IMG/VR virus record: IMGVR_UViG_3300027969_002881
Coordinates: 1 to 64,000 of that record
Reading direction: 5' to 3' (one strand)
DNA length: 64,000 nucleotides
Source of the DNA: a virus
Position numbers and translations under genes: made by a program. This document shows positions 1 through 64,000 of the stretch, in pieces (the stretch's first letter is position 1; each line of letters starts with the position of its first letter). The notes beneath the pieces are model-generated. The model searched no databases and was not told where the DNA came from. It saw only the letters and a list, made by a program, of their open reading frames with translations.

Positions 1-2582
1 AAGAAGATTTCCGTGATAATTTCTATAGAGATGCTGACATGGAAAGCGAATGGCTTGAAAGTGCTGATATCAATACCATGCAGGATGTCGAAGTTAAGTA
101 CAATATGACTTGGCCTCATTACTCTACCCCAGAAAGAGAAACAGGCGGAGTTAGTATAGAAGATGCCGCAGATAGTTTTAGTCGTGCTATTGGACGTGAA
201 GTGCAGGCCAGCAACAACTATCACAGCCGTAGTGTAACTAGGCCAGATGCTAATAATCTACACTATGTTGTAGAGCCGGATGGCAGTTTAGAAGCAGACG
301 AAGACGAAGACGGAGGTTTAGAGTTTGTTAGTCCAGCATTGCCTATTAATGAACTGTTAGACGACTTGAAAAAAGTTAAAGCATGGGCAGACAAAACTGG
401 TTGCTATACCAATGACAGCACCGGCTTACATATTAATGTCAGCGTTCCCAACTGGAAGGGCGACATGGCTCAGTTAGACTATGTTAAACTTGCTGTTCTA
501 ATGGGTGATGAATATGTGCTCAATGAATTTGGTCGTGCTGGTAATACCTATGCTAAGAGTGCCCTTATAATGGTTAAAGAACACATTGCTCAACGTCCTG
601 AAGATACAAAAGCATTGCTAGACAAAATGCGCGAACATTTAAACACCAGTGCTGCCAAAGCAATTCACAGCGGTAGCACCTCAAAGTATACAAGTATTAA
701 TACTAAAACAGGCTACATAGAATTCCGCAGTCCGGGTGGCGATTGGTTAAATGAAAACTTTGACAAGATTGAAAATACACTATATCGTTTTGTTGTTGCC
801 TTAGATGCCGCAGTAGACGAAACAAAATACAAACAAGAATACGCTAAAAAGCTTTATAAGTTATTAACAGGCAATGACAAAGATGCTACAAATACCATGG
901 CTTACTTTGCTAGATATGCGGCAGGTGAATTACCTCAGAGTGCATTAAAGAGTTTTATTAAACAAGCACAGTTTGAACGTAAGGCAGGTAAAGAACCCAA
1001 TGGTAAGAAAATGTGGTATAGGGTTGACAAAGAAGGACGTGGAAAATCTGGTGCCAGCGTTGAAGTTGTTGCTACATCAAAAGAAGAAGCATTACAAAAA
1101 GCAGCCAGTGAATGGAGCTTGAAATTAAGTGCATTAGGTGCTGCCGCTGTTTATCCTGTTCGCCCATTTGATAACAACGCAGACAACTGGGAAGTATATA
1201 ACGACCGTACTGGTGAAGTTGTTGGAACATTTAAAAGTGTAGATCCTGATGGAACATCGGATAACTATGACGCAACTGGTGATGATTATAGAAAATGGCG
1301 TTATCAAAATGGCATTAGTAATACGGAACCAAGAAGCTTTAGTCGTCGTCCTCGATTTGACAAGAACCGTTATGAATTGTTTAACTTAGATAGAAATAAA
1401 AGGTTAGATGAACCAGTTCCTGTAAGTGCTACTACAGATGAACAAGCATTGACTTTCTTAGATGATTATATTAATCACGGACCACACGGATTACAGCCAT
1501 TCCAAGCAAAACGTATGTTTGGTATAAGACGTTGGGGCGATAGTAATGCTGAACCTATACTAGCAACTCCAATTCGTGCCACGAGTGGTGAGCCACAACC
1601 TGCTGGTAGCGTAGGCCGTGCCGCTACAAGTCCAACAGAACAATGGAAAATTATTGATGGCTTAGGTCGCGAATTATATCGTTTCCGTCCTGCAGAAAAT
1701 ACAAGAGCAAGAGCCAATGTATTGGCAGCATCATGGATAAGCACAAATAACTTCAACGGTAACTATCAAGTCGAGCCAGTAGGAGAAAATGATCCAGCAC
1801 CACAACAGCAACCACAATCTCCGTCGAGTCTTGGCGCTAGAACAGATAGACCTTTTGTTTGGAAGGTTCAAGGCACTAATTCTGGATATCAAAGAACAGG
1901 CGTAGAAGTTATTGCTTCTAGTGAGTTCGAAGCAAAACAAAAAGCTAGACAACAATGGAATTTAAACACAAGTGGACAGTCTGAAGAAGAATACTTTAGA
2001 AATAATGGTTGGATTGCTACTCCTGTTCGTCCTGCACCGCCAAGACCTATTCCCGGCGTCACTGACATTGAGCCTGATATAGAACAAAACTTTACATCTG
2101 CGCCTGGTAGCACAACAGCATTGCCTAGTCGACTCATGTCACCTTTTGTTTGGAGGGTTTTCGGATCAAATGATTCTCCGCATCAAAGACAGGGTGCAGA
2201 AGTTGTTGCTTTTGATGAATTTGAAGCGATGCAACAAGTTAGGCGTGAATGGAATTTAAACACAAATGGGGCAACTGAAGCAGAGTTTTTTAGAGCTAAT
2301 GGATGGCGTGCAACTCCGCATCGTCCTGCTACTTCAGGAAGGCCTGGCGCTGTAAGACCTATACCCGGCAGCACTACAGACTTACAGCGACAACGTGCCG
2401 CTGGAGGCTTTACAGGTGCTTGGAAAATATTAGATACAGACACTGGCCGAGAATTATATAGATTCAGTGGAATTGGTAATTCACAGGCAGATGCTAATAG
2501 AGTTGCCGCAGACTGGCTAAGACAAAATGCTCCAGAAGATTCAGATATGACACAAATTGAAGTTGTGCCTATAATGAGATAA
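1..2582 (+). CDS. Amidoligase-like protein, 5' end outside window
   Basis: The frame is open to the left edge and the first in-frame ATG is at 39, so the true start is probably upstream. Numbering from that ATG, residues 70-130 carry EPDGSLEAD, FVSPALP and NDSTGLHINVS, and around 228 there is IEFRSPGG. These match the Amidoligase_2 family (ATP-dependent amide-bond formation, glutamine-synthetase-like fold). The same motifs recur in the next gene, so the two are tandem paralogues. The C-terminal half, from about residue 324, is made of repeated small modules not found in typical amidoligases. The N-terminal GYEFE motif of the neighbour would lie outside the window here. The family call is good; the substrate is unknown. 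It lies directly upstream of a set of tagged, possibly packaged proteins. Confidence 0.65.
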   Translation, partial: EDFRDNFYRDADMESEWLESADINTMQDVEVKYNMTWPHYSTPERETGGVSIEDAADSFSRAIGREVQASNNYHSRSVTRPDANNLHYVVEPDGSLEADEDEDGGLEFVSPALPINELLDDLKKVKAWADKTGCYTNDSTGLHINVSVPNWKGDMAQLDYVKLAVLMGDEYVLNEFGRAGNTYAKSALIMVKEHIAQRPEDTKALLDKMREHLNTSAAKAIHSGSTSKYTSINTKTGYIEFRSPGGDWLNENFDKIENTLYRFVVALDAAVDETKYKQEYAKKLYKLLTGNDKDATNTMAYFARYAAGELPQSALKSFIKQAQFERKAGKEPNGKKMWYRVDKEGRGKSGASVEVVATSKEEALQKAASEWSLKLSALGAAAVYPVRPFDNNADNWEVYNDRTGEVVGTFKSVDPDGTSDNYDATGDDYRKWRYQNGISNTEPRSFSRRPRFDKNRYELFNLDRNKRLDEPVPVSATTDEQALTFLDDYINHGPHGLQPFQAKRMFGIRRWGDSNAEPILATPIRATSGEPQPAGSVGRAATSPTEQWKIIDGLGRELYRFRPAENTRARANVLAASWISTNNFNGNYQVEPVGENDPAPQQQPQSPSSLGARTDRPFVWKVQGTNSGYQRTGVEVIASSEFEAKQKARQQWNLNTSGQSEEEYFRNNGWIATPVRPAPPRPIPGVTDIEPDIEQNFTSAPGSTTALPSRLMSPFVWRVFGSNDSPHQRQGAEVVAFDEFEAMQQVRREWNLNTNGATEAEFFRANGWRATPHRPATSGRPGAVRPIPGSTTDLQRQRAAGGFTGAWKILDTDTGRELYRFSGIGNSQADANRVAADWLRQNAPEDSDMTQIEVVPIMR
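1645..2580 (+). repeat. A-B-B-A protein module repeats in the amidoligase-like C-terminus
   Basis: Two module types alternate. Module A (WKIIDGLGRELYRF at about 1645, WKILDTDTGRELYRF at about 2421) is followed by an alpha-helical stretch and ends near a VEPV/VVPI strand. Module B (FVWKVQGTN at about 1855, FVWRVFGSN at about 2143) contains EVIASSEFEA or EVVAFDEFEA and NNGWIATP or ANGWRATP. A diverged B copy begins near 1011 (WYRVDKEGRG), and diverged A-like copies may lie near 1186 and 1369. Seen directly in the translation; the function is unknown. Confidence 0.75.
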
Positions 2583-2585
2583 TAT

Positions 2586-4490
2586 ATGAGATTACTTGAA
2601 TTAAAAGAACAAACAATAGACGAAGCTCCAATGAATCCTGCTGCCTTTGGGCAGGCTATTGCCACTGGGCAAGAAGCAGGAGTATTAGTTGGCTACGAAT
2701 TTGAAGTTTGTATTCCTGAAGAAACTGTCAACTCTAATACAAAGAAAAAAACAGTGGCCGGTGTTACTAAAAATACAGTTGCTCGAGACATTTTAGATAA
2801 CCAATTATTTGACTATTTAGATTTTTATACTCTGTCTATAGAGAATTTTGACAATACTTTTAAATTTAAACGACCCGTAAATGGTTTTAATTCTATAAAA
2901 GAAGTTTACAATACGCTGGCCGCCGAAAAGTTAACAAATATTAGATCTATATTCAATAAAATTCCAGAAGATGTTCGAGCAAAATATGTAAAACGTGTCA
3001 AACAACAAACAGATCAATGGACAGCCAGCGACACTGTGCCAGGTGAGTTTGGCAAGCAATTAGACTTTGCAATGAGATTGGGCAGGACTATAGCGGGAAC
3101 TACTCCTGTACATAGAACTGTGAGAGACCTAGCAAATAAAATGGCACAAGAAAGCAATATACAATGGGGAGAATTGATTGGTAGATTGTTGGGTATCGAA
3201 CAGGGACCAGGCGGTTACGGATATGACATATCAGAGGATTTTGGAAGAAAGTTTAATCAATTGTTTGATTATGATCCCGATGAAGCCCACAGTATATTGA
3301 ATTTAGATGGCGATGACGAATACGATGAATACGATGAATACGATGAAGATCCCAGTTACGCTGATGCTGCCGAAGTTTTAAAATATCACGTAGCACAAAC
3401 CATGGGTACCAAGGTCAATGTATTCACTTCATATCATGAGAGAAATAAAAACATGAGAGACTGGTATATTGAACCAGATGGTAGTTTACAAGCTGACGAT
3501 GACATGGACGCAACAGCTGAAATTGTTAGCCCGCCACTGCCCGCCGTAAAAGCCATTGAAGACTTACAAAAATTCTATGCCATGGCTGGACAACTTAAAC
3601 TATATACCAATGACAGCACAGGCTTACACATTAATGTCAGTATTCCATTAAAATTAGATATATTAAAATTGGCAGTTTTCTTAGGCGATCAGTATGTATT
3701 GAAATATTTTAATAGACAGGATAATAGTTATGCAAGTAGTGTTACTACAAGTTTAAATAGACACATACAAAGCGAACCTGAAACTAATTTTAGTATGAAG
3801 GCGCTTCAAGGAATAGTGGCAAATTATAGCGGATCACACACAGCAAGTATCAGTAATAATGGAAAATACATTAGCTTCAGACATGCCGGCGGTAATTATC
3901 TAGCTGACTATAACGGAATTTACAATACAGTAGGACGATTTGTTCGTGCTATGATCATTGCCACTGATCCAAATATGTATGCCAATGAATATAAAACAAA
4001 GTTAGCCAAGTTAATGAATCAGGATAAACCTGCCAGCAAAGACACACCTGCTAACAAATTGGTACAGTATGTTAGAACGCATGGCGTTCCTATTTTAACA
4101 GTTCATGTTGCAAATATGTCAAGAGCAAAGACTGCAGATTTAATTTCAAATCAATTTGGACAAGCATTTATAGTTGATTCTATAACTGCTAATCCAAATG
4201 CCAAACAAGAATTATTAAAAGCCGGCGGCGGCACAGGCGGGACCAGATATACAAATCAATTGATAGACAATTTGACACCTAATAAGTTTTTTACAGCAGT
4301 ACTAAGTCCAAACCCATCACGGTTTTCAAGATTTCTACAAGGGCAGCCTGCGCCAGGTATTCATAGTATAGAAAGTAGAAACTGGAACACCCAGGGATAT
4401 TATAGTTCAGTAAAAGGAAATCTTCCTCCCACTGATCCAAGAACACAGACATATATTAAAGCGTTACTAAAGATGCATTACAAAGGATAA
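2586..4490 (+). CDS. Amidoligase-like protein with putative capsid-targeting N-terminus
   Basis: 634 residues. The N-terminus is MRLLELKEQTIDEAP, fitting a removable tag with cleavage after IDE before A. GYEFE at 36-40 matches the first amidoligase motif. About residue 294 onward gives EPDGSLQAD and IVSPPLP, then NDSTGLHINVS near 342 and ISFRHAGG near 429. Together these support an Amidoligase_2-type ATP-dependent ligase. An acidic insert near residues 240-255 is encoded by a 9-base tandem repeat. It starts 3 bases after the previous stop and is a paralogue of that gene. No good Shine-Dalgarno is visible, so translation may be coupled. Its substrate (peptide, glycan or other amine) cannot be read from the sequence. 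Confidence 0.65.
   Translation: MRLLELKEQTIDEAPMNPAAFGQAIATGQEAGVLVGYEFEVCIPEETVNSNTKKKTVAGVTKNTVARDILDNQLFDYLDFYTLSIENFDNTFKFKRPVNGFNSIKEVYNTLAAEKLTNIRSIFNKIPEDVRAKYVKRVKQQTDQWTASDTVPGEFGKQLDFAMRLGRTIAGTTPVHRTVRDLANKMAQESNIQWGELIGRLLGIEQGPGGYGYDISEDFGRKFNQLFDYDPDEAHSILNLDGDDEYDEYDEYDEDPSYADAAEVLKYHVAQTMGTKVNVFTSYHERNKNMRDWYIEPDGSLQADDDMDATAEIVSPPLPAVKAIEDLQKFYAMAGQLKLYTNDSTGLHINVSIPLKLDILKLAVFLGDQYVLKYFNRQDNSYASSVTTSLNRHIQSEPETNFSMKALQGIVANYSGSHTASISNNGKYISFRHAGGNYLADYNGIYNTVGRFVRAMIIATDPNMYANEYKTKLAKLMNQDKPASKDTPANKLVQYVRTHGVPILTVHVANMSRAKTADLISNQFGQAFIVDSITANPNAKQELLKAGGGTGGTRYTNQLIDNLTPNKFFTAVLSPNPSRFSRFLQGQPAPGIHSIESRNWNTQGYYSSVKGNLPPTDPRTQTYIKALLKMHYKG
3318..3344 (+). repeat. Three tandem copies of GAATACGAT
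   Basis: Exact 9-base unit three times, in frame, encoding Glu-Tyr-Asp repeats inside an acidic linker of the second amidoligase-like protein. It could vary in copy number by slippage without changing frame. Confidence 0.9.
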
Positions 4491-4494
4491 TGGA

Positions 4495-4698
4495 ATGAGA
4501 TTAAACGAATTTATAAACGAAAGCATTGACGATGGCAGAGCATATATCAAACGCTACACACGCAAACGTATTGACGGATCCACAGAAGTTCGTTATAATG
4601 TCATTGACGGTAATGGTGTTACTAAAAAAGCATTTGATGATTTAGAATACGCCAAAGGTTACCTTAGAGCTAACAGAGATTTGTTAGACAAGATTTAA
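4495..4698 (+). CDS. Small tagged protein of unknown function
   Basis: 67 residues, no known domain recognised. The start MRLNEFINES carries the shared tag, with I-N-E followed by S as a candidate prohead-protease site. The body is basic (KRYTRKR) with a beta-rich YNVIDGNGV stretch and a helical C-terminus. The gene lies 4 bases after the amidoligase-like gene and uses the same ATGAGATTA opening as several neighbours. Confidence 0.7.
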   Translation: MRLNEFINESIDDGRAYIKRYTRKRIDGSTEVRYNVIDGNGVTKKAFDDLEYAKGYLRANRDLLDKI

Positions 4699-4702
4699 TT
4701 GA

Positions 4703-4710
4703 AATAAATA
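4703..4710 (+). promoter_or_regulatory. Possible late promoter octamer AATAAATA
   Basis: One mismatch to the T4 late octamer TATAAATA. With T4 geometry (octamer at -13 to -6) transcription would start near 4716, two bases before the ATG at 4718. Weak alone; supported by the recurring pattern elsewhere in the window. Confidence 0.35.
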
Positions 4711-4717
4711 TAACACT

Positions 4718-5824
4718 ATGAGATTACTAGAAATTAAACAGGCCATAACTGAAGGCGGCAAAAGCGGTGGCATTCGCTACAACAGCGAAGTGGGCTTGCT
4801 TTACGGCCTAGTGGGTAAAGGTCCGTTTGACCCTAAGAATCCTGAACTGTCTATTCCTGCCAGTATCTTAATGAATCCTGAACAGACATACAAAGATATT
4901 AAAAGCCTGTTAGCACCCAACTATGATGAAGCTACGTTTGATGCTTGGGCAGGCAAAGGCTCAATGGTACGTGAAAAGATTGTGGCTAAACAAGGAGCCG
5001 AGCCTACCAAGCTTGGCTGGGCAGGCGGACAAAATATTGCCGCCGGCGTTACTGACGTTGAGTTCGAAAGTGGTAAGACGGCTGGTATTAGTATCAAAGC
5101 TGAAGGCGGTATTACCTTGGCCAATTTAACTCCAAAGGCCCTGGGTATTGAAACAAGTCGCGGCATTGACGTGTTTGCCATGCACGCTGGCCAAGAGTAC
5201 AATGATATGAAGACCAAAGTCTTTACTGATGTACTAAAAGCCGCACAAGATACACCCGGTACGCAACTGATTCCATTAAATCGTTATGGCATTACCTATG
5301 ATGACAAGTCTACCAAATACACTATCAACTTGAAAGGCGACAAAAATGTTACCATGACAGCACAACAGATAATGGGTGCCATTAGTAAAAACTCACAATG
5401 GCAGCGTGTATTCGGCGATTGGTTCCAAGCTAACTGGACCACTAAGAAAAGCTATGCTACTCCTTTGTACTCTAAGATTGCTAAAGTTTTTGAAGTTACC
5501 ATAGAGCAAACACTAAACAAGTCTGGCAAGCTAGCCAGTATACTGCGCTTTGGAACAAAGCCTTACTACTACCTAAGTGCCAAAGGGTTGTACTATGTGC
5601 CAGCACAAGATGAAGTAGCTGACATTAAATTAAAAGGTTTGAAATACGCACAACCAGACGGTACCAGTCAGCGATTCATTGCTGTGATTGGGCGCCCTGA
5701 TAGCGAAGATAATGCTGAACTAGATATCTATGTACGCTATGCCAATGGCATGTTCGAAAGCAATCCAACTGTGCGTGTACAAAGTTTAAAGAATCCACAG
5801 TTCATTGGATGGGAACTACTTTAA
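4718..5824 (+). CDS. Tagged protein, possible nuclease-like fold
   Basis: 368 residues. The N-terminus MRLLEIKQAITEGG has I-T-E followed by G, a good fit to a T4 gp21-type site. About residues 108-125 read TDVEFESGKTAGISIKAEGG. An acidic residue, a short hairpin, then a strand with a lysine is the shape of some PD-(D/E)XK restriction-like nucleases that have S-x-K instead of E-x-K. That is a weak structural hint only. The rest has no recognised family. A packaged nuclease would make sense, but a structural or other role is equally open. Confidence 0.55.
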   Translation: MRLLEIKQAITEGGKSGGIRYNSEVGLLYGLVGKGPFDPKNPELSIPASILMNPEQTYKDIKSLLAPNYDEATFDAWAGKGSMVREKIVAKQGAEPTKLGWAGGQNIAAGVTDVEFESGKTAGISIKAEGGITLANLTPKALGIETSRGIDVFAMHAGQEYNDMKTKVFTDVLKAAQDTPGTQLIPLNRYGITYDDKSTKYTINLKGDKNVTMTAQQIMGAISKNSQWQRVFGDWFQANWTTKKSYATPLYSKIAKVFEVTIEQTLNKSGKLASILRFGTKPYYYLSAKGLYYVPAQDEVADIKLKGLKYAQPDGTSQRFIAVIGRPDSEDNAELDIYVRYANGMFESNPTVRVQSLKNPQFIGWELL

Positions 5825-5847
5825 TTAAAATAAATCGAAACAAATTC

Positions 5848-5855
5848 GATAAATA
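5848..5855 (+). promoter_or_regulatory. Putative late promoter octamer GATAAATA
   Basis: One mismatch to TATAAATA. T4 spacing predicts a start at 5861, exactly the A of the next ATG, so the transcript would be leaderless. A short inverted repeat (ATCGAA 5834-5839, TTCGAT 5845-5850) overlaps it. Confidence 0.5.
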
Positions 5856-5860
5856 AACTT

Positions 5861-6079
5861 ATGAAGATTCGAGAACTAACAGAAGATGCCAGTGACATGG
5901 GTTCAGGTAGCGTAGCTACAGTTTCCATGCCATTTATGCGAATGCACCGCAGAAGAAAAACAAGAAGTATGCGTAAAGAATCAGGTACTGAAATACTACG
6001 CAGAATACCATATGCAAATATTGCTGAAGAATTAGCATTAGCATTAGAAAAAAAATGGACAGGAAAAAAGGATTTATAA
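5861..6079 (+). CDS. Small tagged basic protein
   Basis: 72 residues, unknown family. The start MKIRELTEDAS matches the shared tag, though the residue after L-T-E is D rather than a small residue. The middle is strongly basic (MHRRRKTRSMRKE), suggesting nucleic-acid contact. No Shine-Dalgarno is present before the ATG, consistent with a leaderless late transcript. The stop TAA overlaps the next ATG. Confidence 0.6.
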   Translation: MKIRELTEDASDMGSGSVATVSMPFMRMHRRRKTRSMRKESGTEILRRIPYANIAEELALALEKKWTGKKDL

Positions 6080-6705
6080 TGGATAAAGCAAAAGCCCGCA
6101 AAATGTATGAACTTGCAACTCGTTTGAGCAACGTTAATGCCAGCGAACTAACTGAACAACAACTCGGTGAACGCAATTTAATGATTACACGACTACAAGA
6201 AGAAATGAATAAACTACGCGAAGCTGGGTTGACTCCTTCAGTTAGCGACCCAGCTGACAATGGTCCAACCCAAGGCACACATTATAATGTTAACAAGCTA
6301 GGTGGTGAAATTGGTGTTGATCCTAGAGTTTTAAGAATAGCTATTCAGCGTAGTATGACTGGTAATCCAACTAGACAAGATACACTAACACTAGCTGATG
6401 CATTTTTAGGTATTTTGAAAAACGGCGATGACCAAACTATTCAAAATATTGCTAACATTATCAAATCTGGTAATCCTAGAAAAGAAATTCCGCAAGAAAG
6501 CACAGCGGCAATCGCAGAACGTAATGCCTTTGTTGATGCTATGCGTCAAGTTAAAAAAGGTGAGAAGTTTACAGTAGGCGGTAAAGAATTTACCAAAACA
6601 ACCAGCCATGGTATAGGTGGCAAGGAAGAAGTAAAAGAAGAAATAAACACAGAAGCTTATGATAGACTACGAAAAGTTTTTGACTTCAGCAATTATAAGG
6701 GTTAA
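6079..6705 (+). CDS. Hypothetical protein with coiled-coil N-terminus
   Basis: 208 residues from ATG 6079, chosen over the in-frame ATG at 6055 because AAGGAT precedes it at good spacing and it overlaps the upstream stop as TAATG. The N-terminal 60 residues are a charged helix likely to form a coiled coil. It lacks the MRL tag but contains SELTEQ. The middle (DPRVLRIAIQRSMTGNPTRQ) is helical. No family recognised. It sits inside the run of tagged genes. Confidence 0.65.
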   Translation: MDKAKARKMYELATRLSNVNASELTEQQLGERNLMITRLQEEMNKLREAGLTPSVSDPADNGPTQGTHYNVNKLGGEIGVDPRVLRIAIQRSMTGNPTRQDTLTLADAFLGILKNGDDQTIQNIANIIKSGNPRKEIPQESTAAIAERNAFVDAMRQVKKGEKFTVGGKEFTKTTSHGIGGKEEVKEEINTEAYDRLRKVFDFSNYKG

Positions 6706-6708
6706 ACC

Positions 6709-7956
6709 ATGAATTTATTTGAACTATTTGAAAGTCCAGTTATTGCTGGTGCAAACAATTTAAAAGCCATTGCCAATGCGGCAACTACCAGCACCAGTGC
6801 TACTATTACACTTGGTGGTGAGCCAATTACATTAGAGCATCCAGAAGCTACATTTGTATACGGTTTGTACAAAAAATCACTACAGAATGGTCGCCAGGAA
6901 CAATTCATGCAAATGCTGGCCGATCCAAGATCATTTGATCAATTAATGGCTGGTATGCGTAATATGATGAACAGAGATCGTGGTCCAGAAATGGCACAAG
7001 CGGCTGCTCAACGTATTGGTCAACCTGGCGTACAAGAAGGCATGCCAATTGCTGAAGCAGTCCCAGAACAAAACGACACACTAGCGCACATTGTCAAACG
7101 TTTCCCTAAGGAAGTTAAAGACTTTGCGGCAGGTCATGAACTAAGTGATGAATTATATCACGCACTATATGACTACTATTTCCTACATGGTGAAATGCCA
7201 TATGGTACAGCAAAAGCTAGAGATGGTGATCCTTATGAATGGATTCATCAGCGTTTCGATCAAGATGTTCATGACTATATTACAGAGTCCATCACAGAAG
7301 GCAAGAAGAAAGTCACTGAACGCTATGATGATGAAGACGATGATTGGTATGGTTTCAACGACAAAACTCGTAAAGCCGCTACTGGTGGTACTGTAACTAA
7401 AACTAGTTCAGGTGTAGTTCACAAAGGCAAATACGGCAGCGAATATCAAGGCGATGACGGTGACGAAGAAGATTATGATGAGTGGGGCAACAAAAAGCCT
7501 GCGGCCAAGGCAGCGGCTAAAGTTGCAAAAGCTGATGCTAAGGCTGCAGCCACGCCTAGAGCCGCTGGCCGTCCAAGTTCGAGTGTTCAAACAACCGACG
7601 CTGGTGAAAAGATCACTGATTATAGACTATGGTATCATAAGTCTAAGAGATTACACCCAGAACGTAAAATTGTAGGTAGTGCAGAAAATGCTGTAGCAGT
7701 TATTCCAACTGGTGATAAATTTGCTATCATTGGTTCCTGGAATTCAGGTGCGGGTATGTTGGCACAAAAAGCAGGTAAGAAAATATCCGCTGTGCAATTA
7801 CAAGCGTATAAAAGCGCAAGGGGACGTCCTGCTCGTCGTGCTGAAAGTGCTATGATGCCAAAGGGTCGTGGTCGTCCAGTGCGTGAGTTTATCGAACAAC
7901 TACGTTGTATCGCAGAAGGATACAAAACTAGAGAAGAGATAAGGTCAGTTCTATGA
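6709..7956 (+). CDS. Tagged AT-hook protein with several candidate cleavage sites
   Basis: 415 residues. MNLFELFESP has L-F-E followed by S. Further I-x-E sites followed by a small residue occur at IAE/A (114-117), ITE/S (191-194), ITE/G (195-198) and IAE/G (401-404). The C-terminal third is rich in Lys/Ala and has AT-hook cores at 287-289 (AGRPSS), 370-374 (ARGRPAR) and 386-391 (GRGRPV). These suggest minor-groove DNA binding. An acidic patch (YDDEDDDWYG) lies near 206. Likely a DNA-binding protein packed in the head; no family name is assigned. Confidence 0.65.
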   Translation: MNLFELFESPVIAGANNLKAIANAATTSTSATITLGGEPITLEHPEATFVYGLYKKSLQNGRQEQFMQMLADPRSFDQLMAGMRNMMNRDRGPEMAQAAAQRIGQPGVQEGMPIAEAVPEQNDTLAHIVKRFPKEVKDFAAGHELSDELYHALYDYYFLHGEMPYGTAKARDGDPYEWIHQRFDQDVHDYITESITEGKKKVTERYDDEDDDWYGFNDKTRKAATGGTVTKTSSGVVHKGKYGSEYQGDDGDEEDYDEWGNKKPAAKAAAKVAKADAKAAATPRAAGRPSSSVQTTDAGEKITDYRLWYHKSKRLHPERKIVGSAENAVAVIPTGDKFAIIGSWNSGAGMLAQKAGKKISAVQLQAYKSARGRPARRAESAMMPKGRGRPVREFIEQLRCIAEGYKTREEIRSVL

Positions 7957-8564
7957 GATTATTTGAATTCGCACAAGAACACAGTTTAACTGAAAGCGAT
8001 AGCCCTGTAGCCAGTGCTATTACTCGTAGAATTTTATTACAACGCACAGACTTATTAAGTAAGTATGGTCCTGAAAAAGTTATGGCTGCAATCGATGATG
8101 TAGCGGACTTTGTAGGTGACACTGAAGAAATTGGTAGCAGTGACGTTAGCGGCTGGATCAAACAAGTTGAACAGTCATTGGCTGATATGACTGGTGAAGG
8201 TGTGGTAGAGGCCGGCGGTAGATATGGTAGCAATAATCCAGACACTATGAGTCCTAACAATTATGATCGTTATCAACAAGATCAAATGGATCAAGGCAAG
8301 CGTGATTTCAAACGTCAAGAACATGATGCTGAGTGGGAACAAGAAAAAGCTCACAGCGCGAATTTATCCGCACGTGATGCAGGTACTTGGTATATTCGCT
8401 TAAACGGTAAACTCATTAGAGACAAACAAGGCAATCCTTATTCATTCCGTGGAAAGGCTGCCGCAAATAAAGCCGCACTAACAATGCAGGCCAAACTGTT
8501 TAATCAGGGTAAAGAGTTTATGTTGACTACTAACCCCAACGATAAGCAACAAGGCATGGAGTAA
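7953..8564 (+). CDS. Tagged protein of unknown function
   Basis: 203 residues. MRLFEFAQEHSLTESDS holds L-T-E followed by S at 12-15. A central Gln/Asp-rich region (NYDRYQQDQMDQGKRDF) is followed by a compact C-terminal part (GTWYIRLNGKLIRDKQGNPY) that looks like a small beta hairpin domain. The start overlaps the previous stop by 4 bases and uses ATGAGATTA. Confidence 0.65.
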   Translation: MRLFEFAQEHSLTESDSPVASAITRRILLQRTDLLSKYGPEKVMAAIDDVADFVGDTEEIGSSDVSGWIKQVEQSLADMTGEGVVEAGGRYGSNNPDTMSPNNYDRYQQDQMDQGKRDFKRQEHDAEWEQEKAHSANLSARDAGTWYIRLNGKLIRDKQGNPYSFRGKAAANKAALTMQAKLFNQGKEFMLTTNPNDKQQGME

Positions 8565-8569
8565 TACCA

Positions 8570-9256
8570 ATGAGATTACATCAACTTACTGAATCAAAAC
8601 AAAATGTAGCGGAAAGCGCCGAAGATCGAACAAGTTATCAGGTTGCCAAAATATTATCCGACAAAGGTATTAAGTACGAACGTGGCGGCGAAAACGAATT
8701 AATCAATACAATCGGTATGGTCCTTGTTAAAGAATTAAACATGAGTCCAAAACAAGCTCGTGGATTGATTAGCTATGATGAAGATTTTATCAGCGACACA
8801 ATGAGCGAATTACAGCATATGAGCCGGGGTGTGAAAGAAGAATTCAACGGTGAATACGATGATGAAGCAGGCATGGCTAAAAGTAATCTACGTACAATGG
8901 CTCGTGCTGTAAACGGTTTACTAGATACTATAGAAGACAATGACAACTTGCCAGAATGGGCACAGGAAAAACTTGCTAAAGCAGAAATGATGACAACTAG
9001 TGTTTGGGATTATTTACTAAGTCAAAAAGAACAAGGCATGGATCCTAAAGTAACAGAGGCCGATGCGCCACGATTTGATCCACTTGTTGCTAAAATAGCA
9101 GCCAAAATGAAAGGCCCAACAGAAAATGATGCTATAGCCGCATTAATAACTGTACTCGGCACTAGCGCATATAATGAACGCCCTGGTTTTTATAGGTTAT
9201 GGCTCGGCCAAGCGATTGACAAGTATAGTAAAGAAGGTATGGCGGCCGGCAAATGA
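8570..9256 (+). CDS. Tagged helical protein of unknown function
   Basis: 228 residues. MRLHQLTESKQ carries L-T-E followed by S, and NVAES follows as a second similar site. The segment EYDDEAGMAKSNLRTMARAV, then LPEWAQEKLAKAE, is a helical module that I recall from other aquatic T4-like phage proteins, without a known role. The C-terminus is mainly helical. It starts 5 bases after the previous stop and overlaps the next gene by 4. Confidence 0.65.
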   Translation: MRLHQLTESKQNVAESAEDRTSYQVAKILSDKGIKYERGGENELINTIGMVLVKELNMSPKQARGLISYDEDFISDTMSELQHMSRGVKEEFNGEYDDEAGMAKSNLRTMARAVNGLLDTIEDNDNLPEWAQEKLAKAEMMTTSVWDYLLSQKEQGMDPKVTEADAPRFDPLVAKIAAKMKGPTENDAIAALITVLGTSAYNERPGFYRLWLGQAIDKYSKEGMAAGK

Positions 9257-9675
9257 GATTACACGAGCTTACTGAATCAATCCAAGACTTAGATTCTCAA
9301 TTTGATATCATTGAATCTTGGGTAGAACAACTTGCCGAACAACATGGTGTTGATGCTGATGTAATTTGGGAAGACTTTGAAGAACTAGGTGATAATGACT
9401 TACTAAACGAAGCTGCCGCTTGGCAAAAGAAATCAGGTAAAAACAAGAACGGTGGTTTAAATGCCAAAGGTGTTGCCTCTTATCGTAGAGAGAATCCTGG
9501 CAGTAAATTACAAACAGCAGTTACTACTAAACCTAGTAAACTTAAAAAAGGCAGCAAAGCAGCCAAACGCCGCAAATCATTCTGTGCTAGAATGGGCGGC
9601 ATGAAAGGTCCAATGAAGGGCGATAATGGCAAGCCAACTCGTAAAGCATTGGCTTTAAGAAAGTGGAATTGCTAA
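9253..9675 (+). CDS. Tagged small basic protein (DUF6321-like C-terminus)
   Basis: 140 residues. The tag is MRLHELTESIQ (L-T-E followed by S). The C-terminal part has WQKKSGKNKNGGLNAKGV, SYRRENPGSKLQTAV, AKRRKSFCARMGGMKG and ends KALALRKWNC. This matches a conserved basic phage domain that I recall as DUF6321. It usually occurs in phage proteins and has no known function. Its charge suits DNA binding. Confidence 0.7.
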   Translation: MRLHELTESIQDLDSQFDIIESWVEQLAEQHGVDADVIWEDFEELGDNDLLNEAAAWQKKSGKNKNGGLNAKGVASYRRENPGSKLQTAVTTKPSKLKKGSKAAKRRKSFCARMGGMKGPMKGDNGKPTRKALALRKWNC

Positions 9676-9676
9676 A

Positions 9677-10681
9677 ATGAAAATACAAGAACTAATTGAA
9701 GCTAAACAACGTTTAGATCCCAAGTGCTGGAAAGGCTATAAAAAGCAAGGCACTAAGATGAAAGGCGACACTAGAGTTAACAACTGTGTGCCTGAAAGTG
9801 CTGATCAAGGTGTGGCGGAAGTTGCTGGACCTGCTGTCGATTCAAAAGGCCGCACACAACGTCAGTGGATTCAAGCTGTCAAGGCAAAGTTCCCCGATGC
9901 TAAAATTATTCAGTCTAAGATGATTGATGGTCCTTGCCAAGCAACATTAACTGACGGCAGAACACTTGTATGGAAAAAAGTAGACCAAGTTGAAGAGATA
10001 ATTGATCCAACTGGTGCTACAGCAAACGCATTACGTTATGTTGGTAGAAAAATAGCCACTGTTTTTCCATTGTTAGCAGTAGGTGGTGTAGGTGCAGGAT
10101 TGGCTTACGCTGGACTAATGGCTCCTATTGTAGCCTCAATGGGCGGCGTGGGTACTGCACTGGCTGGGTTAAGCACCGAGGTCATGGCCTACGGTGCTGT
10201 TGGCGGCATGGCGGCGACACCATCGTTGATACAAATTATCAAAGATTTATTTGCCGCAGATGAAAATAGTATTCAAGCAGGTATTAAGCGTTGGGTAGAA
10301 AAACATGTAGGTGACGAAAACGATGTACTAGAGTTTATGAATTTACATGCTCAGAGTGCATACTTGAAACAACGCCTATTCCGTTGGAGAGCCAAACAGT
10401 GGGAAGTTAAAATGAAACCCGATGAAGCAGAAGCCTACTTAGAAAAAAATAATAAGCATTGGTTAGACATGGAAAAGCAAAAAGTCATCGATGCCGAAAA
10501 AGCAAAAGTCGATGCCGCAAAGGCAGAAGTAAAACCAGGTATGGCAGAAGGATTAGATGCTGATCAAAAGAAAGCTCGTCAAGTTCCTGGAACTGAAATG
10601 CCAAAAAAGACTAGTCCAGTACTAGGTAAAGCACCCAAGCAACATCCTTTCAAAGGTCGTGCTGTTGGTGACGGTCTATAA
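9677..10681 (+). CDS. Tagged protein with hydrophobic core segment
   Basis: 334 residues. MKIQELIEAKQ has L-I-E followed by A. Residues 13-40 hold DPKCWKGYKKQGTKMKGD and NNCVPES, a short cysteine-bearing module common at the ends of phage proteins. Residues 115-195 are long, hydrophobic and Gly/Ala-rich (FPLLAVGGVGAGLAYAGL), enough for two or three membrane spans. The C-terminus is a charged Lys/Glu/Ala helix with GMAEG. If packaged and released with the DNA, the hydrophobic part could act at the host membrane; this is inference. Confidence 0.65.
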   Translation: MKIQELIEAKQRLDPKCWKGYKKQGTKMKGDTRVNNCVPESADQGVAEVAGPAVDSKGRTQRQWIQAVKAKFPDAKIIQSKMIDGPCQATLTDGRTLVWKKVDQVEEIIDPTGATANALRYVGRKIATVFPLLAVGGVGAGLAYAGLMAPIVASMGGVGTALAGLSTEVMAYGAVGGMAATPSLIQIIKDLFAADENSIQAGIKRWVEKHVGDENDVLEFMNLHAQSAYLKQRLFRWRAKQWEVKMKPDEAEAYLEKNNKHWLDMEKQKVIDAEKAKVDAAKAEVKPGMAEGLDADQKKARQVPGTEMPKKTSPVLGKAPKQHPFKGRAVGDGL

Positions 10682-10684
10682 ATA
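10677..10684 (+). promoter_or_regulatory. Late promoter octamer TATAAATA
   Basis: Exact T4 late consensus overlapping the stop codon of the upstream gene. With octamer positions -13 to -6, +1 is 10690, the A of the next ATG, so the cupin message would be leaderless. Confidence 0.65.
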
Positions 10685-10689
10685 AAACT

Positions 10690-11058
10690 ATGAGATTAGA
10701 AGGTTTTGTAGCCAAAGGCTGGGGCTCGGAAAACATTTGGGCTACCAATGACAAATACTGCGGTAAACTATTAAAGTTTAACCAAGGTGCTAAATTCAGT
10801 ATGCACTTCCATGCTGAAAAAGAAGAAACATGGTATGTACTCAGTGGTAGCTTTATTGTTCGCTGTATTGACACAGCCAACGCCAATCAATACGAACAAA
10901 CTTTAAAAGAAGGTGATGTATGGCATAACAAACCATTATTACCACATCAACTAATCTGTGTAGAAGAAGGTGTTATCATTGAAGTCAGTACACCTGATTC
11001 AGTGGAAGATAATTACAGAGTAGGCAAGGGCGACAGTCAAAATGCGAGTAATGGTTAA
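10690..11058 (+). CDS. Cupin-domain protein
   Basis: 122 residues, single beta-barrel cupin. Motif 1 is seen as MHFHAEKEETWYVLSG (H-x-H...E) and motif 2 as NKPLLPHQLICVEEGV, with the metal-binding histidines in place. It resembles sugar-phosphate isomerase/dTDP-sugar cupins. It precedes a sugar nucleotidyltransferase that starts inside its 3' end, so a role in activated-sugar metabolism is plausible. It opens with MRLEGF but lacks the protease site of the tagged set. Confidence 0.8.
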   Translation: MRLEGFVAKGWGSENIWATNDKYCGKLLKFNQGAKFSMHFHAEKEETWYVLSGSFIVRCIDTANANQYEQTLKEGDVWHNKPLLPHQLICVEEGVIIEVSTPDSVEDNYRVGKGDSQNASNG

Positions 11059-11458
11059 TGGTACTTTTGATATCCTGCATCGCGGGCATATCGAAATGTT
11101 AAACTACGCAAAAAGCAAAGGCGATTATTTGTTAGTGGCAATTGATACGGATCGAAGAGTATCAGAATTAAAAGGTCCAACTCGCCCTGTTAATAATCAA
11201 GAAGATCGCAAGTTTCATTTAGAAAATTTAAAAGCAGTTGATCAAGTACTGTTCTTTGACAGTAAAGAACAGCTAATAGATATAATGAAATCATACAAAC
11301 CCGATGTATATGTCAAGGGCAGTGACTGGCAAGGCAAAAGTGTCGAAGCTGCCAATCACTGCGATGAAATAATTTTTTACAGCAGAGTCGGTGATTACTC
11401 TACTACCAACACCATACTTCGTATTAGTTCGTCAATTGAACAAAAGATAAATAATTAA
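11042..11458 (+). CDS. HldE/TagD-type nucleotidyltransferase
   Basis: 138 residues, the usual length for a stand-alone cytidylyltransferase-like domain. NGTFDILHRGHIEML has the nucleotide-binding HxGH, and SDWQGKS and STTNTILRI near the end match the family. The closest known role is the adenylyltransferase half of HldE (ADP-heptose), with glycerol-phosphate cytidylyltransferase as an alternative. It overlaps the cupin gene by 17 bases. Confidence 0.8.
   Translation: MRVMVNGTFDILHRGHIEMLNYAKSKGDYLLVAIDTDRRVSELKGPTRPVNNQEDRKFHLENLKAVDQVLFFDSKEQLIDIMKSYKPDVYVKGSDWQGKSVEAANHCDEIIFYSRVGDYSTTNTILRISSSIEQKINN
11446..11453 (+). promoter_or_regulatory. Putative late promoter octamer GATAAATA
   Basis: Inside the end of the nucleotidyltransferase gene. 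Predicted +1 at 11459 falls on the first base of the AAGGA ribosome binding site (11459-11463) of the dps gene, giving a 12-base leader. Confidence 0.55.
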
Positions 11459-11470
11459 AAGGATATTATC

Positions 11471-11911
11471 ATGGACGAACTTTCACAAGCACTTAAAGTA
11501 GTTTTAGCAAATCACTATGCTTTTAGTTTAAAAGCACAAAACTTTCACTGGAACGTAGAAGGCCCTGACTTCAAACAATATCACGATTTGTTTGGCGAAA
11601 TCTATGAAGAAGTTTATGGCAGTGTAGATACTATTGCTGAACGTGTTCGTACTATTGGCTTTTACACACCTGGTAGTTTTAGACGTTATCTTGAACTAAG
11701 TCAAATTGAAGATCAAGTTGAGATTCCAAACTCTCGTTCAATGATTGAAAAACTATTAGCAGATATCAGTACTGTACAAACTAGTATTAAAGTTTGCTAT
11801 GACTTAGCCGAACAAAACAGTAATCACGGACTAAGTAACTTGATGGCTGAAAGACAGGATGCATTTGCAAAACATGCGTGGATGTTAACTGCTACATTAA
11901 AAAATAGATAA
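11471..11911 (+). CDS. dps: Dps/ferritin-like DNA protection protein
   Basis: 146 residues, typical Dps length. NFHWNVEGPDFKQYHDLF followed by EVYGSVDTIAERVRTIG is the Dps ferroxidase signature, with the His, Asp and Glu ligands placed between subunits. Dps oxidises ferrous iron and binds DNA, protecting it from peroxide. In a phage it could guard replicating DNA late in infection. It has an AAGGA site and a candidate late promoter just upstream. Confidence 0.88.
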   Translation: MDELSQALKVVLANHYAFSLKAQNFHWNVEGPDFKQYHDLFGEIYEEVYGSVDTIAERVRTIGFYTPGSFRRYLELSQIEDQVEIPNSRSMIEKLLADISTVQTSIKVCYDLAEQNSNHGLSNLMAERQDAFAKHAWMLTATLKNR

Positions 11912-12165
11912 TGCAACAAACTGAAAAGATAGTAAAAGATTTAGTTAAAGTAACATTAACAGAATCTCAAACTGCCGCGCTAGTATCATTTATTGACGAT
12001 CGCGGCCAAACAATATTCAAAAACAGCAACTTACTCAAAGTCATTAACAAAAATGATTTTGACGCTGTTCCTACTGAACTAAAAAAATGGGTAATTGAAA
12101 ATGGTAAAGTTCGCAGTGAACTTGAACTGTTACGCCAAAAAGAAATTTCTCTGTTTACCAAATAA
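11911..12165 (+). CDS. Small hypothetical protein
   Basis: 84 residues, no family recognised. Charged helical protein with a C-terminal ELELLRQKEISLF helix. The first base of its ATG is the last base of the dps stop (TAATG), so it is probably translationally coupled to dps. Confidence 0.6.
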   Translation: MQQTEKIVKDLVKVTLTESQTAALVSFIDDRGQTIFKNSNLLKVINKNDFDAVPTELKKWVIENGKVRSELELLRQKEISLFTK

Positions 12166-12168
12166 CAC

Positions 12169-12197
12169 TTGACTGATGATGTGTAATACTATATAAT
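12169..12197 (+). promoter_or_regulatory. Sigma70-type promoter TTGACT-17-TATAAT
   Basis: -35 TTGACT at 12169-12174 and -10 TATAAT at 12192-12197 with a 17-base spacer, just after the preceding stop and 30 bases before the dsbA-like start. Confidence 0.8.
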
Positions 12198-12226
12198 AGT
12201 AGAACACATTTTATTAAGGAGTGTTT

Positions 12227-12484
12227 ATGGAACCGCGTATGTTTTCCGGCGATGAAAAAGCCAAAATTAAAAAACTATTTGCCGAAGGCATTCAAGTTAT
12301 GGGTGAAGTTGCTGCCTTGTCCGAAGGCTTGAATGAAACTATTAAAGCCATTGCAGAAGAACTAGACATGAAGCCTGGCGTACTTAAAAAGGCATTGCGT
12401 ATTGCTTATAAGAATGAGTTTGCCAAAGAGCAAGATGCATTTACTGAGGTAGAAGAAGTTCTCGAAGTTGCAGGTCATCGTTGA
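12227..12484 (+). CDS. dsbA: DsbA-like dsDNA-binding protein
   Basis: 85 residues from ATG 12227. The upstream GTG at 12221 is inside the AAGGAG site and is rejected. The pattern SEGLNETIKAIAEELDMKPG then KKALRIAYKNEF and a C-terminal acidic helix resembles T4 DsbA (89 residues), a dimeric double-strand DNA-binding protein that affects late transcription. It has its own strong sigma70-type promoter and lies just before the replication genes. Confidence 0.7.
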   Translation: MEPRMFSGDEKAKIKKLFAEGIQVMGEVAALSEGLNETIKAIAEELDMKPGVLKKALRIAYKNEFAKEQDAFTEVEEVLEVAGHR

Positions 12485-12720
12485 TTAAATTCCTAAAAGA
12501 GCAAACATGGCAATTTTATTTTGAATGGCTATGTACGGCTGTTCTTATTATCGGAGTTGCCCTGACCAGTTATAATGTTTATCCTCTAAACATTTGGCTC
12601 AGTTGCCTAGGCAATCTAGGTTGGTTTGTTCTCGGTATACTATGGCGTAAGTGGAGTTTGATTATTGTTCAACTTATAGTTACATTAATCTATGTTGCAG
12701 GAATATATAATATACTATGA
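12481..12720 (+). CDS. Small inner-membrane protein, probable TTG start
   Basis: 79 residues with two or three hydrophobic spans (WLCTAVLIIGVALTSYNVY, LGNLGWFVLGILW, LIIVQLIVTLIYVAGIY). The TTG at 12481 overlaps the dsbA stop. The pattern of short loops and LWRKWS resembles small membrane proteins seen beside polymerase genes in other aquatic phages. Function unknown. Confidence 0.6.
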   Translation: MIKFLKEQTWQFYFEWLCTAVLIIGVALTSYNVYPLNIWLSCLGNLGWFVLGILWRKWSLIIVQLIVTLIYVAGIYNIL

Positions 12721-15362
12721 GTTATGTTGACGCAATTTATGTAAAAGATAAAGACCTTATTAATGTAGTAGAACGAGTTGATGGAGTAAGAAAGTTTAAA
12801 AGTTTTCCTGCCCATTACCTGTTTTACTATGCTGACAATAAAGGTCAATACACAGGCATTGATGGTAAAAGACTGACTAAGGTTGCTGTGGCCAGTAACA
12901 AAGCTTTCGATAAAGAAAAGCGCATATATGGACACAAACAACTTTACGAAAGTGACATTAAGCCATTAAACAGATGTTTAGAATCAAACTATCTAAACAG
13001 TGACGCTCCACAAGTCAATAAGGCATTTTTCGATATTGAGGTTGCTTACAGTAAAGAAAAAGGGTTTGCTGATCCCAGCGATCCGTTTAATCCCATTACT
13101 GCTATCTCTGTACATTGTGGCTGGCTGGATAAACTAATTACATTGGTTATTAAACCTGACCTAATGGCACAGGATCAAGCAGAAGCTATTGTAGCTAGAT
13201 TTGATGACACTATACTTTGTCCCAACGAAGAAGATATGTTGGATACGTTTCTAACTATCATTGACGACGCTGACATTATCAGTGGTTGGAACAGCGAAGG
13301 CTATGACGTACCTTATACAGTTAATAGAATTATTAAACTCATGGGTGCGGATCATACTCGTAGATTTTGCCTATGGAATGCTAAACCTAAGAAGCGTGAA
13401 TACGAAAAGTATGGTAAGATTAGTGAAACATACGACTTTGTCGGTCGTGTACACTTGGACTATCTTGACTTGTATCGTAAGTATACCTATCATGAACTTC
13501 ACACATATCGACTTGACTATGTAGGTGAGATTGAAATTGGCGAAACTAAAGTTCACTATGAAGGCACATTGGATCAACTGTATAACAATGACTTTGAAAA
13601 GTTCATTGCGTATAACAGACAAGATACCATGTTGCTGTTCAAGATGGACGCCAAGCTACAATACATTGACTTAGTTAACGTGTTGGCCCATGCAAACACA
13701 GTTACACTACGCACAACAATGGGTGCGGTGGCTATGACTGATCAAGCTATTATCAATGAAGCTCACGGGCGAGGAGTAATGGTAATGGATCGTAAGCGTG
13801 GTGATGGTATTGAAACACAGGCCGCAGGTGCTTATGTAGCTTATCCTAAAAAAGGTGTACATGATTGGATCGGGTCAATGGACTTGAACAGTTTGTATCC
13901 TAGTTTGATCCGTGCTCTTAATATGAGTCCAGAAACTATTATTGGACAGGTGCGTCAACAACAAACTAAACAAGAACTTACAGCATGGCTGGACAGTGGC
14001 AAAGGCTTTGCTGACTACTGGGATGGAAAGTTTGCTGTACATGAATATGATCAAGTCATGGCTAAAAACAAAGCCTATGATGTTATCATTGATTGGGAGA
14101 ATGGCACCAGCACAGAAATGTCGGCCGCCGAAGCATACGAGTTAATTTATCTAAATGGTAACCCTTGGATGTTAACTTCCAATGGCACAATCTTTACTTT
14201 TGAAAAGCAAGGCGTTATTCCTGGATTGCTAGCACGTTGGTATAGTGAACGTAAAGAACTACAAGTCAAAGCCAAAGAAGCATATGGTACAGATATGTTT
14301 GAGTATTGGGATAAGCGACAGTTGGTCAAGAAGATTAATTTGAACTCGTTATATGGTGCGTTGCTCAATGCAGGATCTAGATTCTTCGACCTACGCATGG
14401 GACAGAGCACAACACTATGTGGTAGACAAGTTGCCAAGCACATGGCCAGTCAGGTAAATGAAATGTTTACTGGAGAATATAATCACTTGGGTGAAACTAT
14501 TATCTATGGTGACACTGACAGTTGTTACTTTAGTGCTTATCCAGTTTATAAAAATCAAATTGGCCGCAATGAACTTGAATGGACTCGTGATAAAATCATC
14601 GAGTTATATGATACAGTGGCAGATGAGGTCAATAATACATTTCCTGGCTTTATGAATCAAGCATTTAATTGCCCCACTAACTATGGTGAAATTATTAAAG
14701 CAGGACGAGAAGTTGTCGCCAGTAAAGGCTTGTTCATTACTAAAAAACGTTATGCCGTTCTTATCTATGATAAAGAAGGTAAACGCAAAGACAAAGATGG
14801 AGAGCTCGGCGAGATTAAAGCCATGGGACTCGATCTTAAAAGGTCTGATACTCCTGAATTCATGCAAAAGTTTCTTGAGCAAATTTTGCTTATGGTTCTC
14901 AATGGACAAGACAAGCAAGACGTTATTGATGCCATCAATGAATTTAGAACAGCATTCAAGGAACGTCCAGGTTGGGAGAAAGGTACACCCAAGCGTGTTA
15001 ACAACTTAACCAAACATACCGAAGTCTTTGCAAAGACTGGTAAGTGCGGAGTTGGACATGCTATGGCGGCTATCAATTGGAATAGATTTAAAAAAGCACA
15101 CAGTGATCAGCGCAGTATGGATATTACTGATGGTATGAAAGTTATTGTATGTAAACTTAAATCCAATCCAATGGGTATAACAAGCATTGCTTATCCAACT
15201 GATGAACTTAGACTACCAGAATGGTTTAAAGAATTATCGTTTGATAATGCGGCTATGGAATCTACTATTATTGACAATAAAGTGGACAACCTAATTGGAG
15301 TTCTTGACTGGGATATCAGTGCTAGTGATCAAAAAACTAGCTTCGATATGTTGTTCGGGTAA
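12717..15362 (+). CDS. 43: Family B DNA polymerase (T4 gp43 type)
   Basis: 881 residues, close to T4 gp43 (898). An N-terminal 3'-5' exonuclease domain has FFDIEVAY near residue 105 and YNRQDTMLLFKMD. Polymerase motif A is DLNSLYPSLI near 389, motif B KKINLNSLYGALLN near 540, and motif C YGDTDS near 597 with both catalytic Asp. This is the replicative polymerase and works with the clamp encoded next. It starts within the stop of the membrane-protein gene and has no clear Shine-Dalgarno, so coupling is likely. Confidence 0.97.
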   Translation: MSYVDAIYVKDKDLINVVERVDGVRKFKSFPAHYLFYYADNKGQYTGIDGKRLTKVAVASNKAFDKEKRIYGHKQLYESDIKPLNRCLESNYLNSDAPQVNKAFFDIEVAYSKEKGFADPSDPFNPITAISVHCGWLDKLITLVIKPDLMAQDQAEAIVARFDDTILCPNEEDMLDTFLTIIDDADIISGWNSEGYDVPYTVNRIIKLMGADHTRRFCLWNAKPKKREYEKYGKISETYDFVGRVHLDYLDLYRKYTYHELHTYRLDYVGEIEIGETKVHYEGTLDQLYNNDFEKFIAYNRQDTMLLFKMDAKLQYIDLVNVLAHANTVTLRTTMGAVAMTDQAIINEAHGRGVMVMDRKRGDGIETQAAGAYVAYPKKGVHDWIGSMDLNSLYPSLIRALNMSPETIIGQVRQQQTKQELTAWLDSGKGFADYWDGKFAVHEYDQVMAKNKAYDVIIDWENGTSTEMSAAEAYELIYLNGNPWMLTSNGTIFTFEKQGVIPGLLARWYSERKELQVKAKEAYGTDMFEYWDKRQLVKKINLNSLYGALLNAGSRFFDLRMGQSTTLCGRQVAKHMASQVNEMFTGEYNHLGETIIYGDTDSCYFSAYPVYKNQIGRNELEWTRDKIIELYDTVADEVNNTFPGFMNQAFNCPTNYGEIIKAGREVVASKGLFITKKRYAVLIYDKEGKRKDKDGELGEIKAMGLDLKRSDTPEFMQKFLEQILLMVLNGQDKQDVIDAINEFRTAFKERPGWEKGTPKRVNNLTKHTEVFAKTGKCGVGHAMAAINWNRFKKAHSDQRSMDITDGMKVIVCKLKSNPMGITSIAYPTDELRLPEWFKELSFDNAAMESTIIDNKVDNLIGVLDWDISASDQKTSFDMLFG

Positions 15363-15376
15363 CTAAATAAAAGACA

Positions 15377-15397
15377 GGATATGTTTGGCACATATCC
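15377..15397 (+). other. Hairpin between polymerase and clamp genes
   Basis: Perfect 8-base-pair stem GGATATGT / ACATATCC with a 5-base loop (15385-15389). No T-run follows, so it is not a standard terminator. It is the main feature of the 121-base gap between genes 43 and 45 apart from the promoter. Confidence 0.7.
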
Positions 15398-15432
15398 AAC
15401 ACTTAGCAAAGTATATTTTGGTAATATACAAT

Positions 15433-15462
15433 TTGACTATCTAAACCTAAATATAGTATAAT
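15433..15462 (+). promoter_or_regulatory. Sigma70-type promoter TTGACT-18-TATAAT
   Basis: -35 at 15433-15438 and -10 at 15457-15462, 18-base spacer, followed by AGGAG (15472-15476) before the clamp gene. Confidence 0.7.
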
Positions 15463-15483
15463 ATACTATACAGGAGAAATAAT

Positions 15484-16221
15484 TTGAAAGACACAATTTT
15501 TGACATCGTCAGACACACAGCAAGCCTTGGCTTTTTTGACTTGGCTAAAATTACAGGCACAGATGAGGAAACTGAAATCTGGACTTGTGATGAAAAGAAA
15601 ACCGTTGTACTAGACGCAAAACTAAAATCACCAAACGCAGGACTAATTGGTGAAGTTGGATTAGGTAACTTAGGTTTCCTAAATGGTATTACTGGCCTTT
15701 ATAATAAGGAAGGCGCTACTGTAGAAGTTCTTACAGCGGCACGTAACGGTGAAACTATTCCCGACTATCTGCTATTTAAAGACGCTGATGGAAACAACGA
15801 CAAATATCGTTTGATGAGCAAAGAGATCATTGACACACAACTGCAACAAAGCAAGTTTAAAGGTGTTAAGTGGGACATTAGCTTTGATCCAAAGAAAAGC
15901 AAAGTAAGCGAAATGGCACAAAAGGCCAGTGTTTACTCTTCAATTGAACCAACGTTTACTGTAAAGACTGAGGACAATGATCTTGTTCTTGTTTTTGGTA
16001 GCGACACTGCTGGTAGCCACTTTGGGCGAATGACGCTTGCTCAGGGAGTTACAGGCAATATTAAAGAAGGCTATGCTTGGCCTATTGATAAATTTTTATC
16101 AATTCTTAAACTAGGCATGAGTGGCGAGTGTACTGTACATTTTAGCCAAGTTGCATGTATGATTACCATTGACAGTGGTATCGGTACATACAATTACATT
16201 TTACCAGGACATACACGATAA
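15484..16221 (+). CDS. 45: Sliding clamp (T4 gp45 type), TTG start
   Basis: 245 residues, close to T4 gp45 (228). The start is TTG at 15484, seven bases after AGGAG; no ATG fits. The overall pattern, including KLKSPNAGLIGEVGLGNLGF, IDTQLQQSKFKGVKWD and a final ITIDSGIGTYNYILPG strand, is that of the phage clamp: a ring that tethers gp43 and, in T4, activates late transcription. Its presence fits the late promoter octamers found in the window. Confidence 0.88.
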   Translation: MKDTIFDIVRHTASLGFFDLAKITGTDEETEIWTCDEKKTVVLDAKLKSPNAGLIGEVGLGNLGFLNGITGLYNKEGATVEVLTAARNGETIPDYLLFKDADGNNDKYRLMSKEIIDTQLQQSKFKGVKWDISFDPKKSKVSEMAQKASVYSSIEPTFTVKTEDNDLVLVFGSDTAGSHFGRMTLAQGVTGNIKEGYAWPIDKFLSILKLGMSGECTVHFSQVACMITIDSGIGTYNYILPGHTR

Positions 16222-16520
16222 TGGCAACAAAAAAATTGACCCCAGTAAAGCGCAAGCCGGATCCAGTCAATGACGTTGACATTGACGAAGAAGTTACATT
16301 ACCCAAGGCAAAAGTTGTTGGAACTAAGAACACAGCTTCCAAAGATTCTAAGCCAGAGGTTACGCAGAAAGAAGTTCTCGACGAACTTAAAAAGCAAACA
16401 GAATATTTACATAGAGTAGACTGGAAGCTTTGGATGCTAATGAACATGGTTCGTATCATCGGTGAAGAAAATGGTTACACCTTTAAATTTGGTGGCATGG
16501 ATACTAAGGAGAATGAATAA
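16221..16520 (+). CDS. Small protein with DWKLW motif
   Basis: 99 residues: a basic N-terminal tail, then a helix ending LHRVDWKLWMLMNMV. It shares the L-x(n)-DWKLW core with the next gene, so the pair look like tandem duplicates. It overlaps the clamp stop by one base. A position directly after the clamp suggests a replication or transcription accessory role, which is inference. Confidence 0.6.
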   Translation: MATKKLTPVKRKPDPVNDVDIDEEVTLPKAKVVGTKNTASKDSKPEVTQKEVLDELKKQTEYLHRVDWKLWMLMNMVRIIGEENGYTFKFGGMDTKENE

Positions 16521-16780
16521 TGAATGATAAACAAGCAGATGCAATGTTAAAAAGTCTCAAGAGAATCGAAAGTTTTCTTGAGGCGATTGATTGGAAACTA
16601 TGGAACTTCCATCAAAAGGTTATCGGAGCAGGTACTACTGAAGCCGACGATATAACTGACGAAGATGAAGAGACGGAACAGTTAGCCGCTGTTATCGAAT
16701 CACCAAAAAAAGCGGTAGCCGCTGAAACTACAAAGTCAGCGGCTGTTCCTGGTTATCCTACCATCGAAAAATGGAATTAA
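16520..16780 (+). CDS. Small protein with DWKLW motif, paralogue of previous
   Basis: 86 residues. SLKRIESFLEAIDWKLWNFHQ matches the previous protein's C-terminal helix; here it is N-terminal and followed by an acidic/Ala-rich tail. TAATG overlap with the gene before. Function unknown. Confidence 0.6.
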   Translation: MNDKQADAMLKSLKRIESFLEAIDWKLWNFHQKVIGAGTTEADDITDEDEETEQLAAVIESPKKAVAAETTKSAAVPGYPTIEKWN

Positions 16781-16781
16781 A

Positions 16782-17156
16782 ATGAAGAAGATGATTTGGG
16801 TTACCTTTCGTAAGGAAGGCATACACAAGTACCCAGCGGCTCTAACTGATCCTAACTTGGCTACCGGAGATGAATATGATGTCAGCTTTCTTGGCTATCC
16901 TCACAGACACATGTTCCATTTTAAAGTAGCCATTGAAGTGTTTCATGATGATCGTGACATTGAATTTATTCAATTTAAACGCTGGTTGGAAAATCTTTAT
17001 AAAGGTGCCATACTGGCATTAGACTTTAAAAGTTGCGAGATGATCGCAGAAGATTTGTACACACAAATTAATGCTCGCCATCCCGGCAGAGCAGTGACAA
17101 TAGAAGTAAGTGAGGACGGTGAAAATGGATGCTACATTCAATTTGAACAGAAGTAA
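16782..17156 (+). CDS. queD: QueD-like (6-carboxytetrahydropterin synthase family) protein
   Basis: 124 residues, the right size. H15 (EGIHKYPAA) and the pair H41/H43 in GYPHRHMFHFKV fit the three zinc histidines of the 6-pyruvoyl/6-carboxytetrahydropterin synthase fold. The C-terminal SCEMIAEDLYTQI and VTIEVSEDGENG resemble the family's TAExIA and final Glu strand. QueD makes 6-carboxytetrahydropterin for 7-deazaguanine synthesis. FolE, QueE and a DpdA-type gene lie in the same window, which strengthens the call. The sequence is divergent, so it is not certain. Confidence 0.65.
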   Translation: MKKMIWVTFRKEGIHKYPAALTDPNLATGDEYDVSFLGYPHRHMFHFKVAIEVFHDDRDIEFIQFKRWLENLYKGAILALDFKSCEMIAEDLYTQINARHPGRAVTIEVSEDGENGCYIQFEQK

Positions 17157-17526
17157 GGTTAGAACAGTGCATAACAATAATAATTCTTATGTTAGTCGTG
17201 CAATGATTAATATCAATGATATTAAATATGACTTGCTAAAAATTGCCGAGTTATATGACGGTGTTTTACAAGAAGGATTGGGACACTTGCCCGCAGATAT
17301 GTTCCTGGCATATCTCAGTGATATGAGAAACGATCGGTGGATTCATAGTTATGAAATCACTGAAGTTATGCTCAAAGAGTATAGCTACACATATGATGTT
17401 GGTATTCAAATTACCAATGATCGCACTCCTAAGAAGCTAAAGATTCATGTTGGCTTATATAAGAGTACTTGGCCCGACTTGGCGTCTACCATGAAATATA
17501 ATGGTAGCGGTTATGTACGGTCTTAA
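17125..17526 (+). CDS. Hypothetical protein
   Basis: 133 residues from ATG 17125 (GAGG nine bases upstream), overlapping the QueD-like gene by 32 bases. A later ATG at 17203 is possible. The body (INDIKYDLLKIAELYDGVLQ, RNDRWIHSYEITEVML) suggests an alpha/beta fold. No family recognised. It lies between QueD-like and DpdA-like genes. Confidence 0.55.
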   Translation: MDATFNLNRSKVRTVHNNNNSYVSRAMININDIKYDLLKIAELYDGVLQEGLGHLPADMFLAYLSDMRNDRWIHSYEITEVMLKEYSYTYDVGIQITNDRTPKKLKIHVGLYKSTWPDLASTMKYNGSGYVRS

Positions 17527-17573
17527 TTTTTGTTTTAAAAACCTAAATACAATCTCCAACAAAGGAGAAATAT

Positions 17574-19118
17574 ATGTTAAGTAAAAAAACTAGAATTGAC
17601 TTACAGGCAAGGAACAAAGATTATGCTGTGTTCCTTCCAAGTATCAGCGGCTTTTATCAAACCTTTATCAGTAAGGAAAGGAACAATCCTGGAGTGGATG
17701 TTCTTCCTGGTCGTGTTCCTGCTGAGTTTGAAAATGGTATAGAAGGATTTAACTTCCTTAACAAAGAAGAAGCATACTTCTACTATCCAGATTCATTATA
17801 TTCAGCAGGGCACGCCCAACTAGATATTGCCAAGAGTGACGTCGAAGAATCAATGATTCAAAAGCGCGATAAGAAAAATAATTTTATTCTCGGCGATAGT
17901 GGTGGATTCCAAATTGGCAAAGGTGTTATTAACTTTGATTGGCAACGCTTCTGGGAGAAACAAGGCGATGCTGGTTATATTGGCACTGCTGACAAAACTC
18001 GTATGTCTATCCTTAACTGGTTAGAACATACCGCTGACTATAGTATGGTACTTGATATTCCGACATGGAGTGCCGCCCCTATTAATCAAGAACGCACTGG
18101 CTTAAAGACTTTTAAAGATTGTCTAGATGGAACTTTGTTTAACAATGATTTTTTCTTAAAACATCGTAAAGGTCAAACTAAGTTTCTGAATGTTTTACAA
18201 GGCGGCAACAATGTTGATGCTGAGATTTGGTATGAAGCTGTAAAGCATTATCCATTCGAAGGTTGGGCCATGGGCGGTAATAATATGAAGGACGTAGACT
18301 TGATGTTACGTCGTTTAATTAAACTACGCGATGATAAATTGCTTGAACCCGGTCATGATGTTATCCACTTCTTGGGTACTAGTAAACTCGAGCTTGCTTG
18401 TTTGTTAACTGCGGTTCAGCGTAACATTCGTGAACATATTAATCCTAATATGAAGGTAACGTTTGACTGTGCTAGTCCATTTTTAGCTACTGCTTATGGA
18501 CAAGCGTATACACAACACGTTCACCAGAATAAACGTTTTAGTTATATCATGGATAAAGCTATCGATGACAGACGTCTTGCTGGTAATACAACTCCGTGGC
18601 CATGGAGTAGTCCCATTGGCGATAGAATGACCATGGGTGATATTTGTTATTACAAGCCCGGTGACTTGAACAAGCTAGGCAAAGAAAGCCGCACCAGCTG
18701 GGATAGCTTTAGTTATTTTATGATGATGGGACATAATGTCTTTCAGCATATTGAAAGTGTACAACGAGCCAATGCGTTACTAGATACTGCTTGTGCCTTA
18801 CACAAACCAGATCCAAGTAAGTTTAGTAAAGCCAAAGGTGTCAGTGCAGAGTTAAGTAACTGGGTTCCTCGTTCAGTAATTTATGGTGTCGAACTTATTA
18901 ATCGTGTGTTTACCAGCGAAACTCCTTATACTGAATTGGATAATGCTCAAGCATTACTGGCAGAACTTAATGGCAAGAAAACTCTTAAGACCACTGCTGT
19001 TAGTCATGGTATGTTGTTCGAAGACCTTGAGAAAGGTAACGACAATGATGCAGAAGCGGCTGAAGCATGGGATGAAGACCAAGCTGATGAAATTCTTGCT
19101 GAGGCATTAAATGGCTAA
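17574..19118 (+). CDS. dpdA: DpdA-type DNA transglycosylase (TGT superfamily)
   Basis: 514 residues. GDSGGFQ at 107-113 matches the DxGGFQ base-binding motif of tRNA-guanine transglycosylases, LNVLQGGN and GWAMGGNN match the following loops, and FDCASP at 297-302 corresponds to the FDCVxP segment carrying the catalytic Asp (here D298). No C-terminal zinc CxCxxC is seen, which with the phage setting and FolE/QueD/QueE neighbours points to DpdA, the enzyme that swaps guanine in DNA for a 7-deazaguanine. A good AAAGGAG site precedes it. A tRNA-acting enzyme is the alternative. Confidence 0.8.
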   Translation: MLSKKTRIDLQARNKDYAVFLPSISGFYQTFISKERNNPGVDVLPGRVPAEFENGIEGFNFLNKEEAYFYYPDSLYSAGHAQLDIAKSDVEESMIQKRDKKNNFILGDSGGFQIGKGVINFDWQRFWEKQGDAGYIGTADKTRMSILNWLEHTADYSMVLDIPTWSAAPINQERTGLKTFKDCLDGTLFNNDFFLKHRKGQTKFLNVLQGGNNVDAEIWYEAVKHYPFEGWAMGGNNMKDVDLMLRRLIKLRDDKLLEPGHDVIHFLGTSKLELACLLTAVQRNIREHINPNMKVTFDCASPFLATAYGQAYTQHVHQNKRFSYIMDKAIDDRRLAGNTTPWPWSSPIGDRMTMGDICYYKPGDLNKLGKESRTSWDSFSYFMMMGHNVFQHIESVQRANALLDTACALHKPDPSKFSKAKGVSAELSNWVPRSVIYGVELINRVFTSETPYTELDNAQALLAELNGKKTLKTTAVSHGMLFEDLEKGNDNDAEAAEAWDEDQADEILAEALNG

Positions 19119-19998
19119 AGCACTTATAATTGGATTAGGGTTTGGACAGGCTGTTTATCTGCCTGTGCTAACTGAACTTGGTTATGAGGTAATTACTGTT
19201 GACATGGATACATCTAAAGGTGCTGATTTTTCAAACCTAGACGATGCTATCCGTGTTCACGGTAAGTTTGATACTGTGAACATTTGTACACCAAACTTCA
19301 CACATATTAAATTAGCAAGAAAAGTAGCCGCATTAAGTAAAATTGTTTTTGTAGAAAAGCCAGGCGTAGCTAACAGTGAAGCATGGCGATGGCTTTGTAT
19401 TGATTATCCTCAGACTCGTTTTATGATGGTAAAGAATAACCAATATAGAGATACGATTGAACAGTTCAAAACACTAGCCAATCAAAGTCATACAGTTAGA
19501 ATTGTTTGGAATAATAAAAATCGTATTCCAAACCCAGGCAGTTGGTTCACTACCAAAGATTTGGCATTCGGTGGAGTTAGTCGAGATTTAATGCCTCATA
19601 TGTTAAGTTACTATGTGGCCTTGACAGACTATACAAAAGGTAATAAACTATACAGCAACGCAATACAACGACATGAACTCAAAGATCTTATTGATACTGA
19701 TTATGGTAGCGTCAATCATGATGGCACTTACAATGTCGATGACTTCTGTGAATTCGAATTTAAAAACGGCGATACAACTTGGGTCTTAACTGCCAACTGG
19801 AAAGACAATAAAGCCGACGATGTTTATATTAGTTTTGACATGAAGAATAGTGCTGCCAAGTTTGTTCTAGGATTATGTCCAGAAGAAGCATACAAGTCTA
19901 TGATAGAAAACGCTGTTACAAACCTAAATAATGATATGTTCTGGAAAGAACAATTACGACAGGATCTTTGGATTCATCGGCAAATAGAAAACTTATGA
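19111..19998 (+). CDS. Gfo/Idh/MocA-family oxidoreductase
   Basis: 295 residues. The N-terminal Rossmann motif is GLGFGQAVYLPVL (8-20), and VFVEKPGVA near 84-92 is the conserved EKP of this family. These enzymes use NAD(P) to oxidise or reduce sugars. It overlaps the DpdA-like gene by 8 bases and the next gene by 4, starting a sugar-type gene cluster. Exact substrate unknown. Confidence 0.82.
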   Translation: MAKALIIGLGFGQAVYLPVLTELGYEVITVDMDTSKGADFSNLDDAIRVHGKFDTVNICTPNFTHIKLARKVAALSKIVFVEKPGVANSEAWRWLCIDYPQTRFMMVKNNQYRDTIEQFKTLANQSHTVRIVWNNKNRIPNPGSWFTTKDLAFGGVSRDLMPHMLSYYVALTDYTKGNKLYSNAIQRHELKDLIDTDYGSVNHDGTYNVDDFCEFEFKNGDTTWVLTANWKDNKADDVYISFDMKNSAAKFVLGLCPEEAYKSMIENAVTNLNNDMFWKEQLRQDLWIHRQIENL

Positions 19999-20900
19999 CA
20001 CGTATATTACAAACAACTGGCCAAGGTAACTTTACAGAAACAACTTGGATTAATCCAAAGTGCGGAGACTATGAAATTACTGTCGAAAGTATCATGACTG
20101 GTGTGTGTCGCAGTGACATCGATATGATGAATGGAGACTTTGGCCCGTTACCTATTAATATGCAGGGCCATGAAGGTCTAGGTCGCGTAATCAAAGTTGG
20201 TAAAAATATTGGTATGACGCAAGTAGGAGATATTGTAGCTACACGTGGTGAACCTGCTTATGCAGATGTATACAATGTTAGGGCCAACGAATATGTAGTG
20301 GTTCCAGAAGCACATCCAAAATATATATTAGAACCCGTTGCATGTGGAATTAATATTGTACAGCAACCTATTAGAGAAATTGCAGAACGTGCGGGTGCGA
20401 GTAAACGTTTACTAATACTGGGCAGTGGCTTTCTTGCGTGGGTTGCTTTCAATGTTATTCTTATTCATCATTTGGATTTTGAAATCACAGTAGTTGGGAA
20501 TAGTAATAAAGAACTTTGGGGTGAAGTTCTTCATCAAGAATATCAAGGCACATTTGATGTGGTCATTGATCTAAGCAGTAAGATGGATATTTTTGAGAAA
20601 CCTATTCTAAATAATGAAGCATTAGTAGTGTTTGGAAGTCAAAAGAAAGTAAGTACAGACTTCTCCAATTTACTTTGGAAAGCCTGTACTATGATATTCC
20701 CAAGTCCGAGAACAGACGGCTTTTATCATTGTATGAAGGATGCGGCATATTGGATTGAGCAAGGTGATATTGTAGTTGACAGTTTCTGGACTCGAGCGTA
20801 TAATAGAGACACTGAATGGCAACAAGCATTTGCTGATGGCCTCAACCGCCCTGCGGGTTATAGCAGGGGTTATATATATTGGAATAATAATGGCAATTGA
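19995..20900 (+). CDS. Zinc-type alcohol dehydrogenase-like protein
   Basis: 301 residues from ATG 19995 (ATGA overlap with the previous stop; the upstream ATG at 19968 is inside the previous gene). The GroES-like domain shows GVCRSDIDMMNGDFG and GHEGLGRVIKVGKN, the zinc Cys and GHE of medium-chain dehydrogenases; LEPVACGINI and LLILGSGFLA mark the nucleotide-binding part. The C-terminal half is shorter than usual. Likely reduces or oxidises a sugar or polyol with its Gfo/Idh neighbour. Confidence 0.78.
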   Translation: MTRILQTTGQGNFTETTWINPKCGDYEITVESIMTGVCRSDIDMMNGDFGPLPINMQGHEGLGRVIKVGKNIGMTQVGDIVATRGEPAYADVYNVRANEYVVVPEAHPKYILEPVACGINIVQQPIREIAERAGASKRLLILGSGFLAWVAFNVILIHHLDFEITVVGNSNKELWGEVLHQEYQGTFDVVIDLSSKMDIFEKPILNNEALVVFGSQKKVSTDFSNLLWKACTMIFPSPRTDGFYHCMKDAAYWIEQGDIVVDSFWTRAYNRDTEWQQAFADGLNRPAGYSRGYIYWNNNGN

Positions 20901-21399
20901 TACAATAGGCCGTAAGGCTACAACTTATTTTATTGGTACAGAAGTAGAACGTACTGCTATGTATGGTGAACGTACATTGTTTGTAGTGGGTGTTCAGCCT
21001 GTGGATAAAATTGTTAGTTTACTTAATGAACATAAACTACGTCACATTTATCTTGGCACAAGTCAAAGTTTTACTCCCAAAGACTACGACGACTGGAAGG
21101 CATGGGATAAAATGATCATCGAATTACTAGAAGCTGGTTATTGGGTTACGTTAGACTTTGGCGTAGAATACGCCGATACATTTAACGAAGAGGGATGGAG
21201 TGAGTTCAATACATTTATTCCGATGATCAGTGTCAAACTTCCCTACATTAAACTATACAATTACAATGCTACATTAAAGATCGATGATACTACGTGGGGA
21301 CACAGTAACCCAGGAGTATGGTGTCATAGTCTACACGACTTAATGGATAGAAAAGTTTACACAGACTGGAAAGATTATGTAGGGGACGAAAATGTCTAA
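20890..21399 (+). CDS. Hypothetical protein of aquatic T4-like phages
   Basis: 169 residues from ATG 20890, overlapping the previous gene by 11 bases. MAIDTIGRKATTYFIGTEVE and later FNTFIPMISVKLPYI, GVWCHSLHDL are patterns I recall from cyanophage and related genomes without a function. Alpha/beta protein, probably soluble. Confidence 0.6.
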   Translation: MAIDTIGRKATTYFIGTEVERTAMYGERTLFVVGVQPVDKIVSLLNEHKLRHIYLGTSQSFTPKDYDDWKAWDKMIIELLEAGYWVTLDFGVEYADTFNEEGWSEFNTFIPMISVKLPYIKLYNYNATLKIDDTTWGHSNPGVWCHSLHDLMDRKVYTDWKDYVGDENV

Positions 21400-22450
21400 A
21401 ATCTTTCTAGTTGATTTAGAAGCAGTTAGCACACGTTATACTGGACAATGGAAAGAACATGTTCCACAATTACTTAGAGAAAAAGGCCATGAAGTTCAAG
21501 TTATCTCTGGTCCCACAGATATCCCTAGCGCCGCTACTCCTGGTGCATTTCTCAATTTTGGGGGCACTAATATCTATAAGGCAAACCAAGTTGAACAGCT
21601 TGGAAGACTTTTTTGCGAGGGATCCATTAATTCCGGCGATCACTTTGTGTTTACTGATGCATGGCACCCAGGTATTGTTAACTTAAAATATATGAGTGAA
21701 CTGCTGGGCATTCCAGTCGTTACACATGGCTTATGGCATGCCGGTAGTTATGATCCGCAAGACTTCTTAGGTCGTCTTGTTGGCAACAAGCCTTGGGTAC
21801 GCAATGCAGAGAAGAGTTTCTTTCACGCATTTGATCACAACTACTTTGCCACAGACTTTCACATTAACATGTTCTCAGATAATTTGTTTCATGATGAGGT
21901 TGTGGAGATGGAAGATGACAAAGTTATCCGCACTGGTTGGCCCATGGAATATATGGATGATACACTTAGTCCATATAAAAAATTAAACAAGCGTGATCTT
22001 ATTTTATTCCCGCATCGTCTTGCACCTGAGAAACAAGTTGAAATCTTCCGTGATTTAAAAACTCACTTACCGCAATATGAGTTTATTGTTTGTCAAGATG
22101 AACAATTAACTAAGAAACAATATCACACATTACTGGGACAGGCAAAGATGGTGTTCAGTGCTAACCTACAAGAAACATTGGGTATTAGTTGTTATGAAGG
22201 CGCTGTAGTAAATGCTATCCCAATGGTACCAGATAGACTAAGCTACAGCGAAATGTATTTAGATGTATTTAAATATGAAAGTAAATGGACAGAGTCATGG
22301 GAGTCGTACAATGTTTATCGTCCTGATCTATGCCGTGCCATTATAACACACATGGATTACTATCACACTCGATTACGTCAGCTTAAAGAACAAACAGAAT
22401 ATCTGGCTATGAATTTCTTTAGTGCGAAAGATCTGTTAAATAATCTGTAA
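21392..22450 (+). CDS. Glycosyltransferase, GT-B type
   Basis: 352 residues with two Rossmann-like halves. The second half has LFPHRLAPEKQVEIFRDL and then ETLGISCYEGAVVNAIPM, the E-x7-E donor-binding motif of GT-B enzymes; the first half has GDHFVFTDAWHPG and a VVTHGLWH loop. It probably transfers a sugar from a nucleotide donor to a phage or host molecule (DNA base, surface glycan). It overlaps both neighbours by a few bases. Confidence 0.75.
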   Translation: MSKIFLVDLEAVSTRYTGQWKEHVPQLLREKGHEVQVISGPTDIPSAATPGAFLNFGGTNIYKANQVEQLGRLFCEGSINSGDHFVFTDAWHPGIVNLKYMSELLGIPVVTHGLWHAGSYDPQDFLGRLVGNKPWVRNAEKSFFHAFDHNYFATDFHINMFSDNLFHDEVVEMEDDKVIRTGWPMEYMDDTLSPYKKLNKRDLILFPHRLAPEKQVEIFRDLKTHLPQYEFIVCQDEQLTKKQYHTLLGQAKMVFSANLQETLGISCYEGAVVNAIPMVPDRLSYSEMYLDVFKYESKWTESWESYNVYRPDLCRAIITHMDYYHTRLRQLKEQTEYLAMNFFSAKDLLNNL

Positions 22451-22893
22451 TGATTGTTATATATTTCTTATTATGGACGTTTACGTTGTACTGGATACAT
22501 CGTATTGGTCATAAAACGCCATTTGTAAAAAATTGGCACAGAGATCATCATAGTTACATAGTTAATTATGGATCACCGGGTTGGCAATGGAATAATTTAT
22601 TTTTGTTTAATGATACTTGGACTAGTACATTAGATTTATATGTAACCGAAGTTATTCCTACCCTACTGTTCAGTTTAATTACTGGGCAATGGTGGATCAG
22701 TGTATTCTATTATATATGGGCAGCCTTCTTCCAAGAAAGATTTGAACACAATAGTAACATAGATATGCCATTAGTTACTACAGGTAAATGGCATTTAATA
22801 CACCACCAGCAACCAACTAAGAATTACGGATTGTTCTTTCCCATATGGGATATATTATTTGGAACCTATAAACGTGTGGACCAGCGAAAATAA
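22450..22893 (+). CDS. Fatty-acid-hydroxylase/desaturase-superfamily membrane protein
   Basis: 147 residues, shorter than many family members. Histidine boxes are visible: HRIGH near 17, HRDHH near 29, and a C-terminal HLIHHQQPTKNYGLFFP followed by WDILFGTYKR, typical of di-iron sterol desaturase/fatty acid hydroxylases (PF04116). At least two membrane spans lie between. It would hydroxylate or desaturate a lipid chain. It is unusual in a phage and sits among sugar-metabolism genes. The ATG overlaps the glycosyltransferase stop. Confidence 0.8.
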   Translation: MIVIYFLLWTFTLYWIHRIGHKTPFVKNWHRDHHSYIVNYGSPGWQWNNLFLFNDTWTSTLDLYVTEVIPTLLFSLITGQWWISVFYYIWAAFFQERFEHNSNIDMPLVTTGKWHLIHHQQPTKNYGLFFPIWDILFGTYKRVDQRK

Positions 22894-23788
22894 TTGGTAT
22901 AAGTGGAGTTATGGCGCCATGGCTGCGTTTGAAAAACAAACCAGTGACTTGCCATTTAACACTAGTTACGACTGTGGCTTCGTTGGTGCCATTGGTTCTT
23001 TTAAAGAAGAACTTATAAGGGCGGCATCGAGTACACTAGATCATTATCCTGGATTAAAGCCATGTATATTCTTCAGTGGTGGGTCTGACAGTGAATTACT
23101 ACTGAGAACATATTTAGATATAGGATCAAATCCTGAAGTATATATTGTTAGGTATGAAAATGATTACAATATATACGATGTAAGCTATGCTATTACAATC
23201 TGTAATATATTAGGTGTTAAATATCATCTCATTGATTTTCAATTGGAAAAGTTTTATGATAGTGATGCTGAGAAAATATCTGAGCTTGCACAAATTGACA
23301 GGCCTAGAGCATTACCTTATTGTAAGTTTATGGAACTAGTTGACGGATTACCAATTCTAGGGCAAGGTGATCCACATTGGGTTAGATTGAATGATAATTA
23401 TTTACAGAAAGGTGAATGGAGATACCGAGACATGGAGGTATTTATTGGTTGGGACAAATACGCAAGATATTTAAACAGGCCAGCTATACCAGAATTTTTT
23501 AAATGGACGCCTGGTTTAATATTATCACATACTAAACTAGATTGGTTTAATAAATTGACAAATGATGAATACTCGGGCAAATTAGGTACTAATTCTACTA
23601 AATTGCAAGGTTACAAAGAAATATATTCAGACATGATTCACAGACAAAAACAAACTGGTTTTGAGAAAACCGACGCGATGATTAATAGTTTTGAACAATT
23701 TTTGTCAAAGAAATATAACGGTTTGCCTTATAGGCAACACCAAGATAGAACATTAGAAGAACTCAGGAAAGAAATATTAAATGATTAA
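22874..23788 (+). CDS. PP-loop ATP pyrophosphatase-like protein
   Basis: About 304 residues. FFSGGSDSELLLRTY is a clear PP-loop (SGGxDS), which binds ATP pyrophosphate in enzymes that adenylate a substrate (asparagine synthase, QueC, tRNA thiolation). It is not QueC-like in length or zinc cysteines. The start is unclear: TTG 22859, GTG 22874 or ATG 22919 are in frame; GTG with GGAA upstream is chosen. Two longer PP-loop proteins occur at 33 and 37 kb. Confidence 0.7.
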   Translation: MWTSENNWYKWSYGAMAAFEKQTSDLPFNTSYDCGFVGAIGSFKEELIRAASSTLDHYPGLKPCIFFSGGSDSELLLRTYLDIGSNPEVYIVRYENDYNIYDVSYAITICNILGVKYHLIDFQLEKFYDSDAEKISELAQIDRPRALPYCKFMELVDGLPILGQGDPHWVRLNDNYLQKGEWRYRDMEVFIGWDKYARYLNRPAIPEFFKWTPGLILSHTKLDWFNKLTNDEYSGKLGTNSTKLQGYKEIYSDMIHRQKQTGFEKTDAMINSFEQFLSKKYNGLPYRQHQDRTLEELRKEILND

Positions 23789-24125
23789 AATACAAAGTTA
23801 TACTACAAGTCCTAGTTGGTATCAAGTAGACACCAGTCATAATCTACCCACTGTTACTGGCGCGGTACAATGGAACGGTAACAGTAAATGTTTTGAAGTT
23901 AGTATTGGTAATAGTTGGCAACGTATTGATAATACTGTTCAAGTTTCTCATAATTATGATATGAATATGGTTGCTCAATGGGTAATGAAAAAGATGTCGG
24001 AGGAAGAAGAAACTAAGAAACTGCGTAGTAAATATCCAGCACTAGACGAAGCATACAATCACTTAGAACTGATCAAAGCATTAGTAACTGTAGGGCCGGA
24101 AACAAATGATATTCAACAAAATTAA
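23781..24125 (+). CDS. Hypothetical protein
   Basis: 114 residues. AVQWNGNSKCFEVSIGNSWQ is a beta-rich phage motif; the C-terminus is helical (EEEETKKLRSKYPALDEAYN). A similar SKYP helix recurs in the protein at 26.5 kb. May be a small structural or tail-associated protein. Overlaps both neighbours. Confidence 0.55.
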   Translation: MIKIQSYTTSPSWYQVDTSHNLPTVTGAVQWNGNSKCFEVSIGNSWQRIDNTVQVSHNYDMNMVAQWVMKKMSEEEETKKLRSKYPALDEAYNHLELIKALVTVGPETNDIQQN

Positions 24126-24567
24126 AAAGTTAAAAGAAGATGGATTAAAAGTTGGCATAACTTTCAGTACCTTTGACTTATTTCACGCAGGGCATGTAGC
24201 AATGTTATCTGAAGCAAAAAATCACTGTGACTACCTTATTGCCGCATTACAGACTGATCCTACAATAGACCGTCCTAATACAAAAAATCCTCCCATACAA
24301 AGTATTGTAGAACGACAGATACAACTCAGTACCAATCGTAATGTAGATGAAGTTGTTATCTATCAAACAGAAAAAGACTTAGAAGACCTCTTGCTTATTT
24401 TGCCTATTGATGTTAGAATACTTGGAGTAGAGTACGCAGACAAAGAATTTACAGGAAAACAAATCTGTACAAATCGAGGAATTGAAATTGTATTCAACGG
24501 CAGGGATCATAGTTTTAGTTCAAGTAGTTTGCGTAAACGTGTAGCGGAAGCAGAAAGTAAAAAATGA
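24106..24567 (+). CDS. TagD-like cytidylyltransferase
   Basis: 153 residues. STFDLFHAGHVAML holds the HxGH motif, and the C-terminal FSSSSLRKRV corresponds to the RTxGISTT-type KMSKS-like loop. This family makes CDP-glycerol or similar activated alcohols. It is a second member besides the gene at 11042 but differs in sequence. It overlaps the UDP-glucose dehydrogenase gene by 4 bases. Confidence 0.8.
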   Translation: MIFNKIKKLKEDGLKVGITFSTFDLFHAGHVAMLSEAKNHCDYLIAALQTDPTIDRPNTKNPPIQSIVERQIQLSTNRNVDEVVIYQTEKDLEDLLLILPIDVRILGVEYADKEFTGKQICTNRGIEIVFNGRDHSFSSSSLRKRVAEAESKK

Positions 24568-25370
24568 CAACAAAAATAGTAATTATTGGTTTAGGATTTG
24601 TAGGTAACGCTATCCACAAATCTTTAGATGGTTGGATGAGTAATGATACAATCAGTTTGATTGATCCGGGCAAAGGACTTAATACTCCTTATAGAGATAT
24701 CGAAGACTATGATGCTGCCTTTGTTTGTGTACCAAGTCCACAGAGCGCAGATGGTACTGCTGATACTAGCATACTAGAAAATGTATTGGCTACACTTGCC
24801 AGCGTTGACTTTAAAGGTGTAATCATTAGTAAAGTTACTGCACCACCTGGCGTTTATCAACGTCTACAAGAAAGTTATCCAAACTTAGTACACGCTCCGG
24901 AATTTTTAACTGCGGCCAATGCGGAAATAGATTATCGTAGTGGTAAGTTTGCTATTATCGGCGGTGCTGTGTCGGCATACAGAAACGAAGCTGAACGTAT
25001 TATTAAAATGACACAAACTAGTTTAAGTAGTGTTTTACATTGTAGTATTCAAGAAGCGGCATTGGCCAAGTATAGTATTAATTCTTTTCTAGCCACCAAA
25101 GTTGTTTTTATGAATGAGCTGGCATTGTTAGCCAACGAGTTAGACTGTGATTGGGAAACTATTCGTAATGCAATTACATTAGATAAGAGGATTGGGCAGA
25201 GTCATATGCAGGTACCCGGACCTGACGGTGATTATGGATTTGGTGGCATGTGCTTTCCAAAAGATACAACCGCATTACTCAAATGTGCGGAACAAGTCGA
25301 CGCAAAGCTAAGTGTTTTGGACACAGCAGTTAAAACTAACCTTATTTTACGCTTGACAGATCCTAAATAA
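24564..25370 (+). CDS. ugd: UDP-glucose/GDP-mannose dehydrogenase family, short form
   Basis: 268 residues, shorter than bacterial Ugd (about 390-450). GLGFVGNAI at 9-17 is the NAD motif, KYSINSFLATKVVFMNEL the central helix, and GFGGMCFPKD puts the catalytic Cys at 230. The C-terminal nucleotide-sugar domain is mostly missing, as in other phage versions. It would make a sugar acid for glycan modification, in line with the neighbours. Confidence 0.82.
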   Translation: MTTKIVIIGLGFVGNAIHKSLDGWMSNDTISLIDPGKGLNTPYRDIEDYDAAFVCVPSPQSADGTADTSILENVLATLASVDFKGVIISKVTAPPGVYQRLQESYPNLVHAPEFLTAANAEIDYRSGKFAIIGGAVSAYRNEAERIIKMTQTSLSSVLHCSIQEAALAKYSINSFLATKVVFMNELALLANELDCDWETIRNAITLDKRIGQSHMQVPGPDGDYGFGGMCFPKDTTALLKCAEQVDAKLSVLDTAVKTNLILRLTDPK

Positions 25371-25382
25371 TAGTGTATACTT
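25354..25382 (+). promoter_or_regulatory. Sigma70-type promoter TTGACA-17-TATACT
   Basis: -35 25354-25359 inside the end of ugd, -10 25377-25382, 17-base spacer. It would start transcription of folE. Confidence 0.7.
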
Positions 25383-25428
25383 AATACAACTGGCAACTAC
25401 CTCTGCCTTAACATAGGAAAAAATTATA

Positions 25429-26277
25429 ATGACAGCAACATTTAAAAAAGACGAATCCGTTCATGGAACAGCCTTTACATTTAAAAAAGACAACATTGTT
25501 GATACTGCGGAAATCAAAAACATGACTGAACCAGTAAAATTAGAAACAGGCCTGGACGCAATGGCAGGCGATGGCGGATACCAAGAAGAAAAGTATCTAG
25601 GAAACTATCTACGTTTTAAGATGAAACGTGACGGCAAAAGGTTCTGGGCAGGTGATAATATTAGTGAATATGTCAACGACCATAACAAAGAGCAACTGAT
25701 CGACGAAGCTGAAGAAGCATTTGAACTAGTGCTGGATCGTTTGCTTATTGACAGAGAGAACGATCCTAATAGTAAAGGTACCGCAAGACGACTTGCTAAA
25801 ATGTACTTTAATGAAATAATGGCAGGAAGATATGAACCAGCACCAGACGCAACAGCATTTCCAAACGACTCGCAGGATCGTTATGAGGGCATGTTGGTTG
25901 TTCGCAGTGAGCTTCGCAGTATGTGTAGTCATCATCATCAACCCGTTAGTGGCGTTGCTTATATTGGCATTATTGCCGCGGAAAAGCTCATTGGACTCAG
26001 CAAATACACAAGAATCGCACAATGGTGTGCCCGGCGAGGTACTCTCCAAGAGGAACTTGCTAATGACATTGCTAGGGAAATCGAAAAGGCCACGGGAGCC
26101 AAAAGCTTAGGCGTATATATACAAGCAGTACACGGGTGCTGTGAGAATCGTGGTATTATGGCACATAGCAGTCTAACACAGACCACAGTATTGAAAGGAT
26201 CTTTTAAAGAAGATCCGGGTGCAAAGAAAGAATTCTTTGACAATATTAAACTACAACAGGAGTTTGCTTCGCGATGA
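25429..26277 (+). CDS. folE: GTP cyclohydrolase I
   Basis: 282 residues; the extra 60 are N-terminal. SMCSHHHQPVSGVAYIG holds the zinc Cys and catalytic His residues, followed by LIGLSKYTRIAQWCARR and QAVHGCCENRG with the second Cys. It converts GTP to dihydroneopterin triphosphate, the first step of both folate and 7-deazaguanine synthesis. Here the QueD-like, QueE and DpdA-like genes argue for DNA modification. It has its own promoter. Confidence 0.92.
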   Translation: MTATFKKDESVHGTAFTFKKDNIVDTAEIKNMTEPVKLETGLDAMAGDGGYQEEKYLGNYLRFKMKRDGKRFWAGDNISEYVNDHNKEQLIDEAEEAFELVLDRLLIDRENDPNSKGTARRLAKMYFNEIMAGRYEPAPDATAFPNDSQDRYEGMLVVRSELRSMCSHHHQPVSGVAYIGIIAAEKLIGLSKYTRIAQWCARRGTLQEELANDIAREIEKATGAKSLGVYIQAVHGCCENRGIMAHSSLTQTTVLKGSFKEDPGAKKEFFDNIKLQQEFASR

Positions 26278-26483
26278 AAGATCCAGTAATAGAATCTAAT
26301 GCCAATGAATTAAAGTCATTAGTTGATCGAATTAATATTATTATGAGCGACCTACAAGATATGAATGTAGAAGTTAGGATTGCTTATATTGCCAAAGACG
26401 AGCCAGGACATCGTATTGATACAGATTCTGATAGACAGCGTATTAAACTTTGGAAAGTAGAAGAGCGTAATGGCTACATCTAA
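26274..26483 (+). CDS. Small hypothetical protein
   Basis: 69 residues. Helical N-terminus (ANELKSLVDRINIIMSDL) followed by beta strands. ATGA overlap with folE. No family recognised. Confidence 0.6.
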   Translation: MKDPVIESNANELKSLVDRINIIMSDLQDMNVEVRIAYIAKDEPGHRIDTDSDRQRIKLWKVEERNGYI

Positions 26484-26814
26484 GCCAGGCTATGGTGCTA
26501 TCCCGCCCGGCGGTACCAACGGATCCTTTCTAACTGCTAATGGCTTGAATGGTACTAATTGGTCAGCTCATAACATCCCGCAACATACTAATGCTGTTCA
26601 AATCGGTAATCCTGATCCTGTTATTACATTTAAATTGGACGGTGATATTGTTACCAAAGCAGGAACTATTACAGCAGATGATTGGATCTCTGTTATTAAA
26701 ATCACGAAACAGTTGATCATGGACATGAGCAATGATGAGGAATTAGTATCTAAATATCCATATATACGAGACGCGGCGCATATTTGGATGATGAACAAAC
26801 TTAAAGGAGAATGA
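26470..26814 (+). CDS. Hypothetical protein, Gly/Asn-rich N-terminus
   Basis: 114 residues. GYGAIPPGGTNGSFLTANG resembles short collagen-like or fibre-linker segments of phage virion proteins; the C-terminal half is helical (SVIKITKQLIMDMSNDEELV, then SKYPYIRD). Possibly a virion accessory protein. Function unknown. Confidence 0.55.
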   Translation: MATSKPGYGAIPPGGTNGSFLTANGLNGTNWSAHNIPQHTNAVQIGNPDPVITFKLDGDIVTKAGTITADDWISVIKITKQLIMDMSNDEELVSKYPYIRDAAHIWMMNKLKGE

Positions 26815-26815
26815 T

Positions 26816-26989
26816 ATGAACGAAAATATTAAACAACTAGCCATAGAGTGTTATAACCCTTATGGCAATTTTGACACCAAAAAGTTCGCCGAGTTGATTG
26901 TGCAGGCATGTGCTAAACGCTCAGAAGAACTAGGACAACCTGAACTAGGAACAGGATTAATGAAACATTTTGGAGTTGACCATGAGTAA
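26816..26989 (+). CDS. Small hypothetical protein (57 aa)
   Basis: ATG 26816 to TAA 26989, preceded by AAGGAGA. The translation begins MNENIKQLAIECYNP and ends HFGVDHE; a small alpha-helical protein. The next gene starts inside it at 26982. A clear ribosome site and tight spacing support it as real. Confidence 0.6.
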   Translation: MNENIKQLAIECYNPYGNFDTKKFAELIVQACAKRSEELGQPELGTGLMKHFGVDHE

Positions 26990-27155
26990 ATTTTTAAGTT
27001 GGTTTGAGCGTAATCGCAAATCCATTGGCTATGTAATCGGTGGCGTCAATTTAGGATCTGGCGTTGGACATATTATTAATGGCGATATTGCCAATGGTGT
27101 GGTATATGTTATATTAGGATTGGTACTAGTTTTAGATACAAGGATGTTCAAATGA
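26982..27155 (+). CDS. Small membrane protein (57 aa)
   Basis: ATG 26982 with TGGAG six bases upstream. Two hydrophobic stretches (GYVIGGVNLGSGVGHII, GVVYVILGLVLVL) with a basic N-terminus (FERNRK). Overlaps both neighbours. Function unknown. Confidence 0.6.
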   Translation: MSKFLSWFERNRKSIGYVIGGVNLGSGVGHIINGDIANGVVYVILGLVLVLDTRMFK

Positions 27156-27658
27156 GTAAAGTATATCTAATTAAGCCTCTACACAAGAAAAGTGTAGTAT
27201 GGCACGTAGAAATGTTTCGCGAAAATGCCGATGGTAGTATTAGCTGGTTTAACATTGACGAAACATATCGTTGGGGACAGGGCTTTATCGAAGAAGATCT
27301 AGACTGTAATCTTCCTTGGCAAGGTGACAATGTTGCTTACGCTCGAGCAGATGTAGGCTGGGGTTGCGAATTCGATGATAGTTGCAGTGTTGAATGGGAA
27401 TTCAGCGATGACATTCCAGAATTAGAACAACAAGAACTCAAAGAAGCATACTACGAAGGTGGTGCAGGTTGGTTGTATGATGGTGAACATGATTGGCAGG
27501 AAGAAGATTGTGCGGTACACATCATTGCACCATATCAAGTTGATTTGTGTGAAGAAGATGGTACGGTCATTGAAGAAAATATTAAACTTAAATCGCGGCC
27601 GGTAACAAGCAATGAATGGCCGTTTGTATTTCCAAAAGACAGCGAACAAGGAGGCTAA
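27152..27658 (+). CDS. Acidic hypothetical protein
   Basis: 168 residues, very rich in Asp/Glu and Trp (DVGWGCEFDDSCSVEWEFSD, EHDWQEEDCAVHI). No family recognised. Strong negative charge could mimic DNA, as anti-restriction proteins do, but there is no specific support. ATGA overlap upstream. Confidence 0.6.
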   Translation: MSKVYLIKPLHKKSVVWHVEMFRENADGSISWFNIDETYRWGQGFIEEDLDCNLPWQGDNVAYARADVGWGCEFDDSCSVEWEFSDDIPELEQQELKEAYYEGGAGWLYDGEHDWQEEDCAVHIIAPYQVDLCEEDGTVIEENIKLKSRPVTSNEWPFVFPKDSEQGG

Positions 27659-27659
27659 T

Positions 27660-27902
27660 ATGGCAACACGCAAAAAGAAATCAGATCTTATAGGTAATTC
27701 AAAAATTATACTATCAGAAACTAAAATAGTTAAAGAAAGTCATTTAACAATTACATACAATAATGGTTATCCTGAAAAATTAGAATGGGATGACGAGGCG
27801 TTGTTACGGGACGTTAGACTTGCTATTCTGACAGCAGAAAGTAAGATACCCGTAAGTGAAGAATCAAAAGAAAGATGGACGCAAGAAGCAGGCGGCCTAT
27901 AA
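27660..27902 (+). CDS. Small hypothetical protein
   Basis: 80 residues from ATG 27660, which follows AAGGAGG; the earlier ATG at 27612 lies within the previous gene. Basic start (MATRKKKSDL), beta-rich middle, helical end. Unknown. Confidence 0.6.
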   Translation: MATRKKKSDLIGNSKIILSETKIVKESHLTITYNNGYPEKLEWDDEALLRDVRLAILTAESKIPVSEESKERWTQEAGGL

Positions 27903-27909
27903 AATATAA

Positions 27910-28149
27910 ATGGGCAAGTCGCAACAACTGATATCTCTTAACTTTTGGGAATCCAAACAGTTAGAATATTGGATAGAAGATAATTTTCCAGATTGTCGAG
28001 TTCGTTGTCTTTACGATACTTGGAGTGATCCGGAGCAAAAAGAATGGTATGCCATAGAAGGTAATATTACACTTGACATGGAACTACTTCTGAAGTTAAA
28101 ATATGGTAATAAATTAAAAGGCTCTAACGCAGGAATAAGATATGGATAA
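27910..28149 (+). CDS. Small hypothetical protein
   Basis: 79 residues, starting MGKSQQLISLNFWES. Overlaps queE by 8 bases. No family recognised. Confidence 0.55.
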   Translation: MGKSQQLISLNFWESKQLEYWIEDNFPDCRVRCLYDTWSDPEQKEWYAIEGNITLDMELLLKLKYGNKLKGSNAGIRYG

Positions 28150-29002
28150 AATTAAAGTAAGTGAAATCTTTTATAGCGCACAAGGAGAAGGTCGATTTAT
28201 TGGCGTACCTAGTGTGTTCTTTCGAACATTTGGTTGTAACTTTAAATGTGGCGGTTTTGGCCTGCCCACAGGAGAAAAGACTACTGAGCCTGATGACATA
28301 GGCGCTAAAGTTCACTTGTATAAAACATTTATGGATCTGCCACTAGCACAAACTGGTTGTGATAGTTATGCTAGTTGGCATCCTGCATTTAAGCATCTAA
28401 GTCCTTATTATAGCATTGATGAAGCTATCGACGAGATGTTAAAGCTAACTCCCAACCATGCTTGGAAACAGGACAATGGCAATGACGTACATCTTGTCAT
28501 TACAGGCGGTGAGCCTTTACTAGGATGGCAACAACTATATCCAGATTTGCTAAGTGAAAACAAGATGCGCGATCTCGAAAACTTAACCTTTGAGACAAAC
28601 GGCACTCAACACTTGCATGAAGACTTTAAACGTTTCTTAACAAACGACTATCACTTGCGTAAAGATCAAATTACATTTAGTGTTAGCCCTAAGCTAAGTG
28701 CCAGCGGAGAATCTTGGAAAGACGCCGTCTGTCCAGAAGTAGTAGTAGAATATCAAACACGAGGTTTTACATATTTAAAGTTTGTTGTTGACAAGTTAGA
28801 GGACTTCAAAGAAGTAGATGCCGCAACAGCAGAATACAGAGAAGCAGGATTTAAAGGTCCTGCGTTTGTCATGCCTGTAGGTGGCACTGATGCCGCATAC
28901 TTTGCTAACAGTAAACACATTGCTGACATTGCTTTAGAACGAGGTTATCGATATAGTCCTAGACTACATGTAGACATTTGGAGTAATGGGTGGGGTAAGT
29001 AA
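28142..29002 (+). CDS. queE: QueE-like 7-carboxy-7-deazaguanine synthase (radical SAM)
   Basis: 286 residues. The start EIFYSAQGEGRFIGVPSVF is the QueE N-terminus. Cluster cysteines are in GCNFKCGGFG and then, 36 residues later, GCDSYASW, giving C-x3-C-x36-C instead of the usual C-x3-C-x2-C; the final Cys keeps the CDxxYA context. VITGGEPLL is the GGEP motif and FSVSPKLS also fits QueE. It makes CDG from the QueD product. It follows FolE and serves the same pathway as DpdA. Confidence 0.88.
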   Translation: MDKIKVSEIFYSAQGEGRFIGVPSVFFRTFGCNFKCGGFGLPTGEKTTEPDDIGAKVHLYKTFMDLPLAQTGCDSYASWHPAFKHLSPYYSIDEAIDEMLKLTPNHAWKQDNGNDVHLVITGGEPLLGWQQLYPDLLSENKMRDLENLTFETNGTQHLHEDFKRFLTNDYHLRKDQITFSVSPKLSASGESWKDAVCPEVVVEYQTRGFTYLKFVVDKLEDFKEVDAATAEYREAGFKGPAFVMPVGGTDAAYFANSKHIADIALERGYRYSPRLHVDIWSNGWGK

Positions 29003-29034
29003 TGTTTGGAACAGGATATACCGGAGGAGATCCA

Positions 29035-29376
29035 ATGAAAGCACAAACACCTGCAAAAGGTATAATGTTTGATGCAGATTATGGCAATAGTAAAACGTAC
29101 ACCATTGCCTGCGATTGTCAAGATGGTGATCATCAAGTTCATATGTGGATTGAACTGAACGGAGATAAAGATACACAGGACATTGAAATGACATTCTATG
29201 TAAATACTACCACGCCCTTCTGGAAAGAAGGATTTAGTCGTGTTAAGGCCGCATGGGATATTTTAGTACATGGCTATAGAGAAGATCAGCATTCATTGAT
29301 CTTAAACAAACAAGCGGCATTGAATGTCGCTAGTACAATTACAACTGTAATAGAAGAATTAGAAGGAATTAAATGA
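29035..29376 (+). CDS. Hypothetical protein
   Basis: 113 residues from ATG 29035, chosen because GGAGGAGA lies just before it; the ATG at 29002 gives 11 more residues and overlaps the queE stop. [20 protein letters not shown] and WIELNGDK suggest a beta sandwich with a cysteine pair; the C-terminus is helical. Known as an unnamed family in similar phages. Confidence 0.6.
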
Positions 29377-30473
29377 GTTATTTGTTTACCAGTGAGAGTG
29401 TGTCGGAAGGACACCCAGATAAAGTTGCTGATGCTATCAGTGATGCCGTATTAGATTTAGTTATGGCGCAACAAAATCCTTCACTTAGATGTGCTTGTGA
29501 AACTCTTGTTACAACTAATAGAGTTGTTGTTGCAGGCGAGTACAAAGGTGTTTTGCCTCCGGAAGAAGTAGAAGTTGCTATTCGAAAAGTTATCAAAGAC
29601 ATTGGCTACGAGCAAAGTGGGTTTGATTGGCGTACTGCGGAAATTACAAACTTACTTCACGGGCAAAGTGCTGATATTGCTTTAGGCACAGATAACTTCG
29701 GCGCCGGGGATCAAGGCTTGATGTTTGGCTATGCGTGTAATGAAACTGACACCTACATGCCTAGTGCAATTTATTGGAGCCATCGCATTGTAGAAGAGCT
29801 TACTCGTCTACGAAAAAATGGTATGATGGAATGGCTCGGCCCAGACGCTAAGAGTCAGGTTACATTTGAATACAATGATGATGGCTCACCTAGACGTATT
29901 GCCAAGATTGTATGTAGTACACAGCATAGAGAAAGCGTTAGTCTTGGCGATATTAGGACTAGTGTCAAAGATGTTATTAAAAATATTTTACCCGGTAAGT
30001 ATGTTGATGACAATACTGAGTTTTATATTAATCCTACTGGCAGGTTTGTTATTGGTGGCCCTGATGGTGATACAGGTCTCACCGGTCGTAAGATTATTGT
30101 TGATACTTATGGTGGGTATAGCCCTCATGGGGGCGGGGCTTTCTCAGGGAAAGATCCCACAAAGGTGGACCGTAGCGCCGCTTACTTAACTCGCTACTTG
30201 GCTAAGAACATTGTAGCAAGTGGCAAGGCGCCCTGGGCCACATGTCAAATTAGCTATGCTATTGGTATGGCGCAACCAATGAGTTTTTATATTGAAACAG
30301 CTGATACAAAACAAAGTCGTGAATTGACTAAATGGGTTCAAGAAAACGTTGATTTAACACCAAAAGGTATTATTGATCGTTTTAACTTATTTAGGCCTAT
30401 ATATAACTTAACAACTAATTATGGACACTTTGGTAAAGCATATTTGCCATGGGAAGAAGTGGACTTATTTTAA
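29373..30473 (+). CDS. metK: S-adenosylmethionine synthetase
   Basis: 366 residues, slightly short of the usual 380-400. [20 protein letters not shown] is the ATP/methionine site (H14), [12 protein letters not shown] the second signature and [19 protein letters not shown] the phosphate loop. The enzyme makes SAM from methionine and ATP. In this genome it would serve QueE, up to eight radical SAM proteins and a methyltransferase. ATGA overlap with the gene before. Confidence 0.95.
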
Positions 30474-30802
30474 TGTTAAACAAATTAAAAAACCTATTTG
30501 CTAAAAAAGAAGTACCAGGTAAGAACTGGAAAGAAAGCAAAGAACCACAAGTCCGAGTAATCAATACAGACTTTGATGAAAACAATCCAAGACAGGGGTT
30601 TATGGAATTGGAATGGAATCCAGCTTTCATTACTTTCCTTAAAGAGCACAACTACCAAGGTACCAATGAAGAAGAAATCGTCGACAAGTGGTTTACCGAT
30701 TTGTGTAAAAATATTGGACAACAATTAGATGAAGAATCCAAATTTGTAGCCGATGCTGACGTTTTACCAAAGAAGCGTAAAAAAGTTGACAAAAACGTTT
30801 AA
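30473..30802 (+). CDS. Hypothetical protein
   Basis: 109 residues from ATG 30473, which overlaps the metK stop. WNPAFITFLKEHNYQG and a Lys-rich end (PKKRKKVDKNV). Unknown. Its final codons contain the -35 of the next promoter. Confidence 0.6.
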   Translation: MLNKLKNLFAKKEVPGKNWKESKEPQVRVINTDFDENNPRQGFMELEWNPAFITFLKEHNYQGTNEEEIVDKWFTDLCKNIGQQLDEESKFVADADVLPKKRKKVDKNV

Positions 30803-30814
30803 AGAAGGTATAAT
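30786..30814 (+). promoter_or_regulatory. Sigma70-type promoter TTGACA-17-TATAAT
   Basis: -35 30786-30791, -10 30809-30814. The next ATG (30818) is only three bases past the -10, so a start at the usual distance would fall within or after the ATG. GAAGG (30804-30808), overlapping the promoter, could serve read-through transcripts. Confidence 0.7.
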
Positions 30815-30817
30815 AGC

Positions 30818-31027
30818 ATGTCTTCTAAAAACTTAGCTTTTAAGGTTAATTGGGTCGGTGACAGCCATATTGTTGTTGCGCTCAAAAAACAAGAAGAAGA
30901 TAATTGGAAAGAGTTCTTAATGACAGTTAGAGAATACGCAGAGTTTATGTCTCTTATGCAAGAGTTTAATCTGGCTTTCAAAGAACAACTTGATCAGAAA
31001 ATTATTGAATCTTACTTTAATGAATAA
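30818..31027 (+). CDS. Small hypothetical protein
   Basis: 69 residues, MSSKNLAFKVNWVGDSHIVV, beta strands then a helix. Overlaps the RNase H gene by 8 bases. Unknown. Confidence 0.6.
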   Translation: MSSKNLAFKVNWVGDSHIVVALKKQEEDNWKEFLMTVREYAEFMSLMQEFNLAFKEQLDQKIIESYFNE

Positions 31028-32009
31028 AACTTACTTACTTGTGGATGCCGCTAATATGTTCTTTCGTGCTCGTCACGTTGTTCGCGGCGAGGATGCAGAA
31101 ACTAAAGCAGGTATGGCTTACCATATTATGTTTAACAGTATTAACAAAGTATGGCGTGACTTTAAAGGCAGTCATGTTGTGATCTGCCTCGAGGGCCGCT
31201 CGTGGCGCAAGGATATCTACGAAGGTTATAAACGTAATCGTACTGAAGCTCGTGCGGCTTTGAGTCCAAAAGAACAAGAAGAAGACCAAATGTTTTGGAA
31301 GGCATTCGATGACCTTAAAGATTTTTTTGAAGCCAAAAGTAATTGTACAGTACTTCAGCATCCTCGCTGTGAAGCCGACGACTTTATTGCTCGTTGGACA
31401 CAAGTACATCCGGATGATACCCATGTTATTGTCAGCAGTGACAGTGACTTTTACCAATTGCTTGCACCAAATGTAAAGCAGTTCAATGGTATTACTAAAC
31501 AGTTGATCACAGTTGATGGCATCTTCGACGAAAAAGGTAAACGAGTAAAAGATAAGAAAACCAAAGAGGATCTTCCTCCTCCCGATCCGCAATGGTTATT
31601 GTTTGAGAAATGTATGCGCGGTGATACATCTGACAATGTCTTTTCGGCATATCCAGGTGTACGTGAAAAAGGTACAAAGAACAAAGTCGGTCTTCGAGAA
31701 GCATTTGCAGATAGAGATACCAAAGGCTATAATTGGAACAACATGATGCTACAGCGTTGGGTAGACCACGAAGGCGTCGAGCACAGAGTTCGTGACAAAT
31801 ATCTATTCAATAAACAACTGATCGACTTGACAGAACAGCCAGAAGACATTAAAATAGCATTAGATGAAACAATTGCCACTGTGTCAGGAAAGGCTCCTGT
31901 TAAACAAGTAGGAATGCATTTTGTTAAATTTTGCGGTAAATGGAATCTTATCAATATCGCAGACAGAATGGCAGAACACGGCGAGTATCTAGGAGCAACA
32001 TATAAATGA
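31020..32009 (+). CDS. rnh: RNase H / 5'-3' exonuclease (T4 Rnh type)
   Basis: 329 residues from ATG 31020 (T4 Rnh is 305). LLVDAANMFFRARH holds the first metal Asp, CEADDFIARW and SSDSDFYQL the central acidic cluster, and GDTSDNV the H3TH entry. These are the FEN-1/5'-nuclease motifs. It removes RNA primers on the lagging strand with gp43 and the clamp. Confidence 0.9.
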   Translation: MNKTYLLVDAANMFFRARHVVRGEDAETKAGMAYHIMFNSINKVWRDFKGSHVVICLEGRSWRKDIYEGYKRNRTEARAALSPKEQEEDQMFWKAFDDLKDFFEAKSNCTVLQHPRCEADDFIARWTQVHPDDTHVIVSSDSDFYQLLAPNVKQFNGITKQLITVDGIFDEKGKRVKDKKTKEDLPPPDPQWLLFEKCMRGDTSDNVFSAYPGVREKGTKNKVGLREAFADRDTKGYNWNNMMLQRWVDHEGVEHRVRDKYLFNKQLIDLTEQPEDIKIALDETIATVSGKAPVKQVGMHFVKFCGKWNLINIADRMAEHGEYLGATYK

Positions 32010-32470
32010 TTTTAGCTAAAAGTATTATTAAAGATAAATTTTGGATTCTTGAAGAGAATGCCAAACGGGTTGGTATGATGAACTTTAAGGATGATAACTA
32101 TACTATCAATCTTAAACGTAGAGATTTTGTTGTTCGTAATACTACTGAACTTAAAAATCTTGGCATCGAATTTGTTGTTCGTGATTTAACACAAGGCGGC
32201 AATATTGAAGTAATGGGTTATCCTACTGATCAAGAAGAAGTCTTTAACATCAAAGAAATGGACGGATATCCTACATTTACTAAAAAATCCACAAGTAAAA
32301 GTACTCATGTGGCAGGATGGTATGGATTGAAGTTCAAAAATGGGTGGGTTGCTAGCCTATGCCCTAGATTTACTACTATCAAAACCAATGTATTTGTGGG
32401 TCCTTACAAGACCAAGATGGATCTTAAAGTAGTTCTAAGCCAACAAAAAGAAACTATATTAGAAGATTAA
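32006..32470 (+). CDS. Hypothetical protein
   Basis: 154 residues; ATGA overlap with rnh. Beta-rich, basic (NLKRRDFVVRNTTELKNLG). No family recognised. Stop is just before a regulatory hairpin. Confidence 0.6.
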   Translation: MILAKSIIKDKFWILEENAKRVGMMNFKDDNYTINLKRRDFVVRNTTELKNLGIEFVVRDLTQGGNIEVMGYPTDQEEVFNIKEMDGYPTFTKKSTSKSTHVAGWYGLKFKNGWVASLCPRFTTIKTNVFVGPYKTKMDLKVVLSQQKETILED

Positions 32471-32481
32471 GTTAGCATTTA

Positions 32482-32519
32482 ATCTGTTTCTCTGATAAAT
32501 AATAGTAGGAGAAACAGAT
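32482..32519 (+). promoter_or_regulatory. RBS-blocking hairpin with late promoter in its loop
   Basis: Perfect 11-base-pair inverted repeat ATCTGTTTCTC (32482-32492) / GAGAAACAGAT (32509-32519), 16-base loop. The right arm takes in part of AGGAG (32507-32511) before ATG 32521. The loop holds GATAAATA (32494-32501), whose predicted +1 is 32507, the first base of AGGAG. A late transcript would lack the left arm and leave the site free, while read-through RNA would fold it away. T4 genes such as e and soc use this arrangement. Confidence 0.75.
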
Positions 32520-32520
32520 A

Positions 32521-32838
32521 ATGGCTAGACCGAAACCTACTATACTTTTAACATATACAGATCCAACAAGTTACAAAAGCGAAGAGATTTTAGAAGCTGA
32601 AGCCATCTATGCTGTTTTCTTTCAAGGTAAACCGTTTAATCTTAGAACACACTTGAACAGTTTACAAGACTATCCGGGTCCAAAATATAAAAAAGTAAGT
32701 TTTAGCAATTCAGGTCATGCGTTTAATCTAATGGAAAAGATGAATAAACTTTTTAAATGTAATGATTTTACTGTAGTGGAACTTTTACAAGGCGCCGAGG
32801 TCAATGAATATGACCTTATCAAAAGAGCAGATAAGTAA
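32521..32838 (+). CDS. Hypothetical protein under hairpin/late control
   Basis: 105 residues. MARPKPTILLTYTDPTSYKS with an alpha/beta pattern. No family recognised. First gene of the P450-containing operon; likely late because of the hairpin and octamer in front. Confidence 0.65.
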   Translation: MARPKPTILLTYTDPTSYKSEEILEAEAIYAVFFQGKPFNLRTHLNSLQDYPGPKYKKVSFSNSGHAFNLMEKMNKLFKCNDFTVVELLQGAEVNEYDLIKRADK

Positions 32839-33145
32839 ACTGGTTTTTGGTGAGATACAAAAATCAGTTGATACGCCATTGACCTTTTTTAGGGTTTATA
32901 AAAATAGCAAGGGAACAAGATTTACTGGCTTGGGTTTTGATCTAGCTAGTTTTTTATGGAAAACCTATACAGTAAAGCTTCCACAAGATTATAAAATTGC
33001 CAACAAAACTCTGCTAATGCTGGACAGCAGAATGGAATGGCCCTACTATCTTAGTAAGAAAAAACTTATATTATTCAGCGAAATGGATGCTTTTGAATTT
33101 ACTTTATACTCAGGTGATATAAATTTATGGGCGCACAAAGAATGA
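32804..33145 (+). CDS. Hypothetical protein
   Basis: 113 residues (ATG 32804 or 32810, after GAGG). Starts helical, then beta strands (RMEWPYYLSKKKLILFSE). Overlaps both neighbours. Unknown. Confidence 0.6.
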   Translation: MNMTLSKEQISKLVFGEIQKSVDTPLTFFRVYKNSKGTRFTGLGFDLASFLWKTYTVKLPQDYKIANKTLLMLDSRMEWPYYLSKKKLILFSEMDAFEFTLYSGDINLWAHKE

Positions 33146-34305
33146 ATGCCAATGGATATTATTCAGTCAATGGTATAGAATTTGACAACAAAATTACTGC
33201 ACTGATTCGTGCTTCAGAATTAAACACTGAAGTTAAATGGCATTACTTTGATAATGTATTTGAAACTGCGAAAAACAATAATTTATTAGTAGATACTAAC
33301 TTAGAAGAATTATACAAAATAAGAGCACAACAACTTAGAGACAGCTATGATTATCTTATTTTAAATTATAGCGGAGGCAGCGATAGTCATAATATATTAC
33401 ATGTGTTTTTAAAGAACAATATCAAATTAGATTGTATCTATATACAATGGCCCGAGCGGCTGATGGACAAAGGTCTGTTCAATGTTAACACCAACGACAA
33501 ATCTACATTTAACTTTCACAGTGAATGGGAACTAGTATTAAAGAAAGACCTAGAGTGGCTAGCACAATCACACCCAGAAATAAAGATAGAACTATTTGAT
33601 TGGCTGGACTGTGTCGACGAAAACTTTTATACTGATAAAATATTTGAACAGAATGTTAGTAACTTGCCCAGCATGGCAAGAAGTATCAAGCAAAATAATT
33701 ACAGTAAAACCGAAACAGAACTAGCTGGCAAGGGTAAACGAGTTGCCAGTATATTTGGTATAGACAAACCTAATATTGTAAAGCATCAAGGTAAGTGGCA
33801 TTACTTTTTCGCAGACACAGCATTCATGGCACAAGCGAATCCTGGAAATCCCCATGGGCTGGAATATTTTTATAATACTCCTGCATTTCCTGAATTAACA
33901 ACAATACAATGTAAGAAACTAGCCAAGTGGTATGATTCAAATCCCAGTCATTTGTATTTGGTTAAATCACGCACAGACAGAATCGCAGAAAATCCTGCTG
34001 TAGCAAATTTCACGCACAGGCAGAACATGGATGAGTACCATCAAATGGCAGAAATTGCCAAACTTGTGTGTTACCCTTACTGGGACTTTACTAGATTTCA
34101 AGCAGAAAAGCCGTTTAGTGTCTTGGATAACTTACAACTAGGTGTACGAGCCTGGGATAACATTTTACATGCTTTGCCAAAATTTAAAAGAGCACAACAA
34201 GCATGGGAATATCATTGGACCAGCTATTTAAATAATATAGACATTGCAAAGATGCGAAGCAAAGATACGGTACCCGTAATAAGATCAAAATATTATAAGT
34301 TATAA
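33142..34305 (+). CDS. PP-loop ATPase-like protein, first of pair
   Basis: 387 residues from ATG 33142 (ATGA overlap; ATG 33127 is less likely because the paralogue at 36817 aligns from here). The N-terminus NGYYSVNGIEFDNK and then LNYSGGSDSHNILHVF give the PP-loop. The rest aligns in pattern with the 36817 protein (IFGIDKP versus VWGTDKP). Such domains activate a substrate as an adenylate for amide or thio chemistry. Part of the P450/FabD operon. Confidence 0.72.
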   Translation: MNANGYYSVNGIEFDNKITALIRASELNTEVKWHYFDNVFETAKNNNLLVDTNLEELYKIRAQQLRDSYDYLILNYSGGSDSHNILHVFLKNNIKLDCIYIQWPERLMDKGLFNVNTNDKSTFNFHSEWELVLKKDLEWLAQSHPEIKIELFDWLDCVDENFYTDKIFEQNVSNLPSMARSIKQNNYSKTETELAGKGKRVASIFGIDKPNIVKHQGKWHYFFADTAFMAQANPGNPHGLEYFYNTPAFPELTTIQCKKLAKWYDSNPSHLYLVKSRTDRIAENPAVANFTHRQNMDEYHQMAEIAKLVCYPYWDFTRFQAEKPFSVLDNLQLGVRAWDNILHALPKFKRAQQAWEYHWTSYLNNIDIAKMRSKDTVPVIRSKYYKL

Positions 34306-34306
34306 C

Positions 34307-35494
34307 ATGGAACTTTTTAATCCACATTCCAATGATTGGTTGAAAAATAAATTTTCAATTTATAATGATCTCCGTAGTCGCGATACCGCGTATTGGAGCG
34401 ATACCTACAACATGTATATTATAACCAGATATGACGATGTTGTATTTGCGTTACATAATCCTGAAATTTTTTCGTCAGCCTATGGTAATCTTATTGTAGA
34501 GGATTCTCGAAGGTTTAATACAACGCTGGGTGCCAGTGATAATCCCACACATGATTTTCTAAAGAATATTGTAAGAAACGCTTATAGTAAAGACAACATG
34601 GATAGGATTACCTCATGCTTCTCTTATCATGCACGTCGATTATTATCGGATAAAGATAATCTAAATCTGTCAGATGTAATATCAGAGTTAAGTGCATGGT
34701 GTGTTGCAGAAATAATAAATTTTCCCTATGACAAAAAAGAAGTAGTGGATTTAATTATTGATATACAAAAGAAATCTAGTTTAGCAACAAACACTGATAT
34801 CGATGATAGTTCATATAAAAAATTTAGGCACATTTTAAAGAAACTATGGGTTTCTAAGACAGAGCCACATGGGCCGGGAATTTATAATGAGTTTTATTAC
34901 AATGATTCCATGGACCTTGATCCCGATGAACAGCACCCTAGATCTTCGTTGTTCATAGGACCTATAATCTCAGGAGCAAGTTCACTGGCTGGTGGATTAC
35001 AGTTTCTTACTTTAGATTTGTGTAGAAGCGGTAAATTACATAATTTATTAAATGACAAGTCACTAATACATTCTGCGGTAAATGAATCTTTGAGGTACAA
35101 TGCAAGTACAGGTAGGTTTAGTAGAACCGTTAATTCAGAGGTAGAATTACATGGCGTCAAATTAATGGCTGGCGACCGAGTTGCATTATGCCTGGATTCT
35201 GCCAATAGGGATCCTAGTGCTTTTACAAATCCAGATGTTTTTGATTTAGGTCGCCAGGGATCTAAATCCCTAGCTTTTGGGCACGGTATGCATGCCTGTA
35301 TTGCATTATCAATATCTAAAAACATTATGTCAACTTGGCTGGAATTGTTGTTTGATATATTTGGCAATTACCGCATAACGACATTGGACTCCGAGCTAGA
35401 ATATCTAATGACAGCATCCGGAAACAACGATTTGTTAACTAACCTACACCTAGAAAAGACGCAGAATATCACGAATAGTAATTCCTCAGCATAA
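34307..35494 (+). CDS. Cytochrome P450
   Basis: 395 residues, typical bacterial CYP length. ExxR is seen as E260-S-L-R263. The heme loop is FGHGMHAC at 324-331 with C331 as the heme ligand; the usual Gly two residues on is Ala (CIA). The helix-C region DNPTHDFLKNIVRNAY and the PERF-like segment NRDPSAFTNPDVFDLGR fit. The I-helix region (IISGASSLAGGL, 219-230) lacks the normal acid-Thr pair, so oxygen activation may differ. Soluble, no membrane anchor. No ferredoxin partner seen in the window. A P450 is very unusual for a tailed phage. Confidence 0.88.
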   Translation: MELFNPHSNDWLKNKFSIYNDLRSRDTAYWSDTYNMYIITRYDDVVFALHNPEIFSSAYGNLIVEDSRRFNTTLGASDNPTHDFLKNIVRNAYSKDNMDRITSCFSYHARRLLSDKDNLNLSDVISELSAWCVAEIINFPYDKKEVVDLIIDIQKKSSLATNTDIDDSSYKKFRHILKKLWVSKTEPHGPGIYNEFYYNDSMDLDPDEQHPRSSLFIGPIISGASSLAGGLQFLTLDLCRSGKLHNLLNDKSLIHSAVNESLRYNASTGRFSRTVNSEVELHGVKLMAGDRVALCLDSANRDPSAFTNPDVFDLGRQGSKSLAFGHGMHACIALSISKNIMSTWLELLFDIFGNYRITTLDSELEYLMTASGNNDLLTNLHLEKTQNITNSNSSA

Positions 35495-35497
35495 ATA
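35490..35497 (+). promoter_or_regulatory. Possible late promoter octamer CATAAATA
   Basis: One mismatch to TATAAATA, overlapping the P450 stop. Predicted +1 near 35503; AAGGAG at 35517-35522 follows before ATG 35528. Confidence 0.4.
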
Positions 35498-35527
35498 TAT
35501 ATAGTAACTAACCCCTAAGGAGATTAT

Positions 35528-35845
35528 ATGTTTTTAGTAACTAGAACACAAGTCAGACCCAACACGTCTGTAGAATTTTTTGGTCAAGATAATTCTGCTA
35601 TAACGCCCGAAGCTATCGCCCATATGCGTGAGAATTATATCACTACCGGCAAACAAATTAATTCTGATCGAATTGTATCAGAAGATGGATTAACTTTGAC
35701 TGTCGCTACGATTTGGCAATCAGAGGAAGCATTTAACGACTATAGAAATGACCAATTCGTAGTAGACAATCTAATTAACGTTAGCAACGCTTATTGCCAA
35801 GCTAATGGTATTGCTTCTACATTAGTCGGCAAAGAACAATTATAA
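35528..35845 (+). CDS. ABM-like alpha/beta-barrel protein
   Basis: 105 residues, size and pattern of dimeric alpha/beta-barrel (antibiotic biosynthesis monooxygenase-like) proteins: a first strand MFLVTRTQV, a helix, TLTVATIWQSEEAFNDYRND as the typical W-x-s-x-e-a-f segment, then a C-terminal helix. Family members oxidise polycyclic substrates or shape intermediates. The match is by pattern only. Strong AAGGAG site. Confidence 0.55.
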   Translation: MFLVTRTQVRPNTSVEFFGQDNSAITPEAIAHMRENYITTGKQINSDRIVSEDGLTLTVATIWQSEEAFNDYRNDQFVVDNLINVSNAYCQANGIASTLVGKEQL

Positions 35846-35860
35846 AATAATATTCCCGCA

Positions 35861-36820
35861 TTGTTTTCTGTATTTGATCAGCATCATATTTTTGTTGTGT
35901 TCAATCCTGGAAGTGGCGGGAATTTCCTTGCCGGAATCATTAACAACTTACTTAATTCAAATTTAACAGACTTAGATATATCCTCGACTGGCAGCAGTCA
36001 TACTGTATTGCGTGACAAATCAACTGGCACAGATTATCTATCATTTGGCACATTAATGGAGGAACATGACTCATTTAAGTCTGAAGAAGATCGTGAGCTG
36101 TTCTATCTAGAAAATATCAAGAAAACATATACATCGGAAAATAATAAACCCGAAGTTATATGGACACATGATTTTACAAACATTCCTCTTTACCGTAAAT
36201 ATTTTAAAAATTCTAAGATATTGGTTATTAACAATACATCACATGATGAACAGTTGACTGCACTGTTTATGTTGGCTAAGAAAACTCTTTTAGACAAAAA
36301 TTGCCTGTTGCCTATGTCAAGAGCCACATGGGAAATTGTCATGGAGAGATGGTCGATACATTGTATGAAGCAATTATTGCTGTTCAAGAACAGTGATGAT
36401 GCTATCAAAATGGTAAACGATCGTTTCAATGCTGAGTACAACAATGACCTACACTATGCAACTATAAGAATGATACTGGGCTTTTATGGCATGTTACACT
36501 TAGTAGAAGAAGTTCCAGCACAAAGAAGTGTATATGAATATGTTATATATCCTGCTACAAAAACAACAGGAAAAAGATTAGATCATTATGTCGACGATGA
36601 GTGTGTAATATTACCATACAACTATCTTTCCACTGGTGACTATGAGTTATTAGTTGAAAAGATATCTGCAACATTAGAACGACCACTGAACAGTGATGAG
36701 CTGGGTTACATTAGATCGTCTTTTGATAGGTATAGGTCGTGTCAAGATCAACTATTATTATCAAACCCCAAGAGTTACTATAAAAATTTAAGAGCCGCTG
36801 TATTAAATAAAGTACAATGA
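35861..36820 (+). CDS. Sulfotransferase-like P-loop protein, TTG start
   Basis: About 319 residues. FVVFNPGSGGNFLAGII near 12-28 resembles the PAPS 5'-phosphosulfate loop of sulfotransferases, and ILVINNTSHDEQLTALFM near 120 could be the 3'-phosphate segment. No ATG fits; TTG 35861 is used but lacks a good ribosome site, so the exact start is uncertain. It would add sulfate to a sugar or lipid. A different P-loop fold is possible. Confidence 0.5.
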   Translation: MFSVFDQHHIFVVFNPGSGGNFLAGIINNLLNSNLTDLDISSTGSSHTVLRDKSTGTDYLSFGTLMEEHDSFKSEEDRELFYLENIKKTYTSENNKPEVIWTHDFTNIPLYRKYFKNSKILVINNTSHDEQLTALFMLAKKTLLDKNCLLPMSRATWEIVMERWSIHCMKQLLLFKNSDDAIKMVNDRFNAEYNNDLHYATIRMILGFYGMLHLVEEVPAQRSVYEYVIYPATKTTGKRLDHYVDDECVILPYNYLSTGDYELLVEKISATLERPLNSDELGYIRSSFDRYRSCQDQLLLSNPKSYYKNLRAAVLNKVQ

Positions 36821-38055
36821 ACAAAACGGACCTAGGATATTACACCGTAAATGGTGTAAGTTTCAACACCAATAAAGTCGCGGCCATTTTAGAAGCACAA
36901 AGAGTAGGTGCCGATATAGAATGGCATTTCCATGATACAATCTTTAATTCTGTCGACTGGACTAAAGAACCTGAACCCTCACTGGACATGATGTACGAAG
37001 CCAGGGCGCGGCAAATCAGAGAAAAATATGATTATGTTATTGTATTTTGCAGCGGTGGTGCAGACAGTACGAATGTGATTAGAACATTTATGAATCATAA
37101 CATTCATGTTGACGAAGTTGTTGCAATGATTCCAGAATCTGGTCTAAACAACTATGATTCCAATGACAAAGATTTATCACCAACAAATCTGATGTCAGAA
37201 ACAAAATATGCACAATACCCAATTTTACATGAAGTATCTACACGTAGTCCAAGAACAAAAATTACGGTTATTGATATATTTAAAAATGTAGAGGCTGCAG
37301 AATCCGACTCGTGGATATTTGAAACTGAGGGTGATATGATCGATCTAGTAAGCCATAGTTATGGCAAATTAGATTCTGTGCCGCACTTAGTTGATATGGC
37401 GGAACGTGGTGTAAGTATTGCCGCTGTATGGGGTACAGATAAGCCGATTATTTCATTTATAGGTGATACTGTTGCTACTGTACTTGCAGATGGTCCCGCA
37501 TATCTGCCCAAATATCCGTTTAAAACAGCGTATCCAAATGTAGACAGAGTACTATTCTATTGGTCACATGATATGCCAGAATTAATGGTCAAACAGGCAC
37601 ATGTTGTTGCTAGAGAATTATTAAAGCCTGAAAATATAGCAGTTTATCAGGCTTGTATTGATATGACAAATTTCAGTAAAAGGCCACAGGTTGTAAATTC
37701 TGCAGATGATATTATTTCAAATATGCACAAGCCAAAATTTAATCCTGCAGGATACTATTCACCTAAGACAATTTTCCAACGTGGCATAGTACCATTTGTA
37801 TATCCAACAACCTGGGATAATAAAGTATTCCAAGTTAATAAATTTGATCTCACACAGACCTTCCTACCTGCGTTCGCAAGCTGGGTTTCAGAATTACATC
37901 TAGGGTCTAGGATAACTCAATTAATAGAAAGCGATTTCAAATCGTTCTATTCACAAATTTCACCAAAATACCTGAATCCAAATAAGTCAGGTTTTAGAAT
38001 GTGTGTTAAAATATTTCCTATTGGAAATAAATACAACTTTAAAAAGAAACTATGA
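36817..38055 (+). CDS. PP-loop ATPase-like protein, second of pair
   Basis: 412 residues. LGYYTVNGVSFNTNK then VFCSGGADSTNVIRTF carry the PP-loop. Shares its N-terminal and internal pattern with the 33142 protein, so they arose by duplication. ATGA overlaps on both sides keep it in the operon. Possible asparagine-synthase-like or amide-forming ligase; no glutaminase domain is present. Confidence 0.72.
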   Translation: MNKTDLGYYTVNGVSFNTNKVAAILEAQRVGADIEWHFHDTIFNSVDWTKEPEPSLDMMYEARARQIREKYDYVIVFCSGGADSTNVIRTFMNHNIHVDEVVAMIPESGLNNYDSNDKDLSPTNLMSETKYAQYPILHEVSTRSPRTKITVIDIFKNVEAAESDSWIFETEGDMIDLVSHSYGKLDSVPHLVDMAERGVSIAAVWGTDKPIISFIGDTVATVLADGPAYLPKYPFKTAYPNVDRVLFYWSHDMPELMVKQAHVVARELLKPENIAVYQACIDMTNFSKRPQVVNSADDIISNMHKPKFNPAGYYSPKTIFQRGIVPFVYPTTWDNKVFQVNKFDLTQTFLPAFASWVSELHLGSRITQLIESDFKSFYSQISPKYLNPNKSGFRMCVKIFPIGNKYNFKKKL

Positions 38056-38996
38056 AACAATTTAAAAAATTATTACTGTCATCTGTGCTGGCATTATCTA
38101 CACTGTTGTCTCATGCAGAACCCATCAAGTTAATAGTACCAGTGGCACCTGGCGGACTGGTAGACAATCTTGCCAGACTAGTTGCACCTGAACTAGCTAA
38201 AAAACTCAACACCACTATTGTAGTGGAAAATAAAGTAGGTGCCAGCGGATCTATTGGTACTGCATTCGTTGCAGGATCTGCTGCCAACGGTCAGACATTG
38301 GTAATAGGTAATAGCGGCACAATTAATGTGTACCCCATGTTGAATCCTGGCTTTGATGGATACAATTCAAAATCTTTTGTACCTGTATGTTTAATCGGTG
38401 GAGGCCCATTGGTATTAACTGCCAGTGGAGAAATACCTGCAACTAATTTAAAGGAATTACTGCAATACTTTAAAGAAAACCCAACTGCGGCAAGCTGGGC
38501 AAGTCCAGGAGTTGGAACACCACCGCACCTATTAGGCGAACAATTAAAATTTCAGTATAATATAAATTCCATGGTACATGTTCTTTACAAGGGCATGGCA
38601 CCAGCAGTGGCGGATGTTATAGGTAACAGAGTATCGTTGATGTTTGATCTATATGGTCCACAAATGGCGGGTCTAATTAATACGGGTAAATTAAAACCTA
38701 TCTTTGTAACAGACAGTAAACCTTTGGGAAATATCAGTGCCGCACCAGATGCATCTTTTCACGTAAGGGGCTGGCAAGGTTTATTTGTACCGGCAAGCAC
38801 TCCAGAATCAGTGTTAACAAAATTGCGGTCAGCTTGTGAAAGTGCCGTCAATGAATCTACAGTCAAGGACCAATTAGTTACACTAGGAACTCCGCCATTA
38901 AATATCAAGCCCAGTGATGCACAAAGCTACATTGACAATGATACTAAGAGATGGACTACCATTATTAATAGATTAGACCTCAAAGAAAAGAAATAA
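38052..38996 (+). CDS. Bug/TctC-family periplasmic solute-binding protein
   Basis: 314 residues. Signal peptide MKQFKKLLLSSVLALSTLLS with likely cleavage after SHA. IKLIVPVAPGGLVDNLARLV is the diagnostic Bug N-terminus, and ENKVGASGSIGTAFVAGSA and ASPGVGTPPHLLGEQ fit the ligand cleft. Bug proteins bind carboxylates for tripartite tricarboxylate transporters and are hugely expanded in Betaproteobacteria. A phage copy is unusual and could retune nutrient uptake or act as a carrier in this operon. ATGA overlap with the PP-loop gene. Confidence 0.92.
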   Translation: MKQFKKLLLSSVLALSTLLSHAEPIKLIVPVAPGGLVDNLARLVAPELAKKLNTTIVVENKVGASGSIGTAFVAGSAANGQTLVIGNSGTINVYPMLNPGFDGYNSKSFVPVCLIGGGPLVLTASGEIPATNLKELLQYFKENPTAASWASPGVGTPPHLLGEQLKFQYNINSMVHVLYKGMAPAVADVIGNRVSLMFDLYGPQMAGLINTGKLKPIFVTDSKPLGNISAAPDASFHVRGWQGLFVPASTPESVLTKLRSACESAVNESTVKDQLVTLGTPPLNIKPSDAQSYIDNDTKRWTTIINRLDLKEKK

Positions 38997-39001
38997 ACTT
39001 T

Positions 39002-39928
39002 ATGAGCTTTGCATTTATTTTTCCAGGACACGGATCCGAAATGGCAGTAATGTTGGATTCATTGTCTTCAAGACAGGAAGTAAAGGATACTTTACAGGAA
39101 GCATCTGACATACTAGGGAGAGACTTCAATAAAATAATTGAAGAAGGATTACAAACATCCTTTTCCTTGCTACCAACAGCGGCGCCCGCCATGCTCACTG
39201 CTGGTGTTGCTGGATTTCGGGCATGGCAGGCATCCGGAGGACAACAACCTAGCATTGTTGCCGGACACAGTCATGGAGAATATTCTGCGTTAGTAGCATC
39301 TGGTGTTCTTTCTTTTAAAGATGCACTGGAAGCAGTTCAATATCGTGCAACACTCATGCAGGCCATCAAAGGCAGCATGGCTGCTGTAATAGGGCTCAGT
39401 GCTGTTAAGGTCTTAGAGTTATGCGCTAATATTAGAGATGAAACGGGAAAAGTTGTTGAAGCTATTAACTTTAACGCACCAGGACAAATATTAATTTCAG
39501 GCGACAAAGAGGCAGTAGAGTCAGCCATTATTGCCGCTGATGCCGCAGGGGCAAAAATAACTCGTAGACTGGGACTTGCTGTTCCTGCACATTCTTCCTT
39601 ATTAAGACCAGTTTCAACAAAGCTACACGAGTACTTTCAACAAATAGAGTTCCGCACTCCGTTGATACCTATTATTAATAATGTTGATGTTGCTGTACTA
39701 ACCAATCCAATAGATATCAAAGATGCAATGGCTAGACAAGTTTCAAGGCCTGTTCGCTGGCAGAAAATTATAGAATCAATGTCGTCTCAGGGAATTAAAC
39801 AAGTGGTTCAATGTGGGCCTGGTAATGTTCTACATGAGTTGACTATACGTATTGATAAAAACCTACACAGTATGGCTATTGTGGATGAATTAACTCTCAA
39901 CGAAGTTCTGCGAACTTTAAATACATGA
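39002..39928 (+). CDS. fabD: Malonyl-CoA:ACP acyltransferase
   Basis: 308 residues, full FabD length. The nucleophile is S90 in GHSHGEYSALV (usually GHSLGE) and the partner is H197 in AVPAHSSLL. FPGHGS replaces the usual FPGQGS. FNAPGQILISG and QCGPGNVL also match. It loads malonyl (or another acyl) onto acyl carrier protein. No ketosynthase or carrier protein is seen, so it would rely on host partners or act on a different acyl donor. Very unusual in a phage. Confidence 0.93.
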   Translation: MSFAFIFPGHGSEMAVMLDSLSSRQEVKDTLQEASDILGRDFNKIIEEGLQTSFSLLPTAAPAMLTAGVAGFRAWQASGGQQPSIVAGHSHGEYSALVASGVLSFKDALEAVQYRATLMQAIKGSMAAVIGLSAVKVLELCANIRDETGKVVEAINFNAPGQILISGDKEAVESAIIAADAAGAKITRRLGLAVPAHSSLLRPVSTKLHEYFQQIEFRTPLIPIINNVDVAVLTNPIDIKDAMARQVSRPVRWQKIIESMSSQGIKQVVQCGPGNVLHELTIRIDKNLHSMAIVDELTLNEVLRTLNT

Positions 39929-40647
39929 CCAAAGAAAAATTAATTGACCTCTTTACTACGACAGGCTATGACGTTTTTAAAAATATTGTAGATGTTAAAC
40001 TTATAGAATCAATTAATAGAAAAGTAGATCTATTGGTGCCGCATCGTGGTCATGCCATGGATCACAAATACTACCCTGCTGATAAAGTAGCGGAATGTAA
40101 TGATCTGGCAGTGTGGTGGAGTCAAGAACTAAGCGGGTGGCCAGAGGTTCAAGAGATTACTCGTCAACTTATTGATGTAATTGGAGTAATGTTCGACGAA
40201 CCTAGCTCGTACATTGCAGACATCATTACCAATGAACCAGGTAATACGCATATCAAACCTCACATAGACAGTCCTTACCGATTCCCCAAATGGTGGAATG
40301 AAGATGAATTACTGGGCGTACAATGTATATTGCCATTGTGTGAATTCACCAAAGAGAATGGCAGTACTGGAGTGCTACCAAATAGTCATAATACTCGCTG
40401 GGTAGTCAAAGATAGTTATGCCGGAAAGTACAATGAAGAATTTTTGGCGGGTGTGGACCAACCAAAAATGGCACCAGGTGACGCACTAATTTATCATCCA
40501 CGCACACTTCACAGCACAATGCCAAATAATACTGATGTTCCACGTAGAGCTTTGCTTATCCATATAACCAGCAAAGAAATGGCTCGCCTGTTAAAATTGG
40601 AAGATACAATTTGGCAAGAAGAATCAAAAAAGATGTCATCTGTGTAA
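39925..40647 (+). CDS. PhyH-type Fe(II)/2-oxoglutarate dioxygenase
   Basis: 240 residues. H113-I-D115 in KPHIDSPYRF and H196 in HPRTLHSTMPN form the iron triad, with R207/R208 likely binding 2-oxoglutarate. GDALIYHPRTLHS is the typical second half. These enzymes hydroxylate acyl chains, amino acids or natural products. Last gene of the P450 operon; ATGA overlap with fabD. Confidence 0.85.
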   Translation: MTKEKLIDLFTTTGYDVFKNIVDVKLIESINRKVDLLVPHRGHAMDHKYYPADKVAECNDLAVWWSQELSGWPEVQEITRQLIDVIGVMFDEPSSYIADIITNEPGNTHIKPHIDSPYRFPKWWNEDELLGVQCILPLCEFTKENGSTGVLPNSHNTRWVVKDSYAGKYNEEFLAGVDQPKMAPGDALIYHPRTLHSTMPNNTDVPRRALLIHITSKEMARLLKLEDTIWQEESKKMSSV

Positions 40648-40727
40648 ACGAAATACCGAGCTGCCGCGTTATATATATGTAGGGACAAAAATGTCACTAT
40701 AGTTCATTAATCAAAAGGAAACTTAAA

Positions 40728-41024
40728 ATGAAAAATCTTATCGCTACACTAATCGTTGCAGTTGCCGCAACATCTGCTTTTGCTCAAGCACCTGCTAAGA
40801 CAGAAGAAATTAAGAAGCCTGCTGCCGCTACAGCAGCCGCTCCTGCACCTGCTACACCAAAGGAAATGCCTAAGGTTGATAAGCCAAAGACAAAAGCTGA
40901 AAAAGAAGCTGAGGCAAAGGCAGCTAAACCAGCAGACACTAAAAGTGCTACACCTGCACCAGCACCTGCTGTCAAAGCAGACGAAAAGGCTCCTGCTAAG
41001 CCTGCCACAGCACCAACTAAGTAA
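40728..41024 (+). CDS. Secreted Ala/Pro/Lys-rich protein
   Basis: 98 residues. Signal peptide MKNLIATLIVAVAATSAFA, then low-complexity Ala-Pro-Lys-Glu repeats to the end. AAAGGAAA lies before the ATG. Such short exported proteins are common in Burkholderiales-type bacteria, so this may be of host origin. Role unknown; could coat or charge the periplasm. Confidence 0.75.
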   Translation: MKNLIATLIVAVAATSAFAQAPAKTEEIKKPAAATAAAPAPATPKEMPKVDKPKTKAEKEAEAKAAKPADTKSATPAPAPAVKADEKAPAKPATAPTK

Positions 41025-41208
41025 TTTAGAATTAAACGATGAAGACTATGATGGTGGTTCCGACGACATAGTTCTTCATTGTGGCTACGTTAGACCTAGA
41101 CTTATTACTGTTGATTTAGACAATGATGATGTCAGTGATTATGTAGCACAGAGATTGGCAATAGCCCGTGAAAAGGCTATGATGGCATATAAAGAAAAAT
41201 GGGCTTAA
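41020..41208 (+). CDS. Orphan reading frame without a start codon
   Basis: A protein-like frame (DEDYDGGSDDIVLHCGYVRP, then a helix ending AREKAMMAYKEKWA) runs to TAA 41208, but no ATG, GTG or TTG precedes it outside the upstream gene except a late TTG near 41155. The upstream gene ends in another frame at 41024. It may be a gene that lost its 5' end when the secreted-protein gene arrived, use a rare start, or be reached by a +1 shift at the AAG-TAA stop. Confidence 0.4.
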   Translation, partial: SNLELNDEDYDGGSDDIVLHCGYVRPRLITVDLDNDDVSDYVAQRLAIAREKAMMAYKEKWA

Positions 41209-41224
41209 TTGCCCATTTTCTTTT
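41196..41224 (+). terminator. Intrinsic terminator
   Basis: Nine-base-pair stem AAAATGGGC (41196-41204) / GCCCATTTT (41211-41219), six-base loop carrying the TAA stop, then CTTTT. It ends transcription before the early-type promoter at 41226. Confidence 0.75.
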
Positions 41225-41225
41225 A

Positions 41226-41254
41226 TTGACACAAATTGATTTTGGTGCTATAAT
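41226..41254 (+). promoter_or_regulatory. Sigma70-type promoter TTGACA-17-TATAAT
   Basis: -35 41226-41231 within TTGACACAAATTG, -10 41249-41254. The ATG at 41260 is six bases past the -10, at the expected +1, so this message is probably leaderless. Confidence 0.8.
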
Positions 41255-41259
41255 ATAGC

Positions 41260-41502
41260 ATGACTAAAGAAAAAGTAAACGATATTATTCAATGGTCCGG
41301 TGCGTTTTTTATCACAGCCGGACACGTTCTTAATACACTTGGTAGCTCATATCACCAGGATCTGTGGAACATTGCGGCATTTGCAGTTGGAACAACCTTG
41401 TTCCTAACATGGACAATCCGTGTTGTAAATAAGCCACAGATGGCTGTGAATATAGCCGCACTGGCTACGATGGCTGTGGGCTTGTATAAAGCCTTTAATT
41501 GA
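41260..41502 (+). CDS. Small membrane protein, leaderless
   Basis: 80 residues. Three hydrophobic stretches (WSGAFFITAGHVLNTLG, IAAFAVGTTLFLTWTI, AVNIAALATMAVGLY). No Shine-Dalgarno is possible between promoter and ATG. The stop TGA is also part of the next promoter's -35. Function unknown. Confidence 0.65.
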   Translation: MTKEKVNDIIQWSGAFFITAGHVLNTLGSSYHQDLWNIAAFAVGTTLFLTWTIRVVNKPQMAVNIAALATMAVGLYKAFN

Positions 41503-41557
41503 CACAAATTGGTTTTGGCGTTATAATACATATATAGTAACAAAACAGGAGCAAAAG
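41499..41557 (+). promoter_or_regulatory. Promoter-leader cassette, copy 1
   Basis: TTGACACAAATTGG -35 region (TTGACA 41499-41504), TATAAT 41522-41527, 17-base spacer, then ACATATATAG and AACAAAACAGGAG. The whole 60-base block recurs at 41836. Confidence 0.8.
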
Positions 41558-41839
41558 ATGTCCTACGTAATCGTTTCCAAAGGCACAGGCCTTATTGTAA
41601 CAGATGGCCCTAATTACACTAAGGCTTACAAAACTTTTAGTGCCGCTAAAGCCACTCGCACTCGTTTGTGCAACAAAGCAGGCTGGAGCGAAAGCGACTT
41701 GAGCATTGTTGCTCGTGAAACTTATCGTGCGCCAGGTAGGATCACTGTTAAGAACTTGATGACTGGCAAATTGGTAGAAATCGATGCTGATACTCCTTGG
41801 GCTTGCCGAGTTGACAGCGAATCTTTTTGGTGTAATTGA
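41558..41839 (+). CDS. Small hypothetical protein
   Basis: 93 residues after AGGAG (41547-41551). MSYVIVSKGTGLIVTDGPNY, then a basic helix and a beta-rich end. The stop TGA overlaps the next -35. Unknown; early-type promoter suggests a host take-over role. Confidence 0.65.
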   Translation: MSYVIVSKGTGLIVTDGPNYTKAYKTFSAAKATRTRLCNKAGWSESDLSIVARETYRAPGRITVKNLMTGKLVEIDADTPWACRVDSESFWCN

Positions 41840-41891
41840 CACAAATTGGCAATTTTGCTACAATACATATATTAACAAAACAGGAGTCAAA
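41836..41891 (+). promoter_or_regulatory. Promoter-leader cassette, copy 2
   Basis: TTGACA 41836-41841, TACAAT 41859-41864, 17-base spacer, then ACATATATTAACAAAACAGG and AGGAG at 41882-41886. Near-repeat of the block at 41499. Confidence 0.8.
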
Positions 41892-42101
41892 ATGACAAAA
41901 TTTTCCATAGTTAAACCCGAACTGATTAAACAAGCCCTTCGTAAGAAAGCAAACGGTCAAAAGCATATTGCTCGTACAAAAATTGTCGAGGTCGCAGAAC
42001 ATATTACAGACGAAGTGGTTACATTTCTGACAGTAGACAATATGAACGAACTTGCTATGGCAGTAGGCGGCACTTATAAAGACGGCAAAATCATATTTTA
42101 A
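41892..42101 (+). CDS. Small hypothetical protein (69 aa)
   Basis: Start ATG 41892 after AGGAG; upstream in-frame ATG codons lie before the promoter and are rejected. MTKFSIVKPELIKQALRKKA, basic, mostly helical. Unknown. Confidence 0.65.
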   Translation: MTKFSIVKPELIKQALRKKANGQKHIARTKIVEVAEHITDEVVTFLTVDNMNELAMAVGGTYKDGKIIF

Positions 42102-42105
42102 TATT

Positions 42106-42366
42106 ATGATTAATATCAACGGATTAACTCATGAACAGGTCGAGATGCTGGATATCATCTGGGGTTTCGACACCAAAGAAGAATACAACGATTGGATGGA
42201 AAACTTGGATATTGAAGAATACAACATGTGCCGTGGCCTGATGGAATTGCTGACTTTGGCTATTCTTGATGAATCTCTTGAGAGCCGAGGCCGGCCGGCA
42301 GATCGCTATAAAGATGCAAACAAAGTTATCAATCAAGTTAAATCAAAGTTGACACAAAATAAATAA
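42106..42366 (+). CDS. Small hypothetical protein
   Basis: 86 residues, acidic. LTHEQVEMLDIIWGFDTKEE is a motif common in small phage proteins. Follows the previous gene by 4 bases. Its last codons contain the next -35. Unknown. Confidence 0.6.
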   Translation: MININGLTHEQVEMLDIIWGFDTKEEYNDWMENLDIEEYNMCRGLMELLTLAILDESLESRGRPADRYKDANKVINQVKSKLTQNK

Positions 42367-42377
42367 TCCATTATAAT
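42349..42377 (+). promoter_or_regulatory. Sigma70-type promoter TTGACA-17-TATAAT
   Basis: -35 42349-42354, -10 42372-42377, overlapping the end of the upstream gene. Confidence 0.8.
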
Positions 42378-42397
42378 ATGGATTGTTAGGAAGAATT

Positions 42398-42562
42398 ATG
42401 AAACGAGAAATTATCACTGCTAAAGTTCCAAAACAAAAGCGACGTGCTGACTTCTTGTTCCATGATGGGCAGTTCAAGCCAAAGTGTGTTCAAAGCAAAG
42501 TTTTATACAATCGTAAAAAATTGGTAAAACTTAACATTGACACAAATGGTAAAGACTGCTAA
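42398..42562 (+). CDS. Small basic protein (54 aa)
   Basis: ATG 42398 after AGGAAG (42388-42393), TAA 42562. Begins MKREIITAKVPKQKRRADFL and ends IDTNGKDC; strongly basic, probably nucleic-acid binding. Driven by its own promoter. Its 3' end carries the next promoter's -35. Confidence 0.6.
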   Translation: MKREIITAKVPKQKRRADFLFHDGQFKPKCVQSKVLYNRKKLVKLNIDTNGKDC

Positions 42563-42565
42563 AAT
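42537..42565 (+). promoter_or_regulatory. Sigma70-type promoter TTGACA-17-TAAAAT
   Basis: -35 42537-42542 inside the upstream gene, -10 42560-42565. Confidence 0.7.
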
Positions 42566-42631
42566 AACGGTATGATAAGCAATAGTGCATGTCATACATT
42601 TTACACACACAGAGAAAAGGTAAATTTCAAA

Positions 42632-42889
42632 ATGGCTACTTCTAAACTTTTTACAGTTATCGGCGTTTCAACACTTGCAGGCAAAACTAAAGTTCGCTTT
42701 GCTAACGACCTCGCCACTCGTATTAAAAACTTGGTCAAGAACGGACACACTAATATTGAGTTGTTCGAACTGCCAACAGCAATGACCAAAGAGGCTGGTC
42801 TTGCTTATGCTAAGGCAAACTCCTTGTTTGCTATTCCTGCAGACACAGACACTTCTGCAGAAGATGTTATTGCCGCAGTTAGTAAGTAA
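42632..42889 (+). CDS. Small hypothetical protein
   Basis: 85 residues from ATG 42632 after AAAAGG. MATSKLFTVIGVSTLAGKTK, helical middle. An in-frame ATG at 42572 would add 20 residues and sit at the expected transcript start, but that extension looks non-coding. Followed by a terminator. Unknown. Confidence 0.6.
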   Translation: MATSKLFTVIGVSTLAGKTKVRFANDLATRIKNLVKNGHTNIELFELPTAMTKEAGLAYAKANSLFAIPADTDTSAEDVIAAVSK

Positions 42890-42902
42890 TAGCATATTAT
42901 AT

Positions 42903-42928
42903 GCAGGGGTGTTCTGCCCCTGCTTTTT
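42903..42928 (+). terminator. Intrinsic terminator
   Basis: Stem GCAGGGG (42903-42909) / CCCCTGC (42917-42923), seven-base loop, then five T. Confidence 0.88.
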
Positions 42929-42947
42929 AATTTTATAAGGAAGTGTG

Positions 42948-43175
42948 ATGCTGACTAAACAAGAGATAGAATATATACAGGCTGCACCTGCTCCTGGCAT
43001 AGTATTCCAAACATTAAATGATATATTACAGTGGGAAGGTTGGAACAGTCCAACTCATAAAGGCTGGGTCTGCTGGGCTGTAGAACAAAGCCTAATTGCC
43101 AAAGGCTTACTTGTTAAAGTAAGTGGCGGCCGTGGTCGCGGTCGTAAAAATCATTTCATGTTAAAAGCCTTTTAA
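42948..43175 (+). CDS. Small hypothetical protein
   Basis: 75 residues, ATG 42948 after AAGGAAG (the GTG at 42945 is rejected). TLNDILQWEGWNSPTHKG then a Gly/Arg-rich turn (SGGRGRGRKNHF) suggest a small winged-helix-like or RNA-binding protein. Unknown. Confidence 0.6.
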   Translation: MLTKQEIEYIQAAPAPGIVFQTLNDILQWEGWNSPTHKGWVCWAVEQSLIAKGLLVKVSGGRGRGRKNHFMLKAF

Positions 43176-43187
43176 AAAGGAAGCGTG

Positions 43188-43406
43188 ATGAGCAGACTCC
43201 AATTACATGGTAGACAATTTATGGTGTTCGATCCCAGTGACAAACAACACCGCAAGTGGTTCGCCGATTTTAACAAGAACAGATCATGGTCTCGCTGTCC
43301 AGTTCGTTTTGTGGTCAATGACGACCATGGTGATTTGGTCACCCAAATCCAAAGAGAGTTAATCCAACATTATGTTGACAAAGAATTTAAATCCATTAAA
43401 GAATAA
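43188..43406 (+). CDS. Small hypothetical protein
   Basis: 72 residues, ATG 43188 after AAGGAAG. MSRLQLHGRQFMVFDPSDKQ, basic and aromatic. The leader (AAGGAAGxGTGATG) matches the previous gene's. Unknown. Confidence 0.6.
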   Translation: MSRLQLHGRQFMVFDPSDKQHRKWFADFNKNRSWSRCPVRFVVNDDHGDLVTQIQRELIQHYVDKEFKSIKE

Positions 43407-43407
43407 T

Positions 43408-43518
43408 ATGACACAACCTGTTACACACAAAGTCGGCGACAAAGTTCGCAGTTCAACTGGCGGCACGATCACTTACACAACGACAGGTCTAATCCATACA
43501 ATGTCGAAGAATCGTTAA
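43408..43518 (+). CDS. Very small protein (36 aa)
   Basis: ATG 43408 to TAA 43518. HKVGDKVRSSTGGTITYTTT looks like a tiny KOW/SH3-like beta motif. No clear ribosome site; start is one base after the previous stop. The stop is immediately followed by the next -35. Confidence 0.45.
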   Translation: MTQPVTHKVGDKVRSSTGGTITYTTTGLIHTMSKNR

Positions 43519-43547
43519 TTGACACAAATTAAGATTTTAGATATAAT
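43519..43547 (+). promoter_or_regulatory. Sigma70-type promoter TTGACA-17-TATAAT
   Basis: -35 43519-43524 in TTGACACAAATT, -10 43542-43547, followed by TTTAACAAAAGGAG before the MoxR gene. Third version of the promoter-leader cassette. Confidence 0.8.
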
Positions 43548-43577
43548 AGACACATAGTTTAACAAAAGGAGTTAGTA

Positions 43578-44687
43578 ATGGCAAAGCGTGAACAGGCAAG
43601 TGAAGCCCGTACAGTAAAAATTAGTGAGGCAAAGCGGTACATCCGCCATGCTATGAAGGCTAAACGACCCGTATTTCTATGGGGTCCTCCAGGCGTAGGT
43701 AAATCCGACCTTGCCGCACAATTGGCAGAAGACATGGGCGGCGCACTTATTGACGTGCGTTTGAACTTGTGGGAACCTACAGACATTAAAGGTATCCCTT
43801 ATTACAATGCTAAAGAGAATGTTATGAGCTGGGCTCCCCCAGCAGAACTGCCCACTAAAGAGTTTGCTAAGAAGCATCCCGTGGTAGTCTTGTTCTTGGA
43901 CGAGCTAGCAGGTGCCGCACCTGCGGTACAGGCCGCGGCTTACCAACTTATCCTTAACCGCAAGGTAGGCACATATGAACTGCCAGACAATGTTGTTATT
44001 ATGGCGGCTGGTAACCGGATGTCCGACAAAGGTGTAACTTATCGTATGCCAACGCCGTTGGCTAACCGTTTTGTACACTTTGAACTTCGCGTGGACTTTG
44101 CGGACTGGAACGTGTGGGCTTTGAAGAACCGTATACATCCAGACGTAGTTGGTTATTTGAACTACCAAAAAGGTGACCTCTACAACTTTGATCCCACAGT
44201 ACACGACCGTAGCTTTGCTACTCCACGTAGCTGGAGTTTTGTGTCGGATCTTATTGATGACGAGATGACAGACAACGAGCAGACCGATATGGTATGTGGT
44301 TGTATTGGTGAAGGACTTGCTATTAAGTTTATGGCTCATCGTAAGATTAGCGCAGACTTGCCTAACCCCGCAGACATTCTTGCTGGTAAAGTTAAAGAGC
44401 TTAAGGTTAAAGAAGTGTCCGCTATGTACAGTTTGACAACTGGCATGTGCTACGAGCTCAAAGACAACTACGAGAACGCTAAGAAGAGCGGCAAGCTGGA
44501 CACATGGCACTCTAACTGTGAAAACTTTATCCAGTTTATGATGGATAATTTTGAGGCAGAGATGGTTATTATGGGTGCCCATACAGCACTTAAGAATTAC
44601 AACTTGCCCTTTGACCACAAGAAGCTTAAGAACTTCCCGGACTTCTTTAAACGCTATGCTCACTTGGTAGTGGATGTATCCAATTAA
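43578..44687 (+). CDS. MoxR-like AAA+ ATPase
   Basis: 369 residues. Walker A GPPGVGKS near 36-43, Walker B VVLFLDELAG near 104-112, and sensor segment VVIMAAGNRMSD. MoxR ATPases act as chaperones that remodel partners together with VWA-domain proteins; such a partner is encoded 420 bases downstream. Driven by its own strong promoter. Exact target unknown. Confidence 0.88.
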   Translation: MAKREQASEARTVKISEAKRYIRHAMKAKRPVFLWGPPGVGKSDLAAQLAEDMGGALIDVRLNLWEPTDIKGIPYYNAKENVMSWAPPAELPTKEFAKKHPVVVLFLDELAGAAPAVQAAAYQLILNRKVGTYELPDNVVIMAAGNRMSDKGVTYRMPTPLANRFVHFELRVDFADWNVWALKNRIHPDVVGYLNYQKGDLYNFDPTVHDRSFATPRSWSFVSDLIDDEMTDNEQTDMVCGCIGEGLAIKFMAHRKISADLPNPADILAGKVKELKVKEVSAMYSLTTGMCYELKDNYENAKKSGKLDTWHSNCENFIQFMMDNFEAEMVIMGAHTALKNYNLPFDHKKLKNFPDFFKRYAHLVVDVSN

Positions 44688-45054
44688 AGAATCTGAGAAC
44701 AAACGAAAGGCCTTGGAAGTGTTAAACTTCTGGGTGCCTGACGAAGAGAAGAAAGACTTAATTCCTTTTTTGGATGGTACAGTAGACTTAGTATATGGTG
44801 GATTGGATTATGCCAGAAGTGTGATAGGTACTGACAAAATTACAAGAAGCATGATCATTGACTACTTTGAACATGCTCAAACTACTTGGCCAAAGACAAC
44901 TATGCCTATAGGTGTTTCTAGGGCGTTAGTAAAAAGTTGGTGTAAAGAACTAGGCATTAAACCTTTACACTATTATTCTACAATGCATAATAGATATATT
45001 TGGTTTAAAGAAGAGCAGGACTCTTTTGCTTTCAAATTAAAATTTGGTTTGTAA
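44674..45054 (+). CDS. Hypothetical protein between MoxR and VWA genes
   Basis: 126 residues. KALEVLNFWVPDEEKKDLIP and SRALVKSWCKELGIKPLHYY; helical. Overlaps moxR by 14 bases and ends just before the VWA promoter. May link the pair. Unknown. Confidence 0.55.
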   Translation: MYPIKESENKRKALEVLNFWVPDEEKKDLIPFLDGTVDLVYGGLDYARSVIGTDKITRSMIIDYFEHAQTTWPKTTMPIGVSRALVKSWCKELGIKPLHYYSTMHNRYIWFKEEQDSFAFKLKFGL

Positions 45055-45083
45055 TTGACACAAATATATTTTGCATATATAAT
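45055..45083 (+). promoter_or_regulatory. Sigma70-type promoter TTGACA-17-TATAAT
   Basis: -35 45055-45060 directly after a stop, -10 45078-45083; TAAGGA follows before ATG 45107. Confidence 0.8.
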
Positions 45084-45106
45084 ATATACATTAGTAAGGA
45101 ATACAT

Positions 45107-46327
45107 ATGAAACTAGATGTCAGAGACCGTTTAACTAAAGCTCGTGTTAAGATGCTACTAAAGCATCCGTTTTGGGGTAACTTAGCTACCCGCATGAAGA
45201 TTGTAGAAGCAGGAGACTGGTGCAAGACTGCCGCAACAGATGGTCGCCACTTTTACTACTGTGAAGAATTTATTAACAGCCTAGACGATGATGAACTAGT
45301 GTTCCTGTTTGGACACGAAGTCGGACATTGCGTTTATAACCACATGGGACGTCGCGGAGAACGAGACCCTGCTTTGTGGAACATGGCCGGTGACTATCTT
45401 ATTAACGACATGCTTATCACAAATAATGTAGGTAAGAAGATTACTAAGGTGCCAATCCTATGGGATCCTAAGTACCGCGACATGACCGCAGAAGAAGTCT
45501 ATGACGAGCTGTTTAAGAACGCTGTTAAGATCCAAGTTACTTTGGACATGCACATGGACGGTACTGGAGAAGAAGGCGAAGGCGACGCTGATGGTAACGG
45601 CAAGAAAAAAGGTATAGGCAGTGACGGCAAGAGTGGCAGCTCGGGTATCAAAATTGATGACGAGACAATGAAGAAGATCCGAGATGAGGTCAAGGAAGCT
45701 GTTCTTCAAAGTGCTCAAGCCGCAGGCGCTGGTAACACTCCGGTAGGCATTAAACGCCTTATCCAACAATTTACTGCTCCTAAAATGCGTTGGCAGGATC
45801 TGTTACAGATCCAATTAGAGTCTAGCTTAAAGAATAATTATAGTTTTACACGACCAAGTCGCAAGGGCTGGCATACTGGCGCGGTACTGCCAGGTATGTT
45901 GCCAGCAGAACATTTGGATGTTGCTATTGCCATTGACATGTCGGGTAGTATTAGTGCAGAGATGGCACAGGACTTTTTGTCAGAAGTTAAGGGCATGATG
46001 GATATGTACACAACTTACAGTATCCACGTATTTTGCTTTGACACAGAAGTGTACAATCCTGTAACATTTACAGACGACAGTGGAGAAGACATTTACGAAT
46101 ATGAACCACAAGGTGGTGGTGGTACAGACTTTGACTGTGCGTTTAGGTACATGAAAGATAATGACATTAACCCTAAACAATTTGTAATGTTTACAGATGG
46201 ATATCCGTTTAACAGCTGGGGTGATGAAAACTACTGTGACACAATCTTCATTATACATGGTAATGACCAAATTGAAGCACCATTTGGTGTCACTGCTCAC
46301 TATGAATTAGACAGGGCTACAGCATAA
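45107..46327 (+). CDS. VWA-like protein with HExxH metallopeptidase domain
   Basis: 406 residues. The N-terminal domain has FGHEVGHCVYNH near 69-80 (HExxH zinc motif); a Gly/Lys/Asp linker follows; the C-terminal VWA domain has IDMSGSIS near 276 (MIDAS), GGGGTDF and FTDGYP. This matches the DUF2201-plus-VWA type that pairs with MoxR ATPases. The pair could remodel or cleave a host or virion complex. Ends at an intrinsic terminator. Confidence 0.88.
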   Translation: MKLDVRDRLTKARVKMLLKHPFWGNLATRMKIVEAGDWCKTAATDGRHFYYCEEFINSLDDDELVFLFGHEVGHCVYNHMGRRGERDPALWNMAGDYLINDMLITNNVGKKITKVPILWDPKYRDMTAEEVYDELFKNAVKIQVTLDMHMDGTGEEGEGDADGNGKKKGIGSDGKSGSSGIKIDDETMKKIRDEVKEAVLQSAQAAGAGNTPVGIKRLIQQFTAPKMRWQDLLQIQLESSLKNNYSFTRPSRKGWHTGAVLPGMLPAEHLDVAIAIDMSGSISAEMAQDFLSEVKGMMDMYTTYSIHVFCFDTEVYNPVTFTDDSGEDIYEYEPQGGGGTDFDCAFRYMKDNDINPKQFVMFTDGYPFNSWGDENYCDTIFIIHGNDQIEAPFGVTAHYELDRATA

Positions 46328-46342
46328 AAAACTTAGTTTTTA

Positions 46343-46367
46343 TAGACCTTTCGGGGTCTATTTTTTT
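46343..46367 (+). terminator. Intrinsic terminator
   Basis: Stem TAGACC (46343-46348) / GGTCTA (46355-46360), six-base loop, then seven T. Confidence 0.85.
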
Positions 46368-46394
46368 GACTTTATAATTTAATTAGTGTATAAT
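46366..46394 (+). promoter_or_regulatory. Sigma70-type promoter TTGACT-17-TATAAT
   Basis: -35 46366-46371 overlapping the terminator T-run, -10 46389-46394. Confidence 0.65.
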
Positions 46395-46406
46395 AAGACT
46401 ATGTAC

Positions 46407-46414
46407 TATAAATA
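46407..46414 (+). promoter_or_regulatory. Late promoter octamer TATAAATA
   Basis: Exact T4 late consensus; predicted +1 at 46420, 26 bases before ATG 46446, with AGGAG at 46432-46436. Together with the promoter before it, this gene can be read both early and late. Confidence 0.65.
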
Positions 46415-46445
46415 TTTATGGTATATTATATAGGAGTTACCGAAC

Positions 46446-46679
46446 ATGAACATTCAAGATTTATCTATTTTACTTGCAGCCGTTGAGTTGGCTGTCAAGC
46501 GTGGCACATTCAGCATTTTTGAAATTGGTGCTGTTGGCCAAACTGCGGACAAACTAGCCGCTTTCCTTAAGGATGCTAACGAGCAAGCCGAAGCTGCCAA
46601 AGCTGCCGCTGAACAAGCTAGTGCCGAAGGTCAAGCACCTGCTGAAGCCGCTCCAGAAGCCCCGGCCGAGCAAGCCTAA
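46446..46679 (+). CDS. Small Ala/Glu-rich protein
   Basis: 77 residues. Helical N-terminus (IQDLSILLAAVELAVKRGTF) and Ala/Glu/Pro-rich tail (EAAPEAPAEQA). Unknown; double promoter suggests constant need, perhaps in the virion. Confidence 0.6.
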   Translation: MNIQDLSILLAAVELAVKRGTFSIFEIGAVGQTADKLAAFLKDANEQAEAAKAAAEQASAEGQAPAEAAPEAPAEQA

Positions 46680-46692
46680 TTAGGAGATTACT

Positions 46693-47298
46693 ATGCCCGA
46701 ATTTATCAAGCATGTTGGGCAGGTAAACAGCACAGGCAAGAAGTGTGTTGTAGTGTTCAGGGAAATCCCTGGCGCTACTGATTCTTGCCTTGTTGTTGAA
46801 ACTGAAACATTGCCACAATTATATCATGATGATGTGATCTCTGCTATCGAAAGTGCGGCGGCGCAAGAAGATATGGATTTCTTCAAGTATGCCACACGCA
46901 GTACTCTTCATGATGGTAGAAATATGCTGGAAGCCATGCACCTAAGTGGTTGGATGAAAAAACTTCCCACCAGTGAAGTCACTATGATGCCCACAAGAGA
47001 AATTAAGATTAGTTTACATGATCTTAATAAACAATTATCATCTTTAAACAAGGACAGTAAATCGACAAGTGGAGATATTTCTGCTGATGAGGGAACAAGC
47101 ACTCCAGCTGGTGTACTTGACGATACAAAAATTGCCAATCAAATGCGTAGTCAAGCGTCATTCTTTCACAAAGAATCACAGCGATTATTAGCTGAAGCTG
47201 AAGCACTTGATCCAAGTAAAACTAAAACTACTGTTAAAGAATCTGTTACCGCAGATCCAGAGGTTAAAGTTAAAAGAAAATATACTAAAAAAAAGTAA
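46693..47298 (+). CDS. Hypothetical protein
   Basis: 201 residues after TAGGAG. GKKCVVVFREIPGATDSCLV then helices and a disordered Lys-rich tail (VKRKYTKKK). Family known to me only as unnamed proteins of similar phages. Confidence 0.6.
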   Translation: MPEFIKHVGQVNSTGKKCVVVFREIPGATDSCLVVETETLPQLYHDDVISAIESAAAQEDMDFFKYATRSTLHDGRNMLEAMHLSGWMKKLPTSEVTMMPTREIKISLHDLNKQLSSLNKDSKSTSGDISADEGTSTPAGVLDDTKIANQMRSQASFFHKESQRLLAEAEALDPSKTKTTVKESVTADPEVKVKRKYTKKK

Positions 47299-47314
47299 TT
47301 AAGGAACCCACGAC

Positions 47315-47632
47315 ATGGCAATTAGGAGAAAGGATCGAAGTTTTGAAGAGATCCTTAAAGATGTGGTCATGGAAGAAGTTCCAATAGAATACATCACACA
47401 CATTCAACTAAAATTGAATGATGGGAATACTTTAGAATTTAGTCAAGAAGAACTATCGGGCATGAAAGATGCCAGAGAAGTTTTAAAGGCACAGGGACTT
47501 GAACATTTAAAAGAACAGGTACAAGACATTGAAGTTTTTATTGACAGTGCTAAAATCAAAGGCAAAGTTATTCAATATGTAAGAACTTTATTAACTAGCC
47601 AATTTGGCGATGAAAATGACACTAAGAACTGA
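47315..47632 (+). CDS. Hypothetical protein
   Basis: 105 residues after AAGGAA. YITHIQLKLNDGNTLEFSQE strands, then a long helix. Overlaps thyX. Unknown. Confidence 0.6.
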   Translation: MAIRRKDRSFEEILKDVVMEEVPIEYITHIQLKLNDGNTLEFSQEELSGMKDAREVLKAQGLEHLKEQVQDIEVFIDSAKIKGKVIQYVRTLLTSQFGDENDTKN

Positions 47633-48500
47633 AATTGATTTTGAAAAAGATACGAACTATGTTCCAGTATTGGATCATGGTTTTGTAGGTCTTGTTGACC
47701 ATATGGGCAGTGATAACGCTATTGTTCAGGCTGCTCGTGTTAGCTATGGTGCTGGCACAAAACAAGTTCAAGACGATAGAAACCTAATCCGTTATCTAAT
47801 GCGTCATGAACACACAACACCATTTGAGATGTGCGAAGTAAAGTTTCACATTAAACTTCCTATCTTCGTTATGCGACAACTTGTACGGCATCGTACTGCC
47901 AGCATGAACGAATATAGTGCTCGTTATAGTGTGCTTACAGATGAGTTTTACATTCCCGAACTAGAACAAATCCAAAAGCAAAGCACAACTAACAAGCAGG
48001 GTCGTGAAGATGCTGAATGGGGCTTTGAAGAAAAACGCGGTGTACAACATGCCTTCCAACGTAGCTTTCATAATGCTTATAAAGAATATGCAAGTTTGCT
48101 AGGAAAAGAAGACTCTGGACTGGCTCGTGAGTTGGCTAGAAGTGTGCTTCCAGTAGGCGGATATACAGAATTGTATTGGAAAGCCAACTTGAAGAACTTC
48201 TTACACATGGCTCGCTTGCGTATGGATCCACACGCACAATGGGAAATCCGAGAGTTTGCAGGTGCTATGTATGACTTGGTTAAACCTTTGTTTCCTGAAG
48301 CCTGTTCGGCATTTGAAGACTACGCTGTTAATACTGTCAAGTTCAGTGCCGGAGAGTATGACTTATTAAAGAATTTAATCAGCTACGAAAAATGGATTAC
48401 ATTAATTGAAAAATACGGTAATGACGAAAAAGCCCTGGGACAAGACGCAGGGCTTGGTGTTCGTGAACTAAAAGAATTTAAAGAAAAATTAGGTTTGTAA
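47610..48500 (+). CDS. thyX: FAD-dependent thymidylate synthase
   Basis: 296 residues (ATG 47610; 47616 is also possible). RHRTASMNEYSARYS near 93-107 is the ThyX signature RHRxxSxNExSxRY. It makes dTMP with FAD and methylene-tetrahydrofolate for phage DNA synthesis. It ends facing the minus-strand island with a 12-base tail overlap. Confidence 0.95.
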   Translation: MKMTLRTEIDFEKDTNYVPVLDHGFVGLVDHMGSDNAIVQAARVSYGAGTKQVQDDRNLIRYLMRHEHTTPFEMCEVKFHIKLPIFVMRQLVRHRTASMNEYSARYSVLTDEFYIPELEQIQKQSTTNKQGREDAEWGFEEKRGVQHAFQRSFHNAYKEYASLLGKEDSGLARELARSVLPVGGYTELYWKANLKNFLHMARLRMDPHAQWEIREFAGAMYDLVKPLFPEACSAFEDYAVNTVKFSAGEYDLLKNLISYEKWITLIEKYGNDEKALGQDAGLGVRELKEFKEKLGL

Positions 48501-49043
48501 CGGATCAATACTTATCTCATTTATGTGCAGATAAGCTGGTTGTTCAGTTAACCATTTAATATAATTGGCGGCATCCTGAATTGTAATTGTTTTACGTCCA
48601 GGATGTTTCTCTTGCATGTTACTTAAAGTACCGAAGCTAATATAGCTTACTCTAGGTCCTTCATTCCATACTCCGTTAAGACATAGACTATTACAATAGT
48701 CACGCAATGCTTTCTTTTCCGCATTGTATAACCAATCTGTGGCTTTCATTACTCTATCAGTTGTACTACCAATAGCAATAATATGAGTTTTCTTTCCTAA
48801 TGCTTTTAACTTTTTGTACGTTGCTTCAAGTAATAGTGTTTGATTAAACTTCCACAATGCGCTACATAATATAACAACATCATATTCATGCGCTGATTCA
48901 GAAAACCTCTGTTGCTGTTCTGCTTTGGTTAAATCATAACCACAGCTTCTACTTATAAAGGTAACGTCGTGTTCTGCTAGAGATTCTTTTAATCCTTCTG
49001 CTAGACCATAATTGCTATTGCCTGCTATTAATATTTTTTTCAT
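48489..49043 (-). CDS. Short-chain dehydrogenase-like protein
   Basis: 184 residues. N-terminal Rossmann start KKILIAGNSNYGLAEGLKES (variant of GxxxGIG), VVILCSALW, and YNAEKKALRDYC with the catalytic YxxxK. Shorter than typical SDRs (about 250). Last gene of the minus-strand operon. Likely reduces a carbonyl on the operon's product. Confidence 0.7.
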   Translation of the reverse strand: MKKILIAGNSNYGLAEGLKESLAEHDVTFISRSCGYDLTKAEQQQRFSESAHEYDVVILCSALWKFNQTLLLEATYKKLKALGKKTHIIAIGSTTDRVMKATDWLYNAEKKALRDYCNSLCLNGVWNEGPRVSYISFGTLSNMQEKHPGRKTITIQDAANYIKWLTEQPAYLHINEISIDPLQT

Positions 49044-49753
49044 AATTCTTTCATTTTTTCCATATCATAATATAAATTAGGATCTTCATCCGGACAAGGA
49101 TTAAAATCACTTCTATTTATTTTAAATTCTTCTCCATTGATGATTCTGGTTAATAACTTAGCAAACACCAAATTATTTTCATCAGTGATGTGATTTTGTA
49201 ATCTAAGTCTTTCTAAATACATACGATTATCTGGAATACCAAAATGCTTTCTTTCTTCAACGTTTACGTAATCAAGAAAGAATTCTAATCCGCTATACTT
49301 CATAATTTCTATGTTCTTAGATTCACCTAATGACGGTAACATAATTAATTTTTTATCATTTTCAATTGATAATTTAACAATTTTTTCTATTAACGCTATA
49401 TGAACAAAATTGTCGAATTTAGAATCTTGTAAATGCAAATAATATTGTATCGCCGCTTTAAATAATTCTTGTTCTTTATGCTGATACGGCTCGCAAGTTT
49501 TCAATCTATATTCTACCGAAGAGAGATTTGGAATTGCTTCTTCGTGGTATAGTCTACCTGGGGCAGTGACTAAAAATACTATAATATCAAAGTTCTTATA
49601 ATTTTCTATAAATTTTAAATAAGAATAAAATAAACTTGTTCCTCTTCTGGCAAAATTTTCAACTTGACATCTGTTCATTGTAGATAGCAATGAACCCCAA
49701 CTTGTTAGACCAGTGCTGGCGGCATAGCTATCACCAAATATTGCTATTTTCAT
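49040..49753 (-). CDS. SGNH/GDSL-like hydrolase
   Basis: 237 residues. IAIFGDSYAAS is the N-terminal GDS block; later NHITDENN could supply the catalytic His/Asp pair region. The family removes acyl groups from lipids or glycans. Overlaps both neighbours by 4 bases. Fold assignment is by the first block only. Confidence 0.55.
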   Translation of the reverse strand: MKIAIFGDSYAASTGLTSWGSLLSTMNRCQVENFARRGTSLFYSYLKFIENYKNFDIIVFLVTAPGRLYHEEAIPNLSSVEYRLKTCEPYQHKEQELFKAAIQYYLHLQDSKFDNFVHIALIEKIVKLSIENDKKLIMLPSLGESKNIEIMKYSGLEFFLDYVNVEERKHFGIPDNRMYLERLRLQNHITDENNLVFAKLLTRIINGEEFKINRSDFNPCPDEDPNLYYDMEKMKEL

Positions 49754-51063
49754 TTAAACAATCTTGTATATTCAGGTACAATGTCTAGTATGCTATGCCC
49801 ACGTGCATGATCTAGGTAGTTGGTAAACTTAACAAACTCTGGAAGTTTATCGCTAAAGTCTGCACCCAACATGTATTTTGTAATACTGTTTAAAATATTT
49901 TCTGCGTTCTTAGCAATATCTTCTGGATATTCTGCGTTGAACTCAGTGATACATTTAGCATAGTATTCAACAATCTGTTGTTTCATATCAGCAGGTAATA
50001 CACGCACATTAACACGCTTTGGGCCGTGAGCTACATGATGTGTAATGATGGGACGCTTCTTTGTGCTGTTAATCTTAGTAAATCCGCTACTGTTTAACTT
50101 CCACTTCATAAAACGTGGTATGTGCCAAATATTATATGCTGTTACTGTACAAGCCAACCAAGCAAGTATGTTTGGATTCTTTTCTGCGTATTCATCTAAC
50201 TTTTGTAAATTCTTGTATGCTTGATTCCACTTTAATGGCCAACGCTGATATTCAACTGTTTCGCCCATGCCATCCATACTGGCACCAACACGAACTTGCT
50301 TAAACTGTGTCCACATATCTAATACACGGTTGGGCAAGTTACTCATATTGGTATTGTATTCAATAATCATCTTCTTACTATGACCTGCATCAATACATTT
50401 TTGTAGAAACTCGTAGTGACGTTCGATCATCATAGGCTCACCGCCTGCCATATAAACGTGCTTGATGTTTGGAATGTTTGCTTCTATCTGTGTCCAGAAA
50501 CTTTCACTGTTATGCCAGTCATAGTCTGTAGTAGACAATCTACCATTATCATTACGAGCTAATTTAACTGTTCCATGCGTATCTTTGTATTCATCACTGC
50601 CATGATATTCAGTCCATTGCTCGTACCAAGTATGACTATCAGTAGGGCCACACATGCGGCAAGCAAGATTACATAAGTTACCAAAACGCAGATCGTAGTA
50701 TTCTAAGTTTCTGTCTTTGATACTACCATCTTCTTCTGTGATATAACGAGCATCATCGATGTTAAACTTCCAGTTTTCTAATTCATATTGTCTGCGACTA
50801 TTAAGACCACTAGCTTCTTCTTGTTGACAACGTCCGCACTCTTGACTCCACTCACCTACTAACATGTTCTTGCGAACTTCTTTCATTAGTGTAGCATTAC
50901 GGGCAGTTTCCATATTGTCTCTACCAGCATTATACGGAGTTCCATCTTCGTGTCTAACAACACCTTGGTTATCCGTTACATTGGCTTGACAACAAACTCG
51001 AATGTCTCCATTATTGCGAACAGCCTGGAAGTTCCAAGGTATCGGGCAAAATGTATTACTCAT
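49750..51063 (-). CDS. Radical SAM protein, N-terminal twitch type
   Basis: 437 residues. N-terminal cysteine region FCPIPWNFQAVRNNGD and CC (24-25); a CGRCQQEE segment; the SAM cluster C131-x3-C135-x2-C138 in CNLACRMC; AGGEPM at 205-210. This order (FCxxPW...CC, then CxxxCxxC) is the twitch-containing radical SAM pattern. Substrate unknown. One of five of this type on this side of the window; overlaps the next gene by 8 bases. Confidence 0.9.
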   Translation of the reverse strand: MSNTFCPIPWNFQAVRNNGDIRVCCQANVTDNQGVVRHEDGTPYNAGRDNMETARNATLMKEVRKNMLVGEWSQECGRCQQEEASGLNSRRQYELENWKFNIDDARYITEEDGSIKDRNLEYYDLRFGNLCNLACRMCGPTDSHTWYEQWTEYHGSDEYKDTHGTVKLARNDNGRLSTTDYDWHNSESFWTQIEANIPNIKHVYMAGGEPMMIERHYEFLQKCIDAGHSKKMIIEYNTNMSNLPNRVLDMWTQFKQVRVGASMDGMGETVEYQRWPLKWNQAYKNLQKLDEYAEKNPNILAWLACTVTAYNIWHIPRFMKWKLNSSGFTKINSTKKRPIITHHVAHGPKRVNVRVLPADMKQQIVEYYAKCITEFNAEYPEDIAKNAENILNSITKYMLGADFSDKLPEFVKFTNYLDHARGHSILDIVPEYTRLFK

Positions 51064-52444
51064 TGATTCTTCCTTTATATTCTATTATATCCTCGAATTG
51101 TTTCCATAAGTCAGGTAAGTCTGTTCTAATATCTTGTCTTCTAATCTTGTCAAGATCCACCGTGTATTGTATAAAAATCGTTATTTGTTCGCTGTTGCAT
51201 TCTTCGTTAATTGAACCAATTACTTTATTATACATAGTATTTAAATCTAATTCAGCTTCATGAATATCTTTTTCGTCAATTACATTTGATTTTAACTCTT
51301 CTAGTAAATTATTTTTATGCGCTAATAATTTTTCTATATGAACTTTTTTAGAAAACAATGGAAATATTAAAGATGGCTTTAAAAACTTAGGATCGTGTAC
51401 AATATTAACCATATAATTTTTACTATCCCACCATGGCTTACCTCTAAATTCTTGTTGTAAACCAAACCACCAATCAATCATAATATGAAAATGCCAAACA
51501 TTATATATACTAACGCATGGAACCCATTTTACTATATATTTTCTTGTTAAAAACGGTCCTTCTCCATTTGCTTCATAATACTTTCCTGTATATTGTTTTT
51601 CTAACTTTAACCATTCACAAACAGACTCATTGACAGTAGACCATTCACTGGGATAACGTATATAGTCATTTACTTTACCTACACCGTCGACACTTAAATT
51701 AATATAAACTTTAAAAAATTGATCTAAACGTGTTAGAACTTTTTCTTTCGGAACCCAACTTGCATTAGTAAAAATGTCTAACGTTATTTGATCAGCCCTG
51801 CCTGACTGTATTAGAATATCTAAGATTTTAATAAAATTTGGATGTAGCATGGGCTCGCCGCCTGTGAACTTAATTTCTTCAATGCTAGAAAAATCTTCTA
51901 TATTCCATTCTTTTTCTATATTATTAATTTTAGTTACTTTTCGTTCTTTGTAATAATTACTTAAAATAGCATCATCATCTTCCCAAGTAGTGCTCAAATC
52001 AGAGCCACATGTTCTGCATTTTAAATTACAATAATTACCCATGGTAATTTCTAAATATCTAATTTCTATAGAATTATCTTCTGGAGATGTTAAATTTTTA
52101 TTGTTACGAGTCCAGTTTTCTTTTTCTCTAAGACTTTTAATTCTCCTACGAGGATTTTTGTAGTTGTTGTTAAATGCAAATTCTTCTTCTTGATAACATT
52201 TTCTGCATCCAGGAACTTTTTTATCCTTTAACATTGTTTCTCGAATTTCTTGCCATTCAGATGAGCCTAATGCAAAAGTAAATGAAGTATTTTCATCGTT
52301 AATATTAAATTTGTCAAATTTATAAGTTTTATCAGGTAATTGATAATCTACATGTTTGGTATCAAATCTGCAACAAGGTTTTATTTGTCCGTTGGGTTTA
52401 GTTTGTGCGTGTATCCATGGCAGGACACAAAAAGTTTTACTCAT
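51056..52444 (-). CDS. Radical SAM protein, N-terminal twitch type
   Basis: 462 residues from ATG at 52444 (longer form to 52513 lies inside the upstream gene). FCVLPWIHAQTKPNGQ with CC at 24-25; CRKCYQEEE; C139-x3-C143-x2-C146 in CNLKCRTC; FTGGEPML. Closest in pattern to the C-terminal part of the 58038 protein (both GNYCNLKC/GNYCNLAC and STTW). Substrate unknown. Confidence 0.9.
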   Translation of the reverse strand: MSKTFCVLPWIHAQTKPNGQIKPCCRFDTKHVDYQLPDKTYKFDKFNINDENTSFTFALGSSEWQEIRETMLKDKKVPGCRKCYQEEEFAFNNNYKNPRRRIKSLREKENWTRNNKNLTSPEDNSIEIRYLEITMGNYCNLKCRTCGSDLSTTWEDDDAILSNYYKERKVTKINNIEKEWNIEDFSSIEEIKFTGGEPMLHPNFIKILDILIQSGRADQITLDIFTNASWVPKEKVLTRLDQFFKVYINLSVDGVGKVNDYIRYPSEWSTVNESVCEWLKLEKQYTGKYYEANGEGPFLTRKYIVKWVPCVSIYNVWHFHIMIDWWFGLQQEFRGKPWWDSKNYMVNIVHDPKFLKPSLIFPLFSKKVHIEKLLAHKNNLLEELKSNVIDEKDIHEAELDLNTMYNKVIGSINEECNSEQITIFIQYTVDLDKIRRQDIRTDLPDLWKQFEDIIEYKGRINE

Positions 52445-53603
52445 AACTCTTGTCCCCAGGGAACAATGGCAACTTGGTGCCTGGCGCACGTTTTGGTATC
52501 TTACTGTCGGCACTACTCACACAACTTGTTCCACCGCAGGGCATAGGCTTGTCGTACAACTTAAAGCCTGTTTCAATATGCCCTAATGGCACTTCGCTAC
52601 AGCTATAACTACGCTTTACGGTGCCATCTGGCTCACGAATAATAATACTGCGATAGCCACTGCTACATTCCCAGCCGTGAAAGTTGTTAAAGTTAAACGC
52701 ATTAAAACGTTCTGCTTGGTCCATGAACCAGGGATTGCCATCTTTATCTACAAATTCAATTTGATAATGCGGATCAATATCCACTTGTTTCTTACGCTGA
52801 GTATCTGCTTTGTCAATCATAAATGTTGGCTTTGGGCGTTTGACTAGTCCAGACTTTAATGCCTTTTCTTCTGTGTAAGCACGTTGTGGCATACCATTGT
52901 GTAACTTAGCCAACATCTCAGGTGTATACCCATCTACTACTCTGCTTGCGGTTGGATCGCTTTGTGGCTTGAGTGTTACGTTAATACCTCGGTTATGAAA
53001 GTATAAACTTAGATCATATATCTCATTAAACTGCTCCGGAACCATGACCATGTTGATAGTTATCTGTGTGTCGTATTCTTGGCATAAGACTAGTTTGTCA
53101 GCAAACTCTTCTACCTTCTTATCTGTATCAACGTGTTCACGATGGCAACTTGCTGTGATGCTAGCACGGTGGAAGTTCTTAACTGCTGGAACATATTGTT
53201 CTTCAAACCATTTAAGAGGGCGACTCATATTACTGGTCATGTGTACGCTGGTATAGTTTGTATTGGCAGCATCATCATTTAAATGATTAAGGATATCAAT
53301 GTAAGCAGGATGGAATGTAGGCTCGCCGCCACTTAGACTAAAGTGGAAACTATTAAATCCGTTTTCTCTTGATTGACGTTTAATCTCATCTACTGTGTGT
53401 AGCATTAGTGGAGTAGGACGATGATCCTTTGTATCACTGCGAGCATAGGGCCAGCAATAGCTACAACGATAGTTACAGTAGCGTCCTAAGAGCCAAGATA
53501 CAGTAAACATATCGCGGTATAGCATTGTTCTCTGTCCAACTCTAACTAAGTCACTGTAAGGTATCTTAGTAAAGTCGTATTCACTGGTTTTTAAATCACT
53601 CAT
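52437..53603 (-). CDS. Radical SAM protein with SPASM-like C-terminus
   Basis: 388 residues. The cluster is near the N-terminus: C43-x3-C47-x2-C50 in CNYRCSYC; LSGGEPTFHP follows; several C-terminal cysteines (WECSSGYR, SYSCSEVP, PCGGTSCVSS) suggest auxiliary Fe-S clusters as in SPASM proteins. Lacks the N-terminal FCxxPW part of its neighbours. Substrate unknown. Confidence 0.9.
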   Translation of the reverse strand: MSDLKTSEYDFTKIPYSDLVRVGQRTMLYRDMFTVSWLLGRYCNYRCSYCWPYARSDTKDHRPTPLMLHTVDEIKRQSRENGFNSFHFSLSGGEPTFHPAYIDILNHLNDDAANTNYTSVHMTSNMSRPLKWFEEQYVPAVKNFHRASITASCHREHVDTDKKVEEFADKLVLCQEYDTQITINMVMVPEQFNEIYDLSLYFHNRGINVTLKPQSDPTASRVVDGYTPEMLAKLHNGMPQRAYTEEKALKSGLVKRPKPTFMIDKADTQRKKQVDIDPHYQIEFVDKDGNPWFMDQAERFNAFNFNNFHGWECSSGYRSIIIREPDGTVKRSYSCSEVPLGHIETGFKLYDKPMPCGGTSCVSSADSKIPKRAPGTKLPLFPGDKSYE

Positions 53604-53829
53604 TTTGTTCGTATATAAATTTTATTTCTTTACCTGGTCCGACTTCACTGGGCAAGCCGCCATATTCTTTTACATACCAAGTTATAGCAGCCTTGTACCA
53701 TCCGGTACTATCGTGTCTGCTTTCCTTGTTAAACTTGTATATGTTATCGTTAGTAGCTTCCATACTACTGATAATTCTGGCAGCTTCTAATTGTAGCATT
53801 CTTAAAGGCATATTGTCAATATCAATCAT
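53596..53829 (-). CDS. Small hypothetical protein between radical SAM genes
   Basis: 77 residues, MIDIDNMPLRMLQLEAARII then TGWYKAAITWYVKEYGGLPS. No cysteine or leader-core look of a modified peptide. Overlaps both neighbours by a few bases. Could be an adaptor. Confidence 0.55.
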   Translation of the reverse strand: MIDIDNMPLRMLQLEAARIISSMEATNDNIYKFNKESRHDSTGWYKAAITWYVKEYGGLPSEVGPGKEIKFIYEQNE

Positions 53830-55031
53830 AGGTCTAAATTATTCATCAATCTAATTAATTTGTCAGTTTTCTTTACTGCTTGTTTACGCACCAAAAAATC
53901 TTCGGCTATTTGTTTGTAATCAGGATTATATGCTGCCGCTAGTCGTTGCTTCATTGTGTCGATGAATGTTATAAAATTCTCTTTGAAAACATGTTTGGTA
54001 TTACCTGCTTCTTTTAGTATAGCCTGTTCTGCCAGTTCTATATATTTAATATATTCTATCGGCAAATGTGAGATATCCATTTCATCTGGCCAACTGACAA
54101 AGTTACCGTACCATGTGAATTCTTTTTCTGGAGCATATAATTTGAATTGTTCGTAGACCCATGTAATATACAAGTGAAAACTTTTCAAATTAAAAATATT
54201 AATAGTGGGGCTCATTACAATTAATTCAGTTTTGGGATGTTGAATATATCTTTTAAAGTTTTCTCCGAAACGTTGCCAATCTAAACCATGGCGAAGACCT
54301 TCAGCATCTTCGCCAAACGCTTCATTACTAACTCCGATACCCCATGTTAGTTTACTGGTATCCATTCTAGTAATAACTTTGTCCATTAAGAATTTTTTAC
54401 TATTAGCATTAGTACATATTTCAAGTCTAATCTTTTTATCAGTTAATTTAGCTACATCTTCAATGTAATCTACCAACTCATAGAAACGTTCACTGGCTGT
54501 GGGTTCGCCACCTAAAAAGATAAAAATCAATTGAGTAGCAGTGACATCTTCTCGTAATATATAATTTTTAATCCAAGACTTGAAAATAATATAATCATCT
54601 TCTTTTGTAGAATCCCTAACAGGCAATCCTTCCTCTTGAGCAATTTTACTACTGCTATTTGGACTACAATATAGGCAAGCCAAATCACATGTACTATCTG
54701 TTTTAATTTCTATATAATGAACAAACTTATCATCGTCATTGACTTTGATTTGATTGTCTTTGAGAAAAATATTATCCCATCTATTGGCCCAATCTCTGTA
54801 TGCCGAGTTTCCTTTAGTATAGTCATCCCAACATGCATTACAATCACTGTGCGCGATGTTCTCCAAGCTTTGCTGCCTGCGCTCTTTAATTACATCACTT
54901 AGACTAATAAATTGTTCTGTTAATTTTTCTGGAAAACTATGTCCTTTTGCTTTACAGCAATGGCGTAGAGTTCTTGATTCGAAATCAATGTTTATATCAG
55001 TCCAGCTTTTGGAGCAGTAAGTTGTATTCAT
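53826..55031 (-). CDS. Radical SAM protein, N-terminal twitch type
   Basis: 401 residues. YCSKSWTDINIDFESRTLRH with CC at 25-26; CNACWDD; C115-x3-C119-x2-C122 in CDLACLYC; FLGGEPTAS. The first block has SW instead of PW. Substrate unknown. Confidence 0.88.
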   Translation of the reverse strand: MNTTYCSKSWTDINIDFESRTLRHCCKAKGHSFPEKLTEQFISLSDVIKERRQQSLENIAHSDCNACWDDYTKGNSAYRDWANRWDNIFLKDNQIKVNDDDKFVHYIEIKTDSTCDLACLYCSPNSSSKIAQEEGLPVRDSTKEDDYIIFKSWIKNYILREDVTATQLIFIFLGGEPTASERFYELVDYIEDVAKLTDKKIRLEICTNANSKKFLMDKVITRMDTSKLTWGIGVSNEAFGEDAEGLRHGLDWQRFGENFKRYIQHPKTELIVMSPTINIFNLKSFHLYITWVYEQFKLYAPEKEFTWYGNFVSWPDEMDISHLPIEYIKYIELAEQAILKEAGNTKHVFKENFITFIDTMKQRLAAAYNPDYKQIAEDFLVRKQAVKKTDKLIRLMNNLDL

Positions 55032-55034
55032 ATG

Positions 55035-55778
55035 TTATATGTTAACTATCATTGTTTCTTGTTTTTTATTAATAAAGAAACTTTCTTCTCTACCACTGCG
55101 TTTATAATGAGTCTCACCGTCTAAATATTCTTCTTCTATAGACGAATCTATACCAGCATATATATCTAGAATCTTTTGTTCCTTGGGTCCGATACAAACA
55201 GCAACGATTGCTTCAATTGGCTGTGATTTAAAATCGCTGCCAAACTCTTTGGCCAATAAGCTAGTAAATCTATCATTAAATAAAACATCTTCCATACCAC
55301 AGGCAACAAATGCTGTTCCGTATCCCAAATCTTCCGCTGTTAGTTGTGCGTATGTTGCGCTAATCATTGCGTCACGAACTGAGCCTTTGACCATGACATA
55401 ACGATCAGCTTCACTTTTGACTTCACTATAAACTCTGTCGTATACTTCTGTGCCATTGTTTTCTTTAATATCAACCATTTGATGCTCGGGGGCTGGATTA
55501 GTTACGTAAAGTAAAACTAAAGGTGCTTTGGTTTGTAACAGATAAACTTGTTGTCCTTTATCACCTTCACATGAAGTAATGTGATCACACAATTCTAATT
55601 TTAGTTGTTTACCCAAATCTGATTCCGTTAATGCAAAAACTTTGTAACCATAAATTTTGTTTTTACTAGGAGCACGTCTGGCGCTATCCAAAATTGTTTG
55701 TATATCATTTTCATCTATACTATTTTTCATTAAACGAGTAGTATGTCTCGCCTTGATTAATTTATTAACTGTTGACAT
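55035..55778 (-). CDS. Nitroreductase-family flavoprotein
   Basis: 247 residues. IKARHTTRLMKN and ARRAPSKNKIYGYKVF match the FMN-binding start; IEAIVAVCIGPKE is the typical late strand. The family uses NAD(P)H/FMN to reduce nitro, quinone or enone groups, or to oxidise peptides in natural-product pathways. First gene of the minus-strand operon, 3 bases before a radical SAM gene. Confidence 0.8.
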   Translation of the reverse strand: MSTVNKLIKARHTTRLMKNSIDENDIQTILDSARRAPSKNKIYGYKVFALTESDLGKQLKLELCDHITSCEGDKGQQVYLLQTKAPLVLLYVTNPAPEHQMVDIKENNGTEVYDRVYSEVKSEADRYVMVKGSVRDAMISATYAQLTAEDLGYGTAFVACGMEDVLFNDRFTSLLAKEFGSDFKSQPIEAIVAVCIGPKEQKILDIYAGIDSSIEEEYLDGETHYKRSGREESFFINKKQETMIVNI

Positions 55779-55839
55779 TGTGGATCCTTAAATATTAAAT
55801 GCTCTGATAAATATTTAGTAAATATAACCTGGATAAATT
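55779..55839. promoter_or_regulatory. Divergent control region
   Basis: 61 bases between the minus-strand nitroreductase operon and the plus-strand dioxygenase operon. Minus strand: TTTACT (55817-55822) and TTTAAT (55794-55799) with a 17-base spacer, plus AAGGA near the start. Plus strand: GATAAATA 55806-55813, predicted +1 at 55819. The two overlap. Confidence 0.45.
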
Positions 55840-56577
55840 ATGACCGAGCACCTAAATGACTATGGTATCAGTAATGAACCTATAGATAGCTTTTCAAAAA
55901 GAAATAGCTACCCTGCATCTTGCAAATACCCTCAGAATTTAGAAATACCTAGAGATGTCAATATGAATTCTACCATTCCATTTTTACCAATCGACGACTG
56001 GAAAGACACTGAAGATTGGACAGAAATGCATAGAGAAGCGAAGGCATTAGAAAAGCATTTTGTTCCTCACAGACATCATGAAAGTCACAGCGGATGGAGC
56101 AGTTTGTGTATACACGGTATCACTAGTGTTCACACTGAAAGCCCGCATACATATGGATACACCGACGACAATTGCCCCTGGAGATGGACCGATGTCGCTG
56201 ATGTATGTCCGACTATTACTAAATTTTTTAAAGATAAATTTGACTATAACAAGTATTTTAGAGTTAGAATTATGAAACTTGCACCCGGGGGATATATAAT
56301 TCCACATCGCGATACGTTGGATATTAATCAAAGCCATATTGGTCCTGTTAATCTAGCATTAAATCACCCCGAAAATTGCAAGTTTTACATGGATGATATT
56401 GGTATGTTGCCATGGACAGCCGGGCGAGCTATCAAATTAAACTTATACAATGTTCATGCTGTAGTTAATCACAGTAATGAGGATAGGTATCATATCATTG
56501 TTCACGGTCATATGGGCCCCAGTTGGAATGACCGTATATATCAAAATTATTTAAATTGGAAAACTGTATATGCGTAA
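55840..56577 (+). CDS. Asp/Asn-hydroxylase-like 2-oxoglutarate dioxygenase
   Basis: 245 residues. GGYIIPHRDT holds the H-x-D; VNLALNHPENCKFYM and NVHAVVNHSNEDRYHIIVHG supply the second His and an Arg, the layout of aspartyl/asparaginyl beta-hydroxylases. Likely hydroxylates an amino acid or peptide. Overlaps the next gene. Confidence 0.8.
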   Translation: MTEHLNDYGISNEPIDSFSKRNSYPASCKYPQNLEIPRDVNMNSTIPFLPIDDWKDTEDWTEMHREAKALEKHFVPHRHHESHSGWSSLCIHGITSVHTESPHTYGYTDDNCPWRWTDVADVCPTITKFFKDKFDYNKYFRVRIMKLAPGGYIIPHRDTLDINQSHIGPVNLALNHPENCKFYMDDIGMLPWTAGRAIKLNLYNVHAVVNHSNEDRYHIIVHGHMGPSWNDRIYQNYLNWKTVYA

Positions 56578-58036
56578 GACTTATGTAAATGCTCTTGTAT
56601 TTGACAAGAGCGGGATCGGCGTTGATGAAGTTGTAAGGGATAGCCTACGAACATTTTATAAAAGAAATTTGTATATTGATAAAATCGAAGGAAATCCTTT
56701 AGACAGTATTATAGAAGACACTGAAGATAAATGTTTAGAAAGAGCATCAGAATCAAATTTTGATTATCTAATTTTAACATGGGAAGGTAATATAATTGAT
56801 ATACATGCCTATCATGATGAGTGTATCAACTATATAGATACGTCGGGCGGTGACTGGTTAGTTGCTGGCCATATTATGGATCAATATCAAAATAGACTAT
56901 TGCATAATGATCCAAAGGCCGCAGAATGGGCTGACAGCTTTTGGTTGTTTCCTATTACTGCTATTGTAAATGTCAAAATGTGGGAGAAATTAGGAAAACC
57001 AAAATGGGGAGAGGCCATGGGAATTCAAACTGTTACTAAAGGAATTCCAGACGAAAGCTGCGTTCATGATAATTATACTCCTCTGTCATTGACTTTTAGC
57101 GATCATACAGTTTCCGCCAACACTAAAAAAGGCTGGAATATTATCAATACATCATTGTCCAATGGCATAAAAGTAATTAACTTAAACAACGGCATACGAA
57201 CCAGTCAAACTTATTTGTATCCTGAAAACGATGTAGATAGATACAACAAATATTGGCAATCATTGTACATGATGCCAAAGCTAACAGATCAATATAAAAA
57301 AGTTTTAGAAAAGATCTTACCCAGCAAATATCCTAGACGAATCAATGACATAACATGGCAATGTTTCATTCGCAATACAGAAAATTATTTTCCCGAAGAA
57401 ATAAATTATCCTGTTAACATTAATTGGGAAGAAATAGATACTATTGCATTGCCTTCCAGCGGATTTAAAGACTTTATCGTCAGCATGAGTAAAAATTCTG
57501 CTCGTAAAACAGTAGATGTAGTACATTTTGATATCATTAAACAATGTACAGAAATTCGTAGAAAAATAATAGAACGTTGGGATGGATCTAGAGAAACATT
57601 TTCTGACACATTATTAGGTATCGGCAAGGAATATAGAAACGACCCGTTACATGCTTTCCACATGAATTCAATGAAGGATATTATTGAAGCATATGAACAC
57701 TTATTACCGTTTTTTAACAGCGAAGAAGATTTAAAAGAATGCTGGCAAAAATTTAAATCATTTAAACATAGCTATATAGAAGCAGACTTATTGGACGATC
57801 CATGGCCAGCTATTAAATTAATCAACAATAAAAGACTTTATATTTGTTTAAGTGATATTGCAGGTTGGAGAAATAATATCATTGGTTATGGATATAAAAA
57901 CTTACGCAATGAGATTTCAGGCTGTATAGAGAAGTTACAGAATAAAGGTATCACTGGATATATAGATTATAAAGATCCAGGAACAGACTTACAAATGTGG
58001 CAAACATTCGAAGATGCTATCACGCATTTAAAATAA
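56570..58036 (+). CDS. Large hypothetical protein
   Basis: 488 residues, no confident family. The N-terminal half (FDYLILTWEGNIIDIHAYHD, WLVAGHIMDQYQN, LFPITAIVNVKMWEKLG) has a glycosyltransferase-like look; the C-terminal half (VVHFDIIKQCTEIRRKIIER, LSDIAGWRNNIIGYGY) suggests a second Rossmann-like domain. Sits 1 base before a radical SAM gene. Confidence 0.6.
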   Translation: MRKTYVNALVFDKSGIGVDEVVRDSLRTFYKRNLYIDKIEGNPLDSIIEDTEDKCLERASESNFDYLILTWEGNIIDIHAYHDECINYIDTSGGDWLVAGHIMDQYQNRLLHNDPKAAEWADSFWLFPITAIVNVKMWEKLGKPKWGEAMGIQTVTKGIPDESCVHDNYTPLSLTFSDHTVSANTKKGWNIINTSLSNGIKVINLNNGIRTSQTYLYPENDVDRYNKYWQSLYMMPKLTDQYKKVLEKILPSKYPRRINDITWQCFIRNTENYFPEEINYPVNINWEEIDTIALPSSGFKDFIVSMSKNSARKTVDVVHFDIIKQCTEIRRKIIERWDGSRETFSDTLLGIGKEYRNDPLHAFHMNSMKDIIEAYEHLLPFFNSEEDLKECWQKFKSFKHSYIEADLLDDPWPAIKLINNKRLYICLSDIAGWRNNIIGYGYKNLRNEISGCIEKLQNKGITGYIDYKDPGTDLQMWQTFEDAITHLK

Positions 58037-58037
58037 A

Positions 58038-60101
58038 ATGACTAATAAAAAATATAAAATTATTTCCAAAAATATTGTAGCAAAAGGAAAAGGCATTCTT
58101 AACAATACTTGTATAAGGTACATAGGCCATGCCAGTAGTCTTTTTAGTTTATTTTATAGAGCATATGCAGATCGTCATTTAACATCACTGACTGACGATT
58201 TCTATGACAATTATAATTTTATTATATATGATAATAATCAAGCCAATATAGAAATGTTTCAAGCCATTCTGAAGTGGGATGGTGTTTTTGATCATGATAA
58301 CAAATATGATTCTACAGCATTTCATGCTCACTTAGATATTTTTAAATCTCAGATTGGCATTAGTATAGAAAAGTTTAATTGGCACGAAACGGTTGGATTG
58401 AACACAAGACATAATTTTTTAGATTTTAAAAAAGCATGGGATCACTTTAGATCTCGTCAGTTTAAATTCGTCAATATTGATATTATTAAAGAAACCAATA
58501 GGTTTATAGAAATAATAGATAGCCTAAGGCCTATAGGTAAGTCTACGCAATTTTTAAAATTAGATATATCTTATCATGATACACCTGAATACAAAGAAGC
58601 GATAGATAATATTTTACATAGAGTGTGGCTTAAAAACATTAAAGAATATCTTACTGTGGTAGAGCTATCAGACAAAGATAATAACCCAATCGAAGACTAC
58701 GCCGGTAAATTATATTCTGAACGAAATCCTTCTTTCTGTATTCTGCCATGGATGCATATCCAATATAAACCAACAGGGCAAAGTAAACTTTGCTGTAGAT
58801 ATGATATCGGAAATGAAACATACAAAGCTAAACAAGAACCAAATAGCACTGATAAGCTATTACAACTAAGCCATGTTAGAGAAGAGTCAATGATACAGAC
58901 AACTACCATGGAAGAAAGCTTCTTTGGAGACTATTGGAGTGCCGCAAGAGAATATACTGAAAATAATACTCCTTTAGTAGGATGTCATAAATGCTATAAA
59001 GAAGAACGAGGGAATAAAGGTGAAGTATCTCAAAGTATGAGACTAGGATCTGCTATCTTATATAACGGTGGACTATTGCACAAGCGATCAGAGTCTGAAA
59101 GACCTAAGTTAGAATTCTTAGAAGTGGGTTTCGGTAACTATTGCAATCTGGCTTGTCTAACATGTAATAGCTCGTTGAGCACGACATGGCATACTGATGA
59201 ATTAGAATTAAATCAAGTTGTAAATAAAAATATTAAACGTCAAGTGTTTAAAAAATTGGATAACTTAAAATTCGTTCCTAACGAAGAAACGCTACGTACT
59301 CTGCGTGTTATTAAATTCACCGGCGGCGAGCCTATGATTAATCCGGAGTTTATTAAGTTCATTGACTTAATCTGTGAACAAGGTAAGCCTGAACAAATTA
59401 GTCTAGAAATATATACAAATTGTAGCTATATTCCTAGCCCCAAGCTACTGGAAAATTTAGCTAGATTTGAAGCAGTTCAATTAAATCTCAGTATAGATGC
59501 GTACGGTCATGTCAATGATTATGTTCGCTATGGTAGCACATGGGAAGGTGATGCAAAACAAACAGTTAGCAATGCTATCGACCATTGGCTAGCATATGGT
59601 AAACAATATGAAAATATTAGCATCATAATGTCAACTACACTAAGTGTACTAAGCGTATTAGAAATACCCAAGTTAATGACATGGTGGATGGACAAATATA
59701 AAGATTCCGGCAATAAGATTACTGTCTTTAGATCTGGGCTTCTTGCCACAGAATATGATGGTTTCTTTAAATTGCAACCAGCACATGATCCTAGTTATAT
59801 TAATTTGAATATACTTCCCGCAGAATATTACAACAAAGTCCTGGACTGGGTAGAAGAGTATCGCAACAATTTTACTTTAAATTATCCTGATCTAGAAGGT
59901 ATACCAGAATGTATTAGTGCTAGTTTGCTCAAATTGACACAAATTATCAATAAAGCAAAAGGTAATGCTGAAGAAGCAACCAATTTATTAAATTATTTGT
60001 CTAACATAGACAGTATTAGAAAAAATTCATGCGAAGCTAGTATACCTGAAATAGTATCTAAAGTTAAAGAATACTTGCAAGCTCAGGGTACACCAACTTA
60101 A
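58038..60101 (+). CDS. Radical SAM protein with large N-terminal extension
   Basis: 687 residues. Residues 1-225 are an unknown alpha/beta region. From 232 the twitch-type enzyme starts: SFCILPWMHIQYKPTGQ with CC at 252-253, CHKCYKEER, then C369-x3-C373-x2-C376 in CNLACLTC and FTGGEPMINP. The extension has some resemblance in texture to the C-terminal half of the protein before it. Possibly a fusion of substrate domain and enzyme. Tail overlaps the convergent gene by 38 bases. Confidence 0.88.
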   Translation: MTNKKYKIISKNIVAKGKGILNNTCIRYIGHASSLFSLFYRAYADRHLTSLTDDFYDNYNFIIYDNNQANIEMFQAILKWDGVFDHDNKYDSTAFHAHLDIFKSQIGISIEKFNWHETVGLNTRHNFLDFKKAWDHFRSRQFKFVNIDIIKETNRFIEIIDSLRPIGKSTQFLKLDISYHDTPEYKEAIDNILHRVWLKNIKEYLTVVELSDKDNNPIEDYAGKLYSERNPSFCILPWMHIQYKPTGQSKLCCRYDIGNETYKAKQEPNSTDKLLQLSHVREESMIQTTTMEESFFGDYWSAAREYTENNTPLVGCHKCYKEERGNKGEVSQSMRLGSAILYNGGLLHKRSESERPKLEFLEVGFGNYCNLACLTCNSSLSTTWHTDELELNQVVNKNIKRQVFKKLDNLKFVPNEETLRTLRVIKFTGGEPMINPEFIKFIDLICEQGKPEQISLEIYTNCSYIPSPKLLENLARFEAVQLNLSIDAYGHVNDYVRYGSTWEGDAKQTVSNAIDHWLAYGKQYENISIIMSTTLSVLSVLEIPKLMTWWMDKYKDSGNKITVFRSGLLATEYDGFFKLQPAHDPSYINLNILPAEYYNKVLDWVEEYRNNFTLNYPDLEGIPECISASLLKLTQIINKAKGNAEEATNLLNYLSNIDSIRKNSCEASIPEIVSKVKEYLQAQGTPT

Positions 60102-61320
60102 AATCTGTGTTATTATGCTTGTCCATGAAGTTTATATAATTTGCAGTTTCAATTAATTCTGTCGAGTAATCTTCTGCATTCATATAATTAATCGCATAAT
60201 CACCGTAGCGAATAATCCGCTTCTTTTGTTGGTTAACTAGTCTAGTACTAGACCATTGTGTGTGCGTCCATAGCGTGGGTTCATCTAACGTTAATTTAAA
60301 CGCTGTCCACTCAGCAGTAATTTTATCTTTAATGTCTTTTGGTAACACTTTGGGATTGATTGCTTTTGGAAACTGTACTATGCTAGTATGGAACAATCCG
60401 CCTGCGTTGTTAACAAACTTAACAATATCAACAAGTCTGCTTATATTGTAAATGCTAATAGTTGTAGTCAGACTCATTTCGATATTTTTAAGTTCGTGTA
60501 ATTTTTGAACATTGTCTACTATCTTATTAATATCACCATAGGTTCTAAAGTAACTGAATGTAGTATCATCACCATCGATACTTACACGTAGAATAATCTT
60601 TTTAAACTTAGGCCAATGATCCAATACGTTATAGTAACCCAATCCCAGTGCCACTAGATTACTGTTATAACTTAGTGTTATGTTATGTGCGTGATCAGCC
60701 ATTGCATCAATCATTTCCCAATGACGCTTTTGTTGTAGAGGTTCGCCGCCAGCAATCAATACTTCACGTAGATGCGGGATGGCATTTTTAAACTCTTCAA
60801 AGCTACGTTCAGGCAAACTGATATGTTTCTTTTCTAATCTTCCAGCACCATGCTTGATAAAAAATGTTTTTACTTCAGGATCTTTAAATGCCAATACTTC
60901 CCATTGACTACTGTAAGTAGGACTACAATGTCTACAGCGTAGATTACAAGTATTATCAAAACGTATTTCAATGCTCTGAGGCTCGTAGGGCATTGAATAG
61001 TCTTCTGCTACCTTACTTACTACTTTGTCAAAATCAATATTATAGCTATCTTTATATGTTTCATTACATGTTTGTCTAGTACTAGCAACTCCGCTGTCTT
61101 CAAAGTCCCAGCAACTACGGCATCCAGTAGGACGCTCGTCATTTAATACAGCTCTACGAAGTTCTCGAGTTTCGTTACTGTTCCAAATTTCACTTAATGT
61201 TTGACTACGATAGTCTCCGATACGATCTGGATAACGCCAGCAAGCACCGACTTTGCCCTCGTGCTTGATGTTTTGATGTATAAAAGGCATTATACAGAAT
61301 GTTTTGCTGTCTTTGTTCAT
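60064..61320 (-). CDS. Radical SAM protein, N-terminal twitch type
   Basis: 418 residues. FCIMPFIHQNIKHEGK with AC rather than CC at 26-27; CRSCWDF; C125-x3-C129-x2-C132 in CNLRCRHC; AGGEPLQQ. One twitch cysteine is replaced (GACWRY), so its auxiliary cluster may differ. Substrate unknown. Overlaps the upstream gene by 4 bases. Confidence 0.88.
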   Translation of the reverse strand: MNKDSKTFCIMPFIHQNIKHEGKVGACWRYPDRIGDYRSQTLSEIWNSNETRELRRAVLNDERPTGCRSCWDFEDSGVASTRQTCNETYKDSYNIDFDKVVSKVAEDYSMPYEPQSIEIRFDNTCNLRCRHCSPTYSSQWEVLAFKDPEVKTFFIKHGAGRLEKKHISLPERSFEEFKNAIPHLREVLIAGGEPLQQKRHWEMIDAMADHAHNITLSYNSNLVALGLGYYNVLDHWPKFKKIILRVSIDGDDTTFSYFRTYGDINKIVDNVQKLHELKNIEMSLTTTISIYNISRLVDIVKFVNNAGGLFHTSIVQFPKAINPKVLPKDIKDKITAEWTAFKLTLDEPTLWTHTQWSSTRLVNQQKKRIIRYGDYAINYMNAEDYSTELIETANYINFMDKHNNTDFKLVYPELASIL

Positions 61321-62627
61321 AATTTGGCTTGTATGTTATTCCACCATTCTTGTAAAAATGGATAATCTTTTATTACATCTTGTGTTGTTGGATATTGATC
61401 AATGGTATCTATCTTTTTCGCATATGAGAATGCCCTGCGTATCTGTTTGACTCTATTATCATTTAAATTTGTTAAATCTAATTCACTGATATCTAATGTA
61501 GAATGTTGTTTAATTAATTCTAACGCAGAATATAAGTCATTGGCTATAGATTCTTTTAACTGCGATTTGTATTCATCTAATATTTTTTTAAATTCATCTA
61601 CCCATTGTTCTTTATATTTTCCTAGATAATCAAAGCATAGATACTTATTGTTATTGTTATGTTTAACTAATGTGATATCGTGTGTAGGTAAATCTTGTTC
61701 TATAATAAATTCTAACCATTCTTTAAATCCGCATAAAGTAAAGATTGTTATAGTCAGTCCTGAACCTAAATTCCTGTTTTTACCCTGAGCCTGTGATTGC
61801 TTAAAATGTTTATTAAGTTCATCAAAATTACTTTTCCATTTCTCCCAATTTAATCCTCTGCGTATATATTCTCCGGCTAGGCCGCCTGCTTCACAACTTG
61901 CATGAATATTAACATCTGAGAAAGGTTCTAGTAAATCTACTAATCTCGTACCTTTAAATTTAGTTATGCTAAGATTTGTTATGTAAGAAACCGACAAGTT
62001 AGTATTGTTAGTTTCTTTTAAGTAGTTCATAAAATCCCAATGCTGTTGCTCAAACAACGGCTCGCCACCAATCCATTGTAATGTTTTAAGTCTACGCTCA
62101 TCAGCCGCTAATATTAGTTCTTGATAAAGTAAATTATTTCGTTCATCTGAGTCTTCTATCGAATCATCGTGGCTTGCGTGTTCTAAATTATGTATGCGTT
62201 CTTCTAATTCAATTTGACTACTAGAACTAGAACTACAATGTCTACATTTAAAATTACAAGTTTTACCAAATCTATAATCATAATAAACAGGTTCAAACGT
62301 AGTTGATCCATCTACTTCTGTTTTTGTCATGGCATCATCATAATATTTAGAATAGTAAGTATTCCAATGGTCTTTAAATAAATTAATTTTATTTGCATCA
62401 CCTACAGTAACATCACATTGATGACAAGCGGCTGGAAATTTATTGTTCATTAGAGATGTTCTGATCTCTTTCATATACGTAGAGTTTTGAAATTCTACAA
62501 AAGTTTTTGCTGTTCTGGTATTCTTATCTGTGGGTATTTCTGCTGTACAGCAAGCCTTTCTGACATACTGACTATCATGCATTGCATGAACCCAGGGTGC
62601 CATACAAAAATTTTCGGGCATTGTCAT
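61317..62627 (-). CDS. Radical SAM protein, N-terminal twitch type
   Basis: 436 residues. FCMAPWVHAMHDSQYVRK with CC at 26-27; CHQCDVTV; C124-x3-C128-x2-C131 in CNFKCRHC; IGGEPLFEQQ. The start may be ATG 62627 or 62621. Substrate unknown. 4-base overlap upstream. Confidence 0.9.
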   Translation of the reverse strand: MTMPENFCMAPWVHAMHDSQYVRKACCTAEIPTDKNTRTAKTFVEFQNSTYMKEIRTSLMNNKFPAACHQCDVTVGDANKINLFKDHWNTYYSKYYDDAMTKTEVDGSTTFEPVYYDYRFGKTCNFKCRHCSSSSSSQIELEERIHNLEHASHDDSIEDSDERNNLLYQELILAADERRLKTLQWIGGEPLFEQQHWDFMNYLKETNNTNLSVSYITNLSITKFKGTRLVDLLEPFSDVNIHASCEAGGLAGEYIRRGLNWEKWKSNFDELNKHFKQSQAQGKNRNLGSGLTITIFTLCGFKEWLEFIIEQDLPTHDITLVKHNNNNKYLCFDYLGKYKEQWVDEFKKILDEYKSQLKESIANDLYSALELIKQHSTLDISELDLTNLNDNRVKQIRRAFSYAKKIDTIDQYPTTQDVIKDYPFLQEWWNNIQAKL

Positions 62628-63685
62628 TGTTTTAAAATATTTTCCTTGTCAAGATTGTTTGAAACATATAGAGTAGTATTTTCTTTACTACCGCAGGTAT
62701 GCAAACAAGTAATAAGATTTCCATCTTCTACAGTATTATTCCATTTAGAACTAATATTATACTGTTTATTTAAAATTTCGTCAACCGAATATATATTCAA
62801 ATCAAAATCGGCAAGATTGTAATTCTCATTGAGATTCCAAGAGCCTGGGCTATCATGTGTATGTGTACCTAAATAACAACAAGGCATTAATAAGCCATTG
62901 GCTGCCAAATATATTTCTTTACGTTCTAAACTTTTACAAGTAATTTTATTTTCATTTAGCTTTTTATAGTTGTTTATTTCAAATTTAAATAATGTAATCG
63001 GTACATGTTCTTCGATGCCCACATTAGTATGCCTGAATTGTTCATGAGCAGGAGGCTCCAATGTGAACACATGTTTGCCTTCTACCATAACCTTAAAGTC
63101 TTTTTTGCCTCTAAATTTTTGAGTAACTTTAAGTCTAAACTTAACGCCTAAGTCTTTGGCCAACTGTTTGGCCGTTTCAACTTGATGTTCATTGTGTCTG
63201 AATACAATAAAGTTCCATTGAGCATTTCCACCGGCCGCCACAAAGGCTTGTAAGTTAGCATAAACTTTATCATACTTAACACCAATTCTATATTTCTCCA
63301 ATGATTCATTGTCTGTGCCATCTAAGGCAAAGTTAATTAGTACATTGGGACGAGCAAGACTGGCCCACCAATCTTCACTGCGGTAGCCGCCATTAGTATC
63401 TATGCTAACACTTTTACAGCCGTTGTCCATTAAGTAGTTAACAAACTCTGGTAATAGTTTGTTTAAGCAAGGATCTCCATAAACCCCGCTGAAGTAGACA
63501 TGATCCAATTGACTAGTAAACTCTGGAGTGAACAGTTTATAAAATACATCTGCTGTTAAATCGCCTTCTGCTAAGTCCGGCTGCACGTAACCATGCCCGG
63601 TGTATCTGCTACACATAGGACATTGGCTATTACATCTACTACTAGACTCGACGTGAACTATTTTGATTTCATCGTAGGCAATCAT
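62624..63685 (-). CDS. Radical SAM protein with SPASM-like C-terminus
   Basis: 353 residues from ATG at 63685 (a GTG at 63694 is also in frame). C18-x3-C22-x2-C25 in CNSQCPMC; in place of GGEP it has SGVYGDPCLN; C-terminal cysteines in CKSLERKE, PCCYLG and CLHTCGS suggest an auxiliary cluster. Different branch from the twitch-type neighbours. Substrate unknown. Confidence 0.88.
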   Translation of the reverse strand: MIAYDEIKIVHVESSSRCNSQCPMCSRYTGHGYVQPDLAEGDLTADVFYKLFTPEFTSQLDHVYFSGVYGDPCLNKLLPEFVNYLMDNGCKSVSIDTNGGYRSEDWWASLARPNVLINFALDGTDNESLEKYRIGVKYDKVYANLQAFVAAGGNAQWNFIVFRHNEHQVETAKQLAKDLGVKFRLKVTQKFRGKKDFKVMVEGKHVFTLEPPAHEQFRHTNVGIEEHVPITLFKFEINNYKKLNENKITCKSLERKEIYLAANGLLMPCCYLGTHTHDSPGSWNLNENYNLADFDLNIYSVDEILNKQYNISSKWNNTVEDGNLITCLHTCGSKENTTLYVSNNLDKENILKQ

Positions 63686-64000
63686 TGAAGTCACCGTTAC
63701 GTAGTATATAAAAGAATGAATTAAGGTCTACTGTTAATACTCTATTGTTTCTATTGCCATACTCGATTACTGCTCGAATGACTTCAGGACAATGATAGCC
63801 AAAATCATCTCCGCATATAACTGGAACACCATTAAACTTTATCAATTCCTTTGATACGTTTTCATAAGTATGGTCTCCATCTAAAAATACAATATCATAG
63901 TTATCACTGTTCAGCGTCAGTGATTCTTGCTGAAATATATTTTTAATTAAATTAAAGTTAGCACTTTTAGAGACATGTAGTTCCCATACTTGCCTAATAG
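63669..64000 (-). CDS. SAM-dependent methyltransferase, partial
   Basis: C-terminal 110 residues; the rest lies beyond the right edge. Translation of the minus strand gives YDIVFLDGDHTYENVSKEL, the Methyltransf_24-type DGDH motif, then GDDFGYHCPEV. Stop TGA at 63669-63671, overlapping the radical SAM start by 17 bases. Likely O-methylates a product of this island. Confidence 0.7.
   Translation of the reverse strand, partial: IRQVWELHVSKSANFNLIKNIFQQESLTLNSDNYDIVFLDGDHTYENVSKELIKFNGVPVICGDDFGYHCPEVIRAVIEYGNRNNRVLTVDLNSFFYILRNGDFNDCLR

Follow-up and report, generated by a model that had tools for sequence, protein, structure and literature searches.

The window analysed here is a stretch of 64,000 nt that forms the first half of the 127,886-bp virus record IMGVR_UViG_3300027969_002881. 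Between positions 32521 and 40647, ten open reading frames (ORFs) on the + strand are arranged head to tail and tightly packed, with inter-ORF gaps of -35, -19, +1, +33, +15, -4, -4, +5, and -4 nt in order. The ORF listing confirms the packed, same-strand arrangement given in a preliminary description of the locus. The features are listed below, together with two genes located elsewhere in the window.

32521-32838 and 32804-33145, + strand: two core phage genes with no assigned function, conserved in all relatives with or without the cassette
33127..34305, + strand: PPB1, predicted PP-loop-type ATPase of clade B1 (SGGSDS motif, AF2/Foldseek, dN/dS, tree)
34307..35494, + strand: cytochrome P450 of a new family (Pfam 1.8e-13, profile against 8fbc, invariant catalytic residues)
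35528..35845, + strand: small protein of 105 aa from a phage family (clustering, P450 neighbour)
35861..36820, + strand: ST, predicted sulfotransferase-fold protein (AF2 and Foldseek, alignment A6)
36817..38055, + strand: PPB2, predicted PP-loop-type ATPase of clade B2 (SGGADS motif, tree, neighbours)
38052..38996, + strand: BUG, BUG/TctC periplasmic substrate-binding protein with a signal peptide (Pfam 6.9e-41, family profile)
39002..39928, + strand: FabD/MdcH-type acyltransferase (TIGR00128 8e-77, catalytic motifs)
39925..40647, + strand: PhyH-type 2-oxoglutarate dioxygenase, core gene (Pfam 1.1e-14), right border of the slot
22450-22893, + strand: FA_hydroxylase, core gene (Pfam FA_hydroxylase 2.2e-17)
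22859-23788, + strand: PP-loop protein A (PPA), core gene, paired with FA_hydroxylase

For the proteins starting at 32521, 32804, 33127, 35528, 35861, and 36817, Pfam, PHROGs, and NCBIfam offer no convincing family. No RNA family was found in the window, and promoter-like matches occur there at about chance level.

The phage record is of the T4/jumbo type. It encodes a DNA polymerase of the T4 superfamily, the nearest GenBank kin of which come from the jumbo phages Phosso and Atu_ph07 (47-49% identity). Therefore, the record probably represents only part of a larger genome. The 127,886-bp record contains no match to a T4-type portal or terminase. Both are present in G016, a close relative of 233 kb with a 93% identical polymerase, and in G001, a cassette-bearing phage of 349 kb with a 55% identical polymerase.

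Among the relatives, the content of one slot varies and its flanks stay. Therefore, 32521, 32804, and PhyH are core genes of the phage genus and lie outside the cassette, and the fixed variable slot between 32804 and PhyH holds 33127-39928 as exchangeable cargo. The slot is empty in two relatives and filled otherwise in four. In G016 (L058) and G021 (L060), the 32804 homologue is directly followed by the PhyH homologue, with protein identities of 93/90% and 80/74%, respectively. In the DNA sequence, the slot begins where 32804 ends and is overlapped by the next reading frame. The window slot holds seven genes in the order PPB1-P450-small protein-ST-PPB2-BUG-FabD. The slot of G020 holds PPB2-BUG-small protein-ST, that of G012 holds PPB2-BUG-small-type protein up to the contig end, that of G017 holds PPB genes, TctC-like proteins, a further PP-loop protein, and a small protein, and that of L009 holds PPB1 followed by a cupin-like gene. 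PhyH had been read as one of two oxygenation steps. Its identity as a dioxygenase stands (Pfam 1.1e-14; HID at 113, HST at 196), but it is ruled out as a pathway step because it is a core gene that is present where the cassette is absent.

Two grounds for dismissing the locus had been named, that the contig is a bacterial-phage chimera and that the genes are broken in relatives. Neither holds. The 32804/PPB1 junction is found again in the independent contig L009, with a PPB1 that is 88% identical, so the cassette is not an assembly chimera; the 32804/PPB2 junction likewise recurs in G012 and G020. The reading frames are open and dN/dS is well below 1, namely 0.037 (versus L009) and 0.17 for PPB1, 0.076-0.094 for the P450, and 0.23 for BUG, where dS is saturated. 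The cassette genes are intact and under purifying selection.

PPB1 and PPB2 are paralogues that share 27% identity and carry the motifs SGGSDS and SGGADS, respectively. The SGG.DS core is invariant in 25/25 PPB members. Pfam is silent on PPB, and the family E-values are weak. The AlphaFold2 (AF2) model of PPB has a pLDDT of 88, and its best Foldseek matches are mostly PP-loop enzymes, including MnmA, TilS, and LarE; over the whole length the similarity is low, and comparable scores are reached by some unrelated methyltransferases. Full-length fold matches of both PPB and ST are weak (TM ~0.25-0.4). By motif and predicted fold, PPB probably belongs to the PP-loop ATP pyrophosphatase superfamily, in agreement with the two PP-loop ATPases first proposed, and is predicted to adenylate its substrate. 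PPB resembles MnmA, TilS, LarE, NadE, QueC, and asparagine synthetase in its SGG.DS loop and the predicted fold of its ATP-binding domain. Unlike the known PP-loop ATP pyrophosphatases, it has no sequence-level family, has a 390-aa architecture, and is almost confined to phages.

The PPB tree comprises two old clades, B1 and B2, and the window, L010, L025, and L055 each retain members of both. PPB2 pairs with ST and organic-acid binding proteins, and PPB elsewhere also adjoins TctC-like or DctP organic-acid binding proteins. PPA is related to PPB, and its profile resembles NadE and QueC. Compared with AsnB, QueC, TilS, NadE, GuaA, and ArgG, the PP-loop proteins give short, unspecific P-loop matches only. 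PPA lies upstream of PPB in five loci. The FA_hydroxylase-PPA pair is core in the genus of the window phage and lies directly 5' of PPB1 in other phages; in L002, a pair 64-65% identical to that of the window is located upstream of PPB1.

The product of 34307 matches cytochrome P450 (Pfam 1.8e-13), as proposed earlier, and its sequence conforms to the P450 motifs FxxGxHxC and ExxR. The haem-ligand motif FGHGMHAC starts at 324 and provides C331, and ESLR starts at 260; C331 and E260xxR263 are invariant in 16/16 members. In the aligned set, family members are 41-58% identical to the window P450. By convention, a CYP subfamily takes in proteins with at least ~55% identity to its members. The nearest plasmid P450 is only ~31% identical to the phage P450, and from these sequence identities it is therefore unlikely that the phage P450 falls inside the CYP203A subfamily. 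The best solved relative of the phage family is P450-T2 (CYP203A, PDB 8fbc; profile E 7e-60). The two are similar in the helix B-C stretch (SSA.GNL.E..R.G.TLG.SD.P.H). In the I-helix, AGVES of P450-T2 aligns with SGASS of the phage P450; thus, the acid is replaced and the Ser (Ser226) is kept. Unlike CYP203A, the phage P450s lack the I-helix acid and form a family of their own. The ligands of CYP203A enzymes include aromatic compounds, among them 4-hydroxybenzoic acid and L-mimosine (PMC7780096).

Clustering groups the small protein beside the P450 into a family of 27 members. It had been called ABM-like, a name that we drop: ABM matches 0/16 family members, and hhalign against E. coli YgiN is no better than the negative controls. 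No Fer2 ferredoxin match was found in the 127,886-bp record.

The ST model (AF2, pLDDT 86) has PAPS sulfotransferases as its top Foldseek matches, with a probability of 1.00 but an E-value of 1.3e-3 and a TM-score of 0.36. ST has no Pfam match. The earlier designation as sulfotransferase-like is thus tentatively supported at the fold level but not at the sequence level. In its predicted fold and a putative N-terminal phosphate-binding loop (PG..GNF), ST resembles TPST1/2 and SULT. In PAPS sulfotransferases, an Arg of the 3'-phosphate Arg...Ser motif is expected. The residue after the strand ILVI of ST is N/T/Q, not Arg, in 7/7 rows of alignment A6 (by eye; another register is possible). On this alignment, the 3'-phosphate Arg is not evident in ST, which sets it apart from PAPS sulfotransferases, as does the missing Pfam match.

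The product of 38052 has a full-length TctC domain (Pfam 6.9e-41 over residues 41-310) preceded by a signal peptide (N-terminus MKQFKKLLLSSVLALSTLLSHA), in line with the Bug binding protein named before. Its family profile is closest to the terephthalate-binding protein (5e-74). The product of 39002 is a FabD/MdcH-type acyltransferase with its catalytic motifs present (GHSHGE starting at 88, PAHS at 195), although its TIGR00128 score of 258.5 bits lies just below the cut-off of 260.9. FabD occurs only in the cassette version of the window phage. It was found in 0/32 other virus records searched, a pattern search detected no relatives in viral contigs, and FabD matches labelled "phage" in GenBank reach at most 38%. 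ACP (PF00550) has 0 matches in the 127,886-bp record, itself a fragment, and the controls were positive. Acyl loading, proposed earlier, is therefore not supported as a general step and is at most an add-on of the window phage. A host ACP could serve FabD.

Homologue searches of 2.9 million viral contigs returned 16 distinct homologues of the P450 family, 37 distinct PPB genes, and 15 distinct ST homologues. The gene order, for which a search had been suggested, recurs in distant uncultured phages. PPB-small-P450-small-ST-PPB-BUG is found in L010 and L011, and P450-small-ST-PPB in L085 and L089, with longer versions in L025 and L055. The order P450-small-ST-PPB2 is common to four distant uncultured phages, and the cassette flanks differ among distant phages that share an order. 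Within 6 kb of ST lie PPB (13/15), the small family (11/15), an organic-acid (TctC-like) binding protein (10/15), and the P450 (7/15), counts that are biased by the search in that several loci came from PPB or P450 queries. Among the seven distinct loci new from the ST search, PPB is present in five and the small family in four. Half of the distinct phage P450s (8/16) lie inside cassettes and half (8/16) outside, and the small gene adjoins the P450 in 8/8 cassettes, a count that leaves out L004, which has a different P450. BUG and cupin-like parts vary between cassettes.

PPB, P450 (threshold E 1e-3), PPA, the small family, and ST have no matches among 50,697 GenBank phages, and PPB has none in 72,556 plasmids. 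A scan of 84,980 prokaryote genomes, the sensitivity of which is limited because a single peptide pattern was used, found PPB on one 3.1-kb MAG contig, which carries tandem PPB genes and a DctP binding protein and may itself be viral. A profile search of 369 gammaproteobacterial genomes found full PPB only in the MAG with this contig; nothing exceeded the threshold for the P450 in the same genomes, in a search run without a positive control. Recent bacterial transfer of the P450 or PPB is unlikely, as the genome and plasmid searches are near empty and the best plasmid P450 is ~31% identical. Since PPB is nearly absent from sequenced bacteria, host homology cannot reveal its function.

In agreement with the preliminary description, no described phage pathway with this gene set was found in open-licence PubMed Central papers, a search that left subscription papers and preprints mostly outside its scope. 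In these papers, a P450 is reported for one phage, Mycobacterium phage Adler (PMC9405906, which cites earlier work). Like Adler, the window phage encodes a P450. However, the GenBank phages yielded no member of the window P450 family at E 1e-3, and PMC9405906 describes no such cassette.

The seven genes of the slot very probably form a co-functional phage cassette. Of the pathway of eight enzymes proposed at first, a coherent, ordered, and recurrent metabolic cassette is supported, but not the set of eight; the edges and some of the names have changed. The data show the gene content, conserved order, selection, slot, and folds, whereas each chemical step, the step order, the substrate, and the product are inferred from the protein families only. 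By analogy to these families, organic-acid capture would be followed by ATP-activation, oxidation, and a sulfotransferase-type step, a tentative scheme to which we give less than an even chance. On the outer side of the inner membrane, the secreted BUG protein would capture an organic acid, perhaps an aromatic one, as its family suggests. One or both PP-loop proteins could use ATP in the cytoplasm to adenylate the carboxylate or amide of the acid or of a conjugate. The P450 would oxidise the acid with electrons from host ferredoxin and reductase, perhaps helped by its small neighbour, and the ST-fold protein may transfer sulfate or another group. FabD of the window phage could attach a malonyl or acyl unit drawn from the host. 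What results would be an altered small molecule or part of a lipid, produced while the cell is infected. The relatives of the P450 and those of BUG point independently to aromatic or small organic acids, which strengthens the reading of capture, activation, and oxidation; the sulfotransferase-type step is more weakly supported.

Taken as a whole, with the chemical scheme included, the reading of the locus as an exchangeable cassette at a fixed slot, with a core that works as one functional unit, has about even chances in our view. BUG and FabD are variable, 8/16 phage P450s occur without the cassette, and neither ferredoxin nor ACP was detected in the record; these observations are counted against it, as are the weak full-length fold matches, the lack of Pfam matches for PPB and ST, the 3'-phosphate Arg not evident in ST, and the search bias in the co-occurrence counts. 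Instead of sharing a pathway, the slot could gather individually useful or neutral genes through a recombination hot spot in one habitat. The slot content indeed differs strongly among close relatives, FabD is unique to the window, the P450 also occurs alone, and BUG and cupin-like parts come and go. However, the recurrence of one gene order between unlike flanks in distant phages, the P450-small gene adjacency in 8/8 cassettes, the co-retention of PPB1 and PPB2, and the strong purifying selection make such an island of unconnected cargo unlikely.

Lipid chemistry is the main chemical rival, because desaturase and hydroxylase genes are neighbours of the module in several other phages. There, FA_desaturase (9e-15) and FA_hydroxylase lie immediately 5' of PPA and PPB1. 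Desaturases, FA hydroxylase, PP-loop proteins, and P450 would then jointly target fatty acids or membrane lipids of the host, for instance to fend off superinfection or to help virions leave the cell; the core FA_hydroxylase-PPA pair and the FabD of the window fit this idea. Lipid modification, already suggested in the preliminary description, thus finds indirect support in other phages but not at the window slot, where FabD is the sole lipid gene. In addition, the relatives of the P450 and BUG bind small aromatic acids, and the ST-PPB2-binding protein cassettes of L013, L080, and L083 have no desaturases within the stretch seen. We consider a lipid module improbable. A QueC- or TilS-type ligation on 7-deazaguanine-type phage DNA or on proteins, with the other enzymes as tailoring, would suit the NadE/QueC-like profile of PPA and the similarity of the PPB model to TilS, MnmA, and LarE. 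The phage record also encodes FolE and a QueE-like gene, the latter shared with the cassette-bearing G001. Such conjugation is nevertheless very unlikely: the PP-loop matches extend over a short stretch and lack specificity, neither a P450 nor a secreted binding protein fits such chemistry, and most other cassette-bearing records, which are possibly fragments, yielded no QueE-like gene.

Returning to the exchangeable cassette, the phages seem to trade a chemistry kit, since further uncultured phages carry the set with its order conserved. Uncultured large phages might share a biosynthetic pathway of their own, with phage-born PP-loop ligases, P450, small partner, and ST, whose product would be a new small molecule with an effect on the host, competitors, or environment, a possibility to which we give clearly less than an even chance. 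Should the cassette yield a metabolite, phages would themselves produce specialised chemistry, beyond borrowing host pathways. As in phage auxiliary metabolic gene islands, the metabolic genes of the window lie in a variable slot between core genes; unlike in those islands, they form an ordered module around a nearly phage-only ATPase family rather than copies of host central metabolism. Metabolic cargo in phages is thus of a known kind, and a defined module with such an ATPase family is new. The P450 family and the two PPB clades with their partners constitute a conserved, exchangeable module in uncultured large phages, and the empty and filled slots of close relatives offer a natural test of its effect.

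The cassette has crossed deep phage lineages, because the DNA polymerase (window 12717-15362) and the QueE-like protein of the window phage are each 55% identical to those of G001, the 349-kb record that contains the cassette locus L002.

The QueE-like gene lies in a region (window 16782-28999) where four genes possibly form a 7-deazaguanine DNA modification set:

window 16782, QueD-like protein (assigned by eye; Pfam silent)
window 17574, TGT/DpdA-like protein (assigned by eye)
window 25429, FolE
window 28142, QueE-like radical SAM protein

The putative set is surrounded by GFO/IDH/MocA, ADH-like, cytidylyltransferase-like, and UDP-sugar dehydrogenase genes, which belong to the genus core.

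Lone-gene P450s at loci L020-L024 and L029-L034 form a supported sub-clade of the window's P450 family and are embedded in a T4-like virion gene cluster, as in the following example:

L024:10007-11164, sub-clade P450

The genes beside them look like those for the sheath, the tube, the portal, and both terminase subunits, small and large; the portal and terminase are confirmed in two of the compared records (G006 and G007). These P450s are accompanied by neither PPB, the PP-loop-type ATPase family of the cassette, nor the small family.

The sole match for PPB in a prokaryote genome is a 3.1-kb contig of a Methylococcaceae MAG (L065:3-3155), where PPB genes stand in tandem and are accompanied by a DctP (TRAP) binding protein, seemingly one with no signal peptide. 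The contig may be a viral contig binned into the MAG. At other loci (L015:2996-3973, L018:9218-10126), some PPB genes have as neighbours a member of the nitronate-monooxygenase family (at L015, Pfam 8.7e-19) and a further PP-loop-like family, F98.

In a different phage, the region upstream of the cassette (L010:971-9998) contains unusually many oxygenase genes. Besides PP-loop proteins and three FA desaturases, it encodes proteins of GNAT-like and 2OG-like type, one with a Rieske domain (E 1.7e-6), and one that resembles sulfotransferases (Pfam E 0.0013).

The window phage itself has a second enzyme cluster, much larger than the cassette (window 49750-63694), in which eight radical-SAM proteins are joined by a nitroreductase and by a protein of the Asp/Arg hydroxylase type. 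The cluster apparently reaches ~94 kb of the record, and past the window end it includes proteins judged, by eye only, to be SPASM-like, glycosyltransferase-like, and SGNH-like.
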